In this document: in pieces, positions 1-64,000 of the stretch
Layout: each line of letters starts with the position of its first letter
Position numbering within the stretch: the stretch's first letter is position 1
NCBI RefSeq assembly: GCF_014695375.1
Contig: NZ_JACJOG010000009.1
Coordinates: 1 to 64,000, forward strand
Direction: 5' to 3'
Source of the DNA: Coleofasciculus sp. FACHB-T130
GTDB lineage: Bacteria; Cyanobacteriota; Cyanobacteriia; Cyanobacteriales; FACHB-T130
DNA: 64,000 nt
Translations under genes and position numbers: made by a program
Notes under the pieces: model-generated
Told to the model about the DNA's origin: nothing
Database searches by the model: none
The model's input: only the letters and a program-made list of their open reading frames with translations

Positions 1-34
1 TGAAGTTCGTCTGACTACTGAGCAAGTATTGACA

Positions 35-269
35 ATAATCCAGTTTGCTAAAGGTCATGAGACGGTCGAGCGCTGCCAGCAATGGAGCTACTGTACTGGT
101 TATTCTTTGGATTAGCTAGACCCTACCTATAGCGGACTTGCGTAAGTCCTGTATAATCCAGTTTGCTAAAGGTCATGAGACGGTCGAGCGCTGCCAGCAA
201 TGGAGCTACTGTACTGGTTATTCTTTGGATTAGCTAGACCCTACCTATAGCGGACTTGCGTAAGTCCTG
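35..269. repeat. Two tandem copies of a 118-bp direct repeat
   Basis: Two nearly identical units lie at about 35-151 and 153-269, with a period of 118 bp. Each ends in a short palindrome (GGACTTGCGTAAGTCC). Related GGACTTACGCA-type words are common in dispersed cyanobacterial repeats. No coding frame spans them. The array ends about 30 bp before the left end of the insertion sequence, so it may be a duplicated piece of its target region or a MITE-like element. Confidence 0.85.
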
Positions 270-283
270 GTATTGAACCCCTC

Positions 284-300
284 CCCGTGAACAGGGAGGG
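284..300. repeat. 17-bp direct repeat, left copy, abutting the IS left end
   Basis: The word CCCGTGAACAGGGAGGG at 284-300 recurs at 1478-1494, just outside the right end of the insertion sequence. It directly abuts the left terminal repeat that begins at 301. It may be an over-long target duplication or a pre-existing dispersed repeat used as a target. Confidence 0.7.
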
Positions 301-1474
301 CAGGGTGGTTTCATACAGCGGTAGAAAAATCAGAATACTTTTTAGAGGATGCCAGAAAACGGATAGCTAAAAAGTATGAATCTGATCGGACAATTGCAGC
401 AAGTCCCAGACTACCGTCACCTTCGGGGAAGAAGACATGAATTATGGTTGGTATTGTTGCTGATATTATTGGGAGCAATGACCGGGTATTGGGGCTACCG
501 ACCACTGGAAGACTTTACCCGTGTTCACAGACACAGCTTGATAGAACTTTTAGACCTGGATAGGACGAGCAAGTTTCCCTCGTACTCAACGTTCCGACGA
601 GTCCTCAAAACAGTAGATTTTCAGCCTTTAACAGACTTAATTCTTTACTTGGGCAGCCGCTTTTGTTCCACCGATGCCTGGAGAACGGCTGGCAATTGAT
701 GGGAAAAGCATTCGCTGCACGGTTACAGATTACACCGAGTCTTATCAAAACTTTATCAGTACAGTATCGGTTTACAGTCACCAACGGGGCATTGTTCTGA
801 GAACGCAACCGATGTCAAATAAGCACATGAGTGAGGTGGCTATCGTACAGCAATTAATCTCTGAATTTTGTGGTCAACAGGTGATTTTCACTCTTGATGC
901 TTTACACTGCCAAAAAAAACAGTATCGCTAATTATCAACAGTGGCATTGACTACCTGATTGGATTAAAAGACAATCAACCCACCCTATATAAAATGGCTC
1001 AACGCCAATCACAACGAGATATCCCACTCAGTAGTGCTACAACTGTAGAAGATATTCATTCTCGACAAGTGCAACGCGAGTGCAAGGTTTTCGCCGTTCC
1101 CCAACAACTACAGCAAACATGGACTGGAATTAAAACCTTTGTCGTTATTGAACGAGAGGGCAAACGTGATGGTCAGCCATTTCACGAGCGTCAGTTCTAT
1201 ATTTGTAGCCAGTCTTTATCTGCCCAACACTTGCTTGCCGACACCGTCGGACATTGGGGAATTGAAAACCGACTGCATTGGGTGAAAGACGTGACTTTCT
1301 CGGAAGATTTTCCACCCCGACGTGGTGGCAATGCTCCGGTTAACTGGGCGATTTTACACACCTTTTTCATCACGATGGCCAGATATCTCGGTTTCCGAAC
1401 GATTCCACAGGCACAACGCACTCTAGCCAACCAACTCCACCGTGTTTTTTCTCTCCTTGTATGAAACCATCCTG
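301..1474 (+). mobile_element. ISAs1-family-like insertion sequence, degraded
   Basis: The element carries a broken ISAs1-type transposase. It is bounded by near-perfect terminal inverted repeats: CAGGGTGGTTTCATACA at 301-317 and its complement (one mismatch) at 1458-1474. Its length of about 1.17 kb fits the family. The transposase frame is interrupted twice, so the copy is probably inactive in cis unless frameshifting restores it. The element and its flanking 17-bp repeats form the left edge of the window next to the 118-bp repeat array. Confidence 0.75.
376..1464 (+). pseudogene. ISAs1-family transposase, interrupted by two frameshifts
   Basis: Three consecutive open segments in different frames read as one transposase. 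Segment 376-699 begins MNLIGQLQQVPDYRHLRGR and matches the N-terminal domain associated with ISAs1 (H-repeat) transposases. Segment up to 931 contains ERLAIDGKSIRCTV, the region of the first catalytic Asp. Segment about 935-1464 contains DYLIGLKDNQPTLY and HWGIENRLHWVKDVTF, the conserved C-terminal DDE-type part. A +1 shift lies near 640-660. A -1 shift lies at the run of eight A at 912-919, after the codons for LHCQKK. Either these are disabling mutations or the A-run supports slippage. The first break has no obvious slippery site, so a pseudogene is the simplest call. Confidence 0.8.
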
Positions 1475-1477
1475 CTA

Positions 1478-1494
1478 CCCGTGAACAGGGAGGG
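1478..1494. repeat. 17-bp direct repeat, right copy, 3 bp beyond the IS right end
   Basis: Exact second copy of the word at 284-300. It continues into a G-rich stretch that resembles, but is not identical to, the start of the left terminal repeat. Confidence 0.7.
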
Positions 1495-1552
1495 GCAGGG
1501 GTGGGGTCAAACCCTACTGCCTCTCATCGAGAACTGCTAGATTAATTTGCTG

Positions 1553-1592
1553 GAAAACAAAAAAACCAGGTTTTAAAAAACCCGGTTTCTCA
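1553..1592 (-). terminator. Rho-independent terminator after the DUF4335 gene
   Basis: On the minus strand, about 40 bp past the stop of the gene at 1628-3256, an AAACCGGGTTTT / AAAACCTGGTTT hairpin with one mismatch is followed by a run of T. This is a typical intrinsic terminator for the DUF3038-DUF4335 transcript. Confidence 0.7.
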
Positions 1593-1627
1593 AGAATTTT
1601 ATTCTATTTTCTCGCTCGACAACCCGC

Positions 1628-3256
1628 TTAAGGTTCCTGAAACGTTTCCACTTTGCCATCAGGGCTAAGAACTACCCGGATGTGGGCGTTACGCTCACCT
1701 TCGATGGGAGAAACAAACGGTTTCCCCGGTACTGGCATCCCGGTACGGTCAATATACTTGACTGACGCTTCTCCTAAGGGGCGAATGCGTTCGATGGAGC
1801 CATCCGGATTCAGCCGGAGATAGTATTGCAGCGGCTGTGTCAGATCGGCGGGCGGTTTCCATTGCTGTTGGAAATAGTCCCGCACTTGTGCGACTTGAGG
1901 AATCGTGTCAAATAGCCGGTCATTCTGGGCGCGATCGCTTCCAGATTCGCTGCCGCGTTTCGCTGCCGGTGGGGCAACGCTGCCGCGAGTCGCACCGGGA
2001 CTCAGATCGCTGTTATTTGCAGCCGAGCTTTCCGCAGGAAGGCTGGCAAGCGACGGCAGATTGGGAAGCGGGGGAGGCGCGGCAGGAATGCCGGGGGCAT
2101 TGGGGGATGCAGACTGGTTTGCACCCTCAGAACTTGAGGCGATGGAACCAGGAGCAGGAGCTGATTGCCCGATTCGGGGCGCACTCACCCCACCGCTACT
2201 GGGGATCGGCTCGAACGGGAGATTATTGCGAATCGCCGATTTTGGCTGTTCAGCCGGGGGTTTGGGGATGGGCGGGAAGTTACTGGGAGGAGGGGGCTGG
2301 AAAATGGCTCTTCCCTCTGGGGCAGAACGTTGTTGAATCGGGGGCAGATTGCTGAAAACGGGGTTGGAATTTCCAGGCGGATTCCGAGGAACAACGACGA
2401 CTCCTGGGCTTCTAGCACTGAAAGGTGTCGGCGTGGTCACAGGAGCCGGAGATAACAAAATTGACGAAGGAGACCCCGTCGGAGTCGGCGATGGGGAAGA
2501 CAAAGCAGGAGGCGTCGGCACTCCCGTTGTTGGCGGTGTTGTCGGAACCGGCAACACCTCGGTACCGGGCACTGGTGCCGGGGTACTGGGTAATGGTGTG
2601 GGTGCCGGTGCAGAGGAGATGATAGTGGGACTAGGCTGCATTAGCTTCAGCGTGGCTGCTGTTATCCCCACCCCCAACAGAAAGATGGCTGCCGTTCGAG
2701 TCCAGATGGGTGGATTTTTCAACCACTGGGTGCGTTTGAGGGGAGGCAATGCCACCAATTCAGCATTGTATTCATCCAAAGCCGTGGCTAAGTCGAACAG
2801 TTGCAGCGCACTCAGCGTTACCACAGGTCCCGTTTCTTCCGTCGCCAAATGCCCCAAAAATAGGTCGTGGGACAAAAGTCCCCTCGGTTGTATATAAGGG
2901 ACAAAGGTTTGAGGAGTGGAGGATTCAGGCGGCGAAAGAATGGTTGCCGCTTGGGCGGGGGCAGCAGCAGCCATCATCGGCTCGCCTACGGGCATTTGAT
3001 GCGCCACCGGCTGCGATCGCGGGGATTGCTGAAGGAAGTCCTGCACGTAAACGCTAACAGCTTCGCAAAGGCTTTCTAATTGAGCGCGATTTCCGCGGAT
3101 CGTCACTCGTCGATCTTCTGGCTGTCGCGGATCGTCAAAGCTTAGCTCAAATCGTAGATGCTTCAGCACGGGTTGTCCTGCCCAGCGAGACAGGGGCGAA
3201 TCTTTCGCCTGGATTTCCAACGTGCAGGTGGGGGGTGTAAAGCGTCGCAAAACCAT
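1628..3256 (-). CDS. DUF4335 domain protein with Pro/Ser-rich region
   Basis: A 542-residue protein of unknown function. The first ~170 residues (MVLRRFTPPTCTLEIQAKDS and on) match the cyanobacterial DUF4335 family. A hydrophobic segment around residues 187-207 is a likely single transmembrane helix. It is followed by about 230 residues rich in Pro, Ser, Ala and Thr, probably disordered, and then a compact C-terminal part (residues 440-542) ending in a small beta-rich stretch. This layout suggests an inner-membrane protein with an extended periplasmic arm. The gene lies 41 bp downstream of the DUF3038 gene on the same strand, the usual cyanobacterial arrangement, so the two are likely co-transcribed and act together. 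The biochemical role is not known. Confidence 0.85.
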   Translation of the reverse strand: MVLRRFTPPTCTLEIQAKDSPLSRWAGQPVLKHLRFELSFDDPRQPEDRRVTIRGNRAQLESLCEAVSVYVQDFLQQSPRSQPVAHQMPVGEPMMAAAAPAQAATILSPPESSTPQTFVPYIQPRGLLSHDLFLGHLATEETGPVVTLSALQLFDLATALDEYNAELVALPPLKRTQWLKNPPIWTRTAAIFLLGVGITAATLKLMQPSPTIISSAPAPTPLPSTPAPVPGTEVLPVPTTPPTTGVPTPPALSSPSPTPTGSPSSILLSPAPVTTPTPFSARSPGVVVVPRNPPGNSNPVFSNLPPIQQRSAPEGRAIFQPPPPSNFPPIPKPPAEQPKSAIRNNLPFEPIPSSGGVSAPRIGQSAPAPGSIASSSEGANQSASPNAPGIPAAPPPLPNLPSLASLPAESSAANNSDLSPGATRGSVAPPAAKRGSESGSDRAQNDRLFDTIPQVAQVRDYFQQQWKPPADLTQPLQYYLRLNPDGSIERIRPLGEASVKYIDRTGMPVPGKPFVSPIEGERNAHIRVVLSPDGKVETFQEP

Positions 3257-3297
3257 TTTGCTAATTCAGAGGATTGCTAATTGCTAAGTGTGAATTG

Positions 3298-3888
3298 CTA
3301 GCGGGCGCGATCCAAAAGTGCTAACCAGAGACGCCGATGACCATTGGGGCTACTGTAGAACAGGAGATCGATCAGAAGTTTCAATGCCAAGTGGCTCAAA
3401 GCGTCGGACGATACATTTTCTTCTTCCTCCATGCGTTCCTGGTAAGTGTTGCTGAAGGCATCAAGATAATCTCCTAGTAAAGAAGCTTCGTGGGGTTCCC
3501 GGTTTTGCTCGGCTAGCTGTTCGAGCAAGGCAACGGCACGTCGGATTAGCTCTTGCTGCTGTCCGGCAAGGTGACAGATGATTAAAACAAGCGATCGCGC
3601 TTCCTCCACATCTAACTTTTTCCGCCCTCCCGAACTCTTCCGCATGGGGTTAGACTGGCGCAATCGCCACAAAGCCACCCGATCTGCCACCATTGACTCT
3701 AAATTCAATTGAGCTGCGGCTTGGAGTATCGCGTCGGAACCGATGCCTGCCAATGCTTCGAGCGCCAATAAAATTAAATCCAGTTGGGCTTTGATATTGT
3801 CCAACTGTACGGGATCTGGCGCGGAAGCAAGGGGTAAATCCTCCCAGCGGGGGGTTGGCGTCGTTGGTGTCTTCACGATGGAGGGCAT
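3298..3888 (-). CDS. DUF3038 domain protein
   Basis: A 196-residue soluble, largely alpha-helical protein of the cyanobacterial DUF3038 family; no catalytic motif is visible. It contains a basic patch (MRKSSGGRKKLDVEEARSL) near the middle and a helical C-terminus ending WLALLDRAR. It is the first gene of a two-gene unit with the DUF4335 protein. The pairing is conserved in cyanobacteria, so a shared function is likely, but none has been assigned that I know of. The N-terminal ~25 residues are rich in Pro and Thr and may be a flexible tail. Confidence 0.85.
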   Translation of the reverse strand: MPSIVKTPTTPTPRWEDLPLASAPDPVQLDNIKAQLDLILLALEALAGIGSDAILQAAAQLNLESMVADRVALWRLRQSNPMRKSSGGRKKLDVEEARSLVLIICHLAGQQQELIRRAVALLEQLAEQNREPHEASLLGDYLDAFSNTYQERMEEEENVSSDALSHLALKLLIDLLFYSSPNGHRRLWLALLDRAR

Positions 3889-3984
3889 ATTTTTAGCTTA
3901 GGTGACGCAACTGGTAATAACTTCGCCGTTACGAGTCTTGAAACCAGACTATCGCGGTTTTAAGTAAGTTTCCTGTCGTCGCTC

Positions 3985-4021
3985 ATGGCGAATGGCTGAC
4001 TGTTTTTAAACAATTCGCCAT
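3985..4021. repeat. Inverted repeat between mutS2 and the DUF3038 gene
   Basis: ATGGCGAAT at 3985-3993 pairs with ATTCGCCAT at 4013-4021 across a 19-nt loop. It lies just past the mutS2 stop on the minus strand, but no T-run follows, so it is only a possible terminator or RNA-processing hairpin. Confidence 0.45.
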
Positions 4022-4031
4022 TAGTAATTCG

Positions 4032-6488
4032 CTACTTAATATAGGCGATTGTGACCCCCGTGCCACCTTCTGGAGTGCCAGCTAATTCAAAACGCTCGAT
4101 GAGAGGATGCTGTTTCAAGAATTCGTGGACACCATCTCGCAGCCGTCCGGTTCCCTTTCCGTGGATAATCCACAAACAGCCCGCATCCATCGCTTGCGCG
4201 ATCGCTTTCTCTAATGCCATCTCGGCATCCGGCACTCGACTCCCCCGAATATCGACGGTATTTTTGGAGGTGCGAATTGTCGGTTGTGGTTTGGGAGGTG
4301 CGGGTGGCTCTTTTGGAGTCGCCGCCGGTTTGGCTTTGGCGATGGGATCGGGTTTTTGACCGTCCAAAGATTCGATATCTTCGAGGGAGACGGTCATTTT
4401 CATTAACCCAAATCGCACGCTCATCTGACCCTCTGCGTCGGGATTGCTCAGCACTTCGGCGGTTTGTCCTAGGCGGGGAATCCGGACGCGATCGCCTGTT
4501 TTTGGTTTAAATCCCGGCTTGGGTTTGGGGGGCGGCGAGGGCAAAAGATGACGTTCGGCAATTTCATTCAAGGCGTTGGTTGCACTTTGGGCATCTTGAG
4601 CGGTAGCTGGACCTTGCTGTAACCGCCGAATGACTTGGGCGATTTCTCCTTTGGCTTGAATCAGGGCTTCCTGCACAGCGCGTTCCTGGGACAGTTTGAG
4701 CTGCTGTTCCCGTTCCTGCAAAGCGGCGGCTTTTCTCGATACCTCCTGATAAAAACGCTCTGCTTGCTGCAACAACTGACTGGCTTCTTGGGCTTTAGTT
4801 TCTTGATTGCGCCGTTGGGCTTCCAGTCCAGCAATCACTTGGTTGATGTCTTCTGAAGCACCACCCACATAAGTTTGCGCTTGTTCGACAATTTCCCCCT
4901 TCAATCCCAAGCGTCGCGCAATCGTCAGGGCGTTAGAACGTCCTGGAATTCCCCACAACAGGCGATAAGTGGGGCTGAGGGTTCGATCGTCAAATTCTAC
5001 CGAGGCATTTTCAAAGCGTTCGTCTTCATATTTGAGCGCTTTGAGTTCGCCGAAGTGAGTGGTGGCAATGCTGAGATTGGCATGGTCAGCGAGATATTGT
5101 AAAAGCGCGATCGCTAAAGCACTCCCTTCTGCCGGATCGGTTCCCGCTCCCACTTCATCTAGCAAAACAAGGGAATTTGGGGTCATTCCCTCGGTAATTC
5201 GGCTGATGCGACGAATATGCCCAGAAAAAGTCGATAAACTCTGCTCTAAAGATTGTTCGTCACCAATATCTGCCAGCACCAAATCAAACCAAGGCAATTC
5301 TACCGGCTCCCGCGCCGGAACAAATAACCCCACCTTTGCCATTAGTGCGGCTAATCCCAGGGTTTTTAGGGTAACAGTTTTGCCGCCGGTATTCGGCCCT
5401 GTTATCGTTACGACCCGAATTTCCGGCTGAATCAGTAAATCTACGGGTATGACTGCACCCCCGTTTTCGTGCCGCTGCTGCCAGACCAATAAAGGATGGC
5501 GCAACTGGCGCAGGGTGATCGAATTTTCGATTTTCGATTTTTGATTCTCGGCTGGGGATTCTTCAGACTCCTCTTCCCGGTTCCCCTGCCCCTCTGGCGC
5601 AGTGCGTTCGATAAATCTAGGAGGATTCGCTTCTAACCAATAGCTGTATCGTGCCCTAGCGGTTGCCAAATCCAAAGTGGTCGCCACTGCCAACAACTGC
5701 TCTAAATCTGGCTTCACAGCTGCCACTTGTACCGTCAACGCTTGGCGGATGGCTTCTTCTTCCACTTGTTCTTGACGCCGTACCTGCCGCAATTGATTTC
5801 CCAATTGCACGATCGCATTCGGTTCGATAAATAGCGTCGCGCCGCTACCGGAAGTGTCGTGGACGATGCCGGGAATGGCGTCTTTTTGAGGTGCTTTGAC
5901 GGGGATCACGAAGCGATCGCCCCGTTGTTTGATCGTCTGTTCCTGCACTGCATTCGCTTGGCGCTGCAAAATCCCCTGTAATATCTGATGAATGCGAGCG
6001 CGCAGCTGTCGCAGTTGGATGCGAATTCCGCCAAGTTTGGCACTCGCCCTATCGGCTACGTCTCCCCGCTCATCGATACAGTGGTTAATTTCCTGCTCTA
6101 ATTCTGGATAGGTGCGGATATCGGCAACCAGCGCTTTCAGCACTGGCACGTCTTCTTGATCGTCAATAATGCGCCGCAGACGCCTGACTCCAGCCAGAGT
6201 GGTCGCGATCGCTAGCAACTCTTCCCCCGCTAAAATTCCCTGAAGTTCCGCCCGTTCCAGAGAATCTCCGATATCCTGAATTCCTTCAAAACTCAACCCT
6301 GGAGAAATACGATTCTCCAACTGGTAAATTTCCTGAGTTTGGGCGATCAGTTGCAGGCTCTCTGGCTGAGTCGCTGGGATTTGCAGATGATTGGCAGCGA
6401 TCGCGCCCAACTTCGTGGCAGCAAAGGTAGACAAATGCTGACACAGGCGGGGCCATTCGAGTAATTCTAAGGTCTCAGATTGAATCAA
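4032..6488 (-). CDS. mutS2: MutS2 family protein (ATPase with Smr nuclease domain)
   Basis: An 818-residue MutS2. MutS2 proteins are DNA- or ribosome-associated ATPases implicated in suppressing recombination and, in some bacteria, in rescuing collided ribosomes. The core ATPase carries Walker A GPNTGGKT (residues 364-371) and the Walker B region LVLLDEVGAGTDP (440-452). A long coiled coil (about 545-640) leads to a KOW-like basic segment and a C-terminal Smr domain (about 744-818) with VDIRGSR and HGKGTGRLRDG. No N-terminal mismatch-binding domain is present, which separates it from MutS1. An acidic, repeat-like insertion lies at residues 298-322. Length is slightly above the usual ~785. It ends the local minus-strand gene group. 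Confidence 0.95.
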   Translation of the reverse strand: MIQSETLELLEWPRLCQHLSTFAATKLGAIAANHLQIPATQPESLQLIAQTQEIYQLENRISPGLSFEGIQDIGDSLERAELQGILAGEELLAIATTLAGVRRLRRIIDDQEDVPVLKALVADIRTYPELEQEINHCIDERGDVADRASAKLGGIRIQLRQLRARIHQILQGILQRQANAVQEQTIKQRGDRFVIPVKAPQKDAIPGIVHDTSGSGATLFIEPNAIVQLGNQLRQVRRQEQVEEEAIRQALTVQVAAVKPDLEQLLAVATTLDLATARARYSYWLEANPPRFIERTAPEGQGNREEESEESPAENQKSKIENSITLRQLRHPLLVWQQRHENGGAVIPVDLLIQPEIRVVTITGPNTGGKTVTLKTLGLAALMAKVGLFVPAREPVELPWFDLVLADIGDEQSLEQSLSTFSGHIRRISRITEGMTPNSLVLLDEVGAGTDPAEGSALAIALLQYLADHANLSIATTHFGELKALKYEDERFENASVEFDDRTLSPTYRLLWGIPGRSNALTIARRLGLKGEIVEQAQTYVGGASEDINQVIAGLEAQRRNQETKAQEASQLLQQAERFYQEVSRKAAALQEREQQLKLSQERAVQEALIQAKGEIAQVIRRLQQGPATAQDAQSATNALNEIAERHLLPSPPPKPKPGFKPKTGDRVRIPRLGQTAEVLSNPDAEGQMSVRFGLMKMTVSLEDIESLDGQKPDPIAKAKPAATPKEPPAPPKPQPTIRTSKNTVDIRGSRVPDAEMALEKAIAQAMDAGCLWIIHGKGTGRLRDGVHEFLKQHPLIERFELAGTPEGGTGVTIAYIK

Positions 6489-6590
6489 AGCTTAAAAGCT
6501 ATATCTAAATATTCAAGTGCTTATCTATATTAATTTTAAGCTCTGATTAACTGACCGCACGAGAACAAACATCCGCCAGCGCCGCTTTCT

Positions 6591-6860
6591 TTAGGCAAAG
6601 GCACCTTCCATCTCATACTGGCTTTCGGTAAGTGTCTCCCACCCGGTTTCCTCCCAAGGTTCCAGAACTCCGGCTGACTCTAAGGGAGCGATCGCTTCCA
6701 AGTGCATCAGCTCCTCTGTGTCAAAATCATCAAATATTTCAGTGAGTGCTTGCAAGTCGCGCTGCCTCATCGGCATTTGCATCACTGTGAAATAGCAAGC
6801 CAGCGCTGACTTGTTGGTAGATGCAGACATTTGCGTTCCTGATGAAGATAATTGTTTCAA
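6591..6860 (-). CDS. Small acidic hypothetical protein
   Basis: An 89-residue protein of unknown function. The C-terminal 50 residues are strongly acidic (for example EIFDDFDTEELMHLEAIAPL), while residues 10-35 are slightly basic and hydrophobic. Met11 (start at 6830) is an equally plausible start, giving 79 residues. No domain is recognised. The gene stands alone, about 100 bp upstream of mutS2 on the same strand. Confidence 0.5.
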   Translation of the reverse strand: MKQLSSSGTQMSASTNKSALACYFTVMQMPMRQRDLQALTEIFDDFDTEELMHLEAIAPLESAGVLEPWEETGWETLTESQYEMEGAFA

Positions 6861-7439
6861 CCTAAAACAGGCTTGGGCTACCTACCTCTATCCCTTTAGT
6901 GAAGTTTATTGCTCTTAAAATCTTCCTTTAGGGAGATGTTATTTATAAAATTACTTTGATTTAACCCCTAAATTCTTTTTATAGAGAATACAAATTAAAA
7001 AAAAGTTATCGTTTTTTTTGTTTTTCAGGAATTGCGGCTAGGCTGGTGATGTTTTATCTCAGATCGCCCAATGTACAACTTTAAGACAGCCGTTTGAGCG
7101 AGGCTTATCATCAATACGGTTCCCTTAAAGCAAACAATCCAAAACTTGCGTAGCGATTGTCTTAAAAGTCAAGAGGTGACAACTATTCTTAGCGAACCAT
7201 ATTGGGCTGGTTACAACTTACATTTGGTGAAACCTATAGTTTCAGCTTCAGGCGGACTGAGCTAAAAAGTGAGCCAAAAAGTGAGCTGAATCGCCAATAC
7301 CGCTCTGAGACGATCGAAGTGCAGTCAGCTTAATTAATCGATGAAGCGCAAAGACGAACTTCTTCATTAAGGGCTTTCTTGCGTAAGTCTTGAAACGATG
7401 GAATTTCCAACTCAACTCAATTAAGGACACTAGGCATTC
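6861..7439. other. Non-coding stretch upstream of the yqiJ-like gene
   Basis: About 580 bp of AT-rich sequence with homopolymer A and T runs near 6985-7025. No convincing gene, RNA or terminator was seen. It must contain the promoters of the divergent small gene to the left and the yqiJ-yqiK pair to the right. Confidence 0.6.
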
Positions 7440-8144
7440 ATGCTGTTTCATTCAGCCAACCTACCCTACTGGATGTTTCTAGGGATGGGAGTCCTTTTAT
7501 TCCTATTGGTGATTGTTTCCGGTGGAGGAGACTCCGACGTAGATGCCGACATAGACGCTGACATAGATACCGACGTAGATGTTATCGACGTAGACACCGA
7601 CACGGCTGGTAGCTTCAACTCCTTGGAAATTTTGGGATGGTTAGGCATTGGCAAAGCGCCGCTAATCCTATTATTAGGAACTGACTTTAGCCTATGGGGT
7701 GTCATCGGCTGGATGCTCAATGTTTGGGTTGGTAGCCTCACAGGTGGCATCCCCTACCGTTTTTTTGGGTTAGGGGGAGTGGTGTTATTAAGTTCAATGG
7801 CAATCAGCTTGTTTCTAGGGGGGTTGATTTCTCGACCTCTGGGAAAAATCTTTGCTGCCTTTGGGGAAGATGCCAGTAGCGATCGCTTAATTGGTTGTTT
7901 CGGTACGGTAAGTTCTGCCTTTATTCCCCATAAACACAGAGGCAAAATTGGTCAGGTAGATGTCATCGATTCAGCGCGCAATCTAGTCACCATCAGCGCC
8001 ACTTTACCTGATTGGGCAACTGTTCTCCCGCGTCGCAATGAAAAAGTCTTAGTCATTGAACGTTTGGAACACCACTATTTAGTCGTCGCCAAAGATAGTC
8101 CCGATCAAGAACATTGGCTAGAAAATGCACACAAAATCAAGTAG
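7440..8144 (+). CDS. YqiJ-like OB-fold membrane protein (NfeD-related)
   Basis: A 234-residue inner-membrane protein. An N-terminal helix (residues ~9-27) is followed by an unusual acidic loop (DSDVDADIDADIDTDVDV, about 31-48), two or three further membrane helices (about 75-135) and a soluble C-terminal domain (about 145-234). That domain has the beta pattern of the OB fold found in YqiJ/NfeD proteins (RGKIGQVDVIDSARN, EKVLVIERLEHHYLVV). Such proteins typically partner flotillins in membrane microdomains. The flotillin gene follows 171 bp downstream on the same strand, which supports the assignment. Confidence 0.8.
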   Translation: MLFHSANLPYWMFLGMGVLLFLLVIVSGGGDSDVDADIDADIDTDVDVIDVDTDTAGSFNSLEILGWLGIGKAPLILLLGTDFSLWGVIGWMLNVWVGSLTGGIPYRFFGLGGVVLLSSMAISLFLGGLISRPLGKIFAAFGEDASSDRLIGCFGTVSSAFIPHKHRGKIGQVDVIDSARNLVTISATLPDWATVLPRRNEKVLVIERLEHHYLVVAKDSPDQEHWLENAHKIK

Positions 8145-8315
8145 GAAATCTCTAAAAAATAGGATTCACCGCGATTCAAGCAAAGTCTATCTACGCGCTT
8201 ACGCTAACCCTGAATTTAGAATTTCAACTTGCCTAGGTAGATAGGTTTCATCTGTATAGCCGCAACTTTCAATTGCTAGAGAAACTAACAGCTAACAACC
8301 AATTTCTTCAAAATT

Positions 8316-10439
8316 ATGCTATTTTGGCTTACCTTCATCCAATCATTACCAATTGCTACCACATCTGAACTCTCGGAGCAACAATGGCAAACCGAGGCGA
8401 GTTTACCCAAAAATGAGTCTACTTTAATCGCTCAAACCCTTCCTGCCCCGATACAACCAACGATTGCCCAACTGGGAAGCGGGATTGTCTTCCCAGGAAT
8501 TATTGGGGCTTTAGTTTTATTACTGCTATTTAGCATTTGGGCGTATACGCGAGTTTATGTTGTTACACCCAACAACGAAGCTTTTGTGAGAACAGGCGGC
8601 GTTTTCATTAAAAGTAAATCCGTCATTCTCTATGGCGGTTGCGTTGTCTTACCTGGCTTTCATCAGCTTACCCGCGTCCCTTTGCGAGAAATTTCGATTG
8701 ACGTTGAGCGCACCGGGAAGCTGGCTGTTCGTACCCAAGATTACCTCCGGGCAAATATGCGGGTAACATTCTATGTCTGCATTAATGCCGACGAACAAGA
8801 TGTTTTAACAGCGGCGGCTAGGCTGTCTAGAGCAGGAAAAATTACGCCGGAAGATATTAAAGATGCCCTAGAAAAACGGGCGGACGATGCGATTCGGGCA
8901 GCAGCAAAAAATAAGAGTCTAGCCGAAATTGATTCAGACAAGATTGGGTTTGCTGATGCTGTTTTAAACCTGGTTCAGCAAGATTTGAAGAAAGTCGGTT
9001 TGACGCTGAACAATATTGCCATTTCAGAAATAGAAGAAAGCGATACCTACGATACGAATAACTTCTTCGATGCTCAAGGCGTGCGACTGCGGACTGAAAC
9101 AATTCAACGCTCGATTCAACAAAAACGAGAAGTTGAATTAACGACTCAAGTTACCATTGAGCAGAAAGAACTGGATGCCCAAAAGCGATCGCTCCAAATC
9201 GAGCAAGAAAAAGAAAACGCCAAACAAGAGCAACAGTTACAAGTAGAAGCACTCAAAGCTCAAAAACAGCGGGAAATACAAGAATCGAAAGACAGAGAAG
9301 CTGCAACCGTGCAGCGTACCAAGATTTTGCAGCTTAAATCCGTTGAAGAAGAAGAAATTCGCAAGAAATTGGGGGTGCAACAAAGCCAAATTGAGGCAGA
9401 TATTTCCCTAGAGGAACGCAATAAACAACTCAAGGTGGCGCAAGCACTGCAAAAACAAGAAGCGGAAGTTGCGGAAATAACCCGTCAACGCATCATTCAG
9501 GAGGAAGAAATTAACAAAAAACTGGCAGTACAACAAAGCCAAATTGAGGCGGATATTTCCCTAGAGGAACGCAATAAACAACTCAAAGTGGCGCAAACAC
9601 TGCAAAAACAAGAAGCAGAAATGGCGGAAATTATTCGTCTACAGACAGTAGAATCCTCGAAATTGCAAGCGCAAGTGCAGGTAGCGGAGTCTGAAAAACT
9701 GTCAAGAATTGCCCAAGAAGAGGTAGCGATCGCAGTCGCCAACAAAAAACGCGAAAGCTTTGTCGCCGAAGCACAACAAGCGAGAGCAGAGGCATCTGTA
9801 ACGACTGCAAGCGCGATTGAAAAAGCCGAACGGGATAAACAGCTTTCAATTATTGCCGCCGAACGAGAAGCCCAAGAGAAGAGTATTAGCGATCGCAACG
9901 TTGTCGAAATTGATGCGTTCCGACGCAGACGACAAGCAGAAATCGCCCAACAAGCAGCGGAACTAGAAGCCGAAGCAATTCGCACCCTAGCCGATGCCAA
10001 CCGCGACAAAGCTTTAGCCGAAGCTGAAGGGATTCAAGCCCAAATTTCTGCCCAAAATACAATTAGCGACGCTAACCTCACTGCCAAGATTATCACCACA
10101 ATTTGGCCCGATCTAGCCGATAAACTACCAGAAATTGTTAAGGCACTGGCACCTCAACCAGGAGTTATCGGCGATGCCCGAATTTACTCCTTCCCCGGCG
10201 CAAATGGCAGCAACGGCAACGGTGCCGGTGACATTAACAAAATGTTACTATCCACCAGCGGTTTAGCCTTAATTAACACCTTGCTTGAAGATGGCAAATT
10301 AGGCTCATTAATTGGTCAAGTTAGTAATTTGGTTCGCAGCAACAACGGCAGCATTCCGCCAGAAGCTCTCACTGCCATGATTTCCTCAGTAGAAAAGCCA
10401 AGCCAAAATAACAACCAAGACGGTATGCAAATTAGTTAA
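8316..10439 (+). CDS. Flotillin / YqiK-type SPFH-domain protein
   Basis: A 707-residue flotillin-like membrane scaffold. After ~50 residues of leader-like sequence there is one strong transmembrane helix (about 54-75). The SPFH/band-7 domain follows (about 80-260; VYVVTPNNEAFVRTGG, LREISIDVERTGKL), then a very long Glu/Lys/Gln-rich coiled coil (about 265-590) and a C-terminal region with a Gly/Asn-rich spacer. Flotillins form oligomers in membrane microdomains. The upstream gene encodes the usual OB-fold partner. The coiled coil contains an in-frame 51-residue tandem duplication, described separately. The N-terminal extension before the helix is longer than in typical YqiK, and Met1 could be too far upstream. 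Confidence 0.9.
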   Translation: MLFWLTFIQSLPIATTSELSEQQWQTEASLPKNESTLIAQTLPAPIQPTIAQLGSGIVFPGIIGALVLLLLFSIWAYTRVYVVTPNNEAFVRTGGVFIKSKSVILYGGCVVLPGFHQLTRVPLREISIDVERTGKLAVRTQDYLRANMRVTFYVCINADEQDVLTAAARLSRAGKITPEDIKDALEKRADDAIRAAAKNKSLAEIDSDKIGFADAVLNLVQQDLKKVGLTLNNIAISEIEESDTYDTNNFFDAQGVRLRTETIQRSIQQKREVELTTQVTIEQKELDAQKRSLQIEQEKENAKQEQQLQVEALKAQKQREIQESKDREAATVQRTKILQLKSVEEEEIRKKLGVQQSQIEADISLEERNKQLKVAQALQKQEAEVAEITRQRIIQEEEINKKLAVQQSQIEADISLEERNKQLKVAQTLQKQEAEMAEIIRLQTVESSKLQAQVQVAESEKLSRIAQEEVAIAVANKKRESFVAEAQQARAEASVTTASAIEKAERDKQLSIIAAEREAQEKSISDRNVVEIDAFRRRRQAEIAQQAAELEAEAIRTLADANRDKALAEAEGIQAQISAQNTISDANLTAKIITTIWPDLADKLPEIVKALAPQPGVIGDARIYSFPGANGSNGNGAGDINKMLLSTSGLALINTLLEDGKLGSLIGQVSNLVRSNNGSIPPEALTAMISSVEKPSQNNNQDGMQIS
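9345..9650 (+). repeat. 153-bp in-frame tandem duplication in the flotillin coiled coil
   Basis: Two units of 153 bp (51 codons) start near 9345 and 9498. Both encode VQQSQIEADISLEERNKQLK-type sequence, and most differences are silent or conservative. The duplication lengthens the coiled coil without breaking the frame. Confidence 0.85.
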
Positions 10440-10464
10440 CCCGTCTTTCCAACCCCTCTCCTGT

Positions 10465-10488
10465 AGAGACGCGATATATCGCGTCTCT
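10465..10488 (+). terminator. Perfect 24-bp palindrome downstream of the flotillin gene
   Basis: The palindrome (AGAGACGCGATA and its exact complement) begins 26 bp after the flotillin stop and is followed by TTTT-type sequence. Similar AGAGACGCGAT palindromes are frequent dispersed repeats in cyanobacteria. Here the position suggests transcription termination. Confidence 0.6.
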
Positions 10489-10629
10489 TTTCCGTAATTG
10501 GGAAGGCGTTTAGGTCTTCTTGTCTGAGAAGTATTGGCATAGCCACCCTACTTTGGGGAGATGCCACTCACTCACGGCTGAGCCAAGTTTGAATGGAATT
10601 CTTACTCAGGCGAATCCAGCCACACGACA

Positions 10630-11239
10630 ATGAGACGGTTAATCCTCCCCCTAATAGGGTTGCTGGCGCTTTTCGCCTCTAGCTGTAGTTCTGAGCGTGT
10701 GGCAGCCACCCCAGAACAAGTTATACGCCAAAACAACCTCTGTCCCTCTCCCACAACCCAAGCTCAGGAGTTTCGCGTGCTGGGTACCCGCCAATGGTCG
10801 CAGGGTGTAGTGGTACTCTATAGCGCCATCTGCCCCAGTAGCGATCGCAAGCAAGCGCCGCCACAGATATTTGGTTACAGCGTGCTTGTCAGTAAAGGAA
10901 GTGGCTGGGAACAGATTGGTAATGACAGCGCTGAATTCTTTACGGACCGCCCACAGTTACCGCCAGAGGAACTGGTGTGGTATGGAAGCAGCAACTACTC
11001 GAATAATAAAGGTGAGACTTACGCCCTCACTTACGGTAAGCTACTCTCGCCAAAAGTTGCTGCTGTCGAATATAACCTTTGATAACGGGAAGATTCTGCG
11101 CGACGAAGCCACTAACGGTGTTTTTGTCCTAATATCACCAGGAGCTAATCATTCTTGCCAAATGCGGGTACTGGGTAAAAATGACAAAATACTGCGGCGC
11201 ATTAATGATGTGAATTTTGAACAAAATAATCGGTGCTAA
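10630..11239 (+). pseudogene. Predicted lipoprotein, frameshifted
   Basis: The reading frame from 10630 starts with a lipoprotein signal (MRRLILPLIGLLALFASSC, lipobox around Cys19) and ends at a stop near 11082 just after KVAAVEYNL. The next frame continues at once with FDNGKILRDEATNGVFVLIS and runs to 11239, ending RRINDVNFEQNNRC. Removing one base near 11075 (in AACCTTTGATAAC) would fuse them into a ~200-residue secreted lipoprotein. No family was recognised. The C-terminal part contains a single Cys (SCQMRV). Either a recent +1 frameshift or a sequencing error explains the break. Confidence 0.65.
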
Positions 11240-11253
11240 GGGCTTTTTTGAGA

Positions 11254-11323
11254 ATGCGATAGCGAAGCGCTGACTTGTCAGTTCGCATCTCTCCACAAAA
11301 GCGCGAACTGACAAGTCAGCGCT
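11254..11323. repeat. Large hairpin downstream of the Uma2 gene
   Basis: A perfect 21-bp stem (arms 11266-11286 and 11303-11323, 16-nt loop) lies between the frameshifted lipoprotein gene and the Uma2 gene, which converge on it. The segment 11254-11302 recurs as a nearly exact reverse complement at 12010-12058 on the other side of the Uma2 gene. It may work as a bidirectional terminator. Confidence 0.75.
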
Positions 11324-11368
11324 AGGCTAACGCCTCGCTTCGCGTGAGCGCGATCGCGTTCCATCACC

Positions 11369-11932
11369 TCAAGCCAATAATTCATCAACCGCCACGTTAA
11401 AACCTTGTAAAACCTTTTGAGTGCTAACCACTTCACCCGTGGTAAATAAAAATCTTTGCTCTTGAGTAATTACGACAATCCACTTACTTTCAGGTAATAC
11501 TAGCCAGACTTCTTGACAACCGGATTGTAGATATTCATTTACCTTCGTAAATACTTCTTCAGCATCATCAGTAGGAGAGATTATTTCAGCAATTAGCGAG
11601 AAACTCTGGGGGAGTACGGTAAATTCGCCAAATTGTACGACAAGTTCTGGTATCAGGTAGGAGACATCAGGACAACGCCCTCGTCCTACAGTACGGCAAG
11701 ATGTTTCTGTGTAAACTTCTCCGCCTTGTCCGTTGGAAATTATGTAACTTCTCCAGTAAAAAGAGAGTCTTGATTGAATCCGCCCAGTCTTTGCTGTTAT
11801 GCCCTTTTTCTCTATTAATTGCCCATCCACCCATTCTGTATTATCAGGTGGACTTTGCATCCATTCCTCTAGAGAAATGTGGGTAGATTCGCTAACTTTT
11901 GCCTCGGTTGATTCAATGATTGAACTTATCAT
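11369..11932 (-). CDS. Uma2 family (DUF820) putative endonuclease
   Basis: A 187-residue protein of the Uma2/DUF820 family, very abundant in cyanobacteria and built on a PD-(D/E)XK nuclease-like fold. Typical features are ISLEEWMQSPPDNTEWVDGQ near the N-terminus, the Asp of GRGRCPDVSYLI and the Glu of SLIAEIISPTDD, followed by KVNEYLQSGCQEVWLVLPES. These residues match the usual Asp-Glu-Lys pattern of the fold. The cellular substrate is unknown; mobile-element association is common. A decayed copy of the 3' half lies just upstream at 12068-12360, so the gene was duplicated locally. It has no co-directional partner. Confidence 0.9.
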   Translation of the reverse strand: MISSIIESTEAKVSESTHISLEEWMQSPPDNTEWVDGQLIEKKGITAKTGRIQSRLSFYWRSYIISNGQGGEVYTETSCRTVGRGRCPDVSYLIPELVVQFGEFTVLPQSFSLIAEIISPTDDAEEVFTKVNEYLQSGCQEVWLVLPESKWIVVITQEQRFLFTTGEVVSTQKVLQGFNVAVDELLA

Positions 11933-12009
11933 TTTAGTTCATCTTCCTTTATTTTTAAGTATAACTTGACTCTTCCCTACTAATGACTCTCCATAGAGGA
12001 GCGCTCGCG

Positions 12010-12058
12010 CTTTTGTGGAGAGATGCGAACTGACAAGTCAGCGCTTCGCTATCGCGTT
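12010..12058. repeat. 49-bp segment inverted relative to 11254-11302
   Basis: It matches the reverse complement of 11254-11302 with about one mismatch and includes GCGAACTGACAAGTCAGCGC. With its partner it brackets the intact Uma2 gene. It also sits just past the stop of the Uma2 pseudogene copy, as expected if gene plus downstream hairpin were duplicated together. Confidence 0.8.
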
Positions 12059-12067
12059 CCATCACCT

Positions 12068-12360
12068 CAAGCCAATAATTCATCAACCGCCACGTTAAAA
12101 CTTTGTAAAACCTTTTGAGTGCTAACCACTTCACCCGTAGTAAATAAAAATCTTTGCTATTGATTAATTCCGACAATCCCCTTACTTTTAGGCAATATTA
12201 GTCAGACTTTTTGACAGTCGTATTGTAGATATTGACTTATCTTCAGGAAAGTGAATATTTTTTTAGAATCATCAGTGGCTGAAATTATTTCAGCCATTAG
12301 TGAAAAATTTTGAGGTGATGCAGTCAACTGTTCCCCAAATCTTGCAACATTTTCGTTGAT
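12068..12360 (-). pseudogene. Decayed 3' part of a second Uma2 gene
   Basis: From the stop codon at 12068 the minus strand repeats the end of the intact Uma2 gene almost base for base for the first ~110 bp (the region ending with NVAVDELLA). It then diverges, with lost codons and stops, up to about 12360. The 5' half is missing. It is a tandem duplicate that decayed. Confidence 0.75.
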
Positions 12361-12619
12361 TTAACCTCTTCTAAAATTTCGCTTTTTTTAACACTTGTTG
12401 ACCTAAAATCTACGGTTTTATGGTTGTTTTTTTCAACGTTTACTTATTTTCTAGAGTGTGAAGACTCTACCAATATTACTGGATACAGCAATTATTCTCT
12501 CTTTTTACAGTCTCCTAAAACATGAAGATTGTAACCAAAACCGACTTTATTTGCAGTGATCCCAAAGAAATTACAAAATTAATGAAGAAGTGATCTAATT
12601 TTACCCATGCCAAGGAAAT

Positions 12620-12800
12620 GTGTGCAGATAATAAAATAAATTGCCCCACCAAACCGAGAGTGAGGCAAAGAGAAAATAACGAAAAAGTAAATTACCTATG
12701 ACTACCTAACAAGAGCCTGCGATCAATTTCTTATTTGGAATGCTCAATAACGTGCTCGCACCCTCATCTTCCTAACCCGCATACCGTCCGGGTTTTCTTT
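12620..12800 (+). ncRNA. Possible small RNA ending at an orphan terminator
   Basis: A terminator-like hairpin (AACCCG at 12774-12779 pairing with CGGGTT at 12789-12794, then a T-rich tail) lies 60 bp before the next gene, with no coding sequence ahead of it. Upstream there is another stem (TTGCC..CAC / GTG..GGCAA, about 12640-12670) and a C/U-rich single-stranded stretch (CACCCTCATCTTCCT). This resembles the layout of cyanobacterial sRNAs. No promoter was identified, so the call is tentative. Confidence 0.25.
12774..12800 (+). terminator. Orphan intrinsic terminator
   Basis: A 6-bp GC-rich stem with a 9-nt loop followed by TTTCTTT. It has no obvious upstream coding sequence on the plus strand. 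Confidence 0.5.
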
Positions 12801-12859
12801 CTATAGCCCCAATTTCAATGACCATGGCGCTCTCTTAGTCATCGCTACTAACTAAACTT

Positions 12860-13252
12860 ATGCTGGAATCAAAGAATACCATCATGACTAATGACTCTTC
12901 CAATAGCCAAGAGCCTGATGAATCAGAACTTAGGCAGCTTCGATCCGCTTACGTAGGGGAAGTGCAGGCTCTATCATCGATAGTAGAAGAACTTCAGGCG
13001 GCTGGCAGAACTAACGAAGAAATAGCTATTGAGGTACATAGGCGACGGCGAGAAATAGGGGTAAAATATAAAAAGCTAACACCCCCTAAAGAACGAGAAG
13101 AAATTTACAGGCGAAACCTTCAACTGTATGGTGACGAGTTGGGTCCAACTATCGACTATTTCCGAACCGTACAAAATAAAACTTGGGAAAAAATCATCGA
13201 AAGTGCCACAAAAACAAATGCCGAATACAATAAAAAATTTGGTTTAGAATAA
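12860..13252 (+). CDS. Hypothetical protein resembling polymorphic-toxin C-terminal tails
   Basis: A 130-residue protein. Met9 (12884) is an alternative start; neither has a clear ribosome binding site. The second half, with YKKLTPPKEREEIYRRNLQ, LYGDELGPTIDYFR and TWEKIIESAT, resembles from memory a tail found at the C-terminus of large Rhs/CDI-type secreted proteins. The first 25 residues are acidic and Ser/Asn-rich. No secretion domain is attached, so it would be an orphan module. It is followed 11 bp later by a 95-residue gene that could be its partner. The function is uncertain and could be unrelated to toxins. Confidence 0.5.
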   Translation: MLESKNTIMTNDSSNSQEPDESELRQLRSAYVGEVQALSSIVEELQAAGRTNEEIAIEVHRRRREIGVKYKKLTPPKEREEIYRRNLQLYGDELGPTIDYFRTVQNKTWEKIIESATKTNAEYNKKFGLE

Positions 13253-13263
13253 AATTTAATACT

Positions 13264-13551
13264 ATGAAGGTTAGACAAGTTACACATTACATAAGGTCTG
13301 ATGATGTAATTATAATAGTCGTCGATGAAGATGAAAACGTTTCCTGCCTTGCTAAAATAGAAGCAACTATTGTGGCAACTTTTTCCGCTATAAAAACTGA
13401 CGAATTAGTTGGACTCGATCAAATCTATATTGACCTCAAGATTGAGGACAATTTACTGATAATAGCCTGGGATTCTATGGCAGGAATTTCTATTGAGTGT
13501 GAGAATCCTGAGCTAAGGGAAAGAATTTTCAAACATTTGCAAAAAATCTGA
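13264..13551 (+). CDS. Small hypothetical protein, possible partner of the preceding gene
   Basis: A 95-residue acidic, beta-rich protein (VIIIVVDEDENVSCLAKIEA; YIDLKIEDNLLIIAWDSMAG). No family was recognised. It starts 11 bp after the stop of the preceding gene and is almost certainly co-transcribed with it. A small acidic protein encoded just downstream of a toxin-tail-like gene is the usual position of an immunity protein, but this is inference from context only. Confidence 0.5.
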   Translation: MKVRQVTHYIRSDDVIIIVVDEDENVSCLAKIEATIVATFSAIKTDELVGLDQIYIDLKIEDNLLIIAWDSMAGISIECENPELRERIFKHLQKI

Positions 13552-13778
13552 TGCGATCACGCCCCGCTGCAACTGAACCTGAGCCAAGGATGCGCTCGCC
13601 CCTACTTCCTTTAATCCTTGCTCAAAGATGCGATCGCTCCCACAGCCCGCTCTCGTCGGATTTCGTTTGTCTAGCTGTGATCGCGCTCGCCCAACCTAAC
13701 TTGACCCTCCGCCCAGAACAAATTCCTCATTGAATTTGATACTCTAACTTAAATAGTCTTGGGAACGGGAAGTTAAGA

Positions 13779-14942
13779 GTGGACATTCAAATTGGGCGGG
13801 GTAAGACAGCTCGCCGAGCTTATGGCATCGATGAAATCGCGCTAGTGCCTGGAAATCGGACACTAGACCCCAGTTTGGCAGATACCCGCTGGCGCATCGG
13901 CGGCATCGAGCGAGAAATACCGATTATTGCCAGTGCGATGGATGGGGTAGTAGATGTCCGCATGGCAGTTTTACTCTCTCAACTGGGGGCATTAGGCGTC
14001 CTCAACTTAGAAGGAATTCAAACTCGCTATGAAAACCCAGAGCCGATTTTAGATCGCATCGCCTCTGTGGGCAAAGAAGAGTTTGTCGCGCTGATGCAAG
14101 AACTCTATGCAGAACCCGTTAAGGAAGAATTAATCGAACGACGGATTCAAGAAATTAAGCAACAAGGCGGCATCGCAGCCGTCAGCGCCACACCAGCGGG
14201 AGCGACAAAGTACGGCGCAGCGGTGGCAAAAGCGGGTGCAGACTTGTTCTTTGTGCAAGCGACGGTGGTTTCCACCGCTCACCTCTCGCCTGAGTCAGTG
14301 ACCCCCCTGGATTTGGCTCACTTCTGTCAAGAAATGCCCATCCCGGTCATTTTAGGGAACTGCGTCACCTACGACGTGACGCTGAACTTAATGAAGGCGG
14401 GTGCGGCTGGCGTGCTGGTGGGGATTGGTCCCGGTGCCGCTTGTACCTCTCGCGGCGTTTTGGGAGTAGGGATTCCCCAAGCAACCGCGGTTGCCGACTG
14501 TGCAGCCGCTCGCGATGACTATTTCCACGAAACCGGCAACTATGTCCCCGTGATTGCCGATGGCGGTTTAATCACTGGCGGCGATATCTGCAAGTCGCTT
14601 GCCTGCGGTGCTGACGGCGTGATGATTGGTTCTCCGTTTGCCAGAGCCAAAGAAGCACCCGGACGGGGGTATCATTGGGGGATGGCAACACCTAGCCCCG
14701 TTCTCCCTCGTGGTACACGCATTCGCGTCGGCACGACGGGAACGTGCGAACAAATCCTGCGCGGCCCCGCTGGTCTGGATGATGGCACCCATAACCTGCT
14801 GGGAGCCTTGAGAACCAGTATGGGCACGCTGGGAGCCAAAGATATCAAGGAGATGCAGCAAGTTGAAGTCGTTATCGCACCCTCTTTGCTGACCGAAGGG
14901 AAGGTCTACCAGAAAGCACAGCAGTTGGGAATGGGTAAATAA
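13779..14942 (+). CDS. guaB3: GuaB3 family IMP dehydrogenase-related protein (GMP reductase-type)
   Basis: A 387-residue member of the IMPDH/GMP reductase superfamily. It has the TIM-barrel signatures IIASAMDGVVD, the active-site loop GIGPGAACTSRGVLG with catalytic Cys222, and VIADGGLITGGDI followed by GADGVMIGSPFA. It lacks the CBS domain pair of classical IMPDH, as expected for GuaB3, and cyanobacterial GuaB3 enzymes have been reported to act as GMP reductases. The start is GTG at 13779, supported by family alignment from the IGRGKTARRAYGIDEI block. The position immediately upstream of the Yfr1 sRNA and trxA is a conserved cyanobacterial arrangement. Confidence 0.93.
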   Translation: MDIQIGRGKTARRAYGIDEIALVPGNRTLDPSLADTRWRIGGIEREIPIIASAMDGVVDVRMAVLLSQLGALGVLNLEGIQTRYENPEPILDRIASVGKEEFVALMQELYAEPVKEELIERRIQEIKQQGGIAAVSATPAGATKYGAAVAKAGADLFFVQATVVSTAHLSPESVTPLDLAHFCQEMPIPVILGNCVTYDVTLNLMKAGAAGVLVGIGPGAACTSRGVLGVGIPQATAVADCAAARDDYFHETGNYVPVIADGGLITGGDICKSLACGADGVMIGSPFARAKEAPGRGYHWGMATPSPVLPRGTRIRVGTTGTCEQILRGPAGLDDGTHNLLGALRTSMGTLGAKDIKEMQQVEVVIAPSLLTEGKVYQKAQQLGMGK

Positions 14943-15018
14943 ACTCACTGACTCATTTGCGTTCCTTAAGAAATTCCGGACTCCTGCTTAGAGGGCTGGA
15001 AAATCTAAAGCTGTCGCT

Positions 15019-15024
15019 TAGAAT
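15019..15024 (+). promoter_or_regulatory. -10 element of the Yfr1 promoter
   Basis: TAGAAT lies seven bases before the predicted 5' end of Yfr1 (about 15031). No strong -35 box was seen. Confidence 0.5.
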
Positions 15025-15030
15025 AGAGAA

Positions 15031-15104
15031 AGCGGAGACGAATGTTTCCGTTCACTCCTCACACCACACTCCGCCCGGACTACTGTTCGGGCGGTTCCTT
15101 TTTT
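15031..15104 (+). ncRNA. yfr1: Yfr1 small regulatory RNA
   Basis: Yfr1 is a small RNA of cyanobacteria reported to base-pair with mRNAs, including outer-membrane porin messages in marine species. The sequence has the diagnostic ultraconserved unpaired motif ACTCCTCACACCAC (about 15053-15066). It is flanked by a 5' hairpin (CGGAGAC, loop GAAT, GTTTCCG; about 15033-15050) and a 3' terminator hairpin (CCGCCCG ... CGGGCGG, 15071-15094) with a T-rich tail to about 15104. Its location between guaB and trxA is the same as in other cyanobacteria. The exact ends are inferred. Confidence 0.9.
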
Positions 15105-15256
15105 GGGGTTAAAATCACCGCCAGCCAGCCAGCAGTCAAACCCACTGACTCGTCAATTATGTCTAAATGTATACCTTTTGAGTCAGAAAATGTCTGTTTT
15201 GCCTATGGTAGAATTTGCTAAAAATTAGAAACTGTTACGCTTAAGGATTTCTAGGC

Positions 15257-15580
15257 ATGTCATCAGCCGCACAAGTTACAGACGCTTCGTTTAAACAAGA
15301 AGTACTTGACAGTGAAGTTCCCGTTCTAGTAGATTTCTGGGCACCCTGGTGCGGACCTTGCCGGATGGTTGCGCCTGTGGTGGATGAAATTGCCCAGCAG
15401 TACGACGGTCAAGTAAAAGTAGTCAAACTCAATACCGATGAAAACCCTAACGTTGCCAGCCAGTATGGGATTCGCAGCATTCCCACGCTCATGATTTTTA
15501 AAGGCGGTCAACGGGTGGATATGGTGGTGGGAGCGGTTCCCAAAACCACTTTGGCAAATACTTTGGAAAAGTATCTCTAA
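15257..15580 (+). CDS. trxA: Thioredoxin (m-type)
   Basis: A 107-residue cytoplasmic thioredoxin. It contains the redox motif WCGPC (Cys32 and Cys35), the [10 protein letters not shown] context, the buried Asp26 region and the cis-Pro loop SIPTLMIF. It reduces disulfides in enzymes such as those of carbon metabolism, using electrons from ferredoxin- or NADPH-thioredoxin reductases. Length and sequence are those of the essential m-type thioredoxin in cyanobacteria. It is preceded by guaB3 and Yfr1. The 150 bp between Yfr1's terminator and trxA presumably hold its own promoter. Confidence 0.97.
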
Positions 15581-15766
15581 CCAACTTTTTCCCAGCAAGA
15601 ATGGATAAACCGTCAGCATAGTTACCTATTTTTGCGGGAAATCGCTGCTTATCAACCCAGACTCTCTAAGTTGAGTTGACAGTTCTGCTTGTCATTTGTC
15701 TTTTTTACTCGCCTTCTTGAACCATTCAGTAGGTTGTTTTAAATAACGAAAGATATGCACGATCTG

Positions 15767-15802
15767 AAAAAACCCGTTTTCTTGTAGAAAACGGGTTTTT
15801 TT
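15767..15802 (+). terminator. Strong intrinsic terminator between trxA and the LOG gene
   Basis: AAAAAACCCGTTTT pairs perfectly with AAAACGGGTTTTTT across a 7-nt loop, ending in T-rich sequence. It lies about 190 bp past trxA. The rest of the 375-bp gap (15581-15955) shows nothing else except a TAGAAT -10-like box at 15923-15928 ahead of the next gene. Confidence 0.85.
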
Positions 15803-15955
15803 GAGGAGTTCCGCCCCCTTAATGGAAGCTTCAACCTTTCTGTTAGACAGGCGCTGAAAGCCGGTTGGGGAGAAAATCGTATAGGATGATACCAGTAGCG
15901 GCGATGCTGGGGCGAATCCCGTTAGAATAGAGTGCCGCTGGTGCTTGCATAAATT

Positions 15956-17026
15956 ATGACCATCACTCCTCCTTCTAATGCCCTTGAGTCACTGCAATCA
16001 GACGTAGCCGATCTAATTCACCAGCTACCGAACCTGAAACACGGAAAATGGATACAACGGGCGCTGTCAGTGCTGGTGCGACTGGCTGGGGAGGAAATCG
16101 ACCGGCTGGACTGGAAAATCTTGAGCGCTTCTATGCAAGATATGGAGCGGGCATTTCAAGTTTTTTATCCTTATCGACACGTCCGCAAAGTAACGATTTT
16201 TGGTTCGGCTCGCCTTGCGTCTGATAGTCCCGAATACCTCATGGCGGTTGAGTTTGCTCGCCGTGTCACCCAGCTCGGTTATATGGTGATGACGGGTGCC
16301 GGTGGGGGGATTATGCAGGCGGGAAACGAAGGCGCGGGAGCTGAAAAATCGTTTGGTTTGAATATTCAGCTACCTTTTGAGCAGGGAGCAAACCCGTTTA
16401 TTGAAGGCGACCCCAAGCTGATTCCTTTTAAGTATTTTTTCACCCGGAAGCTGTTTTTCCTGCGAGAAAGCGATGCGATCGCTCTCTTTCCCGGTGGCTT
16501 TGGCACGCAGGATGAAGCCTTGGAGTGTTTGACGCTTTGCCAGACGGGAAGATATGGTCCTGTGCCGATGGTCTTAATTGACCGTCCTGGCGGCGATTAC
16601 TGGTCGTCCTGGGATGCTTATGTTCGCAAGCATTTAGTCGAACCCGGTTTAGTGAGTCATGACGATCCAAACCTGTATACCATTACAGATAACTTAGATG
16701 TCGCTTGTGAAGCGATCAATCGCTTTTACCGGGTTTATCACTCCAGCCGTTATGTTGAGGATAAATTTGTTCTGCGTCTTAAGTCGGAAATATCGGATGC
16801 AGCGGTTGAACAGCTGAATGCTGATTTCAGCGACATCTTGGTGAAGGGAAGAATTGAAAAAACTCAGGCATTACCCCAAGAAGCAGTCGATGAAACATTG
16901 GATTTGCCTCGTCTGGTTTTGTACTTCAACCAACGGGATTTGGGGCGCTTGTACCAGATGATTTCTACGATTAACCAGATGGTAACTCCGCCACCCTCTG
17001 TAGCAGCGCATCCAGAGCTTAAGTAA
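15956..17026 (+). CDS. LOG family protein (lysine decarboxylase-like Rossmann fold)
   Basis: A 356-residue protein of the LOG family. Its members include cytokinin-activating nucleoside 5'-monophosphate phosphoribohydrolases and bacterial nucleotide 5'-monophosphate nucleosidases. The fold signatures are present: VTIFGSARL (about 79-87), MTGAGGGIMQAGNEGA and the catalytic PGGFGTQDE motif (179-187). The ~75-residue N-terminal helical extension and ~90-residue C-terminal extension make it longer than plant LOG (~215 residues), as is usual for this cyanobacterial subgroup. The physiological substrate is not known. It converges with the kinase gene on the opposite strand, 26 bp away. Confidence 0.88.
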   Translation: MTITPPSNALESLQSDVADLIHQLPNLKHGKWIQRALSVLVRLAGEEIDRLDWKILSASMQDMERAFQVFYPYRHVRKVTIFGSARLASDSPEYLMAVEFARRVTQLGYMVMTGAGGGIMQAGNEGAGAEKSFGLNIQLPFEQGANPFIEGDPKLIPFKYFFTRKLFFLRESDAIALFPGGFGTQDEALECLTLCQTGRYGPVPMVLIDRPGGDYWSSWDAYVRKHLVEPGLVSHDDPNLYTITDNLDVACEAINRFYRVYHSSRYVEDKFVLRLKSEISDAAVEQLNADFSDILVKGRIEKTQALPQEAVDETLDLPRLVLYFNQRDLGRLYQMISTINQMVTPPPSVAAHPELK

Positions 17027-17051
17027 TGGGTTCAGTCAACTTAAATGTTGA

Positions 17052-19040
17052 TTACTTGTGAATGCTACCATCGGGCATTCTTGTGTTTGTCAGGTCAGTC
17101 TGGTGCAGCTTGGTCTGGTTCAAGTTGGCACGGCTCAAGTTAGTGTGTTTTAAGTTAGCGTAACTCAGGTCAGCATACTCCAGGTTCGCTTGGCTCAGGT
17201 TCGCCTGACTCAGATTCACTTGGTTGAGATTGGCACCCCTCAGATTGGCCTGCGTTAAAGTGGCATAACTCAAATTAGCGAACTTTAGGTTGGCGCGGCT
17301 GAGGTTGGTGTCACTCAGCTTAGCAAAACTCAAATCAGCCGACTCTAGGTTTACACCGATTAAATTGGCACCCAATAGCTGACTCAAGCTGAAGTTTGCA
17401 TCTTTGAGATTGGCACCGCTGAGGTTGGCACCACTGAGGTTGACCTCCTTCAGATTCGCTGTGCTGAGGTTGGCATGACTAAGATTGGCATCACTGAGGT
17501 CGGCACCATATAAGCTTGCACCCACTAAAGCTGCATCATTGAGATTGGCACTACTTAAGTTAGCGTTCCTTAAGTTAGCACCCCCTAAGTCAGCACCGCT
17601 TAAGTTAGCATCTATGAGGCTGGCACTGCCTAGATTGGCAGTGTTGAGGCGCACCAGTTTCAGAGTTGCTCCTCTCAAATTGCCATGCCTCAGGTCAACT
17701 CCTGTTAAATCTGCACTGCTGAGTTCAGCACTGCTCAGGTTGGCATTGTATAGGGAGGCACATCCCAGATTGGCTTCACTTAAGTTAGCTTGGCTCAGGT
17801 TGGCATCTTTAAAATCGGCACAATCACTTCGGCTTGATTGACCCGAACTTGACTGCACTTCAACTAAACTGGCTCCTCTCAGGTCAGCACTGCTTAGGGA
17901 TACACCCGCGAGGTTTGCCTGATTCAACGTCGCATTTCTGAGTTCAGCACCCTTCAGGTTCGCTTTTATCAACTTGGCTTCGCTTAAGTCGGCACCATTC
18001 AGACTTGCTCCAGCTAAGTTGGCACCGCTTAAATCGCATCCTCGACACTGTTTTGTTTTGAGCAACTGCCGAAGGTGCTGTTTTCTCAACTGCGTGATTT
18101 GATGTTCTTGGAATAGACGAGTCACGGTGTTGAGAGTGACAAAACTTAGGGTTAGCAATGCTACAGCTGCCAGCACCCCTTGTTTTGTAGGACGCAGGAG
18201 AATCTTGGGAATTGTGGTACGGCGGACTACATCAATCGGCTTGAGTGCTTCCAGAGCAGTGACCGCATTGGGATAGCGATTTTTACAGTTGGGTGCCGTC
18301 ATTTTTTCCAACCAGCGGATAAACTGTGGATTCAGTTTTGGCACCATCTGCTTAAAATCGATCCGATAAGCTTCATCAACTAAATTGCCAATTTCCGTAG
18401 ATTTGGTTTGGGTGAGCAAGCAAATCAGCGTCGCGCCGAGACTATATAAGTCAGATGCTTGGGTTAGCTGACGATTGAACACCTGTTCTGGCGGCATAAA
18501 TCCCAACGTGCCTTTGACGGTACTGCTGGCGGCGACTTCCCCACCTCCGATGCGAGCCAAGCCAAAATCTACCAGGTAAACCTTCAATTGTTCATCCACT
18601 AAGATATTTTCCGGCTTAATATCTCGATGGATAATTGGGGGATTTTGCTGTTGTAAGTAGACTAAAACTTGTAATAGGGAAACAGCAATTTGCTGAATTT
18701 CCTCTGGGGTAAAGTGACGCGATGTAGAGACACAGGGAGCCGGTTTATATTCTTGAACCAGGCAAAAGCCAGTGGGAGTTTCAAAGGAATCGAGGTACTG
18801 GGGAATGCTGGAATGATTCAGACAGCGCAATAGTTGAATTTCTTGCTCGTAAGCATCATAATCCGACCAAGTAGCACCGGATTGGGCAAACTGGAACTGC
18901 TTAATCACAACGTGCTGCTGGGTTTTTGTACTCGTTGCCAGACTCGTTGCCAGGTAAGTGACTCGACCCCCAGCGCGATTTTGTCCTAGCTCTCGTTCTA
19001 CTTGATAGCCTTGGCTAGAAAAGTCTGCTAAATTACCCAT
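17052..19040 (-). CDS. Ser/Thr protein kinase with pentapeptide-repeat domain
   Basis: A 662-residue Hanks-type kinase. The N-terminal kinase domain (about 12-270) has the Lys of VVIKQFQ (about 47), the catalytic loop HRDIKPEN (138-145) and DFG (158-160), so it should be active. A single transmembrane helix lies around residues 288-308. From about residue 333 to 655 the chain consists almost entirely of A(D/N)LXX pentapeptide repeats (DLSGANLAGASLNGADLSEA), which fold as a right-handed beta helix. The repeats fall on the far side of the membrane from the kinase and may sense or bind a ligand there. A paralogue lies immediately upstream on the same strand. Confidence 0.92.
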   Translation of the reverse strand: MGNLADFSSQGYQVERELGQNRAGGRVTYLATSLATSTKTQQHVVIKQFQFAQSGATWSDYDAYEQEIQLLRCLNHSSIPQYLDSFETPTGFCLVQEYKPAPCVSTSRHFTPEEIQQIAVSLLQVLVYLQQQNPPIIHRDIKPENILVDEQLKVYLVDFGLARIGGGEVAASSTVKGTLGFMPPEQVFNRQLTQASDLYSLGATLICLLTQTKSTEIGNLVDEAYRIDFKQMVPKLNPQFIRWLEKMTAPNCKNRYPNAVTALEALKPIDVVRRTTIPKILLRPTKQGVLAAVALLTLSFVTLNTVTRLFQEHQITQLRKQHLRQLLKTKQCRGCDLSGANLAGASLNGADLSEAKLIKANLKGAELRNATLNQANLAGVSLSSADLRGASLVEVQSSSGQSSRSDCADFKDANLSQANLSEANLGCASLYNANLSSAELSSADLTGVDLRHGNLRGATLKLVRLNTANLGSASLIDANLSGADLGGANLRNANLSSANLNDAALVGASLYGADLSDANLSHANLSTANLKEVNLSGANLSGANLKDANFSLSQLLGANLIGVNLESADLSFAKLSDTNLSRANLKFANLSYATLTQANLRGANLNQVNLSQANLSQANLEYADLSYANLKHTNLSRANLNQTKLHQTDLTNTRMPDGSIHK
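18340..18811 (-). repeat. 472-bp segment nearly identical to 19882-20353
   Basis: The central kinase-domain segments of the two adjacent kinase genes match over 472 bp with about a dozen differences, while the sequences on both sides are clearly more divergent. This pattern points to gene conversion between the tandem paralogues. Confidence 0.8.
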
Positions 19041-19163
19041 GAGCCTACCTATCGATAGATGTAGGTGGTGAGTCTTTTATAACAGATGGCTGCAAAAGTA
19101 ACGGATGCGATCGCTCTGTTTTTGCTATCATCCAGATTGCTCGTTGGAACCACTTGCATTAAG

Positions 19164-20570
19164 CTATCGATGAACCGAGCCATCGGGCATGATGGTGTCT
19201 GTCAGCTTGGCTCCGGTTATCGTGACACCCTCTAAGTTGGCATCTTTGAGGTTCGCTCCCCTGAGGTCAGCACCCGTCAAGTCGGCACCTTCAAGGTCAG
19301 CCGCTTCCAGATTGGCATCCCTGAGTTTGACTCCTCTAAGGTCGGCACTCCCCAAGTAAGCATCCTGGAGGTCGGCACCTTCGAGGTTGGCACCCCTGAA
19401 CTTAACAATGGTTAAATCGGCAACTGCCAAGTAAGCATTCCTGAGGTCGGCACCCGTCAAGTCGGCACCGATGAGGTTGGCACCCCTGAGATAGGCATCC
19501 CGAAGGTTGGCACCCGTTAGATAGGCGTTACTCAAATCGGCTCGACTCAGATGAACATAGCTTAAGTCGCATCTGTCACAGTGGTTAGTTTCCAACAACT
19601 GCCTGACGAGATCCGCTTTAACTAAACTGGGCCTGTCTTTGACCGTGGCAAACCCCAGGGATGTTAACACTAATCCAGCGGCAAGAATCTTAGTTTTTGT
19701 GGGACGGTCTAGAGTTCCGAATGCCTTGGCATAGCGGACAATATCACTTGGCTTGAGTACGCGGCGGCGAACATCAATCGACCTCAGAGCTTCTAGGGCA
19801 TCCGCTGCACGCTCGAAGCGATTTTTGAGGCTGGGTGCCGTCATTTTTGAGAGCCAGTCTACAAATTGCCGACTCAGATGCGGCACCATCTGCTTAAAAT
19901 CGATCCGATAAGCTTCATCAACTAAATTGCCAATTCCAGTAGATTTGGTTTGGGTGAGCAAGCAAATCAGCGTCGCGCCGAGACTATATAAGTCAGATGC
20001 TTGGGTTAGCTGACGATTGAACACCTGTTCTGGCGGCATAAATCCCAACGTGCCTTTGACGGTACTGCTGGCGGCGACTTCCCCACCTCCGATGCGAGCC
20101 AAGCCAAAATCTACCAGGTAAACCTTCAATTGTTCATCCACTAAGATATTTTCCGGCTTAATATCTCGATGAATAATCGGGGGATTTTGCTGTTGTAAGT
20201 AGACTAAAACTTCTAACAGGGCAACCGCAATTTGCTTGACTTCCTCTGGGGTAAAGTGACGCGATGTAGAGACACAGGGAGCCGGTTTATATTCTTGAAC
20301 CAGGCAAAAGCCAGTGGGAGTTTCAAAGGAATCGAGGTACTGGGGAATGCTGGGTGAGTTCAGCTGCTGTAGCACCTTAATTTCTTGCTCATAAGCTTGA
20401 TAGTCTGACCAGCGGGCACCCGAATGGGCAAACTGAAATTGCTTGATAACGACGCGCTGCTGTGTATTGGTACGGCTTGCCAGGTAAGTAACTCGACCCC
20501 CGCAAGGGTTGTGCCCTAGCTCTCTTTCGATTTGATAGCCTAAATCGGAAAAATCTGGGAATTCGCTCAT
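19164..20570 (-). CDS. Ser/Thr protein kinase with short pentapeptide-repeat domain
   Basis: A 468-residue kinase starting at Met (MSEFPDFSDLGYQIERELGH). An in-frame upstream Met at 20720 exists, but the extra 50 residues look non-coding and the chosen start aligns with the neighbouring paralogue. The kinase domain has HRDIKPEN and DFG. A weak hydrophobic segment (about residues 300-315) precedes about 115 residues of pentapeptide repeats (DLTGADLRNAYLAVADL), roughly a third as many as in the paralogue. Role and ligand are unknown. It is separated from the downstream kinase by 123 bp, so the two may be co-transcribed. Confidence 0.9.
   Translation of the reverse strand: MSEFPDFSDLGYQIERELGHNPCGGRVTYLASRTNTQQRVVIKQFQFAHSGARWSDYQAYEQEIKVLQQLNSPSIPQYLDSFETPTGFCLVQEYKPAPCVSTSRHFTPEEVKQIAVALLEVLVYLQQQNPPIIHRDIKPENILVDEQLKVYLVDFGLARIGGGEVAASSTVKGTLGFMPPEQVFNRQLTQASDLYSLGATLICLLTQTKSTGIGNLVDEAYRIDFKQMVPHLSRQFVDWLSKMTAPSLKNRFERAADALEALRSIDVRRRVLKPSDIVRYAKAFGTLDRPTKTKILAAGLVLTSLGFATVKDRPSLVKADLVRQLLETNHCDRCDLSYVHLSRADLSNAYLTGANLRDAYLRGANLIGADLTGADLRNAYLAVADLTIVKFRGANLEGADLQDAYLGSADLRGVKLRDANLEAADLEGADLTGADLRGANLKDANLEGVTITGAKLTDTIMPDGSVHR
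19882..20353 (-). repeat. 472-bp segment nearly identical to 18340-18811
   Basis: Partner of the conversion tract described in the downstream kinase gene. It covers the kinase catalytic core including HRDIKPEN and DFG. Confidence 0.8.
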
Positions 20571-21188
20571 GATGGTTAGGCGACGATAACCCCTACAAGT
20601 ATCGCTACGCGGTAAGCGCAGCGTGCTGTAGGCTTTGGCACTTTTCCCACTATAGCTGCCTGTAAAAGCAGATGATGGGACATCGCTCCGACTCACTGGC
20701 GGCAGCGTCTCTAACAGCAATAGAAACTTCTTTCCTTAACTGAGTTCCCCAAAACCTGCCGAAGTTATCATCCTTAAAAGCACGGTGAGTTTATAGTTGA
20801 TACTGTAAAATCGGGTTTTCGAGCGATCGCGTCTTTTGTGAAATTTGTTTGTATTTAATGATACAAACCGATGAATTGATAGCGGGTTGCCGATATCTTT
20901 ACGAAAACTTTAAGAAGATTATCCGGGATATACATTTTCTTCACCTTATCTTGATGCTTTCTTCAAAAAAATTGCTTAAGATAAGTGTTTATACGGATAA
21001 ATTTTGCAAGTCTATTCTCTATCTACGGGTAGATGTTAGTGTACTTACGTAAGTAAAATCGGCTAATTCATCCCCCTAAAGGCTGAAAAAGTAAACTAAT
21101 GGATTGAAAAAGTACCTGACTTTTGTGGCTTAAGTAGAAAGCTGCGCTGATAACAAATAACTTTATAACGGCTCAGGAGCTGCTCTAT
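20571..21188. other. Non-coding stretch between the kinase and the GT2 gene
   Basis: About 620 bp with divergent flanking genes. It has a small palindrome (CTTACGTAAG, about 21044-21053) and AT-rich promoter-like sequence, plus an AGGAG ribosome binding site at 21174-21178 for the next gene. A 67-codon frame at 20849 is not convincing. Confidence 0.6.
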
Positions 21189-22148
21189 ATGCTGAAATTT
21201 AGCATCGTAATTACAACCTATAATCGTTTACCGCTGCTGCGGCGGGCGATTGAATCAGCGCTCGCGCAAACTTTGCCCTGCGAAGTGGTAGTAGCAGATG
21301 ACTGTTCCACGGACGGTACCGAAGAATACGTCCGCAGCTTGGGCGATCGCGTAGTTTACTACCGCAACCCAGTCAATAGCGGTCACTCCGCTACCGTAAA
21401 TGCTGGGGTTGCCGTGGCAACCGGAGACTGGATCAAACCGCTGGATGATGATGACTATCTGGCACCCAACTGTGTCTGGGAAATGGTAAAAGCGATCGCT
21501 CAACGTCCTCAAGCAGCGATTTGCTCGTGTCAAGCCGTTCAAGTTGATGTCAACGGTGAAGAAGTTACCCGCACCAAGCCGAGCGGTCCTGGCAAACTAT
21601 TTTACGTGAAACAAGAGGATATCCACTACGGGATGTTGATGGAAGTGGTTCCTTTTGGGACACCCGTTCAAGTTGCTTTCAAAAAAGATGCCTTTATCAA
21701 GTCAGGCGGTTGGGATTCGGCTTTAGATGGTAACTGCGATGACATCGACTCTTGGGTTAAAATTGCCCAATATGGGGATGCCGCATTTGTTAATCAGTAC
21801 CTTACCTTCCGGACATTATGGCCGGGTGGATGCAATCAGAAGTTTTCACTGCAAAAACGGTTAGAAACCAATATCTTAATCAAGGAAAGAATCTACCCGT
21901 TAGTGCATGAAAAATATCGCTCGTCTATTCCGAAACTTGAGGAAATTAAGGCGTTTCTCAAACTGCATTGGAGTTTGGTAGGACTCAAGCAAGGAAAAAT
22001 CTTAATGGCACTCAAGATGGCATATCCAGCCATGTTTTCGCTTGCCGCTTGGATTTCTTTAGCGAGAGTTACTTATTCCAGAAAAATCAATACTCAGGCT
22101 CCTACCGTGCCTCAAGAAGTTGTAACCTACAGAACGGCTTCTATTTAA
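21189..22148 (+). CDS. Family 2 glycosyltransferase
   Basis: A 319-residue GT-A glycosyltransferase. The N-terminal nucleotide-sugar-binding fold begins FSIVITTYNRLPLLRRAI. VVADDCSTDGTEEY and the metal-binding PLDDDDYLAP (about residues 81-90) are the expected acidic motifs. The C-terminal ~90 residues are basic and moderately hydrophobic but contain no clear membrane helix. It is expected to transfer a sugar to a polysaccharide or lipid-linked acceptor in the cytoplasm. AGGAG ten bases before the ATG supports the start. It is followed by a small membrane protein gene on the same strand. Confidence 0.9.
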   Translation: MLKFSIVITTYNRLPLLRRAIESALAQTLPCEVVVADDCSTDGTEEYVRSLGDRVVYYRNPVNSGHSATVNAGVAVATGDWIKPLDDDDYLAPNCVWEMVKAIAQRPQAAICSCQAVQVDVNGEEVTRTKPSGPGKLFYVKQEDIHYGMLMEVVPFGTPVQVAFKKDAFIKSGGWDSALDGNCDDIDSWVKIAQYGDAAFVNQYLTFRTLWPGGCNQKFSLQKRLETNILIKERIYPLVHEKYRSSIPKLEEIKAFLKLHWSLVGLKQGKILMALKMAYPAMFSLAAWISLARVTYSRKINTQAPTVPQEVVTYRTASI

Positions 22149-22162
22149 ACTGTAGCCGGTAC

Positions 22163-22201
22163 AATCAGTTATCAGCTATGTTAAATAGGTGATAACTGAT
22201 T
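22163..22201 (+). terminator. Perfect 12-bp stem-loop between the GT2 and membrane-protein genes
   Basis: AATCAGTTATCA (22163-22174) pairs with TGATAACTGATT (22190-22201), loop 15 nt, ending nine bases before the next ATG. It could be an attenuator or a mRNA-stability hairpin. A T-run is absent, so full termination is uncertain. Confidence 0.5.
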
Positions 22202-22210
22202 TGAATAAGA

Positions 22211-22879
22211 ATGCAGCTTCACGTATTTAATAAAATCTTGCAAGAAAGTAAGAAGCAAATAGAAGCCGATCGCCTGATCCTCTTCTTGAATGGCGGAACT
22301 GTATTAGTATTTTTGGCGCTGTCAGTTTACGCAAAATTTCTGGGAAAAGGTCAAGGGATTGAATTTCTTTTTGCAGATCCCTTCTCAATCCGACGACCCT
22401 ACTACGGCTTATTAACGAGTGTCTCTGAAGTGTTATGGTGCCTTTCAGGTACAGTTTGTTTGTTTAGCTTTAGCTTGCTAAACATAATTTCTCCCAATCG
22501 CAAAGCAAATCTATTTATCTTATGTTCTGCGATTGGGATTTTTGTTTTATTAGCCGACGATTTATTTCGGATTACCTTAATTTTGAGAGATGTAGCTAAG
22601 GTGCCCAAAGGGGTGATGTACTTAGTATACGGTACTGGCGCGATCGCTTATGGTTTATGCTTCTGGCGCAAACTTTTATCAACGCCTTATGTATTGCTGA
22701 TAATTGCGGGTATCTTATTTGGCATTTCTGGCTTAGTGGACATCTTGCACATCAAAGGAAATGGTACTCCGGCAATGCTAGAAGATGGCACGAAGTTACT
22801 GGGAATCCTCAATATCGCATTTTACTTTTGGCACGTTTGTCGTCAGGAAGTCATGCAGAGGAAGTATGGCATCAGTTGA
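22211..22879 (+). CDS. Multi-pass membrane protein of unknown function (copy 1)
   Basis: A 222-residue inner-membrane protein with about six hydrophobic helices (near residues 28-44, 76-92, 100-118, 133-152, 158-178, 196-212). Conserved loop features shared with the copy at 30370-31068 are a helix-end motif DDLFRITL, the basic segment FWRKLLSTPY, and the loop containing KGNGTPAMLEDGTK. No family name is recognised. It follows a GT2 gene, and the second copy precedes the polysaccharide locus, so a link with envelope polysaccharide or with the intervening sensor kinases is possible. Confidence 0.75.
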   Translation: MQLHVFNKILQESKKQIEADRLILFLNGGTVLVFLALSVYAKFLGKGQGIEFLFADPFSIRRPYYGLLTSVSEVLWCLSGTVCLFSFSLLNIISPNRKANLFILCSAIGIFVLLADDLFRITLILRDVAKVPKGVMYLVYGTGAIAYGLCFWRKLLSTPYVLLIIAGILFGISGLVDILHIKGNGTPAMLEDGTKLLGILNIAFYFWHVCRQEVMQRKYGIS

Positions 22880-22901
22880 GCAGTTGCTGTTAAGTCTTGC
22901 A

Positions 22902-25289
22902 TTAGATAATTATCTCATGTAAGGCTTTCAACAACTCTTCTGTAGTGTAGGGTTTTGACAAAACGGTTGTGACCCCAGCGCGAGCCAGCTCACTCACCCT
23001 ATCGTTAGATAAGAGTCCGCTAACCGCAATAATTTTAACTTGCGGGTTAATTTTTTGTAGCGTGCGAATCGTTGTTGGCCCGTCCATAGACGGCATCATC
23101 ATATCGAGGAGTACAACACTAATTTCCGTTTTATGCTGGGCATACAGTACGACTGCCTCAATCCCATCGCTCGCAGTTAAAACTTTATAGCCATAAGTTT
23201 CTAGAGATGCTTGAGTCACTTGAGAAATTGAAGCTTCGTCATCAACAACCAGAATACACTCGCCGTTTCCAGTTAACAGATTAGATGGTTTTTTTAGAGC
23301 TTGCGATGTTAATTCTCCCTCGATTGCTGGCAAGTAGATCTTAAATTCTGTGCCTTTTCCCACTTCGCTATATACATTCAAAAAACCACCGTGGCTTTTG
23401 ATGATGCCAAGAACAGTTGAAAGACCCAGACCCGTACCTTTGCCAATTTCTTTAGTTGTGAAAAATGGCTCAAAGATTCTATCAAGCATCTCAGTAGGCA
23501 TTCCCACTCCACTATCAGAGACACTAATCACAATATGGGAACCCACTTTTGCACCTGAGTTCATCCTGGCATAGTTTTCATCAATTACTGTATTGTCGGC
23601 GGAAATCTTCAACGTCCCGCCATCTGGCATGGCATCACGAGCATTGACGCAAAGATTGATCAGTACCTGATGTAGTTGAGTAGCATCGCCAGAAACAGGC
23701 CACAGCTCTCTTGTCTGGATATGCGTATGAATCTCGATTGATTTAGGGAAAGTTTCATTTGCGATCTTCGCAATCTCGTAAATTAGGTGCCCGACTTGGA
23801 GATTTGTCCGTTCGCCTTCCATGCCTCGCGCAAAAGAAAGCACCTGTTTAACTAAATCAGCTCCACGTTTGGCATTCGTTTCGAGGATGGAAAGCAGCTG
23901 TTGACTCTGGCGATCCTGGATCTTGATTTGCAGAAGTTGAACTGACATCAAAATAGGCGCTAGCACATTGTTTAAATCGTGGGCAATGCCGCTAGCCAGC
24001 GTTCCTAAGCTTTCCATACGCTGAGCGCGGAGAAACTGCCTTTCTAGTTGTTTTTTTTCGGTTATATTGGTGTTGACAATCAGAATTGCTTTTGGGTTTT
24101 CCGCCTCATCGCGCACGAGCGTCCAGCGACTTTCAACAATGATTTCTCGACCAGATTTGGTCATTTGATACAACTCCCCATACCACTCTCCTTCCTCGAT
24201 GAGAGTTTTTTGGGCGGCTCGAAGTTTTAGTGAAATTTGCTTATGCAACAGCTCAGCAGTGTTATTGCCGAGGGCTTCTTCTTGCTTCCAGCCATAGAGA
24301 CGTTCCGCACCTTGGTTCCAAAATAAGATTTGGTTGTCTAGATTTTGAACCAGAATTGCATCTGTGGCGATATCCAGTAGAGCCGCTTGTTCGCAAATTT
24401 TTTGTTCCGAGTGCTTGCGCTCGGTGATGTCCATGTTGATGCCGTTCACACGGATGGGTTTGCCGGTTTGGTCGTAATAAACTTGACCTTTGCTGGCTAT
24501 CCAATGAACGCTACCATCCGACCAAATAATCCGGTATTCGATGTCATAGTCCGCCCCTTCTTCCACGGGGCGTACTAAAGCTTGAGTGACTAATTCTAGG
24601 TCTTGAGGATGGATTTTGGTGAGGAAGCTTTGATAGGTGCCGTCAAAGGAACCTGGGGGAAGACCAAAATTCGCTTCTGCGGTTGCGGAGAAAACAACTT
24701 TGCCGTTATGGATATTCCAGTCCCAGGTGCCCATGTGGGCAGCTTCTAGGGCTAACCTTAGTCGCTCCTCGCTCATTTGTGCCCGCTCAGTTTGCTGTCG
24801 CAATTCCTCTGTTGCTTGGCTAGCTTGGAGGACACGACGCACGCGCTGGCGCAGAACTGCCCAGTGAATCGGCTTGGTAATGTAATCGATGGCACCTGCC
24901 TCAAATGCTTGATCGACCGATTCTTGATCTTCAAGAGCCGTAATCATCAATACGGGTGTGTTCCGCGATCCTCTAGGGGGGCGACTTTTTTCAGCAGTTC
25001 CCGTCGCTGTAGGAGAATCGCCAAACTTCTCTCCACGAGAATCACCCTCTGGAAGGGTACGCAATAGATGACAGCAGGTAAAACCATCCATCACTGGCAT
25101 CATGGCATCCAGCAGCACAATATCTGGGTGTAGGCGCGTGTAGGCGGCTAAACCTTCCTCTCCGTCGCTTGCTTCTGCTACCTCGTATCCGGCTTGTTCC
25201 ATCGCTCGGCGAAGTTGAAGCCGCATGAATTTGTCGTCATCTACAACGAGGATGAGGGGAGTATGTTGATTAGCGTCGGTGGTGTTCAT
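22902..25289 (-). CDS. Hybrid sensor histidine kinase (REC-PAS-PAS-HisKA-HATPase-REC)
   Basis: A 795-residue cytoplasmic hybrid kinase with no membrane helix. N-terminal receiver: phospho-acceptor Asp61 in IVLLDAMMP, Lys139 in ITKP. Two PAS domains follow (about 171-292 and 300-412). HisKA carries His437 in GIAHDLNN, the HATPase has SDSGVGMP and GKGTGLGLS, and a C-terminal receiver has Asp729 (VVLLDMMMP). Residues ~81-107 form an unusual Gly/Arg/Ser/Pro-rich insertion in the first receiver. The gene begins two bases after the stop of the larger upstream kinase gene, so the two should be co-transcribed and may form one phosphorelay. Confidence 0.93.
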
Positions 25290-25291
25290 AG

Positions 25292-28200
25292 CTAATTTGG
25301 CTGGCGTTGAGAGTGCAAATCCGCCTTAACTTGTTCATACTCAGCTTCAAGCTGCGGCAATTTGTCTAATGCATTTTTAATATTTCCAGTCCGAGCCATG
25401 ATTTCTAACTCTTTACAGAGTTGGGCGAGGGTTGTGGCACCTAGGGTGGCACTGCTTGACTTGAGGGTGTGAGCGGTGCGTTGCAACTGGGGTGCATTTG
25501 CTTGGGCAACTGCGATCGCGATCGCTTCTAAGAGTTTTGGCGCATCGTCGAGGTAGCAATCGATCATCTCTCCTAAAATCGCCTCGGCATCTTCACCGAC
25601 CATTTTGCGAAATGATTGCAACACTTTGGCATCAATAGAAGTGCTGAGGACAGAGGGCTGAGGACTGAGTTGGGGAGTCGGAAGGGAGGGGTGAGGGGGT
25701 GACGGGATGACGGGGGGAATTCTCCCACTGTCGATAGAAGGACTGAGGACAGAGGACTGAGGACTGAGTTGGGGAGTCGGAAGAGAGGGGTGAGGGGGTG
25801 ACGGGATGACGGGGGGAATTCTTCTACTGTCTATTTCTGCCTCAGTCTGCACTAAACTGTCTATTTCTGCCTCAGTCTGGACTAAGGCGCGATCGCTCTT
25901 GGCTTCGCTAACGTGCTGCTTCGCTAACAATCCTGGTTTCTCAGCCTCGCTTAAAGGCTGACACTTGCTCAAAGCTTGGATGAGTTCCTCGGTTCGGATC
26001 GGTTTGCTTAGGTAGTCATCCATGCCTGCCTTGAGACATTCTTCTCGATCTCCTTGCATCGCATTCGCTGTCATGGCAATGATGCGGGGACGAGAAGCAG
26101 GCAACCATTCCCCAATGATGCGGCGAGTCGCTGTCAATCCATCCATTTCTGGCATCTGCACATCCATCAGTACCACGTCATAGGATTGGCGATGTAGAGC
26201 TTCTAGCACTTCTAATCCATTACTGGCAATATCTGCTCGATAGCCCATCTGTGATAGTAAATACAAGGCTACCTTTTGATTCACAATATTGTCTTCTGCT
26301 AACAGAATCCGCAGGGGAAATTGTACCCCTCGTTGGGGATTGATTGCCGGTAGATTTGGGCGCGAGGGTTTCACCGGGATCGGCTGTTCGCCCAAGATAT
26401 GGCTCAAGACATTATAGAGATGGGATTGTTTAACGGGTTTGGTGAGGAATGCCGCGAAATCGACGGCTTGGACATCATGACTCCTTTCTGGCCTGTCGAT
26501 GGAGGTCAACACAATTAAGGGTAATTTTTCATAGTTAGGCAGCTGACGGATTTTAGCCGCTAAAGTCAGACCATCCATGTGTGGCATTTGCATATCCAGA
26601 ATGGCGATATCAAACGGTTCCCCTAAGTTCAACCAGTCGAGGGCTTCAAAACCAGATTCAGCCGCCCAAGTCAGCATTCCCCAAGATTGGGCTTGTAGCG
26701 TCAATATTTGGCGATTTGTAGCGTTATCATCCACGATTAGGAGCCGCTTTTCATCTAACTGAGGTTGAGGATTTTGAGAAGCGATCGCAGAGACATTGGG
26801 AGCTGATGCCGCAACAATGGTGAAATAAAAAGTAGCGCCTACGTCTGGATGAGGGCTGTTCGCGACCGAGAGCGTAGCAAGGGATGTCGGTCCTAGCGGC
26901 TTTACCGCCGCAACGCTTTCGCCTTCTTGAAGGGGAGGAGGAAGGGGAGAATGAAATTCAGGGTTGTTCCTTGCACCCGGATCTTTTTTGATTGTAGGTT
27001 GCCAGTTAGAAGGAGGATTTCCCGCGATCGCTCCCAGGCTCTCGACCCACATCTGACCGCCCATCATTTCGCTCAGATGATTGCTAATCGCGAGTCCTAA
27101 CCCGGTGCCCCCATACTGGCGAGTTGTAGAAGCATCGACCTGGCTGAAAGACTTGAACAGGCGGTCTATCCGGTTGGCGGGAATCCCAATGCCGGTGTCT
27201 TTAACCGCAAATTGGATTTGGTAATCGGGCAATGAGTGGGTTTGCTCATGACCGATTTCCGATTCTTCCTGAGCGATCGCCTCTTTTGCACTGACCGATA
27301 CAATCACTTCGCCAGTTTGAGTAAACTTGACCGCATTACTGAGCAAATTCACTAAAATTTGGCGCAACCGGCTGGCATCTCCCACAATCGAGAGTGGGGT
27401 TCCTGGATGAATTAAATATGCTAATTCCAGATTTTTTTCGGCTGCTTTGAAAGCTAATAAATCCAGGGCTTCTTCAACACAAACTCGCAAATTAAAAGAA
27501 TGCTTTTCTAATTCCAGCTTGCCTGACTCAATTTTAGAAAGGTCAAGAATATCGTTGATTAGCGTTAGCAATGCATCGCCACTGCTTTGGGTTGTTTCTA
27601 CAAAATCTCGCTGCTGGGAGGTTAGCTCAGTATTGAGTAGCAGTCCCGTCATGCCGATAATTGCATTCATCGGGGTGCGGATTTCGTGGCTCATATTGGC
27701 GAGGAATTGACTCTTAATGCGAGTCGCTGCTTCAGCAGCTGCTTTTGCCTTTTCCAGTTCCAGATTCGCCTGGGATAATTCCTGAGTACGCTCGACAAGC
27801 GCCAGTTGCGCGAAATACCGCTCGGTAATATCATCGAATATCCAGAGGCGACCGGGCACGTCGTGTACCCGCGTCGCTGTGCTAGAGATACTCAGGGTTT
27901 TTGGCGTGTCGCCTTTGAACACCCAGATCCAGTTGCGAATGACTGCTTGAGGTTGGGAAAAAAACTTTGCTGCCTGCGCCACGATTTCCTGTTGATTATC
28001 AGCGCTAGTGCGTAGCAATGCCATCGCCTGAGCTAGCACGGGGGGTTCTACAGCCCCTGGGGTGAGTCCCAGTTGCTCGGCAGCGGCTTGATTGATCCAC
28101 CCTTGCTCCCCACTTTCATCTACAAATACCACTCCCTGATGGATTGTCTCTAACATGGCACCGAAGCGGGCTTGTAGATTCTCCAGCCGCAAGGTGGTAT

Positions 28201-29023
28201 CGCTGAACTGTAGAAGGGTGCGTAACTCGCCAAGTAGCGACTCAATAAATTGGCGCAGACGTGGGGAGATACTGGTCTGGCGATGCCAGATCAGCAAAAT
28301 TGCACCGCTATGGGGCGCTGATAAAGTCGTGCCCCTACCGGGATACTGAAATGGAAGGATGGCGAGGGATTGAGTCCCTTTAGCGACCAAGACATGAGAA
28401 GCACCGGGAGTAGCGGGGTAGTTTGGATAGTAGAGACAGCGATTTTGAGCGATCGCTTTCTCAAACAAGGTGGGCGTTGTCAATTGATCTGGCAGCGCCT
28501 GCTGGGGAATACACACCAAGGCTTCAGCGGTGACATCATCAAGTTGGCGTAGCGCGATCGCTGCATCGGCACAAACAAACTCTCGCAGTAAGATCAGGGC
28601 TTGCCGGATCGGTATATCGGGAGAATTTCTGGTATCGGTATTGGTAAGAGTACTCAGCACCGATTGGGACGCCAACCGCCACTCGATTCCCCGCAGGAAA
28701 GAGCCTACAAGCGTTCCGAACACAGCCACACTGCCCAGCTCAAGTGACTGGCGGGTTAGCCGCCAATCACCATGCAGCAGTCCCAAGAAGAGAATGCAAA
28801 GACCTGCGGCGGGTGCGACTTGCACCGCTGGTAGGGGCAGAAGCGTGCATATTATCAAGATGACTGGGGCGACCATCTGCATAGGCTTCCATCCATCCAG
28901 CACGCCCAGTCCTACGAAAAAGAGGGTTAGCCAGATTAGGACGGCTCTAAATGTCGGTAGTCGGTCAGGAGGACAAAGCAGCAACCGCGATCGAAGAAGA
29001 TTTAAGTTTAAGCGGCGATACAT
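25292..29023 (-). CDS. Membrane hybrid histidine kinase with two receivers and HPt
   Basis: A 1243-residue sensor. Four hydrophobic helices span residues ~25-110. A GAF-like region (about 135-275), a PAS domain (about 285-400) and a coiled coil follow. HisKA has His446 ([10 protein letters not shown]), and the HATPase has DTGIGIP (609-615) and GGTGLGL (638-644). Receiver 1 has Asp810, receiver 2 has Asp954 ([12 protein letters not shown]), and the HPt has His1185 (TAHTLKSSS). It therefore carries all steps of a His-Asp-His relay. Low-complexity insertions lie within the HATPase end (about 668-730) and between receiver 2 and the HPt (about 1046-1130). The RsbQ-like hydrolase gene overlaps its start by 16 bp. 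Confidence 0.93.
25644..25841 (-). repeat. 99-bp in-frame tandem repeat in the kinase linker
   Basis: Two copies of a 99-bp unit (25644-25742 and 25743-25841) encode two copies of a Pro/Ser-rich 33-residue segment ([20 protein letters not shown]). The DNA resembles a G-rich dispersed cyanobacterial repeat that has been exonised in frame. Confidence 0.85.
25826..25885 (-). repeat. 30-bp tandem repeat next to the 99-bp repeat
   Basis: Two copies with a 30-bp period encode [10 protein letters not shown] twice, in frame, in the same inter-domain linker of the kinase. Confidence 0.85.
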
Positions 29024-29808
29024 TGGGCAATTGCACTCGTTACCACGTCGGGAGCGCTGATATGCGGTAAGTGTCCTCTAGCAGCGATATTCATCAGCTT
29101 ACCTTGAGGAATTTTATCTGCCATGTACTGACCAACTTCAGGCGGTACGGCAATATCATCGCTTGCCTGTAAAATCACAGTCGGCACATTCAATCGCGGT
29201 AAATCATCTCGGTGGTCAGACTGGAAAATCACTTTAGCGACCGCTTGCGCGATATCTGGACGGATAGCGGCTAGCGTATTAGCAAACTCCGCTGCCAATT
29301 CAGGTTTATCCTGAGTAGCCATTGCGATCGGCGCAAAACCGCTAGCCCAAGCATAGTAGTTGGTTGACATGGCTGCATAGAGTGTATCTAAGTCAGACTG
29401 CTCGAAGCCACCAACATATCCGTCATCGTTGAGATAACGGGGGGACGCATCTAGAAAGATCAGTTGGCTAAAGCAATCAGGCTCGACTAATGCTGCCAGC
29501 AAACTAACCATCCCGCTGACCGAGTGCCCCACCAGGATGCTCTTGGTTAACTTTAACTCGGCACATAAATCCAGCAAATCCTCAGCATAGCTATACAAGC
29601 TGCTGTAGCGGCGCGGACTATAGGCAGAAAAATCTGACTTACCCCCCCCTACGTGGTCGAACAGTACAATGCGAAAATCGGGCGCGAAGGCTGCTACCTG
29701 ATGTCTCCAAGCAGTCTGATCCGAGCCAAAACCGTGGGCAAAGATGATTGTCTGGCTGCCATCACCCAGCATCTGGACATTATTACGCTGCATGATGCTT
29801 GTTGCCAT
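29008..29808 (-). CDS. RsbQ/KAI2-like alpha/beta hydrolase
   Basis: A 266-residue hydrolase of the RsbQ-DWARF14-KAI2 group. The catalytic triad is Ser96 (VGHSVSGM), Asp218 (QASDDIAVP) and His246 (RGHLPH). [15 protein letters not shown] forms the oxyanion loop, and [11 protein letters not shown] is characteristic of RsbQ. In Bacillus, RsbQ is needed for the PAS-domain phosphatase RsbP to sense energy stress; plant relatives bind small signalling molecules. Here the gene overlaps the following hybrid kinase gene by 16 bp, so translation is probably coupled. This suggests that the hydrolase generates or senses a ligand for that kinase, which is inference from context. Confidence 0.9.
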
Positions 29809-30369
29809 AGGTAGTTACTCCTTCTCTTTATTACCTTAATCCAAGACAAAAACTGTACCGAAACCAAACTAAAAGACTTACCTCATTGAGGTTATATTTT
29901 AGCGTTCCCTAAAAGCTCAGATATGTAACAGCAGCCATGCGAGAAGCTGTCAATTACTATACCGACTTTCTTAACACGGTTCCAAGCCGGAACTAAAGAC
30001 AATAACCTAACGATCCTTTAAATATTTTAGGTTGAGGCATACTAAGCCTAATGCAAAAATAAACAGTAACGATAAAACGAACATAACTTAAGCTGACCCA
30101 ATGACTAGATTACAGAATTTCGCTTGATTGTCTCCCTAACCCTTTGTGGCTCCAACTCTTTTTAGCTGCTTAAGCTATCTATTCGTCTGCTGTATTCCTT
30201 GAAGTACAGAAAGCTTCAGTCCGGGGATAAATTAAAGAGATTACCCGGTTCTCTAGACTTGTTCGCTCAAAATTATTTATACTCAAGTACATAAAAATGT
30301 ACAATAAATTAAGTGTTTAAGTTGATTGCATTTTTCCAGTATAAAATTAATAGAACAAGCTGAATAAAA
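29809..30369. other. Non-coding stretch between divergent genes
   Basis: About 560 bp of AT-rich DNA without a convincing gene, RNA or terminator. It should contain the promoters of the RsbQ-kinase operon (leftward) and of the membrane protein gene (rightward). A TATAAA box lies near 30341. Confidence 0.6.
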
Positions 30370-31068
30370 ATGCGTAATTTAAAAATAAAAAAAATCTGGC
30401 AAGACATCAAAAAGCAAATCCTAGAAGACCGCTCCGTTCTCGTTTTTAATGGTCTAGTGCTGTTACTGTTTCTGGGAATGACAGTCTATGTCAAAATGGC
30501 AGGCACCTACTACGGTTCAGACTACTATGCCAGAGTTAATTTCATAAAACTTCTATTTGCTGAACCTTTTCGTAAAGACATCCCTTACCTGGCTCTTTTC
30601 ACTCACTTTTCAGAAATCCTCTGGTGCATCTCTTTAACGATCTGTTTATTTAGCTTTACCTTACTAAAAAGAATTCGTCATAGTCACAAAGGCGATCCAT
30701 TTATCTTCTTCTCTGCGATTGCGCTGACTATCTTTCTACTGGATGATATATTTCGGCTCACGTTGACGCTGGATTTATTAGTGGGTATCCCAAAGGTAAT
30801 TATGTATTCCCTATACGGTCTTGGTTTAGTGAGCTATATCGTTGCATTTTGGCGCAGAATATTATCAACGCCCTATATTCTGTTGCTAGTCGGGTTTAGT
30901 TTATTTATAATCTCTGGTATGGCGGACTTATTGCCTATTAAGGGTGAAGGAACTCCAGTTATTTTAGAAGACGGAAGCAAGATATTAGGCTTAGTGAATA
31001 TTATTCTCTATTTTTGGGACGTATGCGAAAAAGAAGTAATGCGATCGCGCAACCTATCAAATGAATGA
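30370..31068 (+). CDS. Multi-pass membrane protein of unknown function (copy 2)
   Basis: A 232-residue paralogue of the protein at 22211-22879. It shares the length, the six-helix layout and the conserved parts: LLDDIFRLTLTLDL, FWRRILSTPYILLL, IKGEGTPVILEDGSK and the C-terminal EKEVM. The acidic residues in the DD(L/I)FR motif and the G(N/E)GTP loop are candidates for a functional site. The gene converges on a glycosyltransferase pseudogene 45 bp away. The family is unnamed as far as I can tell. Confidence 0.75.
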   Translation: MRNLKIKKIWQDIKKQILEDRSVLVFNGLVLLLFLGMTVYVKMAGTYYGSDYYARVNFIKLLFAEPFRKDIPYLALFTHFSEILWCISLTICLFSFTLLKRIRHSHKGDPFIFFSAIALTIFLLDDIFRLTLTLDLLVGIPKVIMYSLYGLGLVSYIVAFWRRILSTPYILLLVGFSLFIISGMADLLPIKGEGTPVILEDGSKILGLVNIILYFWDVCEKEVMRSRNLSNE

Positions 31069-31112
31069 ACTGCTTTATAACTATTTTTCCTTGTAAGGCT
31101 TATTTAGAATTG

Positions 31113-31921
31113 CTAGTTCAGTTTATATAAGCCAAATTCGCTACGAATTGATTTCGTTATAAATCGATAATTGAAGGCTTCTCTTATCCAAGAGCGAAGG
31201 CTTAACGTGATTCCCGCCTTAGCACCAAAGAAGGTGTCGAAACCTGTCTGATAAATATTTTCTCCATTTCCGATAATATAAACAGCACCTTCAAAGGGTA
31301 ATTGCTTAAGTCTTTCTCCCTGCTTGATCTCGGTTAATTTATGAGAATCAAGGCGAATAAGAGAAGTTAGCTTGGCATCTTCCATCTTTTCAGGCAAATT
31401 ATACAAATCGTACCGGACAATTCGGCAGCTTCCACACGATCTATTGAAAGCATATTTTTTGTAATATATGAGTTGGCTACCCTCCTGATATACATAGCCC
31501 TTATCTACAAACCATCCATTAGATTGAGGATGCTGATTGACAAATTCTGCCAAATGCTTACTTACACAGTCATCGGCATCAACAGCATTATATGAGAGGG
31601 TTTTAGCTGTTGAGCATAGATGAAACCTGCCATCATTTTTTGCAACTTGTCTAAACACTTATCAGCCAAATCAGGAGCTGTCTATTTCTCCATAGCCGCA
31701 GTTTTTAAAGCTGGACCTGGCGGTAGTAAATCTACTTCAATGTAGGTAATGTGAGGATGATTCAACTCAATATTTTGGTTTTTGTGACTAACAAAAATCA
31801 CCCTAAAATCTGGTGAAGTTTGATTGCAGATTGACTTGATACATCTTTCAAATAACTTAAAAACGCGCTCCCAAGAATTTGAAGATTGCTGACTTCTGAG
31901 CGGTATAACAAAAACAATCAT
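31113..31921 (-). pseudogene. Glycosyltransferase (GT-A type) gene with stop codon and frameshift
   Basis: The 5' part (31921 down to 31682) encodes a normal GT-A N-terminus (MIVFVIPLRSQQSSNSWERV, FRVIFVSHKNQNIE) and stops at TAG after LKTAAMEK. Translation past that stop in the same frame continues sensibly (LADKCLDKLQKMMAGFIYAQ, then KPSHIM). Near 31585-31595 the frame must shift to read VDADDCVSKHLAEFVN and the rest to 31113. One nonsense mutation plus one frameshift therefore inactivate an original gene of about 270 codons at the 3' end of the polysaccharide locus. Confidence 0.8.
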
Positions 31922-31969
31922 ACTGACACCTTAAGAATTAATGCCATAAAGCATGGTCACAAAGCAGGG

Positions 31970-33313
31970 TTACAGAGAACCAAGACTACTTTGAGATTGC
32001 TGAAAGCGTTTTGAATTCTGCCATCGAGCAGCCAACAAGACTCCCAGTAGTAAGATGCCGCCGAAGAAGTAATGAGAGATAAACACCCTGGATACTAAAT
32101 AACTCAGAAATTGAGCATTTCCTGGTTTGAAGTAAGCCAGAGTATAGGTAACAGGCAACGATATCAATAAAATGCCTAATATTATTAGGCTAGACCAAAG
32201 CTGTTTATTAGGGACTGCTAATTTGTTGCCTAGATAGAGAGATAAAGGTAGTAGCAACAAGAGATAGTAGTGAGTCCAAGAGATAGGACTTGTAAGCAGT
32301 GCTAAACAAAGGACAACAGAAAGCTCTAAATTTTCTTCTTCTAATGTGACAGGTTTTTTTGAGCGCCAGCAAATCCAAATAGTCGCACCAAACAGCAGTG
32401 AGAGCAATGCGTACCGCACCAGTTTGAACCCCAATCCTACCTCTAGAGGCAGCCACTTAGTAAGACCACCGTCAGTTAGCAAACGAGCTAAGAAGCTATC
32501 AAGTGACTGACTGTTGTAGGCGGCGATTGGCTTTCCAGCGTAAGGCTGAATGCACATCTCAAACCAAGTCTGATGTAAATCGAAACCGAACAAAAGGATT
32601 GATGCTCCGACAATTGCCAGTAGCGCTGCACTAAACCCCGCCACTACTCGCCATCGACTTCTCATTACAAAGTAAACACCAAAAAGGAACAAGGGAATTT
32701 TAATCAAAGCAGCGATCGCTAAGAGCGCACCCGTCCAAATTTCGCGTTTAGCCTGGATGCAAAAAAAAGCTGCGATTAGCAACAACAAGACAAAATGAGT
32801 CGAATTTCCTTCTCGCAAATTGTAATAAAGAGGACCATTGATCGCAAATAGTCCGAGTAGGGCGATTTTTTGTTTTTCGGTTGTTAGTTCGCCTAGCTTG
32901 ATTAGTAAATAGTAAGTGAAGAGAATCGCAATGCCACTTAAAAACATCAGCAAAATGTGGGCATTTTGCTTACTTAACAATGAAAAAGGAGTAAATAAAT
33001 AGGCAATTATTGGAATATTTACAAAAGTCCCAGCCGGACAATCAGGTTGTCCTAAGCAATTTTTATCTGGTAGGTATAAATCTGGGGGATTTTCTAGTAC
33101 AAGACGACCCGCTGGGTAATAAGCTTTGTCAAAGTCAGCAAATAAATTTTGTGCAGGTGGATTAGAAATATTCCATAAAAATAGCATCATAAGTAAGACA
33201 GGGAATCCATAGCCTAACCATAAATTCCATTGCTTTTTTAAGTATTTATCAGCAAGGCTATTTAGCCCAACTGCCCCTAAGATTAAAAGAATGAAAATCA
33301 AGTAATTTTTCAT
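31970..33313 (-). CDS. GT87-like polytopic glycosyltransferase (DUF2029)
   Basis: A 447-residue integral membrane protein with about ten to eleven helices. The N-terminal periplasmic loop has the acidic FADFDKAYYPAGRLVLENPP region, and the helices include the family-typical LLIAAFFCIQAKREIWTGAL, ALIKIPLFLFGVYF and TSPISWTHYYLLLLLPLSLY. These are hallmarks of GT87/DUF2029 mannosyltransferase-like GT-C enzymes, which use polyprenyl-phosphate sugars as donors on the outer face of the membrane. Acceptor and sugar are unknown. It lies in the minus-strand polysaccharide locus, about 165 bp from the SDR gene. Confidence 0.8.
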   Translation of the reverse strand: MKNYLIFILLILGAVGLNSLADKYLKKQWNLWLGYGFPVLLMMLFLWNISNPPAQNLFADFDKAYYPAGRLVLENPPDLYLPDKNCLGQPDCPAGTFVNIPIIAYLFTPFSLLSKQNAHILLMFLSGIAILFTYYLLIKLGELTTEKQKIALLGLFAINGPLYYNLREGNSTHFVLLLLIAAFFCIQAKREIWTGALLAIAALIKIPLFLFGVYFVMRSRWRVVAGFSAALLAIVGASILLFGFDLHQTWFEMCIQPYAGKPIAAYNSQSLDSFLARLLTDGGLTKWLPLEVGLGFKLVRYALLSLLFGATIWICWRSKKPVTLEEENLELSVVLCLALLTSPISWTHYYLLLLLPLSLYLGNKLAVPNKQLWSSLIILGILLISLPVTYTLAYFKPGNAQFLSYLVSRVFISHYFFGGILLLGVLLAARWQNSKRFQQSQSSLGSL

Positions 33314-33477
33314 AGAAAACCTGATTTAACTCCTATAAATGCTATAAAAAGTTCTGAAGATAAGGTCAGACAAATGATATCTCAGCTCGTGAAAACATAA
33401 AGTTGAGGATTATGACGCCTATTAAGCCTTTGGTTATTACCCAAATGTGTCTTTGATTCTATGAACCTCAAGGAAAT

Positions 33478-34203
33478 TTAAGCTTTTCTCAAAGGTCGAA
33501 TGTTGATGTCAGTTACTTCGGCGGTGCGGGGCAAACTGAGGGCATTGAGTACCACGGCGGCTACATCTTCTGGTTGCAGCAAGCGATCTGGCTGGTATTC
33601 TCGACCCTCTATCTCTTGAACCGATGCTTGCATGGGACTAGCGGTGCGTCCGGGGTAGATGCTGAGAACGCGCACGCCATCTGCGTTGACTTCTTCTCGC
33701 AGACTGTCAGCGATCGCCTTCAGTGCGTGCTTGGTTGCAGCATATTGTCCCACACCGCCTCTCGCATTCAAACCCACGGTCGAGTTGATGAACGCGATCT
33801 GACCCTGACGAAGTGCGATCGCACTGAGCAAAGCTTGTGTCAGCGCATAAGGAGCGCGAACATTGACGCGGTACTGCCAGTCAAAGTCTTCCAGGGAGGC
33901 GGTTTTCATGTGTCCTAAAGTGATGACACCAGCACTATGAACAAGCAGATCAACATCTCCTACATCTTGCTCAAGCCGAGTTTTTAGCTGCTGAATGTCT
34001 TCGTCTAGCGTCAGATCAACTTGATAAAGCAGAACTTTGGATGCAGTTGCTCTGGCAGTTTCGGCAACTGCCTCTAGAGCTTCTAAATTACGTCCCACTA
34101 GGCAAAGCGTTACTCCTTGCTCTGCCAAACCGAGAGCGATCGCTTTGCCAATTCCGCTACTCGCTCCCGTTACAACTGCAATTTTGTCTTTTAAGGTTGA
34201 CAT
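33478..34203 (-). CDS. Short-chain dehydrogenase/reductase
   Basis: A 241-residue classical SDR. It has the cofactor motif TGASSGIG (residues 13-20), a NAG-equivalent HSAG, and the active-site Ser plus YxxxK (NSTVGLNARGGVGQYAATK). It should be a soluble NAD(P)-dependent oxidoreductase with an unknown alcohol or ketone substrate. It lies 31 bp past the DUF4910 gene stop, on the same strand, within the polysaccharide locus. A role in sugar or precursor modification is possible, but SDRs are widespread and context is weak evidence. Confidence 0.88.
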   Translation of the reverse strand: MSTLKDKIAVVTGASSGIGKAIALGLAEQGVTLCLVGRNLEALEAVAETARATASKVLLYQVDLTLDEDIQQLKTRLEQDVGDVDLLVHSAGVITLGHMKTASLEDFDWQYRVNVRAPYALTQALLSAIALRQGQIAFINSTVGLNARGGVGQYAATKHALKAIADSLREEVNADGVRVLSIYPGRTASPMQASVQEIEGREYQPDRLLQPEDVAAVVLNALSLPRTAEVTDINIRPLRKA

Positions 34204-34234
34204 TCAATTTTGGATGCAAGGATTTAGATTAATC

Positions 34235-35713
34235 TCAGCCGACGGCTGCTGATTTCAAACACTCTTTCAATAAATCATGTTCTAGTAAAGCATCTGCTGC
34301 TCTTTTAATCTCATCAAATGCTAAACCCGACCTGTCTGCTATGTCTAGCAAGGTATGATTGCCATCGGCTAAATTCAAAACCCACAAAATTGCCATTTCA
34401 TTCAGTGCCCCCTCTTTCTGCCCGCCAATTCCTTTATATAGACCCCTTTTTCCCAGTCTCGGCTCGCATTTAGGATTTTGATTTAAGTAAGTCCCATTGC
34501 CTTCCAAAACGTGGAAAATTGACAAACATTTAGAGAATGAGTCAGCCAGATATTGCGGTTGTACAAAATCTAGATTATCTGCCGATGTGTGGTATTCGGG
34601 AAACTCACCGTGCTGCGATCGCATAAAACAACCCACAGCCAGATTGAACCCCGGCGAACAATACTGCCGCTCATCGTAGCCATAGGGGAAGAAATCTATA
34701 ATCTCATGCTCTTGCCCCGAATGCTTTAAAACGTGAAGGCTGGCTCTATCGATTTGGGCATCGCCTTGGCGGCTTCTCTTATAAGTAACTTTGCCTGGAT
34801 CTCCCACACACGTTACGACCAATCCGTGTTTAATTTTTTGGGCTTGGGCTTCATTTAAACACAGCCAAGTAATGGAACCAATCGTTCCTGGAATAAATAG
34901 AAATCGGTAAGAGTTTCTCAGAGAAATCGAGCTGAGATGTTTTGCTAAATAGGCACTTAGAGCGATGCCCGATAGATTATCATCACACAGAGATGGATGA
35001 CAAGCATGGCAGGAGATTAAAACTTCGTCTGGGCTTTCTCCTTTAATGTAATACTCGCCATAAGTCAGGCTTCCCGGTTCTAAAGATGAATCAATGCAGA
35101 CTTCATACTCTTCATCTTTTAGTTCTAAAAATTCCTTGTGGCTCAAACAAAAGCCCCAAGTTTCTTTATAATAAGAAGTCCGATAAGGAATCCACTCAGG
35201 AGTATCTGGTAGGGTAAACAGGTGTTCTTTCAGTTCCTGCAAGGGCATTTTTTTCCGAACCGGCACGCTGTAATTGACAACGTGCAAGTTAGATTTTTGG
35301 AAGTCTACGACTCGCTCACCCTGAGAATTTTTGATGTAGGCATCTTTAATATTCCACTCTTTCGGAACCGTCCAGTCAAACACTTCTGTTCCCGTCGGTA
35401 CCTCGTGAATTTCTAAGGGAATGAGTTCTTGAATAATTTTGAGAGTTTCTCGAAAGCCATTTCCCGTAATACTGCGGCAAATCGGATATAGCTTTGAGAT
35501 CACCTGGTACATCTCGTTGCCAATCTCATTAGGGTTAAGAACTCTCTTCAGATCGGTGAGGTTCACAACTTTAAGCCTCTTTTGCAAAAAATCAAGGGCA
35601 ACTCGAACGTCCTTAATACTAGCTTCAGCACCCGTAAAGTTAGCACTGATTTTAGCGACCTTTACAGGATTGTTAGTTGCTGCATCAGATGGCAATACAT
35701 CTGAGTCGGTCAT
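34235..35713 (-). CDS. DUF4910 domain protein, aminopeptidase-like, with C-terminal winged helix
   Basis: A 492-residue protein. The start is taken at Met (MTDSDVLPSDAATN), because the upstream in-frame Met at 35737 lies inside a dispersed palindrome. The central domain is a zinc-peptidase-like DUF4910 fold with metal-ligand candidates HACHPSLCDDNLSG and EFPEYHTSADN. The last ~70 residues form a small winged-helix-like domain (NEMAILWVLNLADGNHTLLD). Proteins of this type are often found in polysaccharide and sialic-acid-like gene clusters, and the substrate is unknown. The preceding gene encodes the Fe/2OG-type dioxygenase. Confidence 0.82.
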   Translation of the reverse strand: MTDSDVLPSDAATNNPVKVAKISANFTGAEASIKDVRVALDFLQKRLKVVNLTDLKRVLNPNEIGNEMYQVISKLYPICRSITGNGFRETLKIIQELIPLEIHEVPTGTEVFDWTVPKEWNIKDAYIKNSQGERVVDFQKSNLHVVNYSVPVRKKMPLQELKEHLFTLPDTPEWIPYRTSYYKETWGFCLSHKEFLELKDEEYEVCIDSSLEPGSLTYGEYYIKGESPDEVLISCHACHPSLCDDNLSGIALSAYLAKHLSSISLRNSYRFLFIPGTIGSITWLCLNEAQAQKIKHGLVVTCVGDPGKVTYKRSRQGDAQIDRASLHVLKHSGQEHEIIDFFPYGYDERQYCSPGFNLAVGCFMRSQHGEFPEYHTSADNLDFVQPQYLADSFSKCLSIFHVLEGNGTYLNQNPKCEPRLGKRGLYKGIGGQKEGALNEMAILWVLNLADGNHTLLDIADRSGLAFDEIKRAADALLEHDLLKECLKSAAVG

Positions 35714-35726
35714 TTCAGCTCTCGGA

Positions 35727-35767
35727 GATCCCCCCAATTGCCTTTTAAAAAGGGATTGGGGGAGATC
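35727..35767. repeat. Dispersed palindromic repeat upstream of the DUF4910 gene
   Basis: A near-perfect inverted repeat (GATC-C-rich arm, then TTTTAAAA, then G-rich arm and GATC) of the kind that occurs in many copies in cyanobacterial genomes. It lies between the dioxygenase stop and the DUF4910 start, and may weaken read-through or protect the mRNA. Confidence 0.75.
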
Positions 35768-35825
35768 CTAAACCGAAGAGGGCATCATCTGGAGCTGGAA
35801 GTGTTTGCTGAATGCTCGTTAACTT

Positions 35826-36767
35826 CTAACGAACAGAGTTTAGGACTTCCGCCGGAGGTTGGAACACAAGCCCCTCCTCACTGGGTGGTGGCTCGTTTTC
35901 GTAGAGCGCAATGATGTCATCAGGAATGCGAGTGAGATCGCTACCCCGCATGAGTTCTCTGAGCGTAGTGCCCTGAGGCGCGGAGTCGAGATTCGGTGCG
36001 CCGCCCTTAGCGATAACATCGTCGAGGTGTACAGTTCTGAAGTCGATGCTAAAGCGCGTGCGTCCGGAGGTGTTGGGCACTGTCCAATGCAGCTGTGCGC
36101 CAGAGAAGAGGATGATTCCGCCTGGTTTGGTAACGACTCGGATCTGCGGATCGAGATCGACGTGTTCTAATGGGCGGGGTTGCTTCCGGGTATCTTTCTT
36201 GATATGCTGGGCGGCGTTTTTCCGCCCCTCCCGGTTCCACTCATAGTGGTTGTACTCGCTAGAGCCATTTTTTACTGGCTGGCTCCAGTAGCGGGGCTGA
36301 AATGCCATCGAACTCTCGGATTCATAGTCGTAGATGGGAAGCCACCAGTTCATCTGGCAGAGGGGAGCGGCGTACCAGGTGTCACGATGCGGGTGCAGCG
36401 GATAAGCAACCCCTGCGTTGAGGTAGGTGCCATCACACACAACCCTCATGCGCGGAACGTCGAAATAGGTTTTGTTCATTTCGCAGCCAAGATCCTCTAG
36501 CAGTTCCCGAATCAGCTGCTTTGACTTGGGGTGATGGATAAATCTGGGCTTGAGCGGAGCGACAATCTCCACAAACTTTTCGACGGGGAGGCTAAATTGT
36601 GCTTCTCGTGGATCTAGAGAACCAAACGCTTCTTGGGTAAGTTCGCGAGCTAATTCGCACAGCGCGATCGCACTTGGACGGGGTGAGAAGACAAAAATCT
36701 GTCCGTTGAAAAGATGTTTTCGCCTCACCTCATCGTTAACATCAGAATCGAAAAAGATTGTGTTCAC
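35826..36767 (-). CDS. Fe(II)/2-oxoglutarate-type dioxygenase
   Basis: A 313-residue protein with the facial triad of the Fe(II)/2OG oxygenase (phytanoyl-CoA hydroxylase-like) superfamily: HxD at His127 and Asp129 (YPLHPHRDTW), the distal His227 (GAQLHWTVPN), and Arg236/238 as the 2OG-binding Arg candidate (SGRTRFS). No membrane helix or signal peptide is present. It lies between the RfbC-like and DUF4910 genes and could hydroxylate or oxidise a sugar or a precursor made by this locus; the substrate is unknown. The start at 36767 fits the double-stranded beta-helix domain limits. Confidence 0.78.
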   Translation of the reverse strand: MNTIFFDSDVNDEVRRKHLFNGQIFVFSPRPSAIALCELARELTQEAFGSLDPREAQFSLPVEKFVEIVAPLKPRFIHHPKSKQLIRELLEDLGCEMNKTYFDVPRMRVVCDGTYLNAGVAYPLHPHRDTWYAAPLCQMNWWLPIYDYESESSMAFQPRYWSQPVKNGSSEYNHYEWNREGRKNAAQHIKKDTRKQPRPLEHVDLDPQIRVVTKPGGIILFSGAQLHWTVPNTSGRTRFSIDFRTVHLDDVIAKGGAPNLDSAPQGTTLRELMRGSDLTRIPDDIIALYENEPPPSEEGLVFQPPAEVLNSVR

Positions 36768-36871
36768 TTTGCTATTTCCTTAAGGGTTGTAGCGCTCAAT
36801 TCACTCTACATTATCCAAACATTGAGCGGGTAGTTCTGTATCGAACAACTCGCTCAATAGTTAGAAAAAAA

Positions 36872-37420
36872 TTATGCCCCGACAAGAACATAAGAGCTGA
36901 ACAAAGGCCAGGATAAATCTTTTTCGGAAATTTCACTGACGGGTAAGGGCCATTCAATCCCCAGGATGGGGTCGTCATAGTGCAGCCCGCGCTCATACCC
37001 TGGTGTATAAAACTCGCTCATCTGATATACCACTTCGGCGTCATCGGTTAGGGTTTGGAAACCGTGGGCAAACATTTCAGGAATATACAGGGCACGCCGG
37101 TTTTCAGCGGTTAGTTCGATGCCAACATGACACAAATACGTGGGCGATTCTGGACGCATATCGACGATTGCATCGTATATGGCACCACGGGTACAGCGAA
37201 CTAATTTTGTTTCGCTGGCGGGGGCTGCTTGATAATGCATACCCCGCAACGTCCCTTTTTTGTAGTTCACGGATAGGTTGCATTGGGCAACGTTTGGCTT
37301 TAATCCACGATCTGCAAATTCATTGGCACAAAAAGTCCGAGCAAATAATCCTCGATTATCTTCTCGTTGCTCTATGTCAATAATAAAGGCACCCTTGAGT
37401 TTGGTTTCGGTGAATATCAT
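36872..37420 (-). CDS. RfbC-type dTDP-4-dehydrorhamnose 3,5-epimerase family protein
   Basis: A 182-residue cupin-fold sugar epimerase. The start (MIFTETKLKGAFIIDIEQRE) overlaps the stop of the preceding methyltransferase gene in an ATGA tetranucleotide. A longer frame would extend into that gene. Signatures are the catalytic RGMHYQ His, EFYTPGYERGLHYDDP with the Tyr, and the PEMFAHGF loop. Such enzymes epimerise C3 and/or C5 of 4-keto sugars. Since rfbF is nearby and no dTDP-sugar genes are seen, the substrate here may be a CDP-4-keto-hexose. Confidence 0.9.
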   Translation of the reverse strand: MIFTETKLKGAFIIDIEQREDNRGLFARTFCANEFADRGLKPNVAQCNLSVNYKKGTLRGMHYQAAPASETKLVRCTRGAIYDAIVDMRPESPTYLCHVGIELTAENRRALYIPEMFAHGFQTLTDDAEVVYQMSEFYTPGYERGLHYDDPILGIEWPLPVSEISEKDLSWPLFSSYVLVGA

Positions 37421-38658
37421 AGGTAAACTTGCACTTCTGGAATTGGGACTACAAATTTGCCTCCCCACTCTCGAATAAATGCCATCTGCTGCATAATTTC
37501 CTCTTTGAGGTTCCAAGGCAAAATTAGCAGGTAGTCAGGCTGTCTTTCGCGGATTTCGTCGGGGTTGAGGACGGGGATATGAGTGCCGGGTAGAAAGGTT
37601 CCTTGCTTGTGAGGGCTGCGATCTACCGTAAAATCAACAAAGTCTGTGCGAACTCCACAATAATTTAGGAGGGTATTGCCTTTGGCTGGGGCACCATACC
37701 CTGCGATCGCTTTCCCCTGTTGTTTCGCTTCAATCAAAAAAGTCAGTAGCTTGCGCTTGGTTTCTTTGACTTTTTCTCCAAAGGTCAGATAGGTGTCTAT
37801 CTTATCTAAGCCTGCCTGGGTTTCCTTGGATTTTAATTGATTGACGCGATCGCTCATGGCTGGCTCAGCCGCATTGTCATGCTTGCCGTAAATTCGCAGC
37901 GAACCGCCGTGAGTCGGGATTTCTTCGACATCAAATAAGGTCAAACCGTGAGCTGCAAAGATTTTTTCGACGGTTAAGAAGGAGAAGTAGGAAAAATGCT
38001 CATGATAAATTGTGTCAAACTGATTTTGCTGCATCAGCTGTAACAAATGGGGAAATTCCATTGTCAAGATGCCATCTGGCTTCAAGGCTATCTTCATTCC
38101 CGCTACAAAATCATTCACATCCGGAACGTGGGCGAGGACGTTGTTGCCCAACAACAGATTGGCTTGCTTCCCCTCTGCTGCCAGTTCCTTAGCTGTTTCC
38201 ACCCCAAAGAACTTGACTAAGCTGGGAATTCCTTTTTCCTCTGCGACTTTTGCTACATTTGCCGCTGGTTCGATTCCTAAAACCGGGATTCCCTTTTCAT
38301 GGAAATACTGCAACAGGTAGCCGTCATTACTAGCAATTTCAATGACTTGATGATTTTTGTCAAACCCAAACCTTTCTACCATCAAGTCCGTGTAAGCTTT
38401 GGCATGACGCAACCAACTGTCTGAGTAAGAAGAAAAGTAAGCGTAGTCTCCATCCCCAAAGATATGATCGGGAGATTCAAACTCTTCTAGCTGCACCAAA
38501 AGGCAACTTTCGCAAACATAGGCATGAAGTGGGTAACTTTTTTCTGCCCGACGCAGCTGTTCTGGTGTTAGGTAGTCATTGGCAATGGGTGACATCCCTA
38601 GATCGGCAAAGGTGTGCTCAAGGGATTTGCTGCAAAAACGACACTTAGCGATCGCCAT
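37417..38658 (-). CDS. NDP-hexose C-methyltransferase-like SAM-dependent enzyme
   Basis: A 413-residue enzyme of the sugar C-methyltransferase type (as for TDP-sugar C3-methyltransferases). An N-terminal zinc-binding domain has Cys6, Cys9 (CRFC), Cys49 and Cys52 (CESC). The SAM-binding core begins VIEIASNDGYLLQYF (about 105-119), and the C-terminal Rossmann-like domain contains IAGYGAPAKGNTLLNY. These enzymes add a branch methyl to a 4-keto sugar, which points to a branched-chain sugar. It overlaps its upstream epimerase gene by 14 bp and its downstream epimerase gene by 4 bp, indicating a tightly coupled operon. Confidence 0.9.
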   Translation of the reverse strand: MAIAKCRFCSKSLEHTFADLGMSPIANDYLTPEQLRRAEKSYPLHAYVCESCLLVQLEEFESPDHIFGDGDYAYFSSYSDSWLRHAKAYTDLMVERFGFDKNHQVIEIASNDGYLLQYFHEKGIPVLGIEPAANVAKVAEEKGIPSLVKFFGVETAKELAAEGKQANLLLGNNVLAHVPDVNDFVAGMKIALKPDGILTMEFPHLLQLMQQNQFDTIYHEHFSYFSFLTVEKIFAAHGLTLFDVEEIPTHGGSLRIYGKHDNAAEPAMSDRVNQLKSKETQAGLDKIDTYLTFGEKVKETKRKLLTFLIEAKQQGKAIAGYGAPAKGNTLLNYCGVRTDFVDFTVDRSPHKQGTFLPGTHIPVLNPDEIRERQPDYLLILPWNLKEEIMQQMAFIREWGGKFVVPIPEVQVYL

Positions 38659-39694
38659 GATTTAATAACTCCTTACTCCAGAAAAAATCTCGATCAATTT
38701 GTTGGGTGCGAATTAGGTACTCTAGCTGCTTCAAGCGAGTGAAACCTCGGAACAAGAAGATATCTTCAGTCATATCAATTTGCTTGAACAAATCGAATAA
38801 CTGCTGGGCACCCCGTCGGGCATCCCATTCACACTTAAATCCCGGTAGGGTTTTGTTAATTTTCTCGAAAGAAACTCGATAGCTGCGGTTGTCCGAACCG
38901 TTTTCTCCAAAAGTTAACTGGCATCCTTGGAAGACTGAGGCAATAATTTCCGCAATTTCTTTCACTCGATAGTTATGAGCGGTGTCTCCGACGTTGAAAA
39001 TTTGGTTGTGAACGATGTCACGGGGCGCTTCTAAGGTGCAGATAATTGCCTTACAGATATCAAGGGCGTGAACCAACGGACGCCAGGGAGTTCCGTCGCT
39101 GGTCATTTTGATTTCTTTCGTTGTCCAAGCTAAGCCCGCCAAGTTGTTTAAAACAATATCAAACCGCATTCTGGGAGATGCCCCAAAAGCAGTGGCATTT
39201 CGCAGAAAGGTCGGAGAAAAATCGTCATCGGCGAGTGGCTTGACATCTCTTTCTACGAAGGTTTTACATTCTGCATAAGCAGTTTGGGGGTTGACGGGAG
39301 ATTCTTCCGTCACATCATCTTTTGTGGCGACGCCGTAGACGCTGCAAGAAGACATATAAACGAAGCGCCGCACACCCGCTGCCTTCGCTAGATTGGCAAG
39401 GCGAACTGAACCTTTATGGTTAATGTCGTAGGTGATATTGGGTGAGAGTTGTCCGGCGGGATCGTTGGAAAGTTCTGCCATGTGAACAATTGCCTCGACC
39501 CCCTCTAAGTCTTCTGGTGTGATGTGCCGCAAATCTTTGTTGAGGGTTTTGGCAGTTAAATCGGTGGCGTTATACAGCCAACCTACTTTGTAGAAGCCGG
39601 TGTCTACCCCGATCGTTTCGTGTCCGCGTTTCATCAAAAGGGGGGCGAGTAACGAGCCAAGATAGCCTTCTGTTCCGGTTACTAATACTTTCAT
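38645..39694 (-). CDS. NAD-dependent epimerase/dehydratase
   Basis: A 349-residue extended SDR. It has the Rossmann motif GTEGYLGS (residues 7-14), active-site Ser116 region (YMSSCSVYG), and Tyr140/Lys144 (YAECK). It is probably a nucleotide-sugar 4-epimerase, dehydratase or 4-ketoreductase. CDP-glucose 4,6-dehydratase, expected next to rfbF, is a possibility but cannot be confirmed by eye. The C-terminal ~70 residues are specific to the subfamily. The end overlaps the methyltransferase gene by 14 bp. It belongs to the rfbF-lhgO-epimerase-methyltransferase-rfbC block. Confidence 0.88.
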   Translation of the reverse strand: MKVLVTGTEGYLGSLLAPLLMKRGHETIGVDTGFYKVGWLYNATDLTAKTLNKDLRHITPEDLEGVEAIVHMAELSNDPAGQLSPNITYDINHKGSVRLANLAKAAGVRRFVYMSSCSVYGVATKDDVTEESPVNPQTAYAECKTFVERDVKPLADDDFSPTFLRNATAFGASPRMRFDIVLNNLAGLAWTTKEIKMTSDGTPWRPLVHALDICKAIICTLEAPRDIVHNQIFNVGDTAHNYRVKEIAEIIASVFQGCQLTFGENGSDNRSYRVSFEKINKTLPGFKCEWDARRGAQQLFDLFKQIDMTEDIFLFRGFTRLKQLEYLIRTQQIDRDFFWSKELLNHGDR

Positions 39695-39705
39695 TCGTTC
39701 AATTC

Positions 39706-40920
39706 CTAAACGCTAACAGTTGTTTGTAGGGGTTGGGGTTCCGGAATTTGCTCTACGATTGCTTTGCCAATTTCCAGGGAAGAGGTAGCCGCGGGGGAAG
39801 GCGCATTGCAAACGTGGACGGAGCGATCGCCTTTGACAATTAAAAAGTCGTCCACTAACTTGCCATCGTTCATCAAAGCTTGAGCGCGAACCCCGGCGTG
39901 GGTGGGAATTAGGTCATCTGACTGCACTTCCGGAATCAGTCTTTGCAAGCTCCGCACAAAGGCGGCTTTACTGAAGGAGCGAATGATTTCCTGAATGCCT
40001 TCGTCGGCGTGTTTTGCCGCTAGTTTCCAAAAACCGGGATAGGTCATCACTTCAGCAAAATCTCGCAGATTAAAGTCTGTCTTTTTGTAGCCTTCACGCT
40101 TGAGGCTGAGAACGGCATTGGGTCCTGCGTGGACGCTTCCATCAATCATCCGGGTGAAGTGAACGCCCAGGAAAGGAAAATCTGGGTTAGGAACCGGATA
40201 AATCAGGGTTTTGACGAGATAGCGTTTTTCTGGCGTGAGTTCGTAGTATTCTCCCCGGAAAGGGACGATTTTCGCTTGTGGATCGACGTTTCCTAATTTG
40301 GCAACGCGATCGCTATGCAGTCCGGCACAATTGATGACAAAGCGCGTTTCAAACGTGCCGTTATTTGTCTCAAGTACCTGATTCTCCCCCGTTCCAACAA
40401 TTTTCTCAACTTTGGTATTGAGGCGAAGTTCTCCACCTTGGGCTTCAACTAGCTCAGCATATTTCCGAGCCACCTGCTTGTAATCGGCAATCCCGGTTGC
40501 GTACACCCGAATACCCGCGATACAGGCGACATGAGGTTCAATTTCTTTGACTTCCTCTGCACTAATCTTGCTAATTTTTAACCCATTTTCCAAGCCGCGT
40601 TGATAGAGGCTTTCTAATCGTGGCAGCTCTTTTTCCTCCGTTGCCACAATTACTTTGCCGCAGACTTCGTGTGCAATGCCATGCTCTCGGCAGAATTCTA
40701 CCATTGAGCGGCTTCCTTCTCGGCAAAATTTAGCTTTGAAACTTCCTGGTTTGTAATAAATGCCAGCGTGAATCACGCCACTATTATTGCCAGTTTGGTG
40801 ATAAGCCCACTGGCTCTCTTTTTCCAGCACCACTATACGGGCAGAGGGATAGCGTTTGCCCAAAGCCATTGCTGTAGAAAGTCCAACAATCCCGCCGCCA
40901 ATAATTGCAAAATCATACAT
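39706..40920 (-). CDS. lhgO: L-2-hydroxyglutarate oxidase-like FAD enzyme
   Basis: A 404-residue FAD-dependent oxidase of the LhgO group. The N-terminal FAD motif is FAIIGGGIVGLSTAMALGKR, with HQTGNNSGVIHAGIYYKPGS as the family-typical substrate-side signature and VRAQALMNDGKLVDDF near the C-terminus. The known reaction is L-2-hydroxyglutarate to 2-oxoglutarate, membrane-associated. In this operon, 11 bp upstream of the epimerase gene, it could instead oxidise a hydroxy-acid or sugar, or supply 2-oxoglutarate for the dioxygenase encoded nearby. The orthology call is good; the role in the cluster is inference. Confidence 0.88.
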   Translation of the reverse strand: MYDFAIIGGGIVGLSTAMALGKRYPSARIVVLEKESQWAYHQTGNNSGVIHAGIYYKPGSFKAKFCREGSRSMVEFCREHGIAHEVCGKVIVATEEKELPRLESLYQRGLENGLKISKISAEEVKEIEPHVACIAGIRVYATGIADYKQVARKYAELVEAQGGELRLNTKVEKIVGTGENQVLETNNGTFETRFVINCAGLHSDRVAKLGNVDPQAKIVPFRGEYYELTPEKRYLVKTLIYPVPNPDFPFLGVHFTRMIDGSVHAGPNAVLSLKREGYKKTDFNLRDFAEVMTYPGFWKLAAKHADEGIQEIIRSFSKAAFVRSLQRLIPEVQSDDLIPTHAGVRAQALMNDGKLVDDFLIVKGDRSVHVCNAPSPAATSSLEIGKAIVEQIPEPQPLQTTVSV

Positions 40921-40973
40921 AAGAGTTCTTGCCCCTGCAACTGAAATGGATGAGTGTTTATCCTAAAAATTTG

Positions 40974-41747
40974 TTACCAAACTTTCCAAGGAGCATTCCC
41001 ACTCTTCCAAAGTTCTTCTAGGTAGTTCTTATCTCGTAAAGTATCCATTGGTTGCCAAAAACCAGGATGTCTGTAAGCAGCCAGATGTCCATCTTGAGAT
41101 AATTTTTTCAGGGGTTCTTGCTCCCAAATTGTGGAGTCATCTTCAATATAATCAATGACTTCCGGCTCTAGAACAAAGTAACCCCCATTAATCCAAGCAC
41201 CATCCCCTTCAGGCTTCTCCCGAAAAGTGGTAATTTTATGTTGATCGGGTTCTAAAGAAATCGCTCCAAAACGTCCCGGTGGCTGAGTTGCAGTCAAGGT
41301 TGCCAAACACTTTTGCTCTCGATGAAAGTCTATTAGCTCTTGAATATTGACATTCGCTACGCCATCTCCATAAGTAAAGCAAAAGGTTTGATTCCCAATA
41401 TGCTCTCTAACTCGCTTTAAGCGTCCTCCGGTCATCGTTTGATCTCCGGTATCTACCAACGTGACTCGCCAGGGTTCGGCATAGCCACAATGCACATTCA
41501 TTTGGTTAAACCGCATATCAAACGTGACATCGGACATATGTAAGAAGTAGTTGGCAAAATACTCCTTAATTACGTAGCCTTTATAACCACAGCAGATAAT
41601 GAAATCGTTGATTCCATAAGCTGCGTAAATTTTCATAATATGCCACAGCACAGGTCGTCCACCAATTTCCACCATCGGCTTTGGTTTGATTGTGGTTTCT
41701 TCCGTGAGTCGAGTTCCAAGGCCTCCAGCCAGTATCACTGCTTTCAT
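40974..41747 (-). CDS. rfbF: Glucose-1-phosphate cytidylyltransferase
   Basis: A 257-residue nucleotidyltransferase that makes CDP-glucose from CTP and glucose-1-phosphate. It has the signature [20 protein letters not shown] at the N-terminus, [11 protein letters not shown] for metal binding, and PPGRFGAI and [13 protein letters not shown] typical of RfbF. Length is the usual 257. It opens the sugar-nucleotide block and sits 53 bp upstream of lhgO on the same strand. Together with the epimerases and the C-methyltransferase it implies a CDP-linked deoxy or branched sugar. A decayed second copy lies near 44225-44321. Confidence 0.95.
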
Positions 41748-41969
41748 GCGATCGCCTCTTTTTTCATGAAAATGAATCTATACCTTTAGATAGATTCATG
41801 TATAATAGAAATGTATTCTTAGTCGAAAAAATCAATTTTCTCTAATTAAATATTCTAAGCGGAAAATACTGAGATATCTGTAAAGATACAGTAAACAAAT
41901 AGAGGGTCTTTATTAAAACTTTAAAAAGTTGAGCCTCTAGTAGTTTTAAATTTTTAACTCATAAAAACA

Positions 41970-42004
41970 GCAAAAAAATCGCAAAATCGACTAATTTTGC
42001 GATT
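41970..42004 (-). terminator. Intrinsic terminator after the small EamA/SMR-type gene
   Basis: AATCGCAAAAT and ATTTTGCGATT form a perfect 11-bp stem with a 6-nt loop. On the minus strand a run of seven T follows. It ends the transcript that finishes at 42056. The remaining ~220 bp up to rfbF are AT-rich and probably hold the rfbF promoter. Confidence 0.85.
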
Positions 42005-42055
42005 CAAGCTTGTAGGCTAGAGCAGTAGCTTAGAAGGTTGCCGATAGAATACTAA

Positions 42056-42415
42056 CTATGTTATTGAAGACAATCTGCCAAAAGCGATCGCGCAAATTCC
42101 ACTGAGCATCAATCCCACTCCCACCCAATCAACCGGAGAAACTTTCTCCCTGAGAATAACTGCTCCGGCAATCGTCGTTGCTACCACCGTTAAGCCAATC
42201 ACCACTGGATAAGCAACTGATAAATTAAACTTCCCCAAAACTAAAATATAGAAAACTGTACTGAGACCATAAACTAAAATCCCACCCAGCAAGTAAAGAT
42301 TTAAGGGATTTTGACCGGCTCCCAATTTTAACAATGTTTGTGCGAGAGTATTTAAGCCAACGGTCAGCAAGATTAAAAAAGGAAATAGAAGATTAGCTAA
42401 CATAAACAACGACAC
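42056..42415 (-). CDS. Small four-helix EamA/SMR-type transporter protein
   Basis: A 119-residue membrane protein with four transmembrane helices (about 8-24, 38-57, 65-86, 94-114). It contains LNTLAQTLLKLGAGQ and ILREKVSPVDWVGVGLMLSG, typical of the EamA/SMR drug-metabolite transporter superfamily, including ArnE/F-like undecaprenyl-phosphate-sugar flippase subunits. In this locus, next to the decaprenyl-phosphate phosphoribosyltransferase homologue, a flippase role for a polyprenyl-linked sugar is attractive but not shown. Such proteins work as dimers. It is 33 bp downstream of the YqeG-like gene. Confidence 0.82.
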   Translation of the reverse strand: MSLFMLANLLFPFLILLTVGLNTLAQTLLKLGAGQNPLNLYLLGGILVYGLSTVFYILVLGKFNLSVAYPVVIGLTVVATTIAGAVILREKVSPVDWVGVGLMLSGICAIAFGRLSSIT

Positions 42416-42448
42416 TTTCTTGGATATTCAGCTTGCTTAAGCCATCGC

Positions 42449-43033
42449 TTAATAAAAAGAATCAAAATCCCAAAGCTCGCGGTCGTTAGGCCACGGTGTT
42501 TGGACTCGTTTTCCCAGGAGTTTTTCCCACCATCGAAAGGGATGAGGAAGCGTGGCAACTTGGATGCTCGCACAGCCGCTTAGCCATGCCCCTAACACAT
42601 CTGTATGACGGCTATCACCAATAACGACAACTTGTTTTGGTTTAAGCCGCATATATTTGATGGCTTTACGGAAGGCAAAAGGAAAGGGTTTCTTGGCTGG
42701 GTTGATTGCTGGAATCTCTAGACGATGGGACCAAGCCTTTACCCGATACCGGCGCTTGCCATTCGAGAGAATGAAAAATTGAAATCCTTGTAATTTTGCC
42801 TGTTCGATCCAAGCTTCGGCACCAGGAGACACGTAGCGATCGTCTTCAGAAACAATGGTGTTGTCTAAATCGATAATAATCCCTTGAATTCCGCAAAGCT
42901 TTAGCCAGTCAAGCTCTATGGCTGCCAAGCTGTACGCCTCTCTCGGAAAACTGTAAGGCCCCTGGTTGACAGCCGGTTTTTTAGATTTTTGTTTAACAGA
43001 GCGGGAAAAGAACAGAGACACTCGGTTTAACAT
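42449..43033 (-). CDS. YqeG family HAD IIIA-type phosphatase
   Basis: A 194-residue HAD-superfamily phosphatase. Motif I is IIIDLDNTIVS, motif II is ILSNG, motif III is a Lys in NPAKKPF, and motif IV is VVIGDSRHTDVLGA. YqeG members are usually annotated as phosphatases of uncertain physiological substrate, some acting on phosphatidylglycerophosphate or phospho-sugars. It sits between the phosphoribosyltransferase and the transporter genes and might dephosphorylate the 5-phosphoribosyl-lipid product, as required in the known decaprenyl-phosphoryl-ribose pathway. That link is inference. Confidence 0.88.
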   Translation of the reverse strand: MLNRVSLFFSRSVKQKSKKPAVNQGPYSFPREAYSLAAIELDWLKLCGIQGIIIDLDNTIVSEDDRYVSPGAEAWIEQAKLQGFQFFILSNGKRRYRVKAWSHRLEIPAINPAKKPFPFAFRKAIKYMRLKPKQVVVIGDSRHTDVLGAWLSGCASIQVATLPHPFRWWEKLLGKRVQTPWPNDRELWDFDSFY

Positions 43034-43050
43034 TTGGTCATTTCACTCAC

Positions 43051-43080
43051 AGCCACAACAAGTTCAGCCACAACAAGTTC
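43051..43080. repeat. Two direct copies of a 15-bp word
   Basis: AGCCACAACAAGTTC occurs at 43051-43065 and 43066-43080, in the short gap between the phosphoribosyltransferase and YqeG-like genes. Confidence 0.85.
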
Positions 43081-43100
43081 AGAGACTAACAACTCAAAAA

Positions 43101-44081
43101 TTACTCGATTAGCCCTTGACGTTTCAGGAATAGAATGACAAAGCTGGTAACGATCCAAGAGAGTACCGTCAGGAGAATCGGCACGTCTTTTAATAAAATT
43201 TCCTCCGGACGCTCAGTCTGTCCTCCTTCGTCATCGATATCGCTTCTCCGAGCGATTTCTTGCGGATCGCTCAGTAGCTGATAGCGGAAAACCCCGTATA
43301 CAACAAAGGGTAATGTAAGTAACATCCAAGGTGTTGATGCTCCACGAACTTGAGGTCCGGAACTCCAGATCGCGTAGGTCATGACTGCGCCGGTTGTCAC
43401 TGTATTTTCCATGCGGCTGAGTAGAGGCAACGAGTAGCGCTTCAATACAGACCGGGTCTTGCCACCTCTAATTGACAATAGCCGCAGTTCTGCTTTGCGC
43501 TTTTCCACACCCAGAAACAAAGCCAGCATAGCAGTACACAGGAGAAACCAGGGGGATAAAACAATGTTTGTTGCAGCAGCACCTGCATAGGCTCGCAAGA
43601 CAAAACCCATTGCGATCGCAATAATATCCAAAATCACAGTCCGCTTCAGCCGCAGGTTGTAGGCAATTTGCAGCAGTGCGTATGCGGTGATGGTTGCTCC
43701 CAAGTAGGGCGATCGCAACCAGCCGACAATTAAACCAGTACCCAGCAAACAGACTGCCATTACCATCGCCACTGGTACGCTGACTAAGCCTGCGGCAATG
43801 GGTCGCTTACTCTTGACTGGATGTAGACGGTCAGCTTCTACATCTGCAATGTCATTGAGTAGATAGAAGCTACTCGAAGTCAAACAGAACAAAGCAAACG
43901 CCAGTAAAGAGCCTAGCAAAGATTCCAGATTAATACTGAAAGCAAACAAGGGCGCTGCAAAAACAATCAGATTTTTTGTCCACTGGCGTGGTCTTAAAGC
44001 TTTAATATAAGGAAATTTTATAGAATTATCAGCTAGCTTAGTTGAATTTTGTTTATCACTAGGAAATCCGGGAATTTTCAT
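43101..44081 (-). CDS. UbiA-family decaprenyl-phosphate phosphoribosyltransferase homologue
   Basis: A 326-residue polytopic prenyltransferase-like protein with eight to nine helices. It carries the Asp-rich NDIADVEADRLHP motif (residues 76-88) and a second Asp-containing loop around 180-200, as in UbiA-superfamily DPPR synthases. These enzymes transfer 5-phosphoribose from PRPP to decaprenyl phosphate. In mycobacteria the product leads to the arabinofuranosyl donor. In this locus it suggests a furanosyl or ribosyl donor for the GT-C enzymes encoded nearby. The N-terminal 25 residues are polar and Lys/Ser-rich. Confidence 0.85.
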   Translation of the reverse strand: MKIPGFPSDKQNSTKLADNSIKFPYIKALRPRQWTKNLIVFAAPLFAFSINLESLLGSLLAFALFCLTSSSFYLLNDIADVEADRLHPVKSKRPIAAGLVSVPVAMVMAVCLLGTGLIVGWLRSPYLGATITAYALLQIAYNLRLKRTVILDIIAIAMGFVLRAYAGAAATNIVLSPWFLLCTAMLALFLGVEKRKAELRLLSIRGGKTRSVLKRYSLPLLSRMENTVTTGAVMTYAIWSSGPQVRGASTPWMLLTLPFVVYGVFRYQLLSDPQEIARRSDIDDEGGQTERPEEILLKDVPILLTVLSWIVTSFVILFLKRQGLIE

Positions 44082-44224
44082 TTGCTTTTAAACCTTTTTT
44101 CTGATAGAAATAATTTTTTTAGGCAGATTCACTGCAAAACTTCGTTTTAAAGTAACCCAGCTTGTAGTAAATACTACAGTCAACAACACCACGGTTTAAA
44201 TGACTTTTATTCCCAATCTGTGGA

Positions 44225-44321
44225 TGCATCTGTATGTAGTCAATGATTTCCGACTTTAGGACTCAATACCCACTTTACTCTCCTAAGTACCAAGTCCTCC
44301 AGTAAGCAGCGCTGCTTTCAT
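44225..44321 (-). pseudogene. Relic of an rfbF-like gene
   Basis: On the minus strand an ATG at 44319-44321 begins MKAALLTGGLGT, matching the start of RfbF, but a stop follows at once. The sequence then resembles, near 44235-44265, the segment of rfbF that encodes the region around EVIDYI. Most of the gene between is gone. This is an internally deleted remnant of a second cytidylyltransferase gene. The rest of the 560-bp gap (44082-44645) shows no gene. Confidence 0.6.
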
Positions 44322-44645
44322 GCAATAACTTCGTAATTCTCACAGAGAGTAGCTTTTTTATCTAGATGTACCAGTTTAAGCCGAGATTAAATAAGAAAAA
44401 ATTTAATCGCTTATTCCGTAATGATTTTAGTCGAAAAATCGTTAATAAACTATCAAGACTCCATAAATATGCATTCTTTTATATAAAGATTTGGCAAAGC
44501 AGGCAATTTCTCACGTAGCTCCCTAATTTCGTAAGAGCATTCAAAAAAAATACCCAGGTAAGTTGCACAATCGTTGATAACCAGGATTTTAAGTAAGCTC
44601 TGATAATTTCAAAGGTTATTTGCAGCAAATCGCCACTAATTGTTA

Positions 44646-46061
44646 CTACTCAATAGCTACGTTATTTTGAGGGTTATCGTTACCCTCATTTATCTCATAT
44701 TTCGTACCCCTTAAAATGTATAGACATACTAAAACCATTAAACCGCCAGCCAGTAAATAAGACAGAAAAATGTTTAGGGGGAGAAAAGCTATTTTTTTGT
44801 ACGCTAAATCCTTAGCGATCGCAAAATAATTACTGGTTAAGAAATAACTTATAGCCAGGAAATAAATCGTAAACTTTCCTAATACTTTTTTGGTTAATAA
44901 ATAAGGAAGTAAAAAAGCATAAATTGGCAAAAGAATCCCATAATGATGTTCCCAAGCAATTGGAGAAGCAATTGTGGAGGTTAATGCAATAATAGAGAAA
45001 TCCGTGATACTTCCTTTCTCACTCGTTAGCATTGGCAAGAATAGAGCTGCTGAAATTAAAGCGATTGAACTTAGTACTGTTCCCAAGTAAACCCAAGGGT
45101 TATAGGGCGGGAAAGAATTATGATTAAAGTTAAGAATGGGATCGTTAAATAACCATCTATTTAAAACACCATTAATTGATTGGTTTGTAAAAAAAGTTTC
45201 GCCGTGCTTGGAAATAAATGATAATACGCTTAAGTAGTTAACATGATCTGCAAAGCCAATTAAGGATATTGAAACTATCAATCCAAGCGAGCTTGTGGCG
45301 ATAAATCCCAGAGTAAAGCTCCATTGCTTACGCAAAATTCCCCATATCAAAATCAGAGCATACTGGGGCTTAATCAGGCACATTATTCCTCCTAAAATGC
45401 CTGCGATTTTTTTCCTATCTGTCATCCAACACCAAAAAAGCACAGCAAACAAAGCATTAAGCCAACACTGAATCTGCCCTAATGTATAGGCTTTCACTAC
45501 CGGGTAAAAACTCAAACTTAAACAAACTAGGAAAAAATTGATAGCAATTCGCTCGAATCTCGGTATTGCTCCGTTTTCTTTCCATTTGTGCTTTTTTAAA
45601 CTTAAATTAAATATTTGAATAACAAAAAAAATCGTTAGGATAATAAAATTCCATGAAATAAATTTTAAAGTATTAAATATAGATAATCCAATATTTCTTA
45701 GAAATCCCTCAACTACATTTATTTTTAGAAAATAGAAGACCAGCAGAGAGGTAGGGGGATACTGAAATTTTGTTTGTTCTTCAAAAAAAACCTTAGAGTA
45801 TAATAATTGCTGATGCTCGGATTGAATATAGTTGAACGCTTCTAGCATGGGTTCCCATGAATCATTGATGGTTCGCCCGTACCGCAAGAAGATTTCAGTT
45901 CTAGATAATCCTAGGTCTTTCCACTCTGTAGAAAACAGGGTTATTAATATAAAATTAACGACGACAACATTAGCAAACGTAAAGAGCAAGAGGTTTCGAG
46001 TTAAAGGATTTAATCTTCGCCAATAGTTCAGTAAATTGACTAAAATAAGCGAAAAATACAT
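44646..46061 (-). CDS. GT87-like polytopic glycosyltransferase
   Basis: A 471-residue integral membrane protein with about ten helices. The first extracytoplasmic loop is acidic, and later segments LIKPQYALILIWGILRKQW and IASPIAWEHHYGILLPIYAF match conserved GT87/DUF2029 features, so a GT-C glycosyltransferase using a polyprenyl-phosphate donor is likely. A related protein is encoded at 31970-33313. The soluble C-terminal tail is short and acidic (EINEGNDNPQNNVAIE). Donor and acceptor are unknown. It is the third of the multi-pass genes in this part of the polysaccharide locus. Confidence 0.75.
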   Translation of the reverse strand: MYFSLILVNLLNYWRRLNPLTRNLLLFTFANVVVVNFILITLFSTEWKDLGLSRTEIFLRYGRTINDSWEPMLEAFNYIQSEHQQLLYSKVFFEEQTKFQYPPTSLLVFYFLKINVVEGFLRNIGLSIFNTLKFISWNFIILTIFFVIQIFNLSLKKHKWKENGAIPRFERIAINFFLVCLSLSFYPVVKAYTLGQIQCWLNALFAVLFWCWMTDRKKIAGILGGIMCLIKPQYALILIWGILRKQWSFTLGFIATSSLGLIVSISLIGFADHVNYLSVLSFISKHGETFFTNQSINGVLNRWLFNDPILNFNHNSFPPYNPWVYLGTVLSSIALISAALFLPMLTSEKGSITDFSIIALTSTIASPIAWEHHYGILLPIYAFLLPYLLTKKVLGKFTIYFLAISYFLTSNYFAIAKDLAYKKIAFLPLNIFLSYLLAGGLMVLVCLYILRGTKYEINEGNDNPQNNVAIE

Positions 46062-46209
46062 ATGCTTCTTCTATACTCCTTGATTAGATTTGAATTTGAG
46101 ATTTTTGTTAGTTCGCTTTTTTAGCCCTATCAACTCCTTTAATCAGTTCAAGCTAGCTTACGGCAAATTCGCAATACTTAAACATGCCCTATCTTGACTA
46201 CGAAACTCG

Positions 46210-47514
46210 TTATACTTTGTTCAAGCTTAAATTTGATTGTTGATACAAGGAAACTAACGTGTCAACGAATTGTGCATTGTTTAAAAGTTGGGTGATTACA
46301 AACAGTAATAACAAGGCATTTAATACTTTTGAGCTAATCCCTTCTGCATGACTATAGAATTTTAGAGAAAGAGCCACCCAACTCAATACTAAAAAAGTCC
46401 AATTCGGAGTAAACAAGAACAGCTCATAGTCTTTTCCATAAATATTATGTAGTAAAAAATTAAATAAAATACAAAAAATTAAACTCCTCATTATCGGCAT
46501 TTTATCGGCGCGAAACTTAATAAAGGCATAAAGACTCCAAAGGAGTAAAACTGTCCACAGCAAAAAAGCGATAATGCCTGGTATGTAAAGTGCTGTAATA
46601 GATGGAGGATCGAAGTTCACCCAAGGTGCAGGTGCAGAATTAAGTTTTACCCAAGAAGGTGGGTTATCTTCAATAGTTCTCCATATATGCGGCTTAATGG
46701 CAATAAAATTGAATATAAAAATATATCCTAGCAATTTTAGGATTCTCGAAAAAATACTGCTAGATTGAGCGGGCAAATTTACATAATCTCCCTCTTTAGA
46801 GTAATAACTTCCTGGAATAAAAAATAGATCGACACTTGGATATATCAACTTCTGCAAGAGGTTCAAAGCAATAGCACCAGACAAAACTAACCCGATGAAA
46901 ATAATCAGTTTTGTAAAAACTTTTTTATTAAAGCTACCCTGATAGATGCTGAAAAAATAGGCAATAATCCCCTGCACTACGTTACTTATTACCATGCCGA
47001 GCGCAAAAATAGTTGCTGGAACCATGTAGATTAAGCTGCCTGGGTAAGCAACTGCCAGCAAATAAATAATAATCAGACTACAGGCAGCGAAAATAAACGT
47101 ATCGGGAACCGAACTGAAAAATATATGAGATGTAGATAATCCTAAGATAGCCGAGTAGAGAATGGCGTGAAAAGGCTTAAACCCCAGTTTTTGGAAAAAA
47201 ACTAAGGTTAAAACAACGCAAACAGCTCCAAAAAAGGTACTAAATAGTATGCCAACAATTTCCCCAGAACCAATTATTTTTTTGAGTAAAAATCCTAGAG
47301 GATTAAAGACAAGAATAAATAAAGGATGAGTATGAGTGCGCCAAAAATTAATTTTATACGTGGTTAGTTGAGTAATAACTCGATGATAATCTGAATGAAA
47401 TAGTAAGTCGGAACGCTTGACTCCAAGTACTCCGGTAAAAAAAAGAGACAAACTGGAGAAAAGGTAAAGTATCCAAAAGGTTAGAAATGTTCCAACTCTA
47501 ATTCTTGAAAACAT
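46210..47514 (-). CDS. Polytopic membrane protein, probable GT-C glycosyltransferase
   Basis: A 434-residue protein with about eleven predicted helices. The first loop after helix 1 contains acidic and basic residues (FHSDYHRVITQLTTYKINFW, then RTHTHPLFIL) reminiscent of the acidic catalytic loop of GT-C enzymes. A conserved DTFIF motif and the C-terminal YGKDYELFLFTPNWTF region resemble the ArnT/PMT-like fold. No specific family is recognised. It lies 40 bp downstream of the GT2 gene, so an enzyme finishing a lipid-linked oligosaccharide is plausible. Confidence 0.55.
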   Translation of the reverse strand: MFSRIRVGTFLTFWILYLFSSLSLFFTGVLGVKRSDLLFHSDYHRVITQLTTYKINFWRTHTHPLFILVFNPLGFLLKKIIGSGEIVGILFSTFFGAVCVVLTLVFFQKLGFKPFHAILYSAILGLSTSHIFFSSVPDTFIFAACSLIIIYLLAVAYPGSLIYMVPATIFALGMVISNVVQGIIAYFFSIYQGSFNKKVFTKLIIFIGLVLSGAIALNLLQKLIYPSVDLFFIPGSYYSKEGDYVNLPAQSSSIFSRILKLLGYIFIFNFIAIKPHIWRTIEDNPPSWVKLNSAPAPWVNFDPPSITALYIPGIIAFLLWTVLLLWSLYAFIKFRADKMPIMRSLIFCILFNFLLHNIYGKDYELFLFTPNWTFLVLSWVALSLKFYSHAEGISSKVLNALLLLFVITQLLNNAQFVDTLVSLYQQSNLSLNKV

Positions 47515-47554
47515 TTAAGATTCTGTCCTGTATCTCAGACAATAATTGCAATTC

Positions 47555-48421
47555 TTAGAAGGCTAAAATTCGGTACTTAACGCAACCTTGTAAACGTCCT
47601 ATACGCCAAGCCAAATCTTTTACCCATTTACTACGGGTTTCCTTAGTGAATACTTCTTTTGGAAGGCGCTTTAACAAGTGCAACCAAGCTTTTCCACTGG
47701 TCTTCCATGAAAGCTGGGGCATACCCAAGGGTTGATACTTTTTATATAGAAAAACATCATACTCTCCCCACAGGCGTGCCTGCTTGTACATACCGTTCAG
47801 AGTGCTGCGGAGCCGGTAATGAACGACTGCGTCTTTTACAAAGTGAAGTTTTACCCCGGCAAGTTGGAGCCGCCAACAATAGTCTACATCTTGCAGCCGG
47901 ATCATGTTTTCATCAAAACCGCCGATAGATTCGTGCAGCGAGCGTTTAACACCAAGATTGCAGCTACCTGCAAAAGGCAGATAAGGAGGATATTTGTATT
48001 CAAGAAGCTCATTTCGCTGCTTAAGTGTATAAACTTTTTGTACCCAAGGTTCGTTAAGCTTTTGATATTCAAGGCGACCTGCTACAAATTCATACTTCGA
48101 GAGCGCTTCCCCCATAGCAGCAACCCATCCAGGAGCCACTTCGTCGTCAGCATCGCAGAACACCAGTGCGTCGCCAGTCGCCGCTTTTGCAGCAGTATTC
48201 CGTGCATAGGAACGCCCTTGCTGTTTAGATGAATCAACGATGCGGAGATTGGGTAACCGTTCTTTATATTGTTCCACAATTGCTAATGAATCGTCAGTGG
48301 AGCCGTTATCGGAGATAATTAATTCCCATGAGTTAAAGTAGTCTTGGTTTGCCAATGCTTCAAGTTGAATTGCAAGGGTATCTGCTGCATTAAAACAGGG
48401 AATAATAATACTTAACTTCAT
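47555..48421 (-). CDS. Family 2 glycosyltransferase
   Basis: A 288-residue GT-A enzyme. It has the N-terminal signature LSIIIPCFNAADTLAIQLEA, SDNGSTDDSLAIV, the DXD-like FCDADDEVAPG motif and a C-terminal RLQDVDYCWRLQLAG motif typical of bacterial polysaccharide GT2 members. No membrane helix is visible. It probably transfers a sugar from a nucleotide donor during repeat-unit assembly. The acidic motifs are intact and the length is normal. It lies 74 bp downstream of the GT4-like gene on the same strand. Confidence 0.92.
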   Translation of the reverse strand: MKLSIIIPCFNAADTLAIQLEALANQDYFNSWELIISDNGSTDDSLAIVEQYKERLPNLRIVDSSKQQGRSYARNTAAKAATGDALVFCDADDEVAPGWVAAMGEALSKYEFVAGRLEYQKLNEPWVQKVYTLKQRNELLEYKYPPYLPFAGSCNLGVKRSLHESIGGFDENMIRLQDVDYCWRLQLAGVKLHFVKDAVVHYRLRSTLNGMYKQARLWGEYDVFLYKKYQPLGMPQLSWKTSGKAWLHLLKRLPKEVFTKETRSKWVKDLAWRIGRLQGCVKYRILAF

Positions 48422-48495
48422 AAATCAATCTTCCGCTTCGCACCCATAGCTATATTAAGTAATTTTATGTACTAGCTACTTAATATATTTGACAC

Positions 48496-49683
48496 TTATT
48501 CTCTTTGCAAGTCATCTTCAACTTTATCTAAGACTTTAGTCACAACCTCCTGATATCGAGTTAGGCTAAAAGTATTCAACGCTTTCATGCGAGTCTGTTC
48601 CCAATCCACAGGAGGAGTTGTACCATTGACAATCGCAAGAATTGTTTGGGCGATTGATTCACCTGTTGGTTCGCAAGTCCAAAAGTCCACTTCTGGGTCG
48701 AAGAATTCTTTTAAACCAGGAAAGTTCATATTCAAGGTTGGTATTCCCATTGCAAGGGATTCGACTAATTTATTGGGGGTTGCACTATTACGCGCCCTTT
48801 CGTTATTACCAAATACACCTAGGGCTAGGTCGCAATTTTCTACTAAATATTTAGGTAGAGATCCATCAGAAAACTTTAAATCTTTTCTAAGAAAAACGCG
48901 ATCGCTTAGTTCCTCTTCCTTGATTTTCTTTTCGTAGGCATGAAACCGTTCTGCATATCCAGATCCATAAGCACCAAATAAATTGCAAGTAAACGGTATC
49001 TCTTTTTCCTTTAAAATTTTCATGGCTTGTAATATATTATCTACTCCGTGTAAAGGAAGAATTGTTCCCCACCAGCAGATATTTAGGATACCATCCTCCA
49101 TAAATTGTCTTTTAAGGCTTAGTCTAGATTCGGTAAATAAAGGAGCAATAAAAACTTTGTTTGTATCGAGTTCAACGTCTAAAACTTTTGCCCAGTAAGC
49201 AAGTTCATAAGCAGACAGGTGAATAATATAATCTGTTTTTGTAAACGCTAGGATATCTTTCTTCAATATTTCTTTGGCTGCTTTACTTCCTTCTTGGATG
49301 TCATCTTTATTTCTTACATAAGTGTCATACATCGATATGTATGGTTCTATGACCACTTTATTTTTAAAGATTTTTGACACCCACAAAGCACTTTGAATAA
49401 AATTAGCGCTCATTGGCAATACGTAGATTACGTCTGCCAAAGCAGCTTTTACAAAAAGCTCTATAAGATAAAATTTAGAGAAAACTTTGCGAATAAATTG
49501 AGTAAAAAAGGTTTGTCTTCCTCTTCCTCGGAGGTAAAAATCTGGATAGACGAAGGAAACATAGTATCCAGAATCCAACAAAAACTTGAGCAAATTTTCG
49601 CAACGATAAGCTCCATGTACATTTCCATAGAGCAAAACCTTGATTTTTTTCTTGAAAATTGACATGGTTGATGCAGCTACCAT
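48496..49683 (-). CDS. GT4-like glycosyltransferase
   Basis: A 395-residue GT-B glycosyltransferase. The N-terminal domain begins KIKVLLYGNVHGAYRCENLL, and the C-terminal donor-binding domain contains ICWWGTILPLHGVDNILQAM and the E(x7)E-like ATPNKLVESLAMGIPTLNMN motif. Met7 (start at 49665) is an alternative start with equal support. It is probably retaining and uses a nucleotide-sugar donor in the cytoplasm. It is flanked by an HpsE-like gene upstream and a GT2 gene downstream, all on the minus strand. Confidence 0.85.
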   Translation of the reverse strand: MVAASTMSIFKKKIKVLLYGNVHGAYRCENLLKFLLDSGYYVSFVYPDFYLRGRGRQTFFTQFIRKVFSKFYLIELFVKAALADVIYVLPMSANFIQSALWVSKIFKNKVVIEPYISMYDTYVRNKDDIQEGSKAAKEILKKDILAFTKTDYIIHLSAYELAYWAKVLDVELDTNKVFIAPLFTESRLSLKRQFMEDGILNICWWGTILPLHGVDNILQAMKILKEKEIPFTCNLFGAYGSGYAERFHAYEKKIKEEELSDRVFLRKDLKFSDGSLPKYLVENCDLALGVFGNNERARNSATPNKLVESLAMGIPTLNMNFPGLKEFFDPEVDFWTCEPTGESIAQTILAIVNGTTPPVDWEQTRMKALNTFSLTRYQEVVTKVLDKVEDDLQRE

Positions 49684-49850
49684 TTAAAAAACCAGTTCAA
49701 CCAGGCGAAACTTAGCACGTCTATGTCAAGTTTAGTTCAATAGACGTTCGTTTGATTAATTGAACCTTATTAAAAGTCAACGGTTATGAGCTTAATAAAA
49801 TCAATTAACAAAATTCCTCGAACTACTTAGTTGTAATTCTTGTATTTTTA

Positions 49851-50828
49851 CTAATTTTTCCCCGTTAGAAATTTCATTTGCATACTTTTTTTCAAAAAAT
49901 AAAATGGACTCACTAAACTGCTCAAGAAAAATTCCATTTCGCAAGCAGCAACCAGGTCAGTTTTTAACTTACCTCTATATTTAATTAGTTGAAGAATGGC
50001 TCTACGCAGGTTTCCTAAAAGGATTCTGGTAATAATAATTGGCTTTTGCCAATTATTAGCATTAATCATGCGTAGCTGACAAATACTTAAGCCTACCCCT
50101 CGAATCAGGGTTATTAAGTAATCTTTCTCTAGCCGCCACTTGGGAATTTGATGATAAATACACATTTCGGGGTTGTACCAAATTTCCCAACCAGCGCGTC
50201 CGATGTAGAGTAGCGCTTCAAAATCTTCTCCTTTGGCTGCCAAGGATGACCCAACTGGTCCCTGAAGAACAAGTTGAGCGGGAACGTTGTCTAGCCACAC
50301 TTGCTTTTGGACAACTAATCCGGCTCCTGGAGGAAGGCTTAAATTCTCCGGGTCGTATAGATTAGGTTTTGAACCTCTTTCTTTCAGTGCCAAAAAAGAT
50401 TGAATTCTTTCAAAGTTTTCTGGCGGATAAACTTCAAATTCGCCTTTTATCTGACCTCCAAAAGCACCTGCTTTTGGATGAGATTTCCCGAAGGAGTAGG
50501 CTGCTGCTACCCAATTTGGGTTCGGAAAATTATCATCATCCAAAAAACCAATAAAAGTACCTCTTGCTTCCTTAATGGCGCGTAATCTTGCAAACACTGC
50601 GCCTTGCTGTGGCTCAAAGTAATACATGAGCGGATATGCTTGAGGCCAGTTAGATTGATATTCTTGAATGATTTTGGCGGTGTTGTCAGTGCTATTGTTA
50701 TCGACGACAACCACTTCCCAAGAAATCTGCTCGGTGCCTACCTGCGATCGCAATCGCTCCAAAACGGCTGGTAGAAGCTTTTCCCCGTTGTAAGTGCGAA
50801 TTGCTACAGTAAAGTCTACCTTAGACAT
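49851..50828 (-). CDS. HpsE-like GT2 glycosyltransferase (copy 1)
   Basis: A 325-residue GT2 of the type called hormogonium polysaccharide biosynthesis protein HpsE. It has the N-terminus DFTVAIRTYNGEKLLPAVLE, VVDNNSTDNTAKII, the metal-binding FLDDDNFPNPNW and the characteristic LSLPPGAGLVVQK and GWEIWYNPEMCIYHQIPKW motifs. HpsE is needed for the extracellular polysaccharide used in gliding of filamentous cyanobacteria. The sequence is 125 bp downstream of a close paralogue. It probably acts in assembly of that polysaccharide or of a related glycan. Confidence 0.88.
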   Translation of the reverse strand: MSKVDFTVAIRTYNGEKLLPAVLERLRSQVGTEQISWEVVVVDNNSTDNTAKIIQEYQSNWPQAYPLMYYFEPQQGAVFARLRAIKEARGTFIGFLDDDNFPNPNWVAAAYSFGKSHPKAGAFGGQIKGEFEVYPPENFERIQSFLALKERGSKPNLYDPENLSLPPGAGLVVQKQVWLDNVPAQLVLQGPVGSSLAAKGEDFEALLYIGRAGWEIWYNPEMCIYHQIPKWRLEKDYLITLIRGVGLSICQLRMINANNWQKPIIITRILLGNLRRAILQLIKYRGKLKTDLVAACEMEFFLSSLVSPFYFLKKSMQMKFLTGKN

Positions 50829-50952
50829 ATCTATAAGCCCAGCCCTGATTGGGGTTCAGAAGTTGCCTTCAGAGTAGCCGTGGATTGAGCTAGCGTCAAC
50901 CCCCACGGCTAATTGTTGTCTCCAGTCCAATTTTAAATTTAACCAACCTTTC

Positions 50953-51981
50953 TTATGGGGCAGTAGATACTTTGCGATCTACCAGTCCCGGTAAAGAATT
51001 AATGTCTTCTCTCAAGCCAAATATTTTAGCTTGTCCAAGTTCTAAGTATTTATTTTTGAAAAGGAAAAAGGGACTAATCAAGCTAGATAACAGTAGTTCC
51101 CGCTCGCAAGCCGCAATCAAATCTCTTTGATCTCCTCGATATTTAATCAGATGGAGCATTAGTCTGCGGAGATCGTTGAGCAGGTAAGCTGGAAAAGCTA
51201 CAGGTCTTTGCCAGTTCTTCAGACCGAGCATCCGTATGTGGTACCGACTTAAACCCACGCAACGGATGAGAGAAATTAGGTAATCTTTTTCCAATCGCCA
51301 GCGGGGAATTTGATGGTAAACACGCATTTCGGGATTGTACCAGATTTCCCAACCCGCGCGCTGAATATGCAATGTGGCTTCCAAATCTTCGCTGGCTAAC
51401 TTAGCTTCTCTCCCCTTGTGATTGAGGACGAGGCGCTTAGGCACGTTCGCAAGCCAAGCTTGCTTGCGAACCACTAATCCTGCCCCTGGAGGCAGGATCT
51501 TCTTGCGTGGTTCGTAAAGGCTGGCTTCCGCACCTCGATCCACTAATGCCAAGAAACAAGCAATTTTTTTAAAATTTTCAGGTGGCTCGATTTCAAAATT
51601 TCCTTGGATTTGGCTACCGTAGGCACCCGCTTCTGGATGCGCTTGACCGAAGGCATAAGCAGCAGCAACCCAGTTAGAGTCAGGCAGATTGTCATCATCT
51701 AAAAAGCCAATTAAAGTGCCTCTGGCTTCTTCAACAGCCCGTTGGCGAGCAAATGCAGCTCCTTGCTCAACTTCCAACGTGTAGTGTAGCGGAGCAACTT
51801 CTGACCAGTTGGCTTGATATTCTTGAACAATTTTTGCGGTTTTGTCGGTGCTGTTGTTATCAACAACAATAATTTCCCACGAAAAGTGTTCGGTGTTGAT
51901 CTGCTCTCTGAGTCGATCGAGAACTTCGGGTAAACGCTTTTCACTATTAAAGGTGGGAATGGCTACTGTAACGTCAACCAT
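50953..51981 (-). CDS. HpsE-like GT2 glycosyltransferase (copy 2)
   Basis: A 342-residue paralogue of the preceding gene product, with the same N-terminal DVTVAIPTFNSEKRLPEVLD, VVDNNSTDKTAKIV, GFLDDDNLPDSNW, ILPPGAGLVVRK and GWEIWYNPEMRVYHQIPRW motifs. The C-terminal ~25 residues are extra. The two copies probably differ in acceptor or donor. It is the first gene of the polysaccharide locus on the minus strand. The ~900 bp upstream should hold its promoter and possibly regulatory sites. Confidence 0.88.
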   Translation of the reverse strand: MVDVTVAIPTFNSEKRLPEVLDRLREQINTEHFSWEIIVVDNNSTDKTAKIVQEYQANWSEVAPLHYTLEVEQGAAFARQRAVEEARGTLIGFLDDDNLPDSNWVAAAYAFGQAHPEAGAYGSQIQGNFEIEPPENFKKIACFLALVDRGAEASLYEPRKKILPPGAGLVVRKQAWLANVPKRLVLNHKGREAKLASEDLEATLHIQRAGWEIWYNPEMRVYHQIPRWRLEKDYLISLIRCVGLSRYHIRMLGLKNWQRPVAFPAYLLNDLRRLMLHLIKYRGDQRDLIAACERELLLSSLISPFFLFKNKYLELGQAKIFGLREDINSLPGLVDRKVSTAP

Positions 51982-52882
51982 AAGTTTTGACCGGTTTTTT
52001 GAGTAGATAGATGCCGATGTTGTGTTAGTAGAGCTTGGGTGAGAACACCAACTTCAAAACGATGCAGATTAGTAGTACCTACTGCTCTTGCACTTTCCCC
52101 TGAATGGCGTGGGGTACGTCGAGCTTTGTAGAAGGCCTACTAAATCTTCCCCGCGATAATGCTTAAGTAGACTGACAGCGAAGCGGTTGCTGGGTTGAGC
52201 GATCGCTCTCTCGTTGCAGTCAACCTCAGTTATCTTGGTTAAATCTACACCATTGGATCGGGGTTTTTACGGAAAACTTTCTTAAAGCTTCATAAGATTT
52301 TACCCAATACTTAGGAACTCATCTACACATGGGTTAAGTATCTTTACTCAAGCTTTAAATTTCCGGGTTTTGTGGGGACTCTTGTGAAGTTTAGATAAAG
52401 TTAGATTAAAAGGCTCGCCAAAAACGACTTTTATCGTTAGTCCATATCTTAGAAGAGATGCGCACGTAATATCATCTGTAATAAGACATAAATGGGATTC
52501 GGCAATCGAGCCTTTGGGTATACCCATATACTTCACCGTGGCGAGCGAGCAGATAAATTGCCTAAATTCTCGTGGTGTTGGGGGTAGCCCGCAGGCATCC
52601 TCTGGCAGTGAGTCTGGGTTCAGCAGTGACCGACTCCAAGGGTACAGCAGAAATTAGCGAATCCCTGGACGTGGGACACGGCAAGCCGTCTACTTCACCC
52701 TGGCGGGAGACACGACCTAATTAGGCTCGTTCCGTTAAAATATTTGGAAAAGTAAATCTTTAATGTCTTTGAGTTGGAGGGTGCGGCTTCTCCCCTCAAA
52801 ATGTGCTGAGTATTGAGCATTCTCTTGCTTGGCTCAGTTCTCAATCCCGAACAAACTGGGGTGTAGGTCGCGCAAGTATTTG
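51982..52882. other. Long non-coding stretch upstream of the hpsE-like genes
   Basis: About 900 bp with no convincing gene. A 62-codon minus-strand frame at 52348-52536 has no recognisable features. A possible hairpin (GGAGGG ... CCCCTC) lies near 52777-52800. The region is long enough to include a complex promoter for the polysaccharide operon. Confidence 0.55.
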
Positions 52883-53074
52883 ATGAATTCAGAAAACCGC
52901 AAATTTACACCGGAACAATCTCAGTCGCAGCCAGAACCAGTGCCGCAGCTCAAGCGCACCGTTCATCCAGACAGCCTGAAATTTATGAATATGGCAAAAG
53001 AGATTCTCGATAGCCCTGCTGTTCAACAAGCTGTTGAGGGTGAAAAGCAAAAAACAAAAGACGGGAACGAATGA
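52883..53074 (+). CDS. Small hypothetical protein
   Basis: A 63-residue protein of unknown function. The start at the second Met (MNSENRKFTPEQ) is preferred, since the 18 upstream residues lack good context. The product is rich in Gln, Pro, Lys and Glu (QSQSQPEPVPQLKRTVHPDS) and contains a short helix (FMNMAKEILDSPAVQQAVE). It has no signal peptide or membrane helix. It converges on the aminopeptidase gene, with a terminator between. Confidence 0.4.
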   Translation: MNSENRKFTPEQSQSQPEPVPQLKRTVHPDSLKFMNMAKEILDSPAVQQAVEGEKQKTKDGNE

Positions 53075-53089
53075 GTGATTGAGGAAAAG

Positions 53090-53118
53090 TAGGGACACAG
53101 GCATTGCCTGTGTCCCTA
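53090..53118. terminator. Bidirectional terminator between convergent genes
   Basis: TAGGGACACAGG pairs with CCTGTGTCCCTA across a 5-nt loop, a perfect palindrome between the small gene (plus strand) and pepA (minus strand). Poly-T is absent, so it may also be a dispersed repeat. Confidence 0.6.
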
Positions 53119-53175
53119 CGACAACTCACCATTCCCGATTACCAAGCCTTGGATAATCGGGATGTCTCTGAGATA

Positions 53176-54651
53176 TCAGTGGCTCAGGACCCAGTTAACG
53201 AGAGTGCGGACACCGTAACCCGTAGCACCGGAATTGTTGACACCGTTCTCTTTATCCGCCCAGACAGGACCGGCAATGTCGAGGTGTGCCCAAGGTGTCT
53301 CTTGGACGAACTGCTTTAGGAATAAGGCAGCCGTAATCGAACCACCCGGACGAGGGCCGGTATTTTTCAGATCGGCAATCGGAGACTTGATGCCTTCAAA
53401 GTATTTCTCTTCCATCGGCATCCGCCACAGCTTTTCCCCTGCCTTTTCTGATGCTTGCAGCAACTCTTGAGCAACTGTGTCATCGGGGGTAAACAACCCA
53501 GCAATATCATCGCCTAGGGCAATGACGCAAGCACCCGTCAGGGTGGCTAAATCGACAATGGCATCAACGCCGAGCTTTTCCGCAAATACCAGCGCATCGG
53601 CTAAAGTCAATCGACCTTCCGCATCCGTGTTGTTCACTTCAATCGTTTTGCCATTGGATGCCTTGAGGATGTCGCCTGGGTGCATGGCGTGACCGCTGAT
53701 CATATTCTCAGTGACGGCTGAGATAAAGTGAACTTCAACATCTGGTTTGAGTTGACCAATCGCCTTCGCCGCACCGAAGGTAGCCGCAGCACCTCCCATG
53801 TCCATTTTCATGGTTTCGATGCCGCTACCCGCGCCCTTAATGTTCAGACCACCCGAATCGAAAGTCAGACCCTTGCCGATGATAGCCACTTTCCGGCGGG
53901 GTGTTCCTTCTGGCTTGTAAGTGAGATGGATGAATTTAGGGGGCATATCGGAAGCTTTGGCAACACCGAGGAACGCCCCCATGCCCAATTTTTCGCACTC
54001 TTCTTGTTCCAGAATTTCCAACTGGAGGTTGTGGTTAGACGCGATCGCTTGTGCGGTTTGAGCCATCGTTATGGGAGTGCATTCATTCGGCGGTGCAGCA
54101 ACCAGTTCCCGCGCCAGAATCACCCCCGAAGATAGGAATTGAGCGCGATTAATGGCTTCTTCCTGACCTGCCAATCCGAGTAAATCCACCCGCTCTAGCT
54201 GCGGCTCCTTATCCTCCGGTTCTGACTTAAAGCGATTATCCTTATGAAGAGCTAGCAGTATCCCTTCAGCGATCGCGCCAGCCGTTGCATCGGGTGCCTG
54301 ATTCCACACCGGCAGGCTAATCCCCAGGATTTTACTCTTTTCCTTCTTCGCTAACCGCGCGATCGCCGCACCAATTCGCCGCAGAGTATCCGGTTGAAAC
54401 GCCTCTGCTTTCCCCAGTCCTACCAGAATAATTTTCCGAACCGGGCTACCCGCACCCACGCGGGTGACGGCACTACTCCCTTCTTTTCCCTTAAATTCTG
54501 TTTCTGCAATCAGTTCGTTCAGCGTACCGGCAAACTTCTCATCCAGCACCGCTAAATCGTCTGTCACCTCTACCGCATCCTCAAAAAAACCAAGGGCGAG
54601 AGCGTCCCCAGCCCAGTCCAAACGCGGCGTATCAATCGCTCGAATATCCAT
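53176..54651 (-). CDS. pepA: Leucyl aminopeptidase (M17)
   Basis: A 491-residue M17 peptidase that removes N-terminal residues, preferably Leu, using two metal ions. The catalytic region has [19 protein letters not shown] (Lys and Asp ligands), MKMDMGGAA, and [16 protein letters not shown], the family signature. The N-terminal substrate-selection domain is intact and the length is typical of PepA. It is a cytoplasmic hexameric enzyme. Promoters for this gene and the methyltransferase on the other strand share a 145-bp gap. Confidence 0.95.
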
Positions 54652-54796
54652 CCCCGGCTCTTACCTTAAAGCACTACCTGTAACAGTATTGCTCAAAAAT
54701 CATCAACAAGACTCGTCTGCCCACCCGCGTAACTTGTCCCCTGTAGATACACTTTATAGGAATACACTTTTTCCGATTGGACTTAGGAGCGGATTG

Positions 54797-55903
54797 ATGG
54801 TTTCAAAAGCTAGGGGAGAACCTCAACCTCTTTCGTCGCCATCCAATGCGCCAGTTCCTAGCAACCAGTCGGTAGCCCGCCCCGATCCGAGCGTGCTACA
54901 GCAAGATCTCCAGAGACAGTTTAATCATCATTCCTCTGCCCGCGGTGAACTGACGATGCCCTGCGTGCCATCAATGCTAGATTATGCACTCAATCGGCTA
55001 GTGCGGCTGTTTGAGGCGATTGGTCGCCAACTCTCTCCTGAAGAACTGCAAAAATTGCGCGATTTGATTGCATCTAATATTCAAGAAGGTTTTCTGGCTT
55101 CTCCTCATGCTCGATTAGTCATTCAGTACCAACCCGATCCTACTTCCTTAAATAGCCTCACCTGTAACGTCTCAACCAGGATTTTATCGGTTGCCCAGGA
55201 GTACCAGCAGTGGATTCAGAACCGAGAGCCGCCCCTATTTGGTAGTCACCCAGACGCGAAAGTCATGGCAACGGCTGCCCAATTTAGAGATCCGGCTCGG
55301 AACCCAATTCTTGATGTGGGAGCAGGAACAGGTCGCAATAGCCTTCCCTTGGCGCGAAAAGGCCATCCGGTTGATGCTTTAGAATTGACTCCCGGTTTGG
55401 CGGAACAACTGCTAAATGCGGCAGTTGCGGAAAATTTACCGATTCGAGTCATCCAGGGTGATATCCTCGATCCCCTCGTGAGAATGCGACCCGCTTATTA
55501 CAAATTCGCAATTGTGGCGGAAGTGGTGTCTCACTTCCGGGATAACGATCAAGTCCGCTTACTCTTGGCGAAAATGTGCGATGTTATCCAAGGTAGCGGT
55601 CTGTTGCTGTTCAACCTCTTCTTAGCTGTGGATGGATATGAGCCAAACGATCGGGTGCGGGAAATGTCACAGGTAGCGGCATCGTATATCATGACGCGAT
55701 CGGAGCTGAAGCGAGCGATGGAGGACTTACCTCTGGAAATGCTGTCAGATGAGTCTGTGCTTGATTATGAGCGCGCTCACCTTCCGCAAGAGGCATGGCC
55801 CCCAACTAATTGGTTTGTATCCTGGACGAGCGGACGTGACGTGTTTCCCATCCAAGAAACCCCTCCGATGGAGCTGCGTTGGATTCTCTGTAGACGGTAC
55901 TAA
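54797..55903 (+). CDS. Class I SAM-dependent methyltransferase
   Basis: A 368-residue methyltransferase starting at ATG 54797, which is preceded by AGGAG seven bases upstream. The longer in-frame extension back to 54464 overlaps pepA antisense and is not supported. Motif I is ILDVGAGTGRNSLPLARKG (about residues 170-188), followed by VDALELTPG and the VIQGDILDP and FAIVAEVVSHF motifs. The N-terminal 100 residues are a predicted helical, Pro/Gln-rich region without a known domain. The substrate is unknown. The lytic transglycosylase gene follows 48 bp downstream, so the two may be co-transcribed. Confidence 0.85.
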   Translation: MVSKARGEPQPLSSPSNAPVPSNQSVARPDPSVLQQDLQRQFNHHSSARGELTMPCVPSMLDYALNRLVRLFEAIGRQLSPEELQKLRDLIASNIQEGFLASPHARLVIQYQPDPTSLNSLTCNVSTRILSVAQEYQQWIQNREPPLFGSHPDAKVMATAAQFRDPARNPILDVGAGTGRNSLPLARKGHPVDALELTPGLAEQLLNAAVAENLPIRVIQGDILDPLVRMRPAYYKFAIVAEVVSHFRDNDQVRLLLAKMCDVIQGSGLLLFNLFLAVDGYEPNDRVREMSQVAASYIMTRSELKRAMEDLPLEMLSDESVLDYERAHLPQEAWPPTNWFVSWTSGRDVFPIQETPPMELRWILCRRY

Positions 55904-55951
55904 CGGAATACAAGGTTGTTGCCCTTTTTGGGTTGGTAAGGATAAGGATCG

Positions 55952-58183
55952 ATGCTAAAGCTTGCACAGAAAAATAAAATTTTGCTAAGTGTTGGAGCCG
56001 GACTACTAGCGCTAGTCGCTGGAGCAACGCTGTCAGTCCCGCAATTAACCAGTTGGCTGGAGAAATTAACCCCGAACGGTCAGTCCCCCGATAAAACCCT
56101 TTTGAATCCGGGGAGCCAATCCAAGAATTCTGTTTTGCCATTGGCGTCGCTACCGGCGGCACAGCGGGCCGCACAACTCGAAGCGATCGCCAATGGCACC
56201 CCATCCCCAGAACGCAATCGCGCCCGCTATCTGTTGGCGAACGATTCGCTCCAACAACAGCAGCCTAAAAAAGCGATCGCGTCTTTGGAAGGATTGGAGG
56301 CAGACTATCCGGTTCTTGCCCCTTACATCGCCCTGAAACGCGCCCAAGCTTACCAACTTGCCGGGGACAAAGCAAAAGCTACCGCAGCTTGGCAGAATTT
56401 ACTCGAAAGTTATCCCGATAATCCCGTCGCCGCAGAAGCGTTGTTTGTGCTGGGGCAAACGAATCCGAAGTATCGAGAACAAGCGATCGCTCAGTTCAAA
56501 AGCCATCCGCGCACCCTGGAAATTGTGCGTTCTTCCCTGAGTAAGAATCCCAATCAACCCAGATTACTCTTACATTTAGCCAAAAATGCTCCAAGCGACC
56601 CTGGCATTCTCCCGATTCTGGATCGGCTGGTGACTTCTCATGAAGCGGCGCTCAAACAGCAAGGTACAGGGCTACTCAAGCCAGAAGATTGGCAAGCGAT
56701 CGCTTATAGCTATTGGGAAAACGGTCAGTACCGCAAAGCCGGACAAGCCTACGCCAAAGCCCCCCGCACCTCCCTCCACGCCTACCGCATTGGGCGCGGA
56801 CTCCATCTGGGCGAGAAACGAACCGAAGCGAAAATTGCTTATCAACAGATGATTCAGCAATTTCCCGATGCCAAAGAAACCGGACTCGCTTTGAGGCGTC
56901 TGGCTTCTTTATCATCCCAGCCACCGGAAGCGATCGCCTATCTCGACATCGTCATCCGCAAATTTCCCGACGAAGCCGGTGAGGCACTCCTCGCCAAAGC
57001 CGAAATCCTCGATCGTCTCAACAGCGACAAATCAGCCGCAGAAGCTCGTCAATTGCTCCTGACTAAACATGGCAGTTCCGATGTCGCGGCAGAATACCGC
57101 TGGAAAGTCGCCCAAGCCAAGGCGACTCTAGGGGATTTCTTAGGGGCTTGGCAATGGGCGCAACCAATCGCCAACCAAAACCCCAATCATATATTGGCTC
57201 CCAGAGCTGGCTTTTGGGTCGGCAAATGGGCTGCCAAACTAGGGCGTCAGCAGGATGCAAAAGCCGCTTACGAACACGTCCTGGCAAAATACCCCCAGTC
57301 TTACTATGCATGGCGATCTGCCGTCTTGTTGGGCTGGGACGTTGGAGACTTTACCACCGTCCGTCAATTGTCCCCGCAAGTGGTGCGACCCGACGAGCAT
57401 CCCATCTTACCCTCTGGGTCTGAAACGTTGAAGGAATTGTACCAGCTCGGTCAAAAATGGGATGCTTGGACGCTCTGGCAGGCAGAATTTCAGAACCGGA
57501 TGCAGCCAACCGTTGCCGAACAATTTACTAACGGCATCATGCAGGTGGGATTGGGCAACCACCTGAAAGGAATGAACCTGGTCTCGACTCTAGAAGACCG
57601 AGAAACACCCGAAGAGCAAGCTGAATACAAAGCAATCCGCAAACAACCAGTTTACTGGCACACCTTGTATCCGTTCCCGTTCTTGGAAATTATCGAAAAC
57701 TGGTCGCAACAGCGCCAGCTCAATCCCCTGCTTGTCACCGCCCTGATTCGGCAAGAGTCCCGATTTGAGCCAAAAATTCGTTCGGTTGCGGGTGCAGTTG
57801 GCTTAATGCAGGTCATGCCCGGAACCGGCAAATGGGTGGCGGATAAAATTGGCGTCAAGCAATTTAACACCGAAAATCCCAACGATAACGTGAAGCTGGG
57901 TACCTGGTTTTTAGATTTTACCCACAAGGAATACAACAATAATTCCTTGTTAGCGGTTGCCAGTTACAATGCGGGTCCCGGTAATGTATCGAAATGGCTA
58001 AAAGAGAAAGGGCCATCTATCGATCCTGATGAATTTGTCGAAGAAATTCCCTTTGAGGAAACTAAAGGCTACGTCAGACAGGTGTTTGGGAACTACTGGA
58101 ATTACCTTAGATTGTACAATCCACAGGTTGCCCAGTTGGTCGCCAAATATTCGGATGGTCAGCCAACTGCACTCAAAAATTAA
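55952..58183 (+). CDS. Soluble-type lytic transglycosylase with TPR-like repeats (copy 1)
   Basis: A 743-residue cell-wall enzyme of the Slt70-like family. An N-terminal membrane anchor (about residues 9-30) is followed by a ~500-residue superhelix of TPR-like repeats (for example PKKAIASLEGLEADYPVLAP) and a C-terminal SLT domain (about 580-700). Catalytic Glu602 lies in LIRQESRFEPKIRS, with AGAVGLMQVMPGTGKW and VASYNAGPGNVSKWL as family motifs. The enzyme cleaves the glycan strand of peptidoglycan with formation of a 1,6-anhydro bond. A paralogue of similar length lies downstream. Confidence 0.92.
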   Translation: MLKLAQKNKILLSVGAGLLALVAGATLSVPQLTSWLEKLTPNGQSPDKTLLNPGSQSKNSVLPLASLPAAQRAAQLEAIANGTPSPERNRARYLLANDSLQQQQPKKAIASLEGLEADYPVLAPYIALKRAQAYQLAGDKAKATAAWQNLLESYPDNPVAAEALFVLGQTNPKYREQAIAQFKSHPRTLEIVRSSLSKNPNQPRLLLHLAKNAPSDPGILPILDRLVTSHEAALKQQGTGLLKPEDWQAIAYSYWENGQYRKAGQAYAKAPRTSLHAYRIGRGLHLGEKRTEAKIAYQQMIQQFPDAKETGLALRRLASLSSQPPEAIAYLDIVIRKFPDEAGEALLAKAEILDRLNSDKSAAEARQLLLTKHGSSDVAAEYRWKVAQAKATLGDFLGAWQWAQPIANQNPNHILAPRAGFWVGKWAAKLGRQQDAKAAYEHVLAKYPQSYYAWRSAVLLGWDVGDFTTVRQLSPQVVRPDEHPILPSGSETLKELYQLGQKWDAWTLWQAEFQNRMQPTVAEQFTNGIMQVGLGNHLKGMNLVSTLEDRETPEEQAEYKAIRKQPVYWHTLYPFPFLEIIENWSQQRQLNPLLVTALIRQESRFEPKIRSVAGAVGLMQVMPGTGKWVADKIGVKQFNTENPNDNVKLGTWFLDFTHKEYNNNSLLAVASYNAGPGNVSKWLKEKGPSIDPDEFVEEIPFEETKGYVRQVFGNYWNYLRLYNPQVAQLVAKYSDGQPTALKN

Positions 58184-58190
58184 TCAAAGA

Positions 58191-58274
58191 CTTCTTGCAA
58201 AAATCTTTTAAATCGTGTAAAAGCACAATTTTATTTAGCCTGCTCTCGTCTGGCTTTGTCATTTTTGCAAGAAG
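58191..58274. repeat. 14-bp inverted repeat downstream of slt copy 1
   Basis: CTTCTTGCAAAAAT (58191-58204) pairs with ATTTTTGCAAGAAG (58261-58274), perfect stem with a 56-nt spacer. It begins seven bases after the stop of the transglycosylase and could form a terminator or processing structure. Apart from the frame noted at 58744-59148, the rest of the 960-bp gap shows nothing else clear. Confidence 0.6.
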
Positions 58275-58743
58275 TTTCATATATCCTGAAAACTTGAAGA
58301 ATTTTTAAGCATTTCTGGGCAGCTTCTAGCAGGTAATATCTGCGGCTATCCAGTGATTGCTGAAACATCCGCGTGTCTACTCTCTGTTGGGGGATTTTCT
58401 CCCAGATGTGAGGGGATAATATAAATTTTTCATGAATTTGTGTTAATCAATTTTGAACACTGTTGTTCTCATAGAAGCGATCGCTTGCTGCCTAAAATTT
58501 CCTCGCGCCCACTGACGGGGATCACTAATCTTCGGCTGTTCGCTTAAATCGATTATCCTGGTTTAGATAGAGTTCCATGTCAATGGCTGCTGAGTAAAGC
58601 AGTCAGCGCGGGAGCTTGTATCACCCAATAACCAGCGAATTCAAAGAGTTTTGCGCTTGTGCTTCATTCATTAATCGGGCACAAGCCGCGGCTGCTTTGT
58701 AAGAGCTGTCTAATTTCAACGTTTATTGTTTAGTTCCATAAGC

Positions 58744-59148
58744 ATGATGACCGCGAATCAGGCTACCGGAACCCAAGCGTATGATGGCACGGCTACCAAC
58801 TTTAAAATTAGGCTCTCAAATCAGGGGCTGCAAAATACTCGCGATCTTCTCATCGCTCAAATTTAGAATGCTGGTCAATTCCATCGCTTCCTTAAATCAT
58901 CCAAATGCCAGGGGATCTCCCTCAAGTGCAAACGCGGCGTGTCAGTCACGCTTTCCTTCCATTCTTTTTTCTCTAAAGGATTTTTACCTATTAGCGATAA
59001 AGAGTCAACGAGCCGCCAGTTATTAGAAGGATGGCTTGTCAATAATACGACCAGTTTGGTCTTCCATCTGGAAAAAGCAAATAACGAAATCGACGTTACT
59101 GAAATGCCAGATGGAGGGAGCAATGTCCGCCGCCAGGAGGTTACATGA
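58744..59148 (+). pseudogene. Small open frame with one internal stop, overlapping slt copy 2
   Basis: One frame from ATG 58744 reads MMTANQATGTQAYDGTATNF and continues to a TAG at 58864-58866. It then stays open from 58867 to 59148 (segments such as KGFLPISDKESTSRQLLEGW). The final TGA overlaps the ATG of the next gene in an ATGA. A single in-frame stop breaks it. The product is not recognised. It could be a decayed gene translationally coupled to slt copy 2, or chance. Confidence 0.25.
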
Positions 59149-61409
59149 GGAAGTCACGCTCGATTTTTGCTCGGAGAAAGTCACAGTTTAGTTTTTCTCG
59201 CCCCTATCAATCTAGACGGGGAAACAAAGTCGCGATCGCTGCGGGTGTGGGACTAAGCGCAATCCTTTTGGGAGCCACCTTTTTACCAACTAAGTATGGC
59301 GTCTGGCTGGAAAAAGTAGTTGGCTGGGTGCCGATGCATGGGTACGGCAGTTTCTTGATGTCGGGAAATCAGATCGACAACTCTGCGATTGTGTCTTTAA
59401 TCTCGCTACCCCCACAAAAGCGGGCATCACAACTAGAAGCGATCGCTACAGGGCCAAGATCCCTCGACCGCAGCCGCGCCCGTTATCTCCTGGCAAGCGA
59501 TCTGATTGCCTCCAAACAGGGAGAAAAAGCACTGGAATGGTTAAAAGGATTAGAGTTTGAATATCGCGTCCTAGACGGACACATTGCTCTTCGGAGAGCG
59601 CAAGCTTACGAACTCACCGGCAACACCCGAAAAGCCAAGGCAGCTTGGGAAGGTTTGTTAAAACACCATTCTCAAGATCCCGTGTCAGTCGAAGCTTTAT
59701 ATGTGCTGGGGAAGACGGAACCGAAATATTGGGAAGAAGCCGTTGAGAAATTTCCCAGTCATCCCCGCAGCCTGGAAATCGCCCACGCCTTACTCAAAGA
59801 CAATCCTAACCAAGCAAAATTGATGGTGTCGCTGGCAAAGTATGCCTTTGACACTCCAGGAATTACTTCAGTGCTAGATAAGTTGATAGGTTTGCCAGCA
59901 GAGCAACTCAAGCCAGAAGTATGGGAAGCGATCGCTTTAGGCTACTGGGGAAACCGGAAATACGGTCAAGCCAGTACTGCTTATGCCAAAGCCCCCCGCA
60001 CCCCTCACAACGCTTACCGGGTCGCGAGGGGACTCGATCTCGCTGAAAAGAAAGTAAAAGCCCTCCGCGCTTATAAAGAGGTGGTGCAAGACTTCCCCAA
60101 TGCGAACGAAAGTGCAACCGCGCTCATCCAGATCGCCAAAATCGGTCCCGCTATCGAGGCGGTTCCTTATCTCGACCAAGTTATCAGTCAATTCCCCGAC
60201 CGAGCTGGCGAAGCCATCCTATTAGAAGCGAAAATTCTCGATAGTCTTAAAAGTTCTGAGTCCGCAGCCGAAGCGCGTCAATCATTACTCACCAAGTATG
60301 GCAATACCGATGCCGCGGCAGAATATCGGTGGAAATTAGCTCAATCGAAGGCGCGGGGTGGAAATTACCAAGAGGCGCTGCAAATCGCCAAGCCGATCGC
60401 CACTCAGAATCCTGATAGCGAATTAGCTCGTCGGGCGGCTTTTTGGGTGGGTAAATGGTCAAACAAGCTGGGACGCAAGCAGGAGGCGAAAGCAGCTTTT
60501 GAGAACGTCGTGGCGAAGTATCCCCAGTCTTACTATGCTTGGCGGTCTGCCGTCATGCTGGGCTGGGATGTGGGAGACTTTAACAGCGTGCGTCAGCGAG
60601 ATCCTAAAGTAGAATGGCCTGCCAAGCGACCGTCATTGCCCGTGGGTTCTGCTGCTTTACAAGAACTTTACCAAATGGGTCAAGGCAAAGATGCCTGGAG
60701 GCTCTGGCAAGCGGAGTTTGAAAACCGGGTCAACCCAACGGTGGCAGAACAATTTACCGATGGTTTGCTTCGGCTCAATATGGGAGACCACTTGCAAGGA
60801 ATTGCTAAAATCTCCAGCTTAGAAGACCGTGAGAACCCGGAGGAGCAAGCACAGTACAAAGCTCTAACACAACAAATTGCTTACTGGCAGGCTTTGTATC
60901 CGACGCTTTATGTCGAAGCGATTGAAAACTGGTCTCAACAACGTCAACTCAATCCCTTGCTCGTGATCTCTGTCATCCGACAGGAATCCCGCTTTGAGCC
61001 AAAAATCCGTTCCACTGCCGGTGCGGTTGGCTTAATGCAGGTGATGCCGGAAACCAGTAAATGGGTTGCCGAAAACATTGGCCTCAAGAAATATAGCCTG
61101 GAAAATCCTAACGACAACGTTAAATTAGGCACCTGGTATCTGGATGAAATTCACGATCGCTACAAAAATAACTCCATGTTAGCGATCGCAAGTTACAATG
61201 CCGGTTCTGGTAATCTGTCAAAGTGGCTCCAAGGCAAAAAAGTCAGCGATCCAGATGAATTCGTCGAAGCCATTCCCTTTGATGAAACGCAGGGTTATGT
61301 CAAAAATGTATTTGGCAACTACTGGAATTACTTACGCCTGTACAATCCGAAAATCTCCCAGCAGGTAGCAAAATACTCCGAAGGTCAGCCAACCGCATTC
61401 AAAAATTAA
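59145..61409 (+). CDS. Soluble-type lytic transglycosylase with TPR-like repeats (copy 2)
   Basis: A 754-residue paralogue of the gene at 55952-58183. An AGGAGG ribosome binding site precedes the ATG at 59145. A basic N-terminus (residues 1-30) precedes a membrane anchor (about 30-50), then a TPR-like superhelix and a C-terminal SLT domain with catalytic Glu614 (VIRQESRFEPKIRS), AGAVGLMQVMPETSKW and ASYNAGSGNLSKWL. It is expected to be a membrane-anchored peptidoglycan lyase, like its paralogue. The two are co-directional and about 960 bp apart, and may act on different substrates or times. Confidence 0.92.
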   Translation: MRKSRSIFARRKSQFSFSRPYQSRRGNKVAIAAGVGLSAILLGATFLPTKYGVWLEKVVGWVPMHGYGSFLMSGNQIDNSAIVSLISLPPQKRASQLEAIATGPRSLDRSRARYLLASDLIASKQGEKALEWLKGLEFEYRVLDGHIALRRAQAYELTGNTRKAKAAWEGLLKHHSQDPVSVEALYVLGKTEPKYWEEAVEKFPSHPRSLEIAHALLKDNPNQAKLMVSLAKYAFDTPGITSVLDKLIGLPAEQLKPEVWEAIALGYWGNRKYGQASTAYAKAPRTPHNAYRVARGLDLAEKKVKALRAYKEVVQDFPNANESATALIQIAKIGPAIEAVPYLDQVISQFPDRAGEAILLEAKILDSLKSSESAAEARQSLLTKYGNTDAAAEYRWKLAQSKARGGNYQEALQIAKPIATQNPDSELARRAAFWVGKWSNKLGRKQEAKAAFENVVAKYPQSYYAWRSAVMLGWDVGDFNSVRQRDPKVEWPAKRPSLPVGSAALQELYQMGQGKDAWRLWQAEFENRVNPTVAEQFTDGLLRLNMGDHLQGIAKISSLEDRENPEEQAQYKALTQQIAYWQALYPTLYVEAIENWSQQRQLNPLLVISVIRQESRFEPKIRSTAGAVGLMQVMPETSKWVAENIGLKKYSLENPNDNVKLGTWYLDEIHDRYKNNSMLAIASYNAGSGNLSKWLQGKKVSDPDEFVEAIPFDETQGYVKNVFGNYWNYLRLYNPKISQQVAKYSEGQPTAFKN

Positions 61410-61452
61410 AAATTGGAATTTGCACTTAGGCGCGATTAAAGATCGCTTTTTA

Positions 61453-61482
61453 GGGAATCGGGAATTGGGAATTGGAAATTGG
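61453..61482. repeat. Short repeat of GGGAATTGG-type words
   Basis: A short degenerate tandem of GGGAATC/GGGAATT/GGAAATTGG words between slt copy 2 and tatC. Such heptanucleotide-like repeats (STRR) are common in filamentous cyanobacteria. Confidence 0.7.
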
Positions 61483-61651
61483 TAAAAACCCATTTTCGAT
61501 GACCGATTCCCCATTACCAGCTTTTAAGAGTGGCGTTGATTTCCATTTGTGTGCTTTGTTCAATTTTTAAGGGTCGGTGAGCCATGCGCGATCGCACGGT
61601 ACGGATGACCCGGATACAATAGTCAAGAAATCTTCAAATCAAACTTGACCG

Positions 61652-62455
61652 ATGACGCTTCCTTCAGAAGTCGATACCGCATCCCAGCTAAATCCAGACC
61701 TGGAGCCGGAATCAGCGAACCGCAATCTAGAAGATGAATACCTTGATGAGCTGCCCGCTGAGATCGAGATGTCTCTATTCGACCATCTGGAGGAGTTGCG
61801 GCGGCGGATTTTCTATGCGCTGATTGCAGTTGCCTTAGGTGTTATTGGCTGCTTCCTGTTTGTCAAGCCAATTGTCCAGCTGCTGGAAGTACCGGCGCAG
61901 GGAGTCAAGTTCCTCCAGCTGGCACCGGGAGAATACTTCTTTGTCTCCATTAAAGTTGCTGGTTACAGTGGCTTGCTCGTAGCCAGCCCCTTTATCCTGT
62001 ACCAGCTCATCCTGTTTGTTCTCCCAGGACTCACTCGCCGCGAACGCCGCTTAGTAGGACCCGTTGTTTTAGGGTCGGGTGTCTTGTTTGTGGGGGGACT
62101 GGCATTTGCCTATGTAGCATTAATTCCAGCCGCTCTGAATTTCTTCATCAGTTACGGGGCAGATGTCGTCGAGCAGCTGTGGTCAATTGACCGATATTTT
62201 GAATTCGTGTTGCTGCTGATGTTTAGCACCGGATTGGCATTTCAAATTCCGATCGTTCAGCTGCTACTCGGCTTTTTGGGAATTGTCTCTTCTGGGCAAA
62301 TGCTATCTGGCTGGCGGTTTGTGATCCTGGGAGCAGCAATTTTGGGTGCCATCCTGACGCCTTCCACCGACCCCCTCACCCAAAGCCTCCTCGCGGGTGC
62401 CGTCTTGGGACTCTACTACAGCGGGATTGGCTTAGTTAAGCTCGTAGGGCGCTGA
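61652..62455 (+). CDS. tatC: Sec-independent protein translocase TatC
   Basis: A 267-residue TatC with six transmembrane helices. It contains the N-terminal signature [20 protein letters not shown], the periplasmic loop before helix 3 ([20 protein letters not shown]) and [19 protein letters not shown]. TatC is the core receptor of the twin-arginine translocase, which exports folded proteins including the Rieske subunit of the cytochrome b6f complex. The ~38-residue N-terminal acidic extension is usual in cyanobacteria. The nearby petC gene encodes a likely Tat substrate, and the order tatC-DUF3067-petC is conserved. Confidence 0.96.
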
Positions 62456-62774
62456 GATCGGCAAAATACGATGCAACCTGGACTATGCAACCTGGACGGG
62501 TTAATTTTTGAACTGCCTCATCTTCGGCTCTCTGGAGTGCTGCTGTATTGGGAATCGCCCTGAATAGCTGCACTCGACGAACCTCAAGGGTGAAATGGCT
62601 GAGCTGAACATTTTCAATCTTGTCTTCAGAAACATTTTCAGATGAAAATACCTTACAAAGCCGAGGGCGAATTGAAACCCTTTGCTTTGCCTTGTCTTGG
62701 CTGAAGCGAGCTTGCAAGAGGGTTCGTCTTACACCTTGCCCTGGGATAATTGTGGTGCTGCGGTAAATTTCCAT
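62436..62774 (-). CDS. Hypothetical protein, low support
   Basis: A 112-residue frame on the minus strand with a basic, beta-rich start ([20 protein letters not shown]) and a hydrophilic end. It overlaps the end of tatC by 20 bp in antisense. No family is recognised and no ribosome binding site stands out. It may be spurious. The rest of the 549-bp gap between tatC and the DUF3067 gene shows nothing else clear. Confidence 0.25.
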
Positions 62775-63004
62775 TCAGAAATTTACCCATTCTGCAATGA
62801 GTTCGTCAACGTTGATTTGAGAAGTAGGAGCTTCCCAACCCAAAAACCCTCATACATCAAAATCTTTTAAAAAATAATTGACAAAGCACTTGACAACAGG
62901 TGTCGCTATTGCGAATCAAAAGATAGTTTAGGTATGCAGTGAATGCGACAATAGTGGCAACAGGAAGCTGTCGTTCTATTGAGTGAGAATCGCACGCACG
63001 GCTC

Positions 63005-63322
63005 CTAAAACTGTTCGAGCATCCACTCCGAGGCTCGCTCGCCCAGGTCTAGGGGGATGCTGACTGCTTTACCGAGTCGAGGGCGATCGCGCGTTTGTTC
63101 AATATAATGTTGTACTTGGTCAGCTCCACCCCAAGCATGAAGATACTCGGCGACAGTCTCCAAGTGCGCTATGTAGTCTGCCTCCGACAGCGGAAAAGAC
63201 GCCTGTTCTAAGTATTTCCACATTACCTGGAGGAAAATTTTGCCCTGAGTCCGCCTGATCTGGATATCGTATGAGCGTCCCCACTTGTCGATCAGGAGTT
63301 GGCGAAGGTCTTGTCCTGTCAT
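63005..63322 (-). CDS. DUF3067 domain protein
   Basis: A 105-residue cytoplasmic protein of the cyanobacterial and plastid DUF3067 family. It begins MTGQDLRQLLIDKWGRSYDI and has the family-typical GKIFLQVMWKYLEQASFPLS and ending VSIPLDLGERASEWML. The family is conserved in oxygenic phototrophs and the gene usually lies next to petC. A role connected to cytochrome b6f or Rieske maturation is plausible from that linkage but is not established here. It is divergent from petC with a 236-bp intergenic region. Confidence 0.9.
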   Translation of the reverse strand: MTGQDLRQLLIDKWGRSYDIQIRRTQGKIFLQVMWKYLEQASFPLSEADYIAHLETVAEYLHAWGGADQVQHYIEQTRDRPRLGKAVSIPLDLGERASEWMLEQF

Positions 63323-63558
63323 AGTTTTATCGCAATTACTTTTCTTTACATTTCGTCATAAATGGAGCGCTTCTTAAATTAATGATACGGTGCAAAAGAA
63401 TGTAATAATACCCTTAGCAAGGCTGTAAACCTTTCTACAAAAGGGTTTGTGGCGAACAGGCTTGCGACTTGCTTGGTATATATTTATTGGGCAAGTTTTA
63501 ACAAAATCTGGGACTTAGCCCAGGGTTGTTCACATAGCTATACACTCAGACGTTACTC

Positions 63559-64000
63559 ATGGCTCAACTTTCTAGCTCGTCAGACGTTCCCGATATGGGG
63601 CGTCGTCAATTTATGAATTTGCTCACTTTTGGGACCATTACAGGAACAGCTCTGGGGGCACTGTATCCCGTTATTAAGTATTTTGTCCCCCCTTCGAGTG
63701 GTGGAACGGGTGGTGGTCTAACTGCCAAAGATGCCATCGGCAACGATGTCATTGTGAGTGATTTTTTAGCTAATCATAATCCAGGCGATCGCACCTTGGT
63801 TCAAGGCTTCAGAGGCGACCCCACCTACATTGTCGTGACCGAGGAGAAAACCATTGACAATTACGGCTTAAACGCCGTCTGCACCCACTTGGGTTGCGTT
63901 GTTCCTTGGAATTCTGGTGAGAACAAGTTTATGTGTCCCTGCCACGGTTCCCAGTATGACAGCACCGGCAAGGTGGTACGGGGACCAGCACCGCTGTCTC
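63559..64000 (+). CDS. petC: Cytochrome b6f Rieske iron-sulfur protein (partial at window end)
   Basis: The first 147 residues of PetC are present; the gene runs off the end at 64000. It carries a Tat-type signal/anchor ([20 protein letters not shown], followed by a hydrophobic helix), a Gly-rich hinge ([10 protein letters not shown]), and the 2Fe-2S binding boxes CTHLGC and CPCHGSQY. PetC is the Rieske subunit of the thylakoid b6f complex, transferring electrons from plastoquinol to plastocyanin or cytochrome c6. The Arg-Arg motif at the N-terminus fits export by the Tat system encoded just upstream. petA usually follows. Confidence 0.97.

Follow-up and report, generated by a model that had tools for sequence, protein, structure and literature searches.

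The nearest published system to the locus described here is the three-component pentofuranose pathway reported from Citrobacter in 2024. Passages of PMC11127046 attribute to Citrobacter youngae O1 and O2 (ORF15, ORF14 and ORF12) a PRPP-dependent UbiA-type synthase, an HAD phosphatase, a flippase and a GT-C glycosyltransferase, with undP-ribofuranose as the product and separate epimerases that alter the sugar. By that account, synthase and HAD phosphatase form one fused protein, the phosphatase carries a helical cap, a MATE protein is proposed as the flippase, and the GT-C enzyme belongs to GT136 (PMC11127046). In the mycobacterial decaprenyl-phosphoryl-arabinose pathway (Rv3806c, Rv3807c, DprE1/E2, Rv3789 and Emb/Aft), GT-C enzymes are likewise the users of the lipid product; in the account of Kelly et al., Rv3789 is an SMR-family exporter and Rv3807c is unrelated to HAD-family phosphatases (passages of PMC11127046). 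The gPRT-PRP cytoplasmic ribofuranosyltransferases share with the pathway proposed below a PRPP-derived ribofuranose and an HAD phosphatase, but need no lipid donor, since they modify the glycan itself inside the cytoplasm (passages of PMC11127046). The parts of the open-licence literature covered held no report of a cyanobacterial cassette such as the one below: a search on the synthase in cyanobacteria matched on Ubi-297 only, and titles and abstract openings on DprE1 with cyanobacteria held nothing on one.

The locus lies in the window, the whole 64,000-nucleotide stretch of Coleofasciculus sp. FACHB-T130 that was analysed. The preliminary description had placed a phosphoribosyltransferase homologue, an HAD phosphatase and a small EamA/SMR protein side by side, and the three ORFs do follow one another from 44081 to 42056 on the minus strand, with intergenic gaps of 67 bp (UbiA–HAD) and 33 bp (HAD–SMR). 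These genes, and the neighbours that bear on their function, are as follows.

43101..44081, minus strand: predicted UbiA-family polyprenyl-phosphate 5-phosphoribosyltransferase, DPPR synthase-like (326 aa; NF008978 and Rv3806c matches)
42449..43033, minus strand: YqeG-class HAD-IIIA phosphatase, predicted polyprenyl-phosphoribose 5′-phosphatase (194 aa; TIGR01668, clade, HAD-fold model)
42056..42415, minus strand: SMR/EamA small membrane protein, predicted polyprenyl-P-ribose flippase (119 aa, GTG start; PF00893)
44646..46061, minus strand: GT87-family GT-C, candidate ribofuranosyltransferase (PF09594, 62.7 bits, cut-off 25)
46210..47514, minus strand: polytopic protein of GT-C fold that falls in no Pfam family, candidate ribofuranosyltransferase (relatives near the cassette; AlphaFold model)
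31970..33313, minus strand: second GT87-like protein, possible further member (8.7 kb away; homologues beside the cassette)
38645..39694, minus strand: GalE-like epimerase (GalE 93.6 bits, below the cut-off of 262.3; 2.4 kb downstream of the cassette)

On the sequence evidence, we consider it likely that the products of the three cassette genes synthesise a lipid donor of ribofuranose and export it, and that GT-C enzymes put ribofuranose from this donor on a surface glycan. We infer this route in every catalytic step, as well as in its flipping, acceptor and linkage. The UbiA enzyme is predicted to join PRPP and polyprenyl-P into polyprenyl-P-ribose-5-P; the YqeG-class HAD would take off the 5′-phosphate to leave polyprenyl-phosphoryl-ribofuranose, the predicted lipid product; flipping this to the periplasmic face would fall to the SMR protein, which probably acts as a dimer; and the GT-C enzymes at 44646–47514, one of them or both, would move the ribofuranose onto a surface glycan, where it probably forms a side group.

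The UbiA protein, assigned to the UbiA family by Pfam, scores 254.9 bits against NCBIfam NF008978 (decaprenyl-phosphate phosphoribosyltransferase), exceeding the cut-off of 207, and matches M. tuberculosis Rv3806c (PDB 8j8j) with an E value of 5.5e-46. Residues N76, D77, D80 and D84, together with K194, R195 and E198, are invariant across nine homologues, and are the counterparts of the loop II/IV positions mutated in Citrobacter ORF15 (passages of PMC11127046). Alignment to 8j8j places the NDxxDxxxD loop and the loop-IV R/E residues in the protein, and the locus and the mycobacterial pathway have homologous synthases whose catalytic residues agree. The small protein scores 31.0 bits against the Pfam SMR family (PF00893, cut-off 23.7), and its best NCBIfam model is ArnE (NF011625) at 42.4 bits, under the cut-off of 92. 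The locus thereby resembles the Arn system (ArnE/ArnF flippase and ArnT) in an SMR-type candidate nearest to ArnE, and in a GT-C fold resembling that of ArnT. In the Arn system, however, Ara4N comes from other enzymes and the flippase has two SMR subunits, against a single SMR gene at the cyanobacterial locus.

The cassette recurs across cyanobacteria. Among 56 cyanobacterial loci with a UbiA protein at least 50% identical, an HAD gene lies within 1.5 kb of UbiA in 38 and an SMR gene within 2.5 kb in 40; every one of these genes shares the strand of UbiA (38/38 and 40/40), and both are near UbiA in 35. A second draw of 40 matches, in which 26 new loci were examined, gave HAD in 26/26 and SMR in 19/26 within 1.5 kb flanks, leaving 7/26 without SMR in these short flanks; in the main sample, SMR is missing beside 3 of the 38 HAD loci. 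Elsewhere in the source genome, five further UbiA loci have no relative of the cassette HAD or SMR within about 1.5 kb on either side, and chance adjacency was rejected on the linkage seen across the 56 and the 26 loci and its absence at these five. The Fisher p of 1.2e-6 for the 56 loci assumes that related genomes are independent and should not be read as a true probability. Eight of the 56 loci have neither HAD nor DprE1/E2 nearby; two of them have HAD-IB, and at least one of the other six (L130) is cut by a contig end. HAD-IB is found near UbiA where the YqeG HAD is absent in L142 (by Pfam and NCBIfam) and in L146 and L196 (by tblastn only), while an HAD–UbiA fusion is seen in L043 (by Pfam) and, on the basis of protein length and N-terminal motif alone, in L048 and L049. 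In Paenibacillus (L241), consecutive genes encode UbiA, HAD-IB, two EamA halves and a polytopic DUF6080 protein. Weaker matches stand outside the 56-locus count: G230, G259, G275, G302, G308, G326, G355, G436, the G407:C105 fragment, and the eleven loci L023, L025 and L027–L035. The named records, the top 80 among 505, overlap the other genomes and therefore form no independent sample.

GT-C enzymes encoded nearby had been suggested as users of the lipid product, a suggestion strengthened by the recurrence of relatives of both GT-C neighbours with the cassette elsewhere. A homologue of the 44646–46061 GT87 protein adjoins UbiA and SMR in L142 (43%); in L110 (55–57%) it occurs in pieces that lie between the HAD and SMR genes. 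Relatives of the 46210–47514 protein (22–46% identity) are found near the cassette in L037, L039, L041, L044, L111, L117, L133, L137, L142 and others, and its D42 and H63 are invariant in 13 sequences. Its AlphaFold model aligns with the GT-C enzymes ALG12, ArnT, AftB and AftD at Z scores of 24.0, 19.3, 18.8 and 18.4, high values that come from a second alignment only, Foldseek having returned no match under 0.001 (best 1.2e-3). Homologues of the 31970–33313 protein adjoin the cassette in L041 (53%) and L182 (54%), and a PDB sequence search matched it to a mannosyltransferase (PimE, E 0.0034); such searches gave no match for the 46210 GT-C (as a profile), the 44646 GT87 or the SMR protein. By a crude hydropathy rule, a same-strand polytopic ORF lies within 6 kb in 40/56 loci and none in 16, and the GT-C neighbours vary between genomes. 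The GT87 and GT-C genes at 44646–47514 are likely to encode ribosyltransferases.

The HAD protein scores 168.4 bits against TIGR01668 (YqeG), well over the cut-off of 89.1; Pfam places it in HAD/PGP_phosphatase, and because it also scores above the cut-off of PF09419, the mitochondrial PGP phosphatase family, some doubt attaches to its substrate. Gep4 is the type member of that family. Passages of PMC5897459 give phosphatidylglycerophosphate as the substrate of Gep4-type proteins, which, with the two family scores, would suit the view that the cassette HAD acts as a second phosphatidylglycerophosphate phosphatase, its position unrelated and the synthase served by another phosphatase. The copy-number pattern and the separate clade of the cassette HADs make this very improbable. 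In a tree of 37 of the 38 cassette HADs (L127 was omitted, having no motif-bearing ORF) and 22 housekeeping proteins with loci, the cassette HADs and the housekeeping cyanobacterial YqeG form two clades with support 100/100, the former carrying the motif DLDNT[IVL][IV][ST]E and the 22 housekeeping proteins DVD[ED]T[LI]. Among 30 chosen genomes, the extra YqeG copy is confined to those with the cassette: all 19 with two copies have it, and none of the 11 with a single copy has a cassette HAD. Same-strand linkage to UbiA in 38 of the 56 loci argues in the same direction, and the HAD thus appears dedicated to the cassette, apart from housekeeping YqeG. Its catalytic residues D55, D57, K115 and D140 are invariant in 13 cassette HADs, and its predicted structure is an HAD fold. 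A further alternative concerns the sugar. The parallel first drawn was with the ribose or arabinose lipids of actinobacteria, and its ribose half is favoured by homology, catalytic residues, gene order and GT-C recurrence; the arabinose half is not, as the proposed check for DprE1/DprE2 elsewhere in the genome found neither. It could be argued that such enzymes, encoded away from the cassette, convert the lipid to polyprenyl-P-arabinofuranose in the mycobacterial manner, since DprE1/DprE2 homologues are linked to close UbiA relatives in other cyanobacteria, and for the L038 pair the best NCBIfam match is the DprE1 model (474 bits, narrowly below the cut-off of 500) and the second best the DprE2 model (198.7 bits, cut-off 250). 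Those homologues, however, lie within 7 kb of a close UbiA in 10/18 loci without HAD and in 0/38 with it. In the present genome, the best DprE1 score with a cyanobacterial profile was 41.8 bits, with none at 1e-30, whereas nine control genomes gave 449.7–754.9 bits; the profile was built from seven of the top-scoring genomes, which are no independent control, while these nine, with no protein in the profile, are one. PF04030, which we take to be the C-terminal domain of DprE1, had no match in the genome, and the best DprE2 profile score was 88.2 bits, against 170.8–395.0 in four control genomes outside the profile. The SDR at 33478–34203 fits a generic SDR model, with DprE2 not among the best 25 of 218 matches. 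DprE1 is absent from 37/38 HAD-cassette genomes (36/37 besides the source genome), while G060 has the cassette plus a separate DprE1/E2 locus, and the DprE2 profile was negative in the eight of the 38 in which it was tried (best 95.4 bits). The arabinose branch was rejected on the PF04030 search and the two profiles, and we give it hardly any chance; with DprE1 and DprE2 missing, the sugar should stay ribose.

The sugar could still be changed by the GalE-like epimerase at 38645–39694. An SDR epimerase such as this one would turn the ribose lipid to xylofuranose at C3, in the manner of Citrobacter O2 ORF13, itself a GalE-like SDR (passages of PMC11127046); the match to GalE, though below cut-off, and its place on the cassette's strand are consistent with this. 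The genes around it, for nucleotide sugars (glucose-1-phosphate cytidylyltransferase, dTDP-sugar epimerase), explain it better, and the commonest extended-SDR group occurs near the cassette in 9/56 loci, a count in which clustering may split related epimerases, so that we regard conversion to xylofuranose as improbable. Somewhat less improbable, but still unlikely, is that the ribose lipid is made for another acceptor, a protein (e.g. pilin) or a lipid, and that the GT-C neighbours serve another glycan. A related UbiA-type synthase has been proposed for the arabinofuranosylation of Pseudomonas pilin (passages of PMC11127046), and in several genomes the surroundings of the cassette, judged by eye, do not resemble a polysaccharide locus. 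Against this, L142 groups relatives of both GT-C genes with UbiA, SMR and an HAD phosphatase.

Compared with the described systems, the proposed ribofuranose cassette is a relative of the tuberculosis cell-wall system with another phosphatase, probably ending at ribose and not arabinose. It departs from the mycobacterial pathway in that DprE1/DprE2 were not found, the phosphatase is of another superfamily and the predicted sugar is ribose; because Rv3807c is unrelated to HAD-family phosphatases (passages of PMC11127046), the actinobacterial parallel is functional, not gene for gene. As in the Citrobacter prototype, synthase, flippase and GT-C are encoded together, the flippase and transferase roles being assigned by homology and fold only. 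The HAD class differs, with a separate YqeG-class gene whose model is without a cap, as does the flippase family, with SMR/EamA as the adjacent candidate; the GT-C family probably differs too, the candidates being GT87 and an unclassified family.

In the released polysaccharide of Nostoc, ribofuranose is described as a pendant group (passages of PMC5635763), and passages of PMC5983295 treat nosturonic acid. It is possible, and we suggest it only tentatively, that the cassette is the machinery that decorates the extracellular heteroglycans of cyanobacteria with side groups of ribofuranose, e.g. the pendant D-ribofuranose of Nostoc, that its YqeG-type phosphatase came from phospholipid synthesis by recruitment to a polyprenyl-phosphoribose substrate, and that HAD or DprE1/DprE2 beside the same synthase decides between ribose and arabinose as the surface sugar across cyanobacteria. 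Since DprE1/DprE2 are not seen next to the HAD cassette, gene content at the locus may serve as a simple predictor of whether a surface sugar is ribose or arabinose. If the proposal is true, the lipid-linked pentofuranose strategy demonstrated for Citrobacter would reach cyanobacteria with another HAD class and flippase family, and would offer a gene handle on the ribofuranose of cyanobacterial released polysaccharides.

The genome around the window comprises 6.2 Mb in 60 contigs. Between positions 44081 and 42056, three ORFs follow one another on the minus strand, with gaps of 67 and 33 bp:

43101–44081, minus strand: gene 1, UbiA-family synthase (NF008978, 254.9 bits, cut-off 207)
42449–43033, minus strand: gene 2, YqeG-class HAD phosphatase (168.4 bits, cut-off 89.1)
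42056–42415, minus strand: gene 3, SMR protein (over the SMR Pfam cut-off)

The adjacent DPPR-synthase homologue, HAD phosphatase and small EamA/SMR protein of the preliminary description are thus borne out, with three ORFs found and their families matched. The gene 1 product passes the curated cut-off for decaprenyl-phosphate phosphoribosyltransferase and matches the solved structure of Rv3806c (E 5.5e-46). Its residues N76, D77, D80 and D84, together with K194, R195 and E198, are invariant among nine aligned homologues. In ORF15, the synthase of the Citrobacter pentofuranose system, the equivalent N/D residues are reported to matter most, and the R366A and E369A variants to retain activity (Kelly et al., 2024; PMC11127046). 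The genome encodes five further UbiA proteins, and the flanks of these loci (~1.5 kb) hold no relative of the cassette HAD or SMR protein. For gene 3, the best NCBIfam match is ArnE, with a score under the ArnE cut-off. The cassette is predicted to make polyprenyl-phosphoryl-ribofuranose; its activity, flipping, acceptor and linkage are all predictions.

A synthase-family match at E 0.001 was found in 105/194 genomes of a phylum survey, in which 11 exceeded the curated cut-off, and a profile of nine relatives matched at 1e-30 in 67/388 genomes of the class. The surroundings of 66 loci were fetched and compared by tblastn with each other and with the window, weaker matches being excluded, and in 56 of them UbiA shared 50% identity or more with that of the window. 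Among these 56, an HAD lay within 1.5 kb of UbiA in 38 and an SMR gene within 2.5 kb in 40, always on the same strand (38/38 and 40/40), and both in 35, every one on the same strand; related genomes in these counts are not independent, and contig ends cut some loci. After these, the most frequent families among the neighbours are each found in 9 to 11 loci. At 1e-60, 37 of the 192 genomes in a family survey gave 40 matches, and the 26 newly examined loci from this survey have the HAD in 26/26 and SMR in 19/26. The closest synthases among the named records (best 80 of 505) are cyanobacterial, e.g. Coleofasciculus, Nostoc and Anabaena; 28 records, partly the same as the 56-locus set, have a UbiA at least 60% identical, with HAD in 22/28 and SMR in 18/28. 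Named Nostoc and Anabaena records carry the cassette. A ~225-aa protein lies near cassettes with no detected SMR (L195:7754-8428, L196:6952-7650, L197:3073-3762, and a similar ORF in L146); Pfam assigns it to the methyltransferases in L195 and L196, and the ORFs in L197 and L146 were judged by eye.

The cassette HAD is by sequence a dedicated copy: in the genomes compared, an extra YqeG protein occurs only with the cassette, and the cassette copies form a separate tree group with a distinct motif. Two YqeG proteins are present in 19 of 30 chosen genomes, all 19 with the cassette, while the 11 with a single YqeG have no cassette HAD (0/11). When 37 cassette HADs and 22 housekeeping YqeG proteins are placed in one tree, the two groups come apart (support 100/100), and the nucleophile motif is DLDNT in cassette HADs versus DVD[ED]T in the housekeeping group. 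D55, D57, K115 and D140 are invariant across 13 aligned cassette HADs. The AlphaFold model of the gene 2 product (mean pLDDT 84.3) seems to have no cap insertion when its secondary structure is read by eye. Foldseek ranks an uncharacterised Listeria protein first for this model, and GmhB and YrbI, both sugar-phosphate phosphatases, are also among the matches (TM-scores near 0.5). Where the YqeG HAD is absent, an HAD-IB protein lies near the synthase in L142, and L146 and L196 show one by tblastn alone. In L043, UbiA is fused to an HAD. In Paenibacillus L241, consecutive genes encode UbiA, HAD-IB, EamA in two halves and a DUF6080 protein that is polytopic. One synthase is therefore partnered by different HAD classes, which fits a common need for a 5'-phosphatase. 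In Paenibacillus L251 and L260, as in L241, genes for small membrane proteins and for a polytopic protein come after those for UbiA and HAD-IB; by gene content, these three loci are a Firmicutes version of the cassette, with EamA halves recognised by Pfam in L241 only.

Arabinose, the other product envisaged in the preliminary description, would call for DprE1 and DprE2, and a genome-wide check found neither. The window's genome has no match to PF04030 (the DprE1 C-terminal domain); its best DprE1-profile match reaches 41.8 bits, against 449.7 to 754.9 bits in nine positive-control genomes outside the profile, and its best DprE2-profile match 88.2 bits, against 170.8 to 395.0 in controls (n=4). 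DprE1 was not found in 37/38 HAD-cassette genomes, some of them incomplete assemblies (six with weak matches only, 31 with none at 1e-30), and the best DprE2 match in eight such genomes was 95.4 bits. The remaining genome, G060, has a YqeG-type cassette and, in a separate locus (L043:6361-10899), an HAD-UbiA fusion with DprE1 and DprE2. DprE1/DprE2 homologues lie within 7 kb of UbiA in 10/56 loci and in 0/38 with the HAD, some on short contigs, and in none of the 28 named records within the stretch compared. The pair in L038 scores 474 bits for DprE1 (NCBIfam cut-off 500) and 198.7 for DprE2 (cut-off 250). The cassette sugar is accordingly best predicted, from gene content, to be ribose, not arabinose. 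Ribose may yet be altered by a C3 epimerase of the kind of Citrobacter ORF13, a GalE-like protein, for which the nearest candidate stands among nucleotide-sugar genes on the minus strand (36872–41747):

40974–41747, minus strand: glucose-1-phosphate cytidylyltransferase
39706–40920, minus strand: L-2-hydroxyglutarate oxidase family FAD protein, an odd member for such a set
38645–39694, minus strand: GalE-like SDR, the candidate epimerase
37417–38658, minus strand: probable methyltransferase, by eye
within 36872–41747, minus strand: dTDP-sugar 3,5-epimerase

Synechococcus, Cyanobium and Prochlorococcus records (L209-L212, L220, L221) have, by tblastn, homologues of DprE1 and DprE2 along with the synthase, which suggests an arabinofuranose lipid in picocyanobacteria.

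Upstream of the cassette are two candidate users of the ribose lipid:

44646–46061, minus strand: GT87 protein (Pfam)
46210–47514, minus strand: polytopic protein of 434 aa, no Pfam family

Relatives of both adjoin UbiA, SMR and HAD-IB in L142, and a broken-up GT87 relative lies between the HAD and SMR genes at L110:6683-7301. In many loci the 434-aa protein has a relative close to the cassette, usually of low identity; D42 and H63 are invariant in a 13-sequence alignment. By a crude hydropathy rule, used to count GT-C neighbours, 40/56 loci have a same-strand polytopic ORF within 6 kb. The AlphaFold model of the 434-aa protein (mean pLDDT 80.4) aligns to GT-C enzymes, among them ArnT (Z 19.3), AftB (18.8) and AftD (18.4), and plain Foldseek gives E-values of only about 1e-3; the modelled fold indicates the class, GT-C, not the sugar used. 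Elsewhere in the window, two neighbouring glycosyltransferases of similar look lie at 49851–51981, the first matching HpsE (hormogonium polysaccharide, 496 bits), and two adjacent proteins at 17052–20720 read by eye as protein kinase-like with pentapeptide-type repeats.

The Citrobacter system combines a polyprenyl phosphoribose synthase with an HAD domain, a MATE flippase, GT136 and sugar-changing epimerases (PMC11127046). The cassette is predicted to follow the same logic, but its HAD is encoded by a separate gene, not fused to the synthase, and the adjacent flippase candidate is SMR/EamA, not MATE. The word cyanobacteria is absent from the main text of that paper. D-ribofuranose is described as pendant groups in Nostoc heteroglycans (PMC5635763), and we hypothesise that the cassette is tied to this pendant D-ribofuranose.
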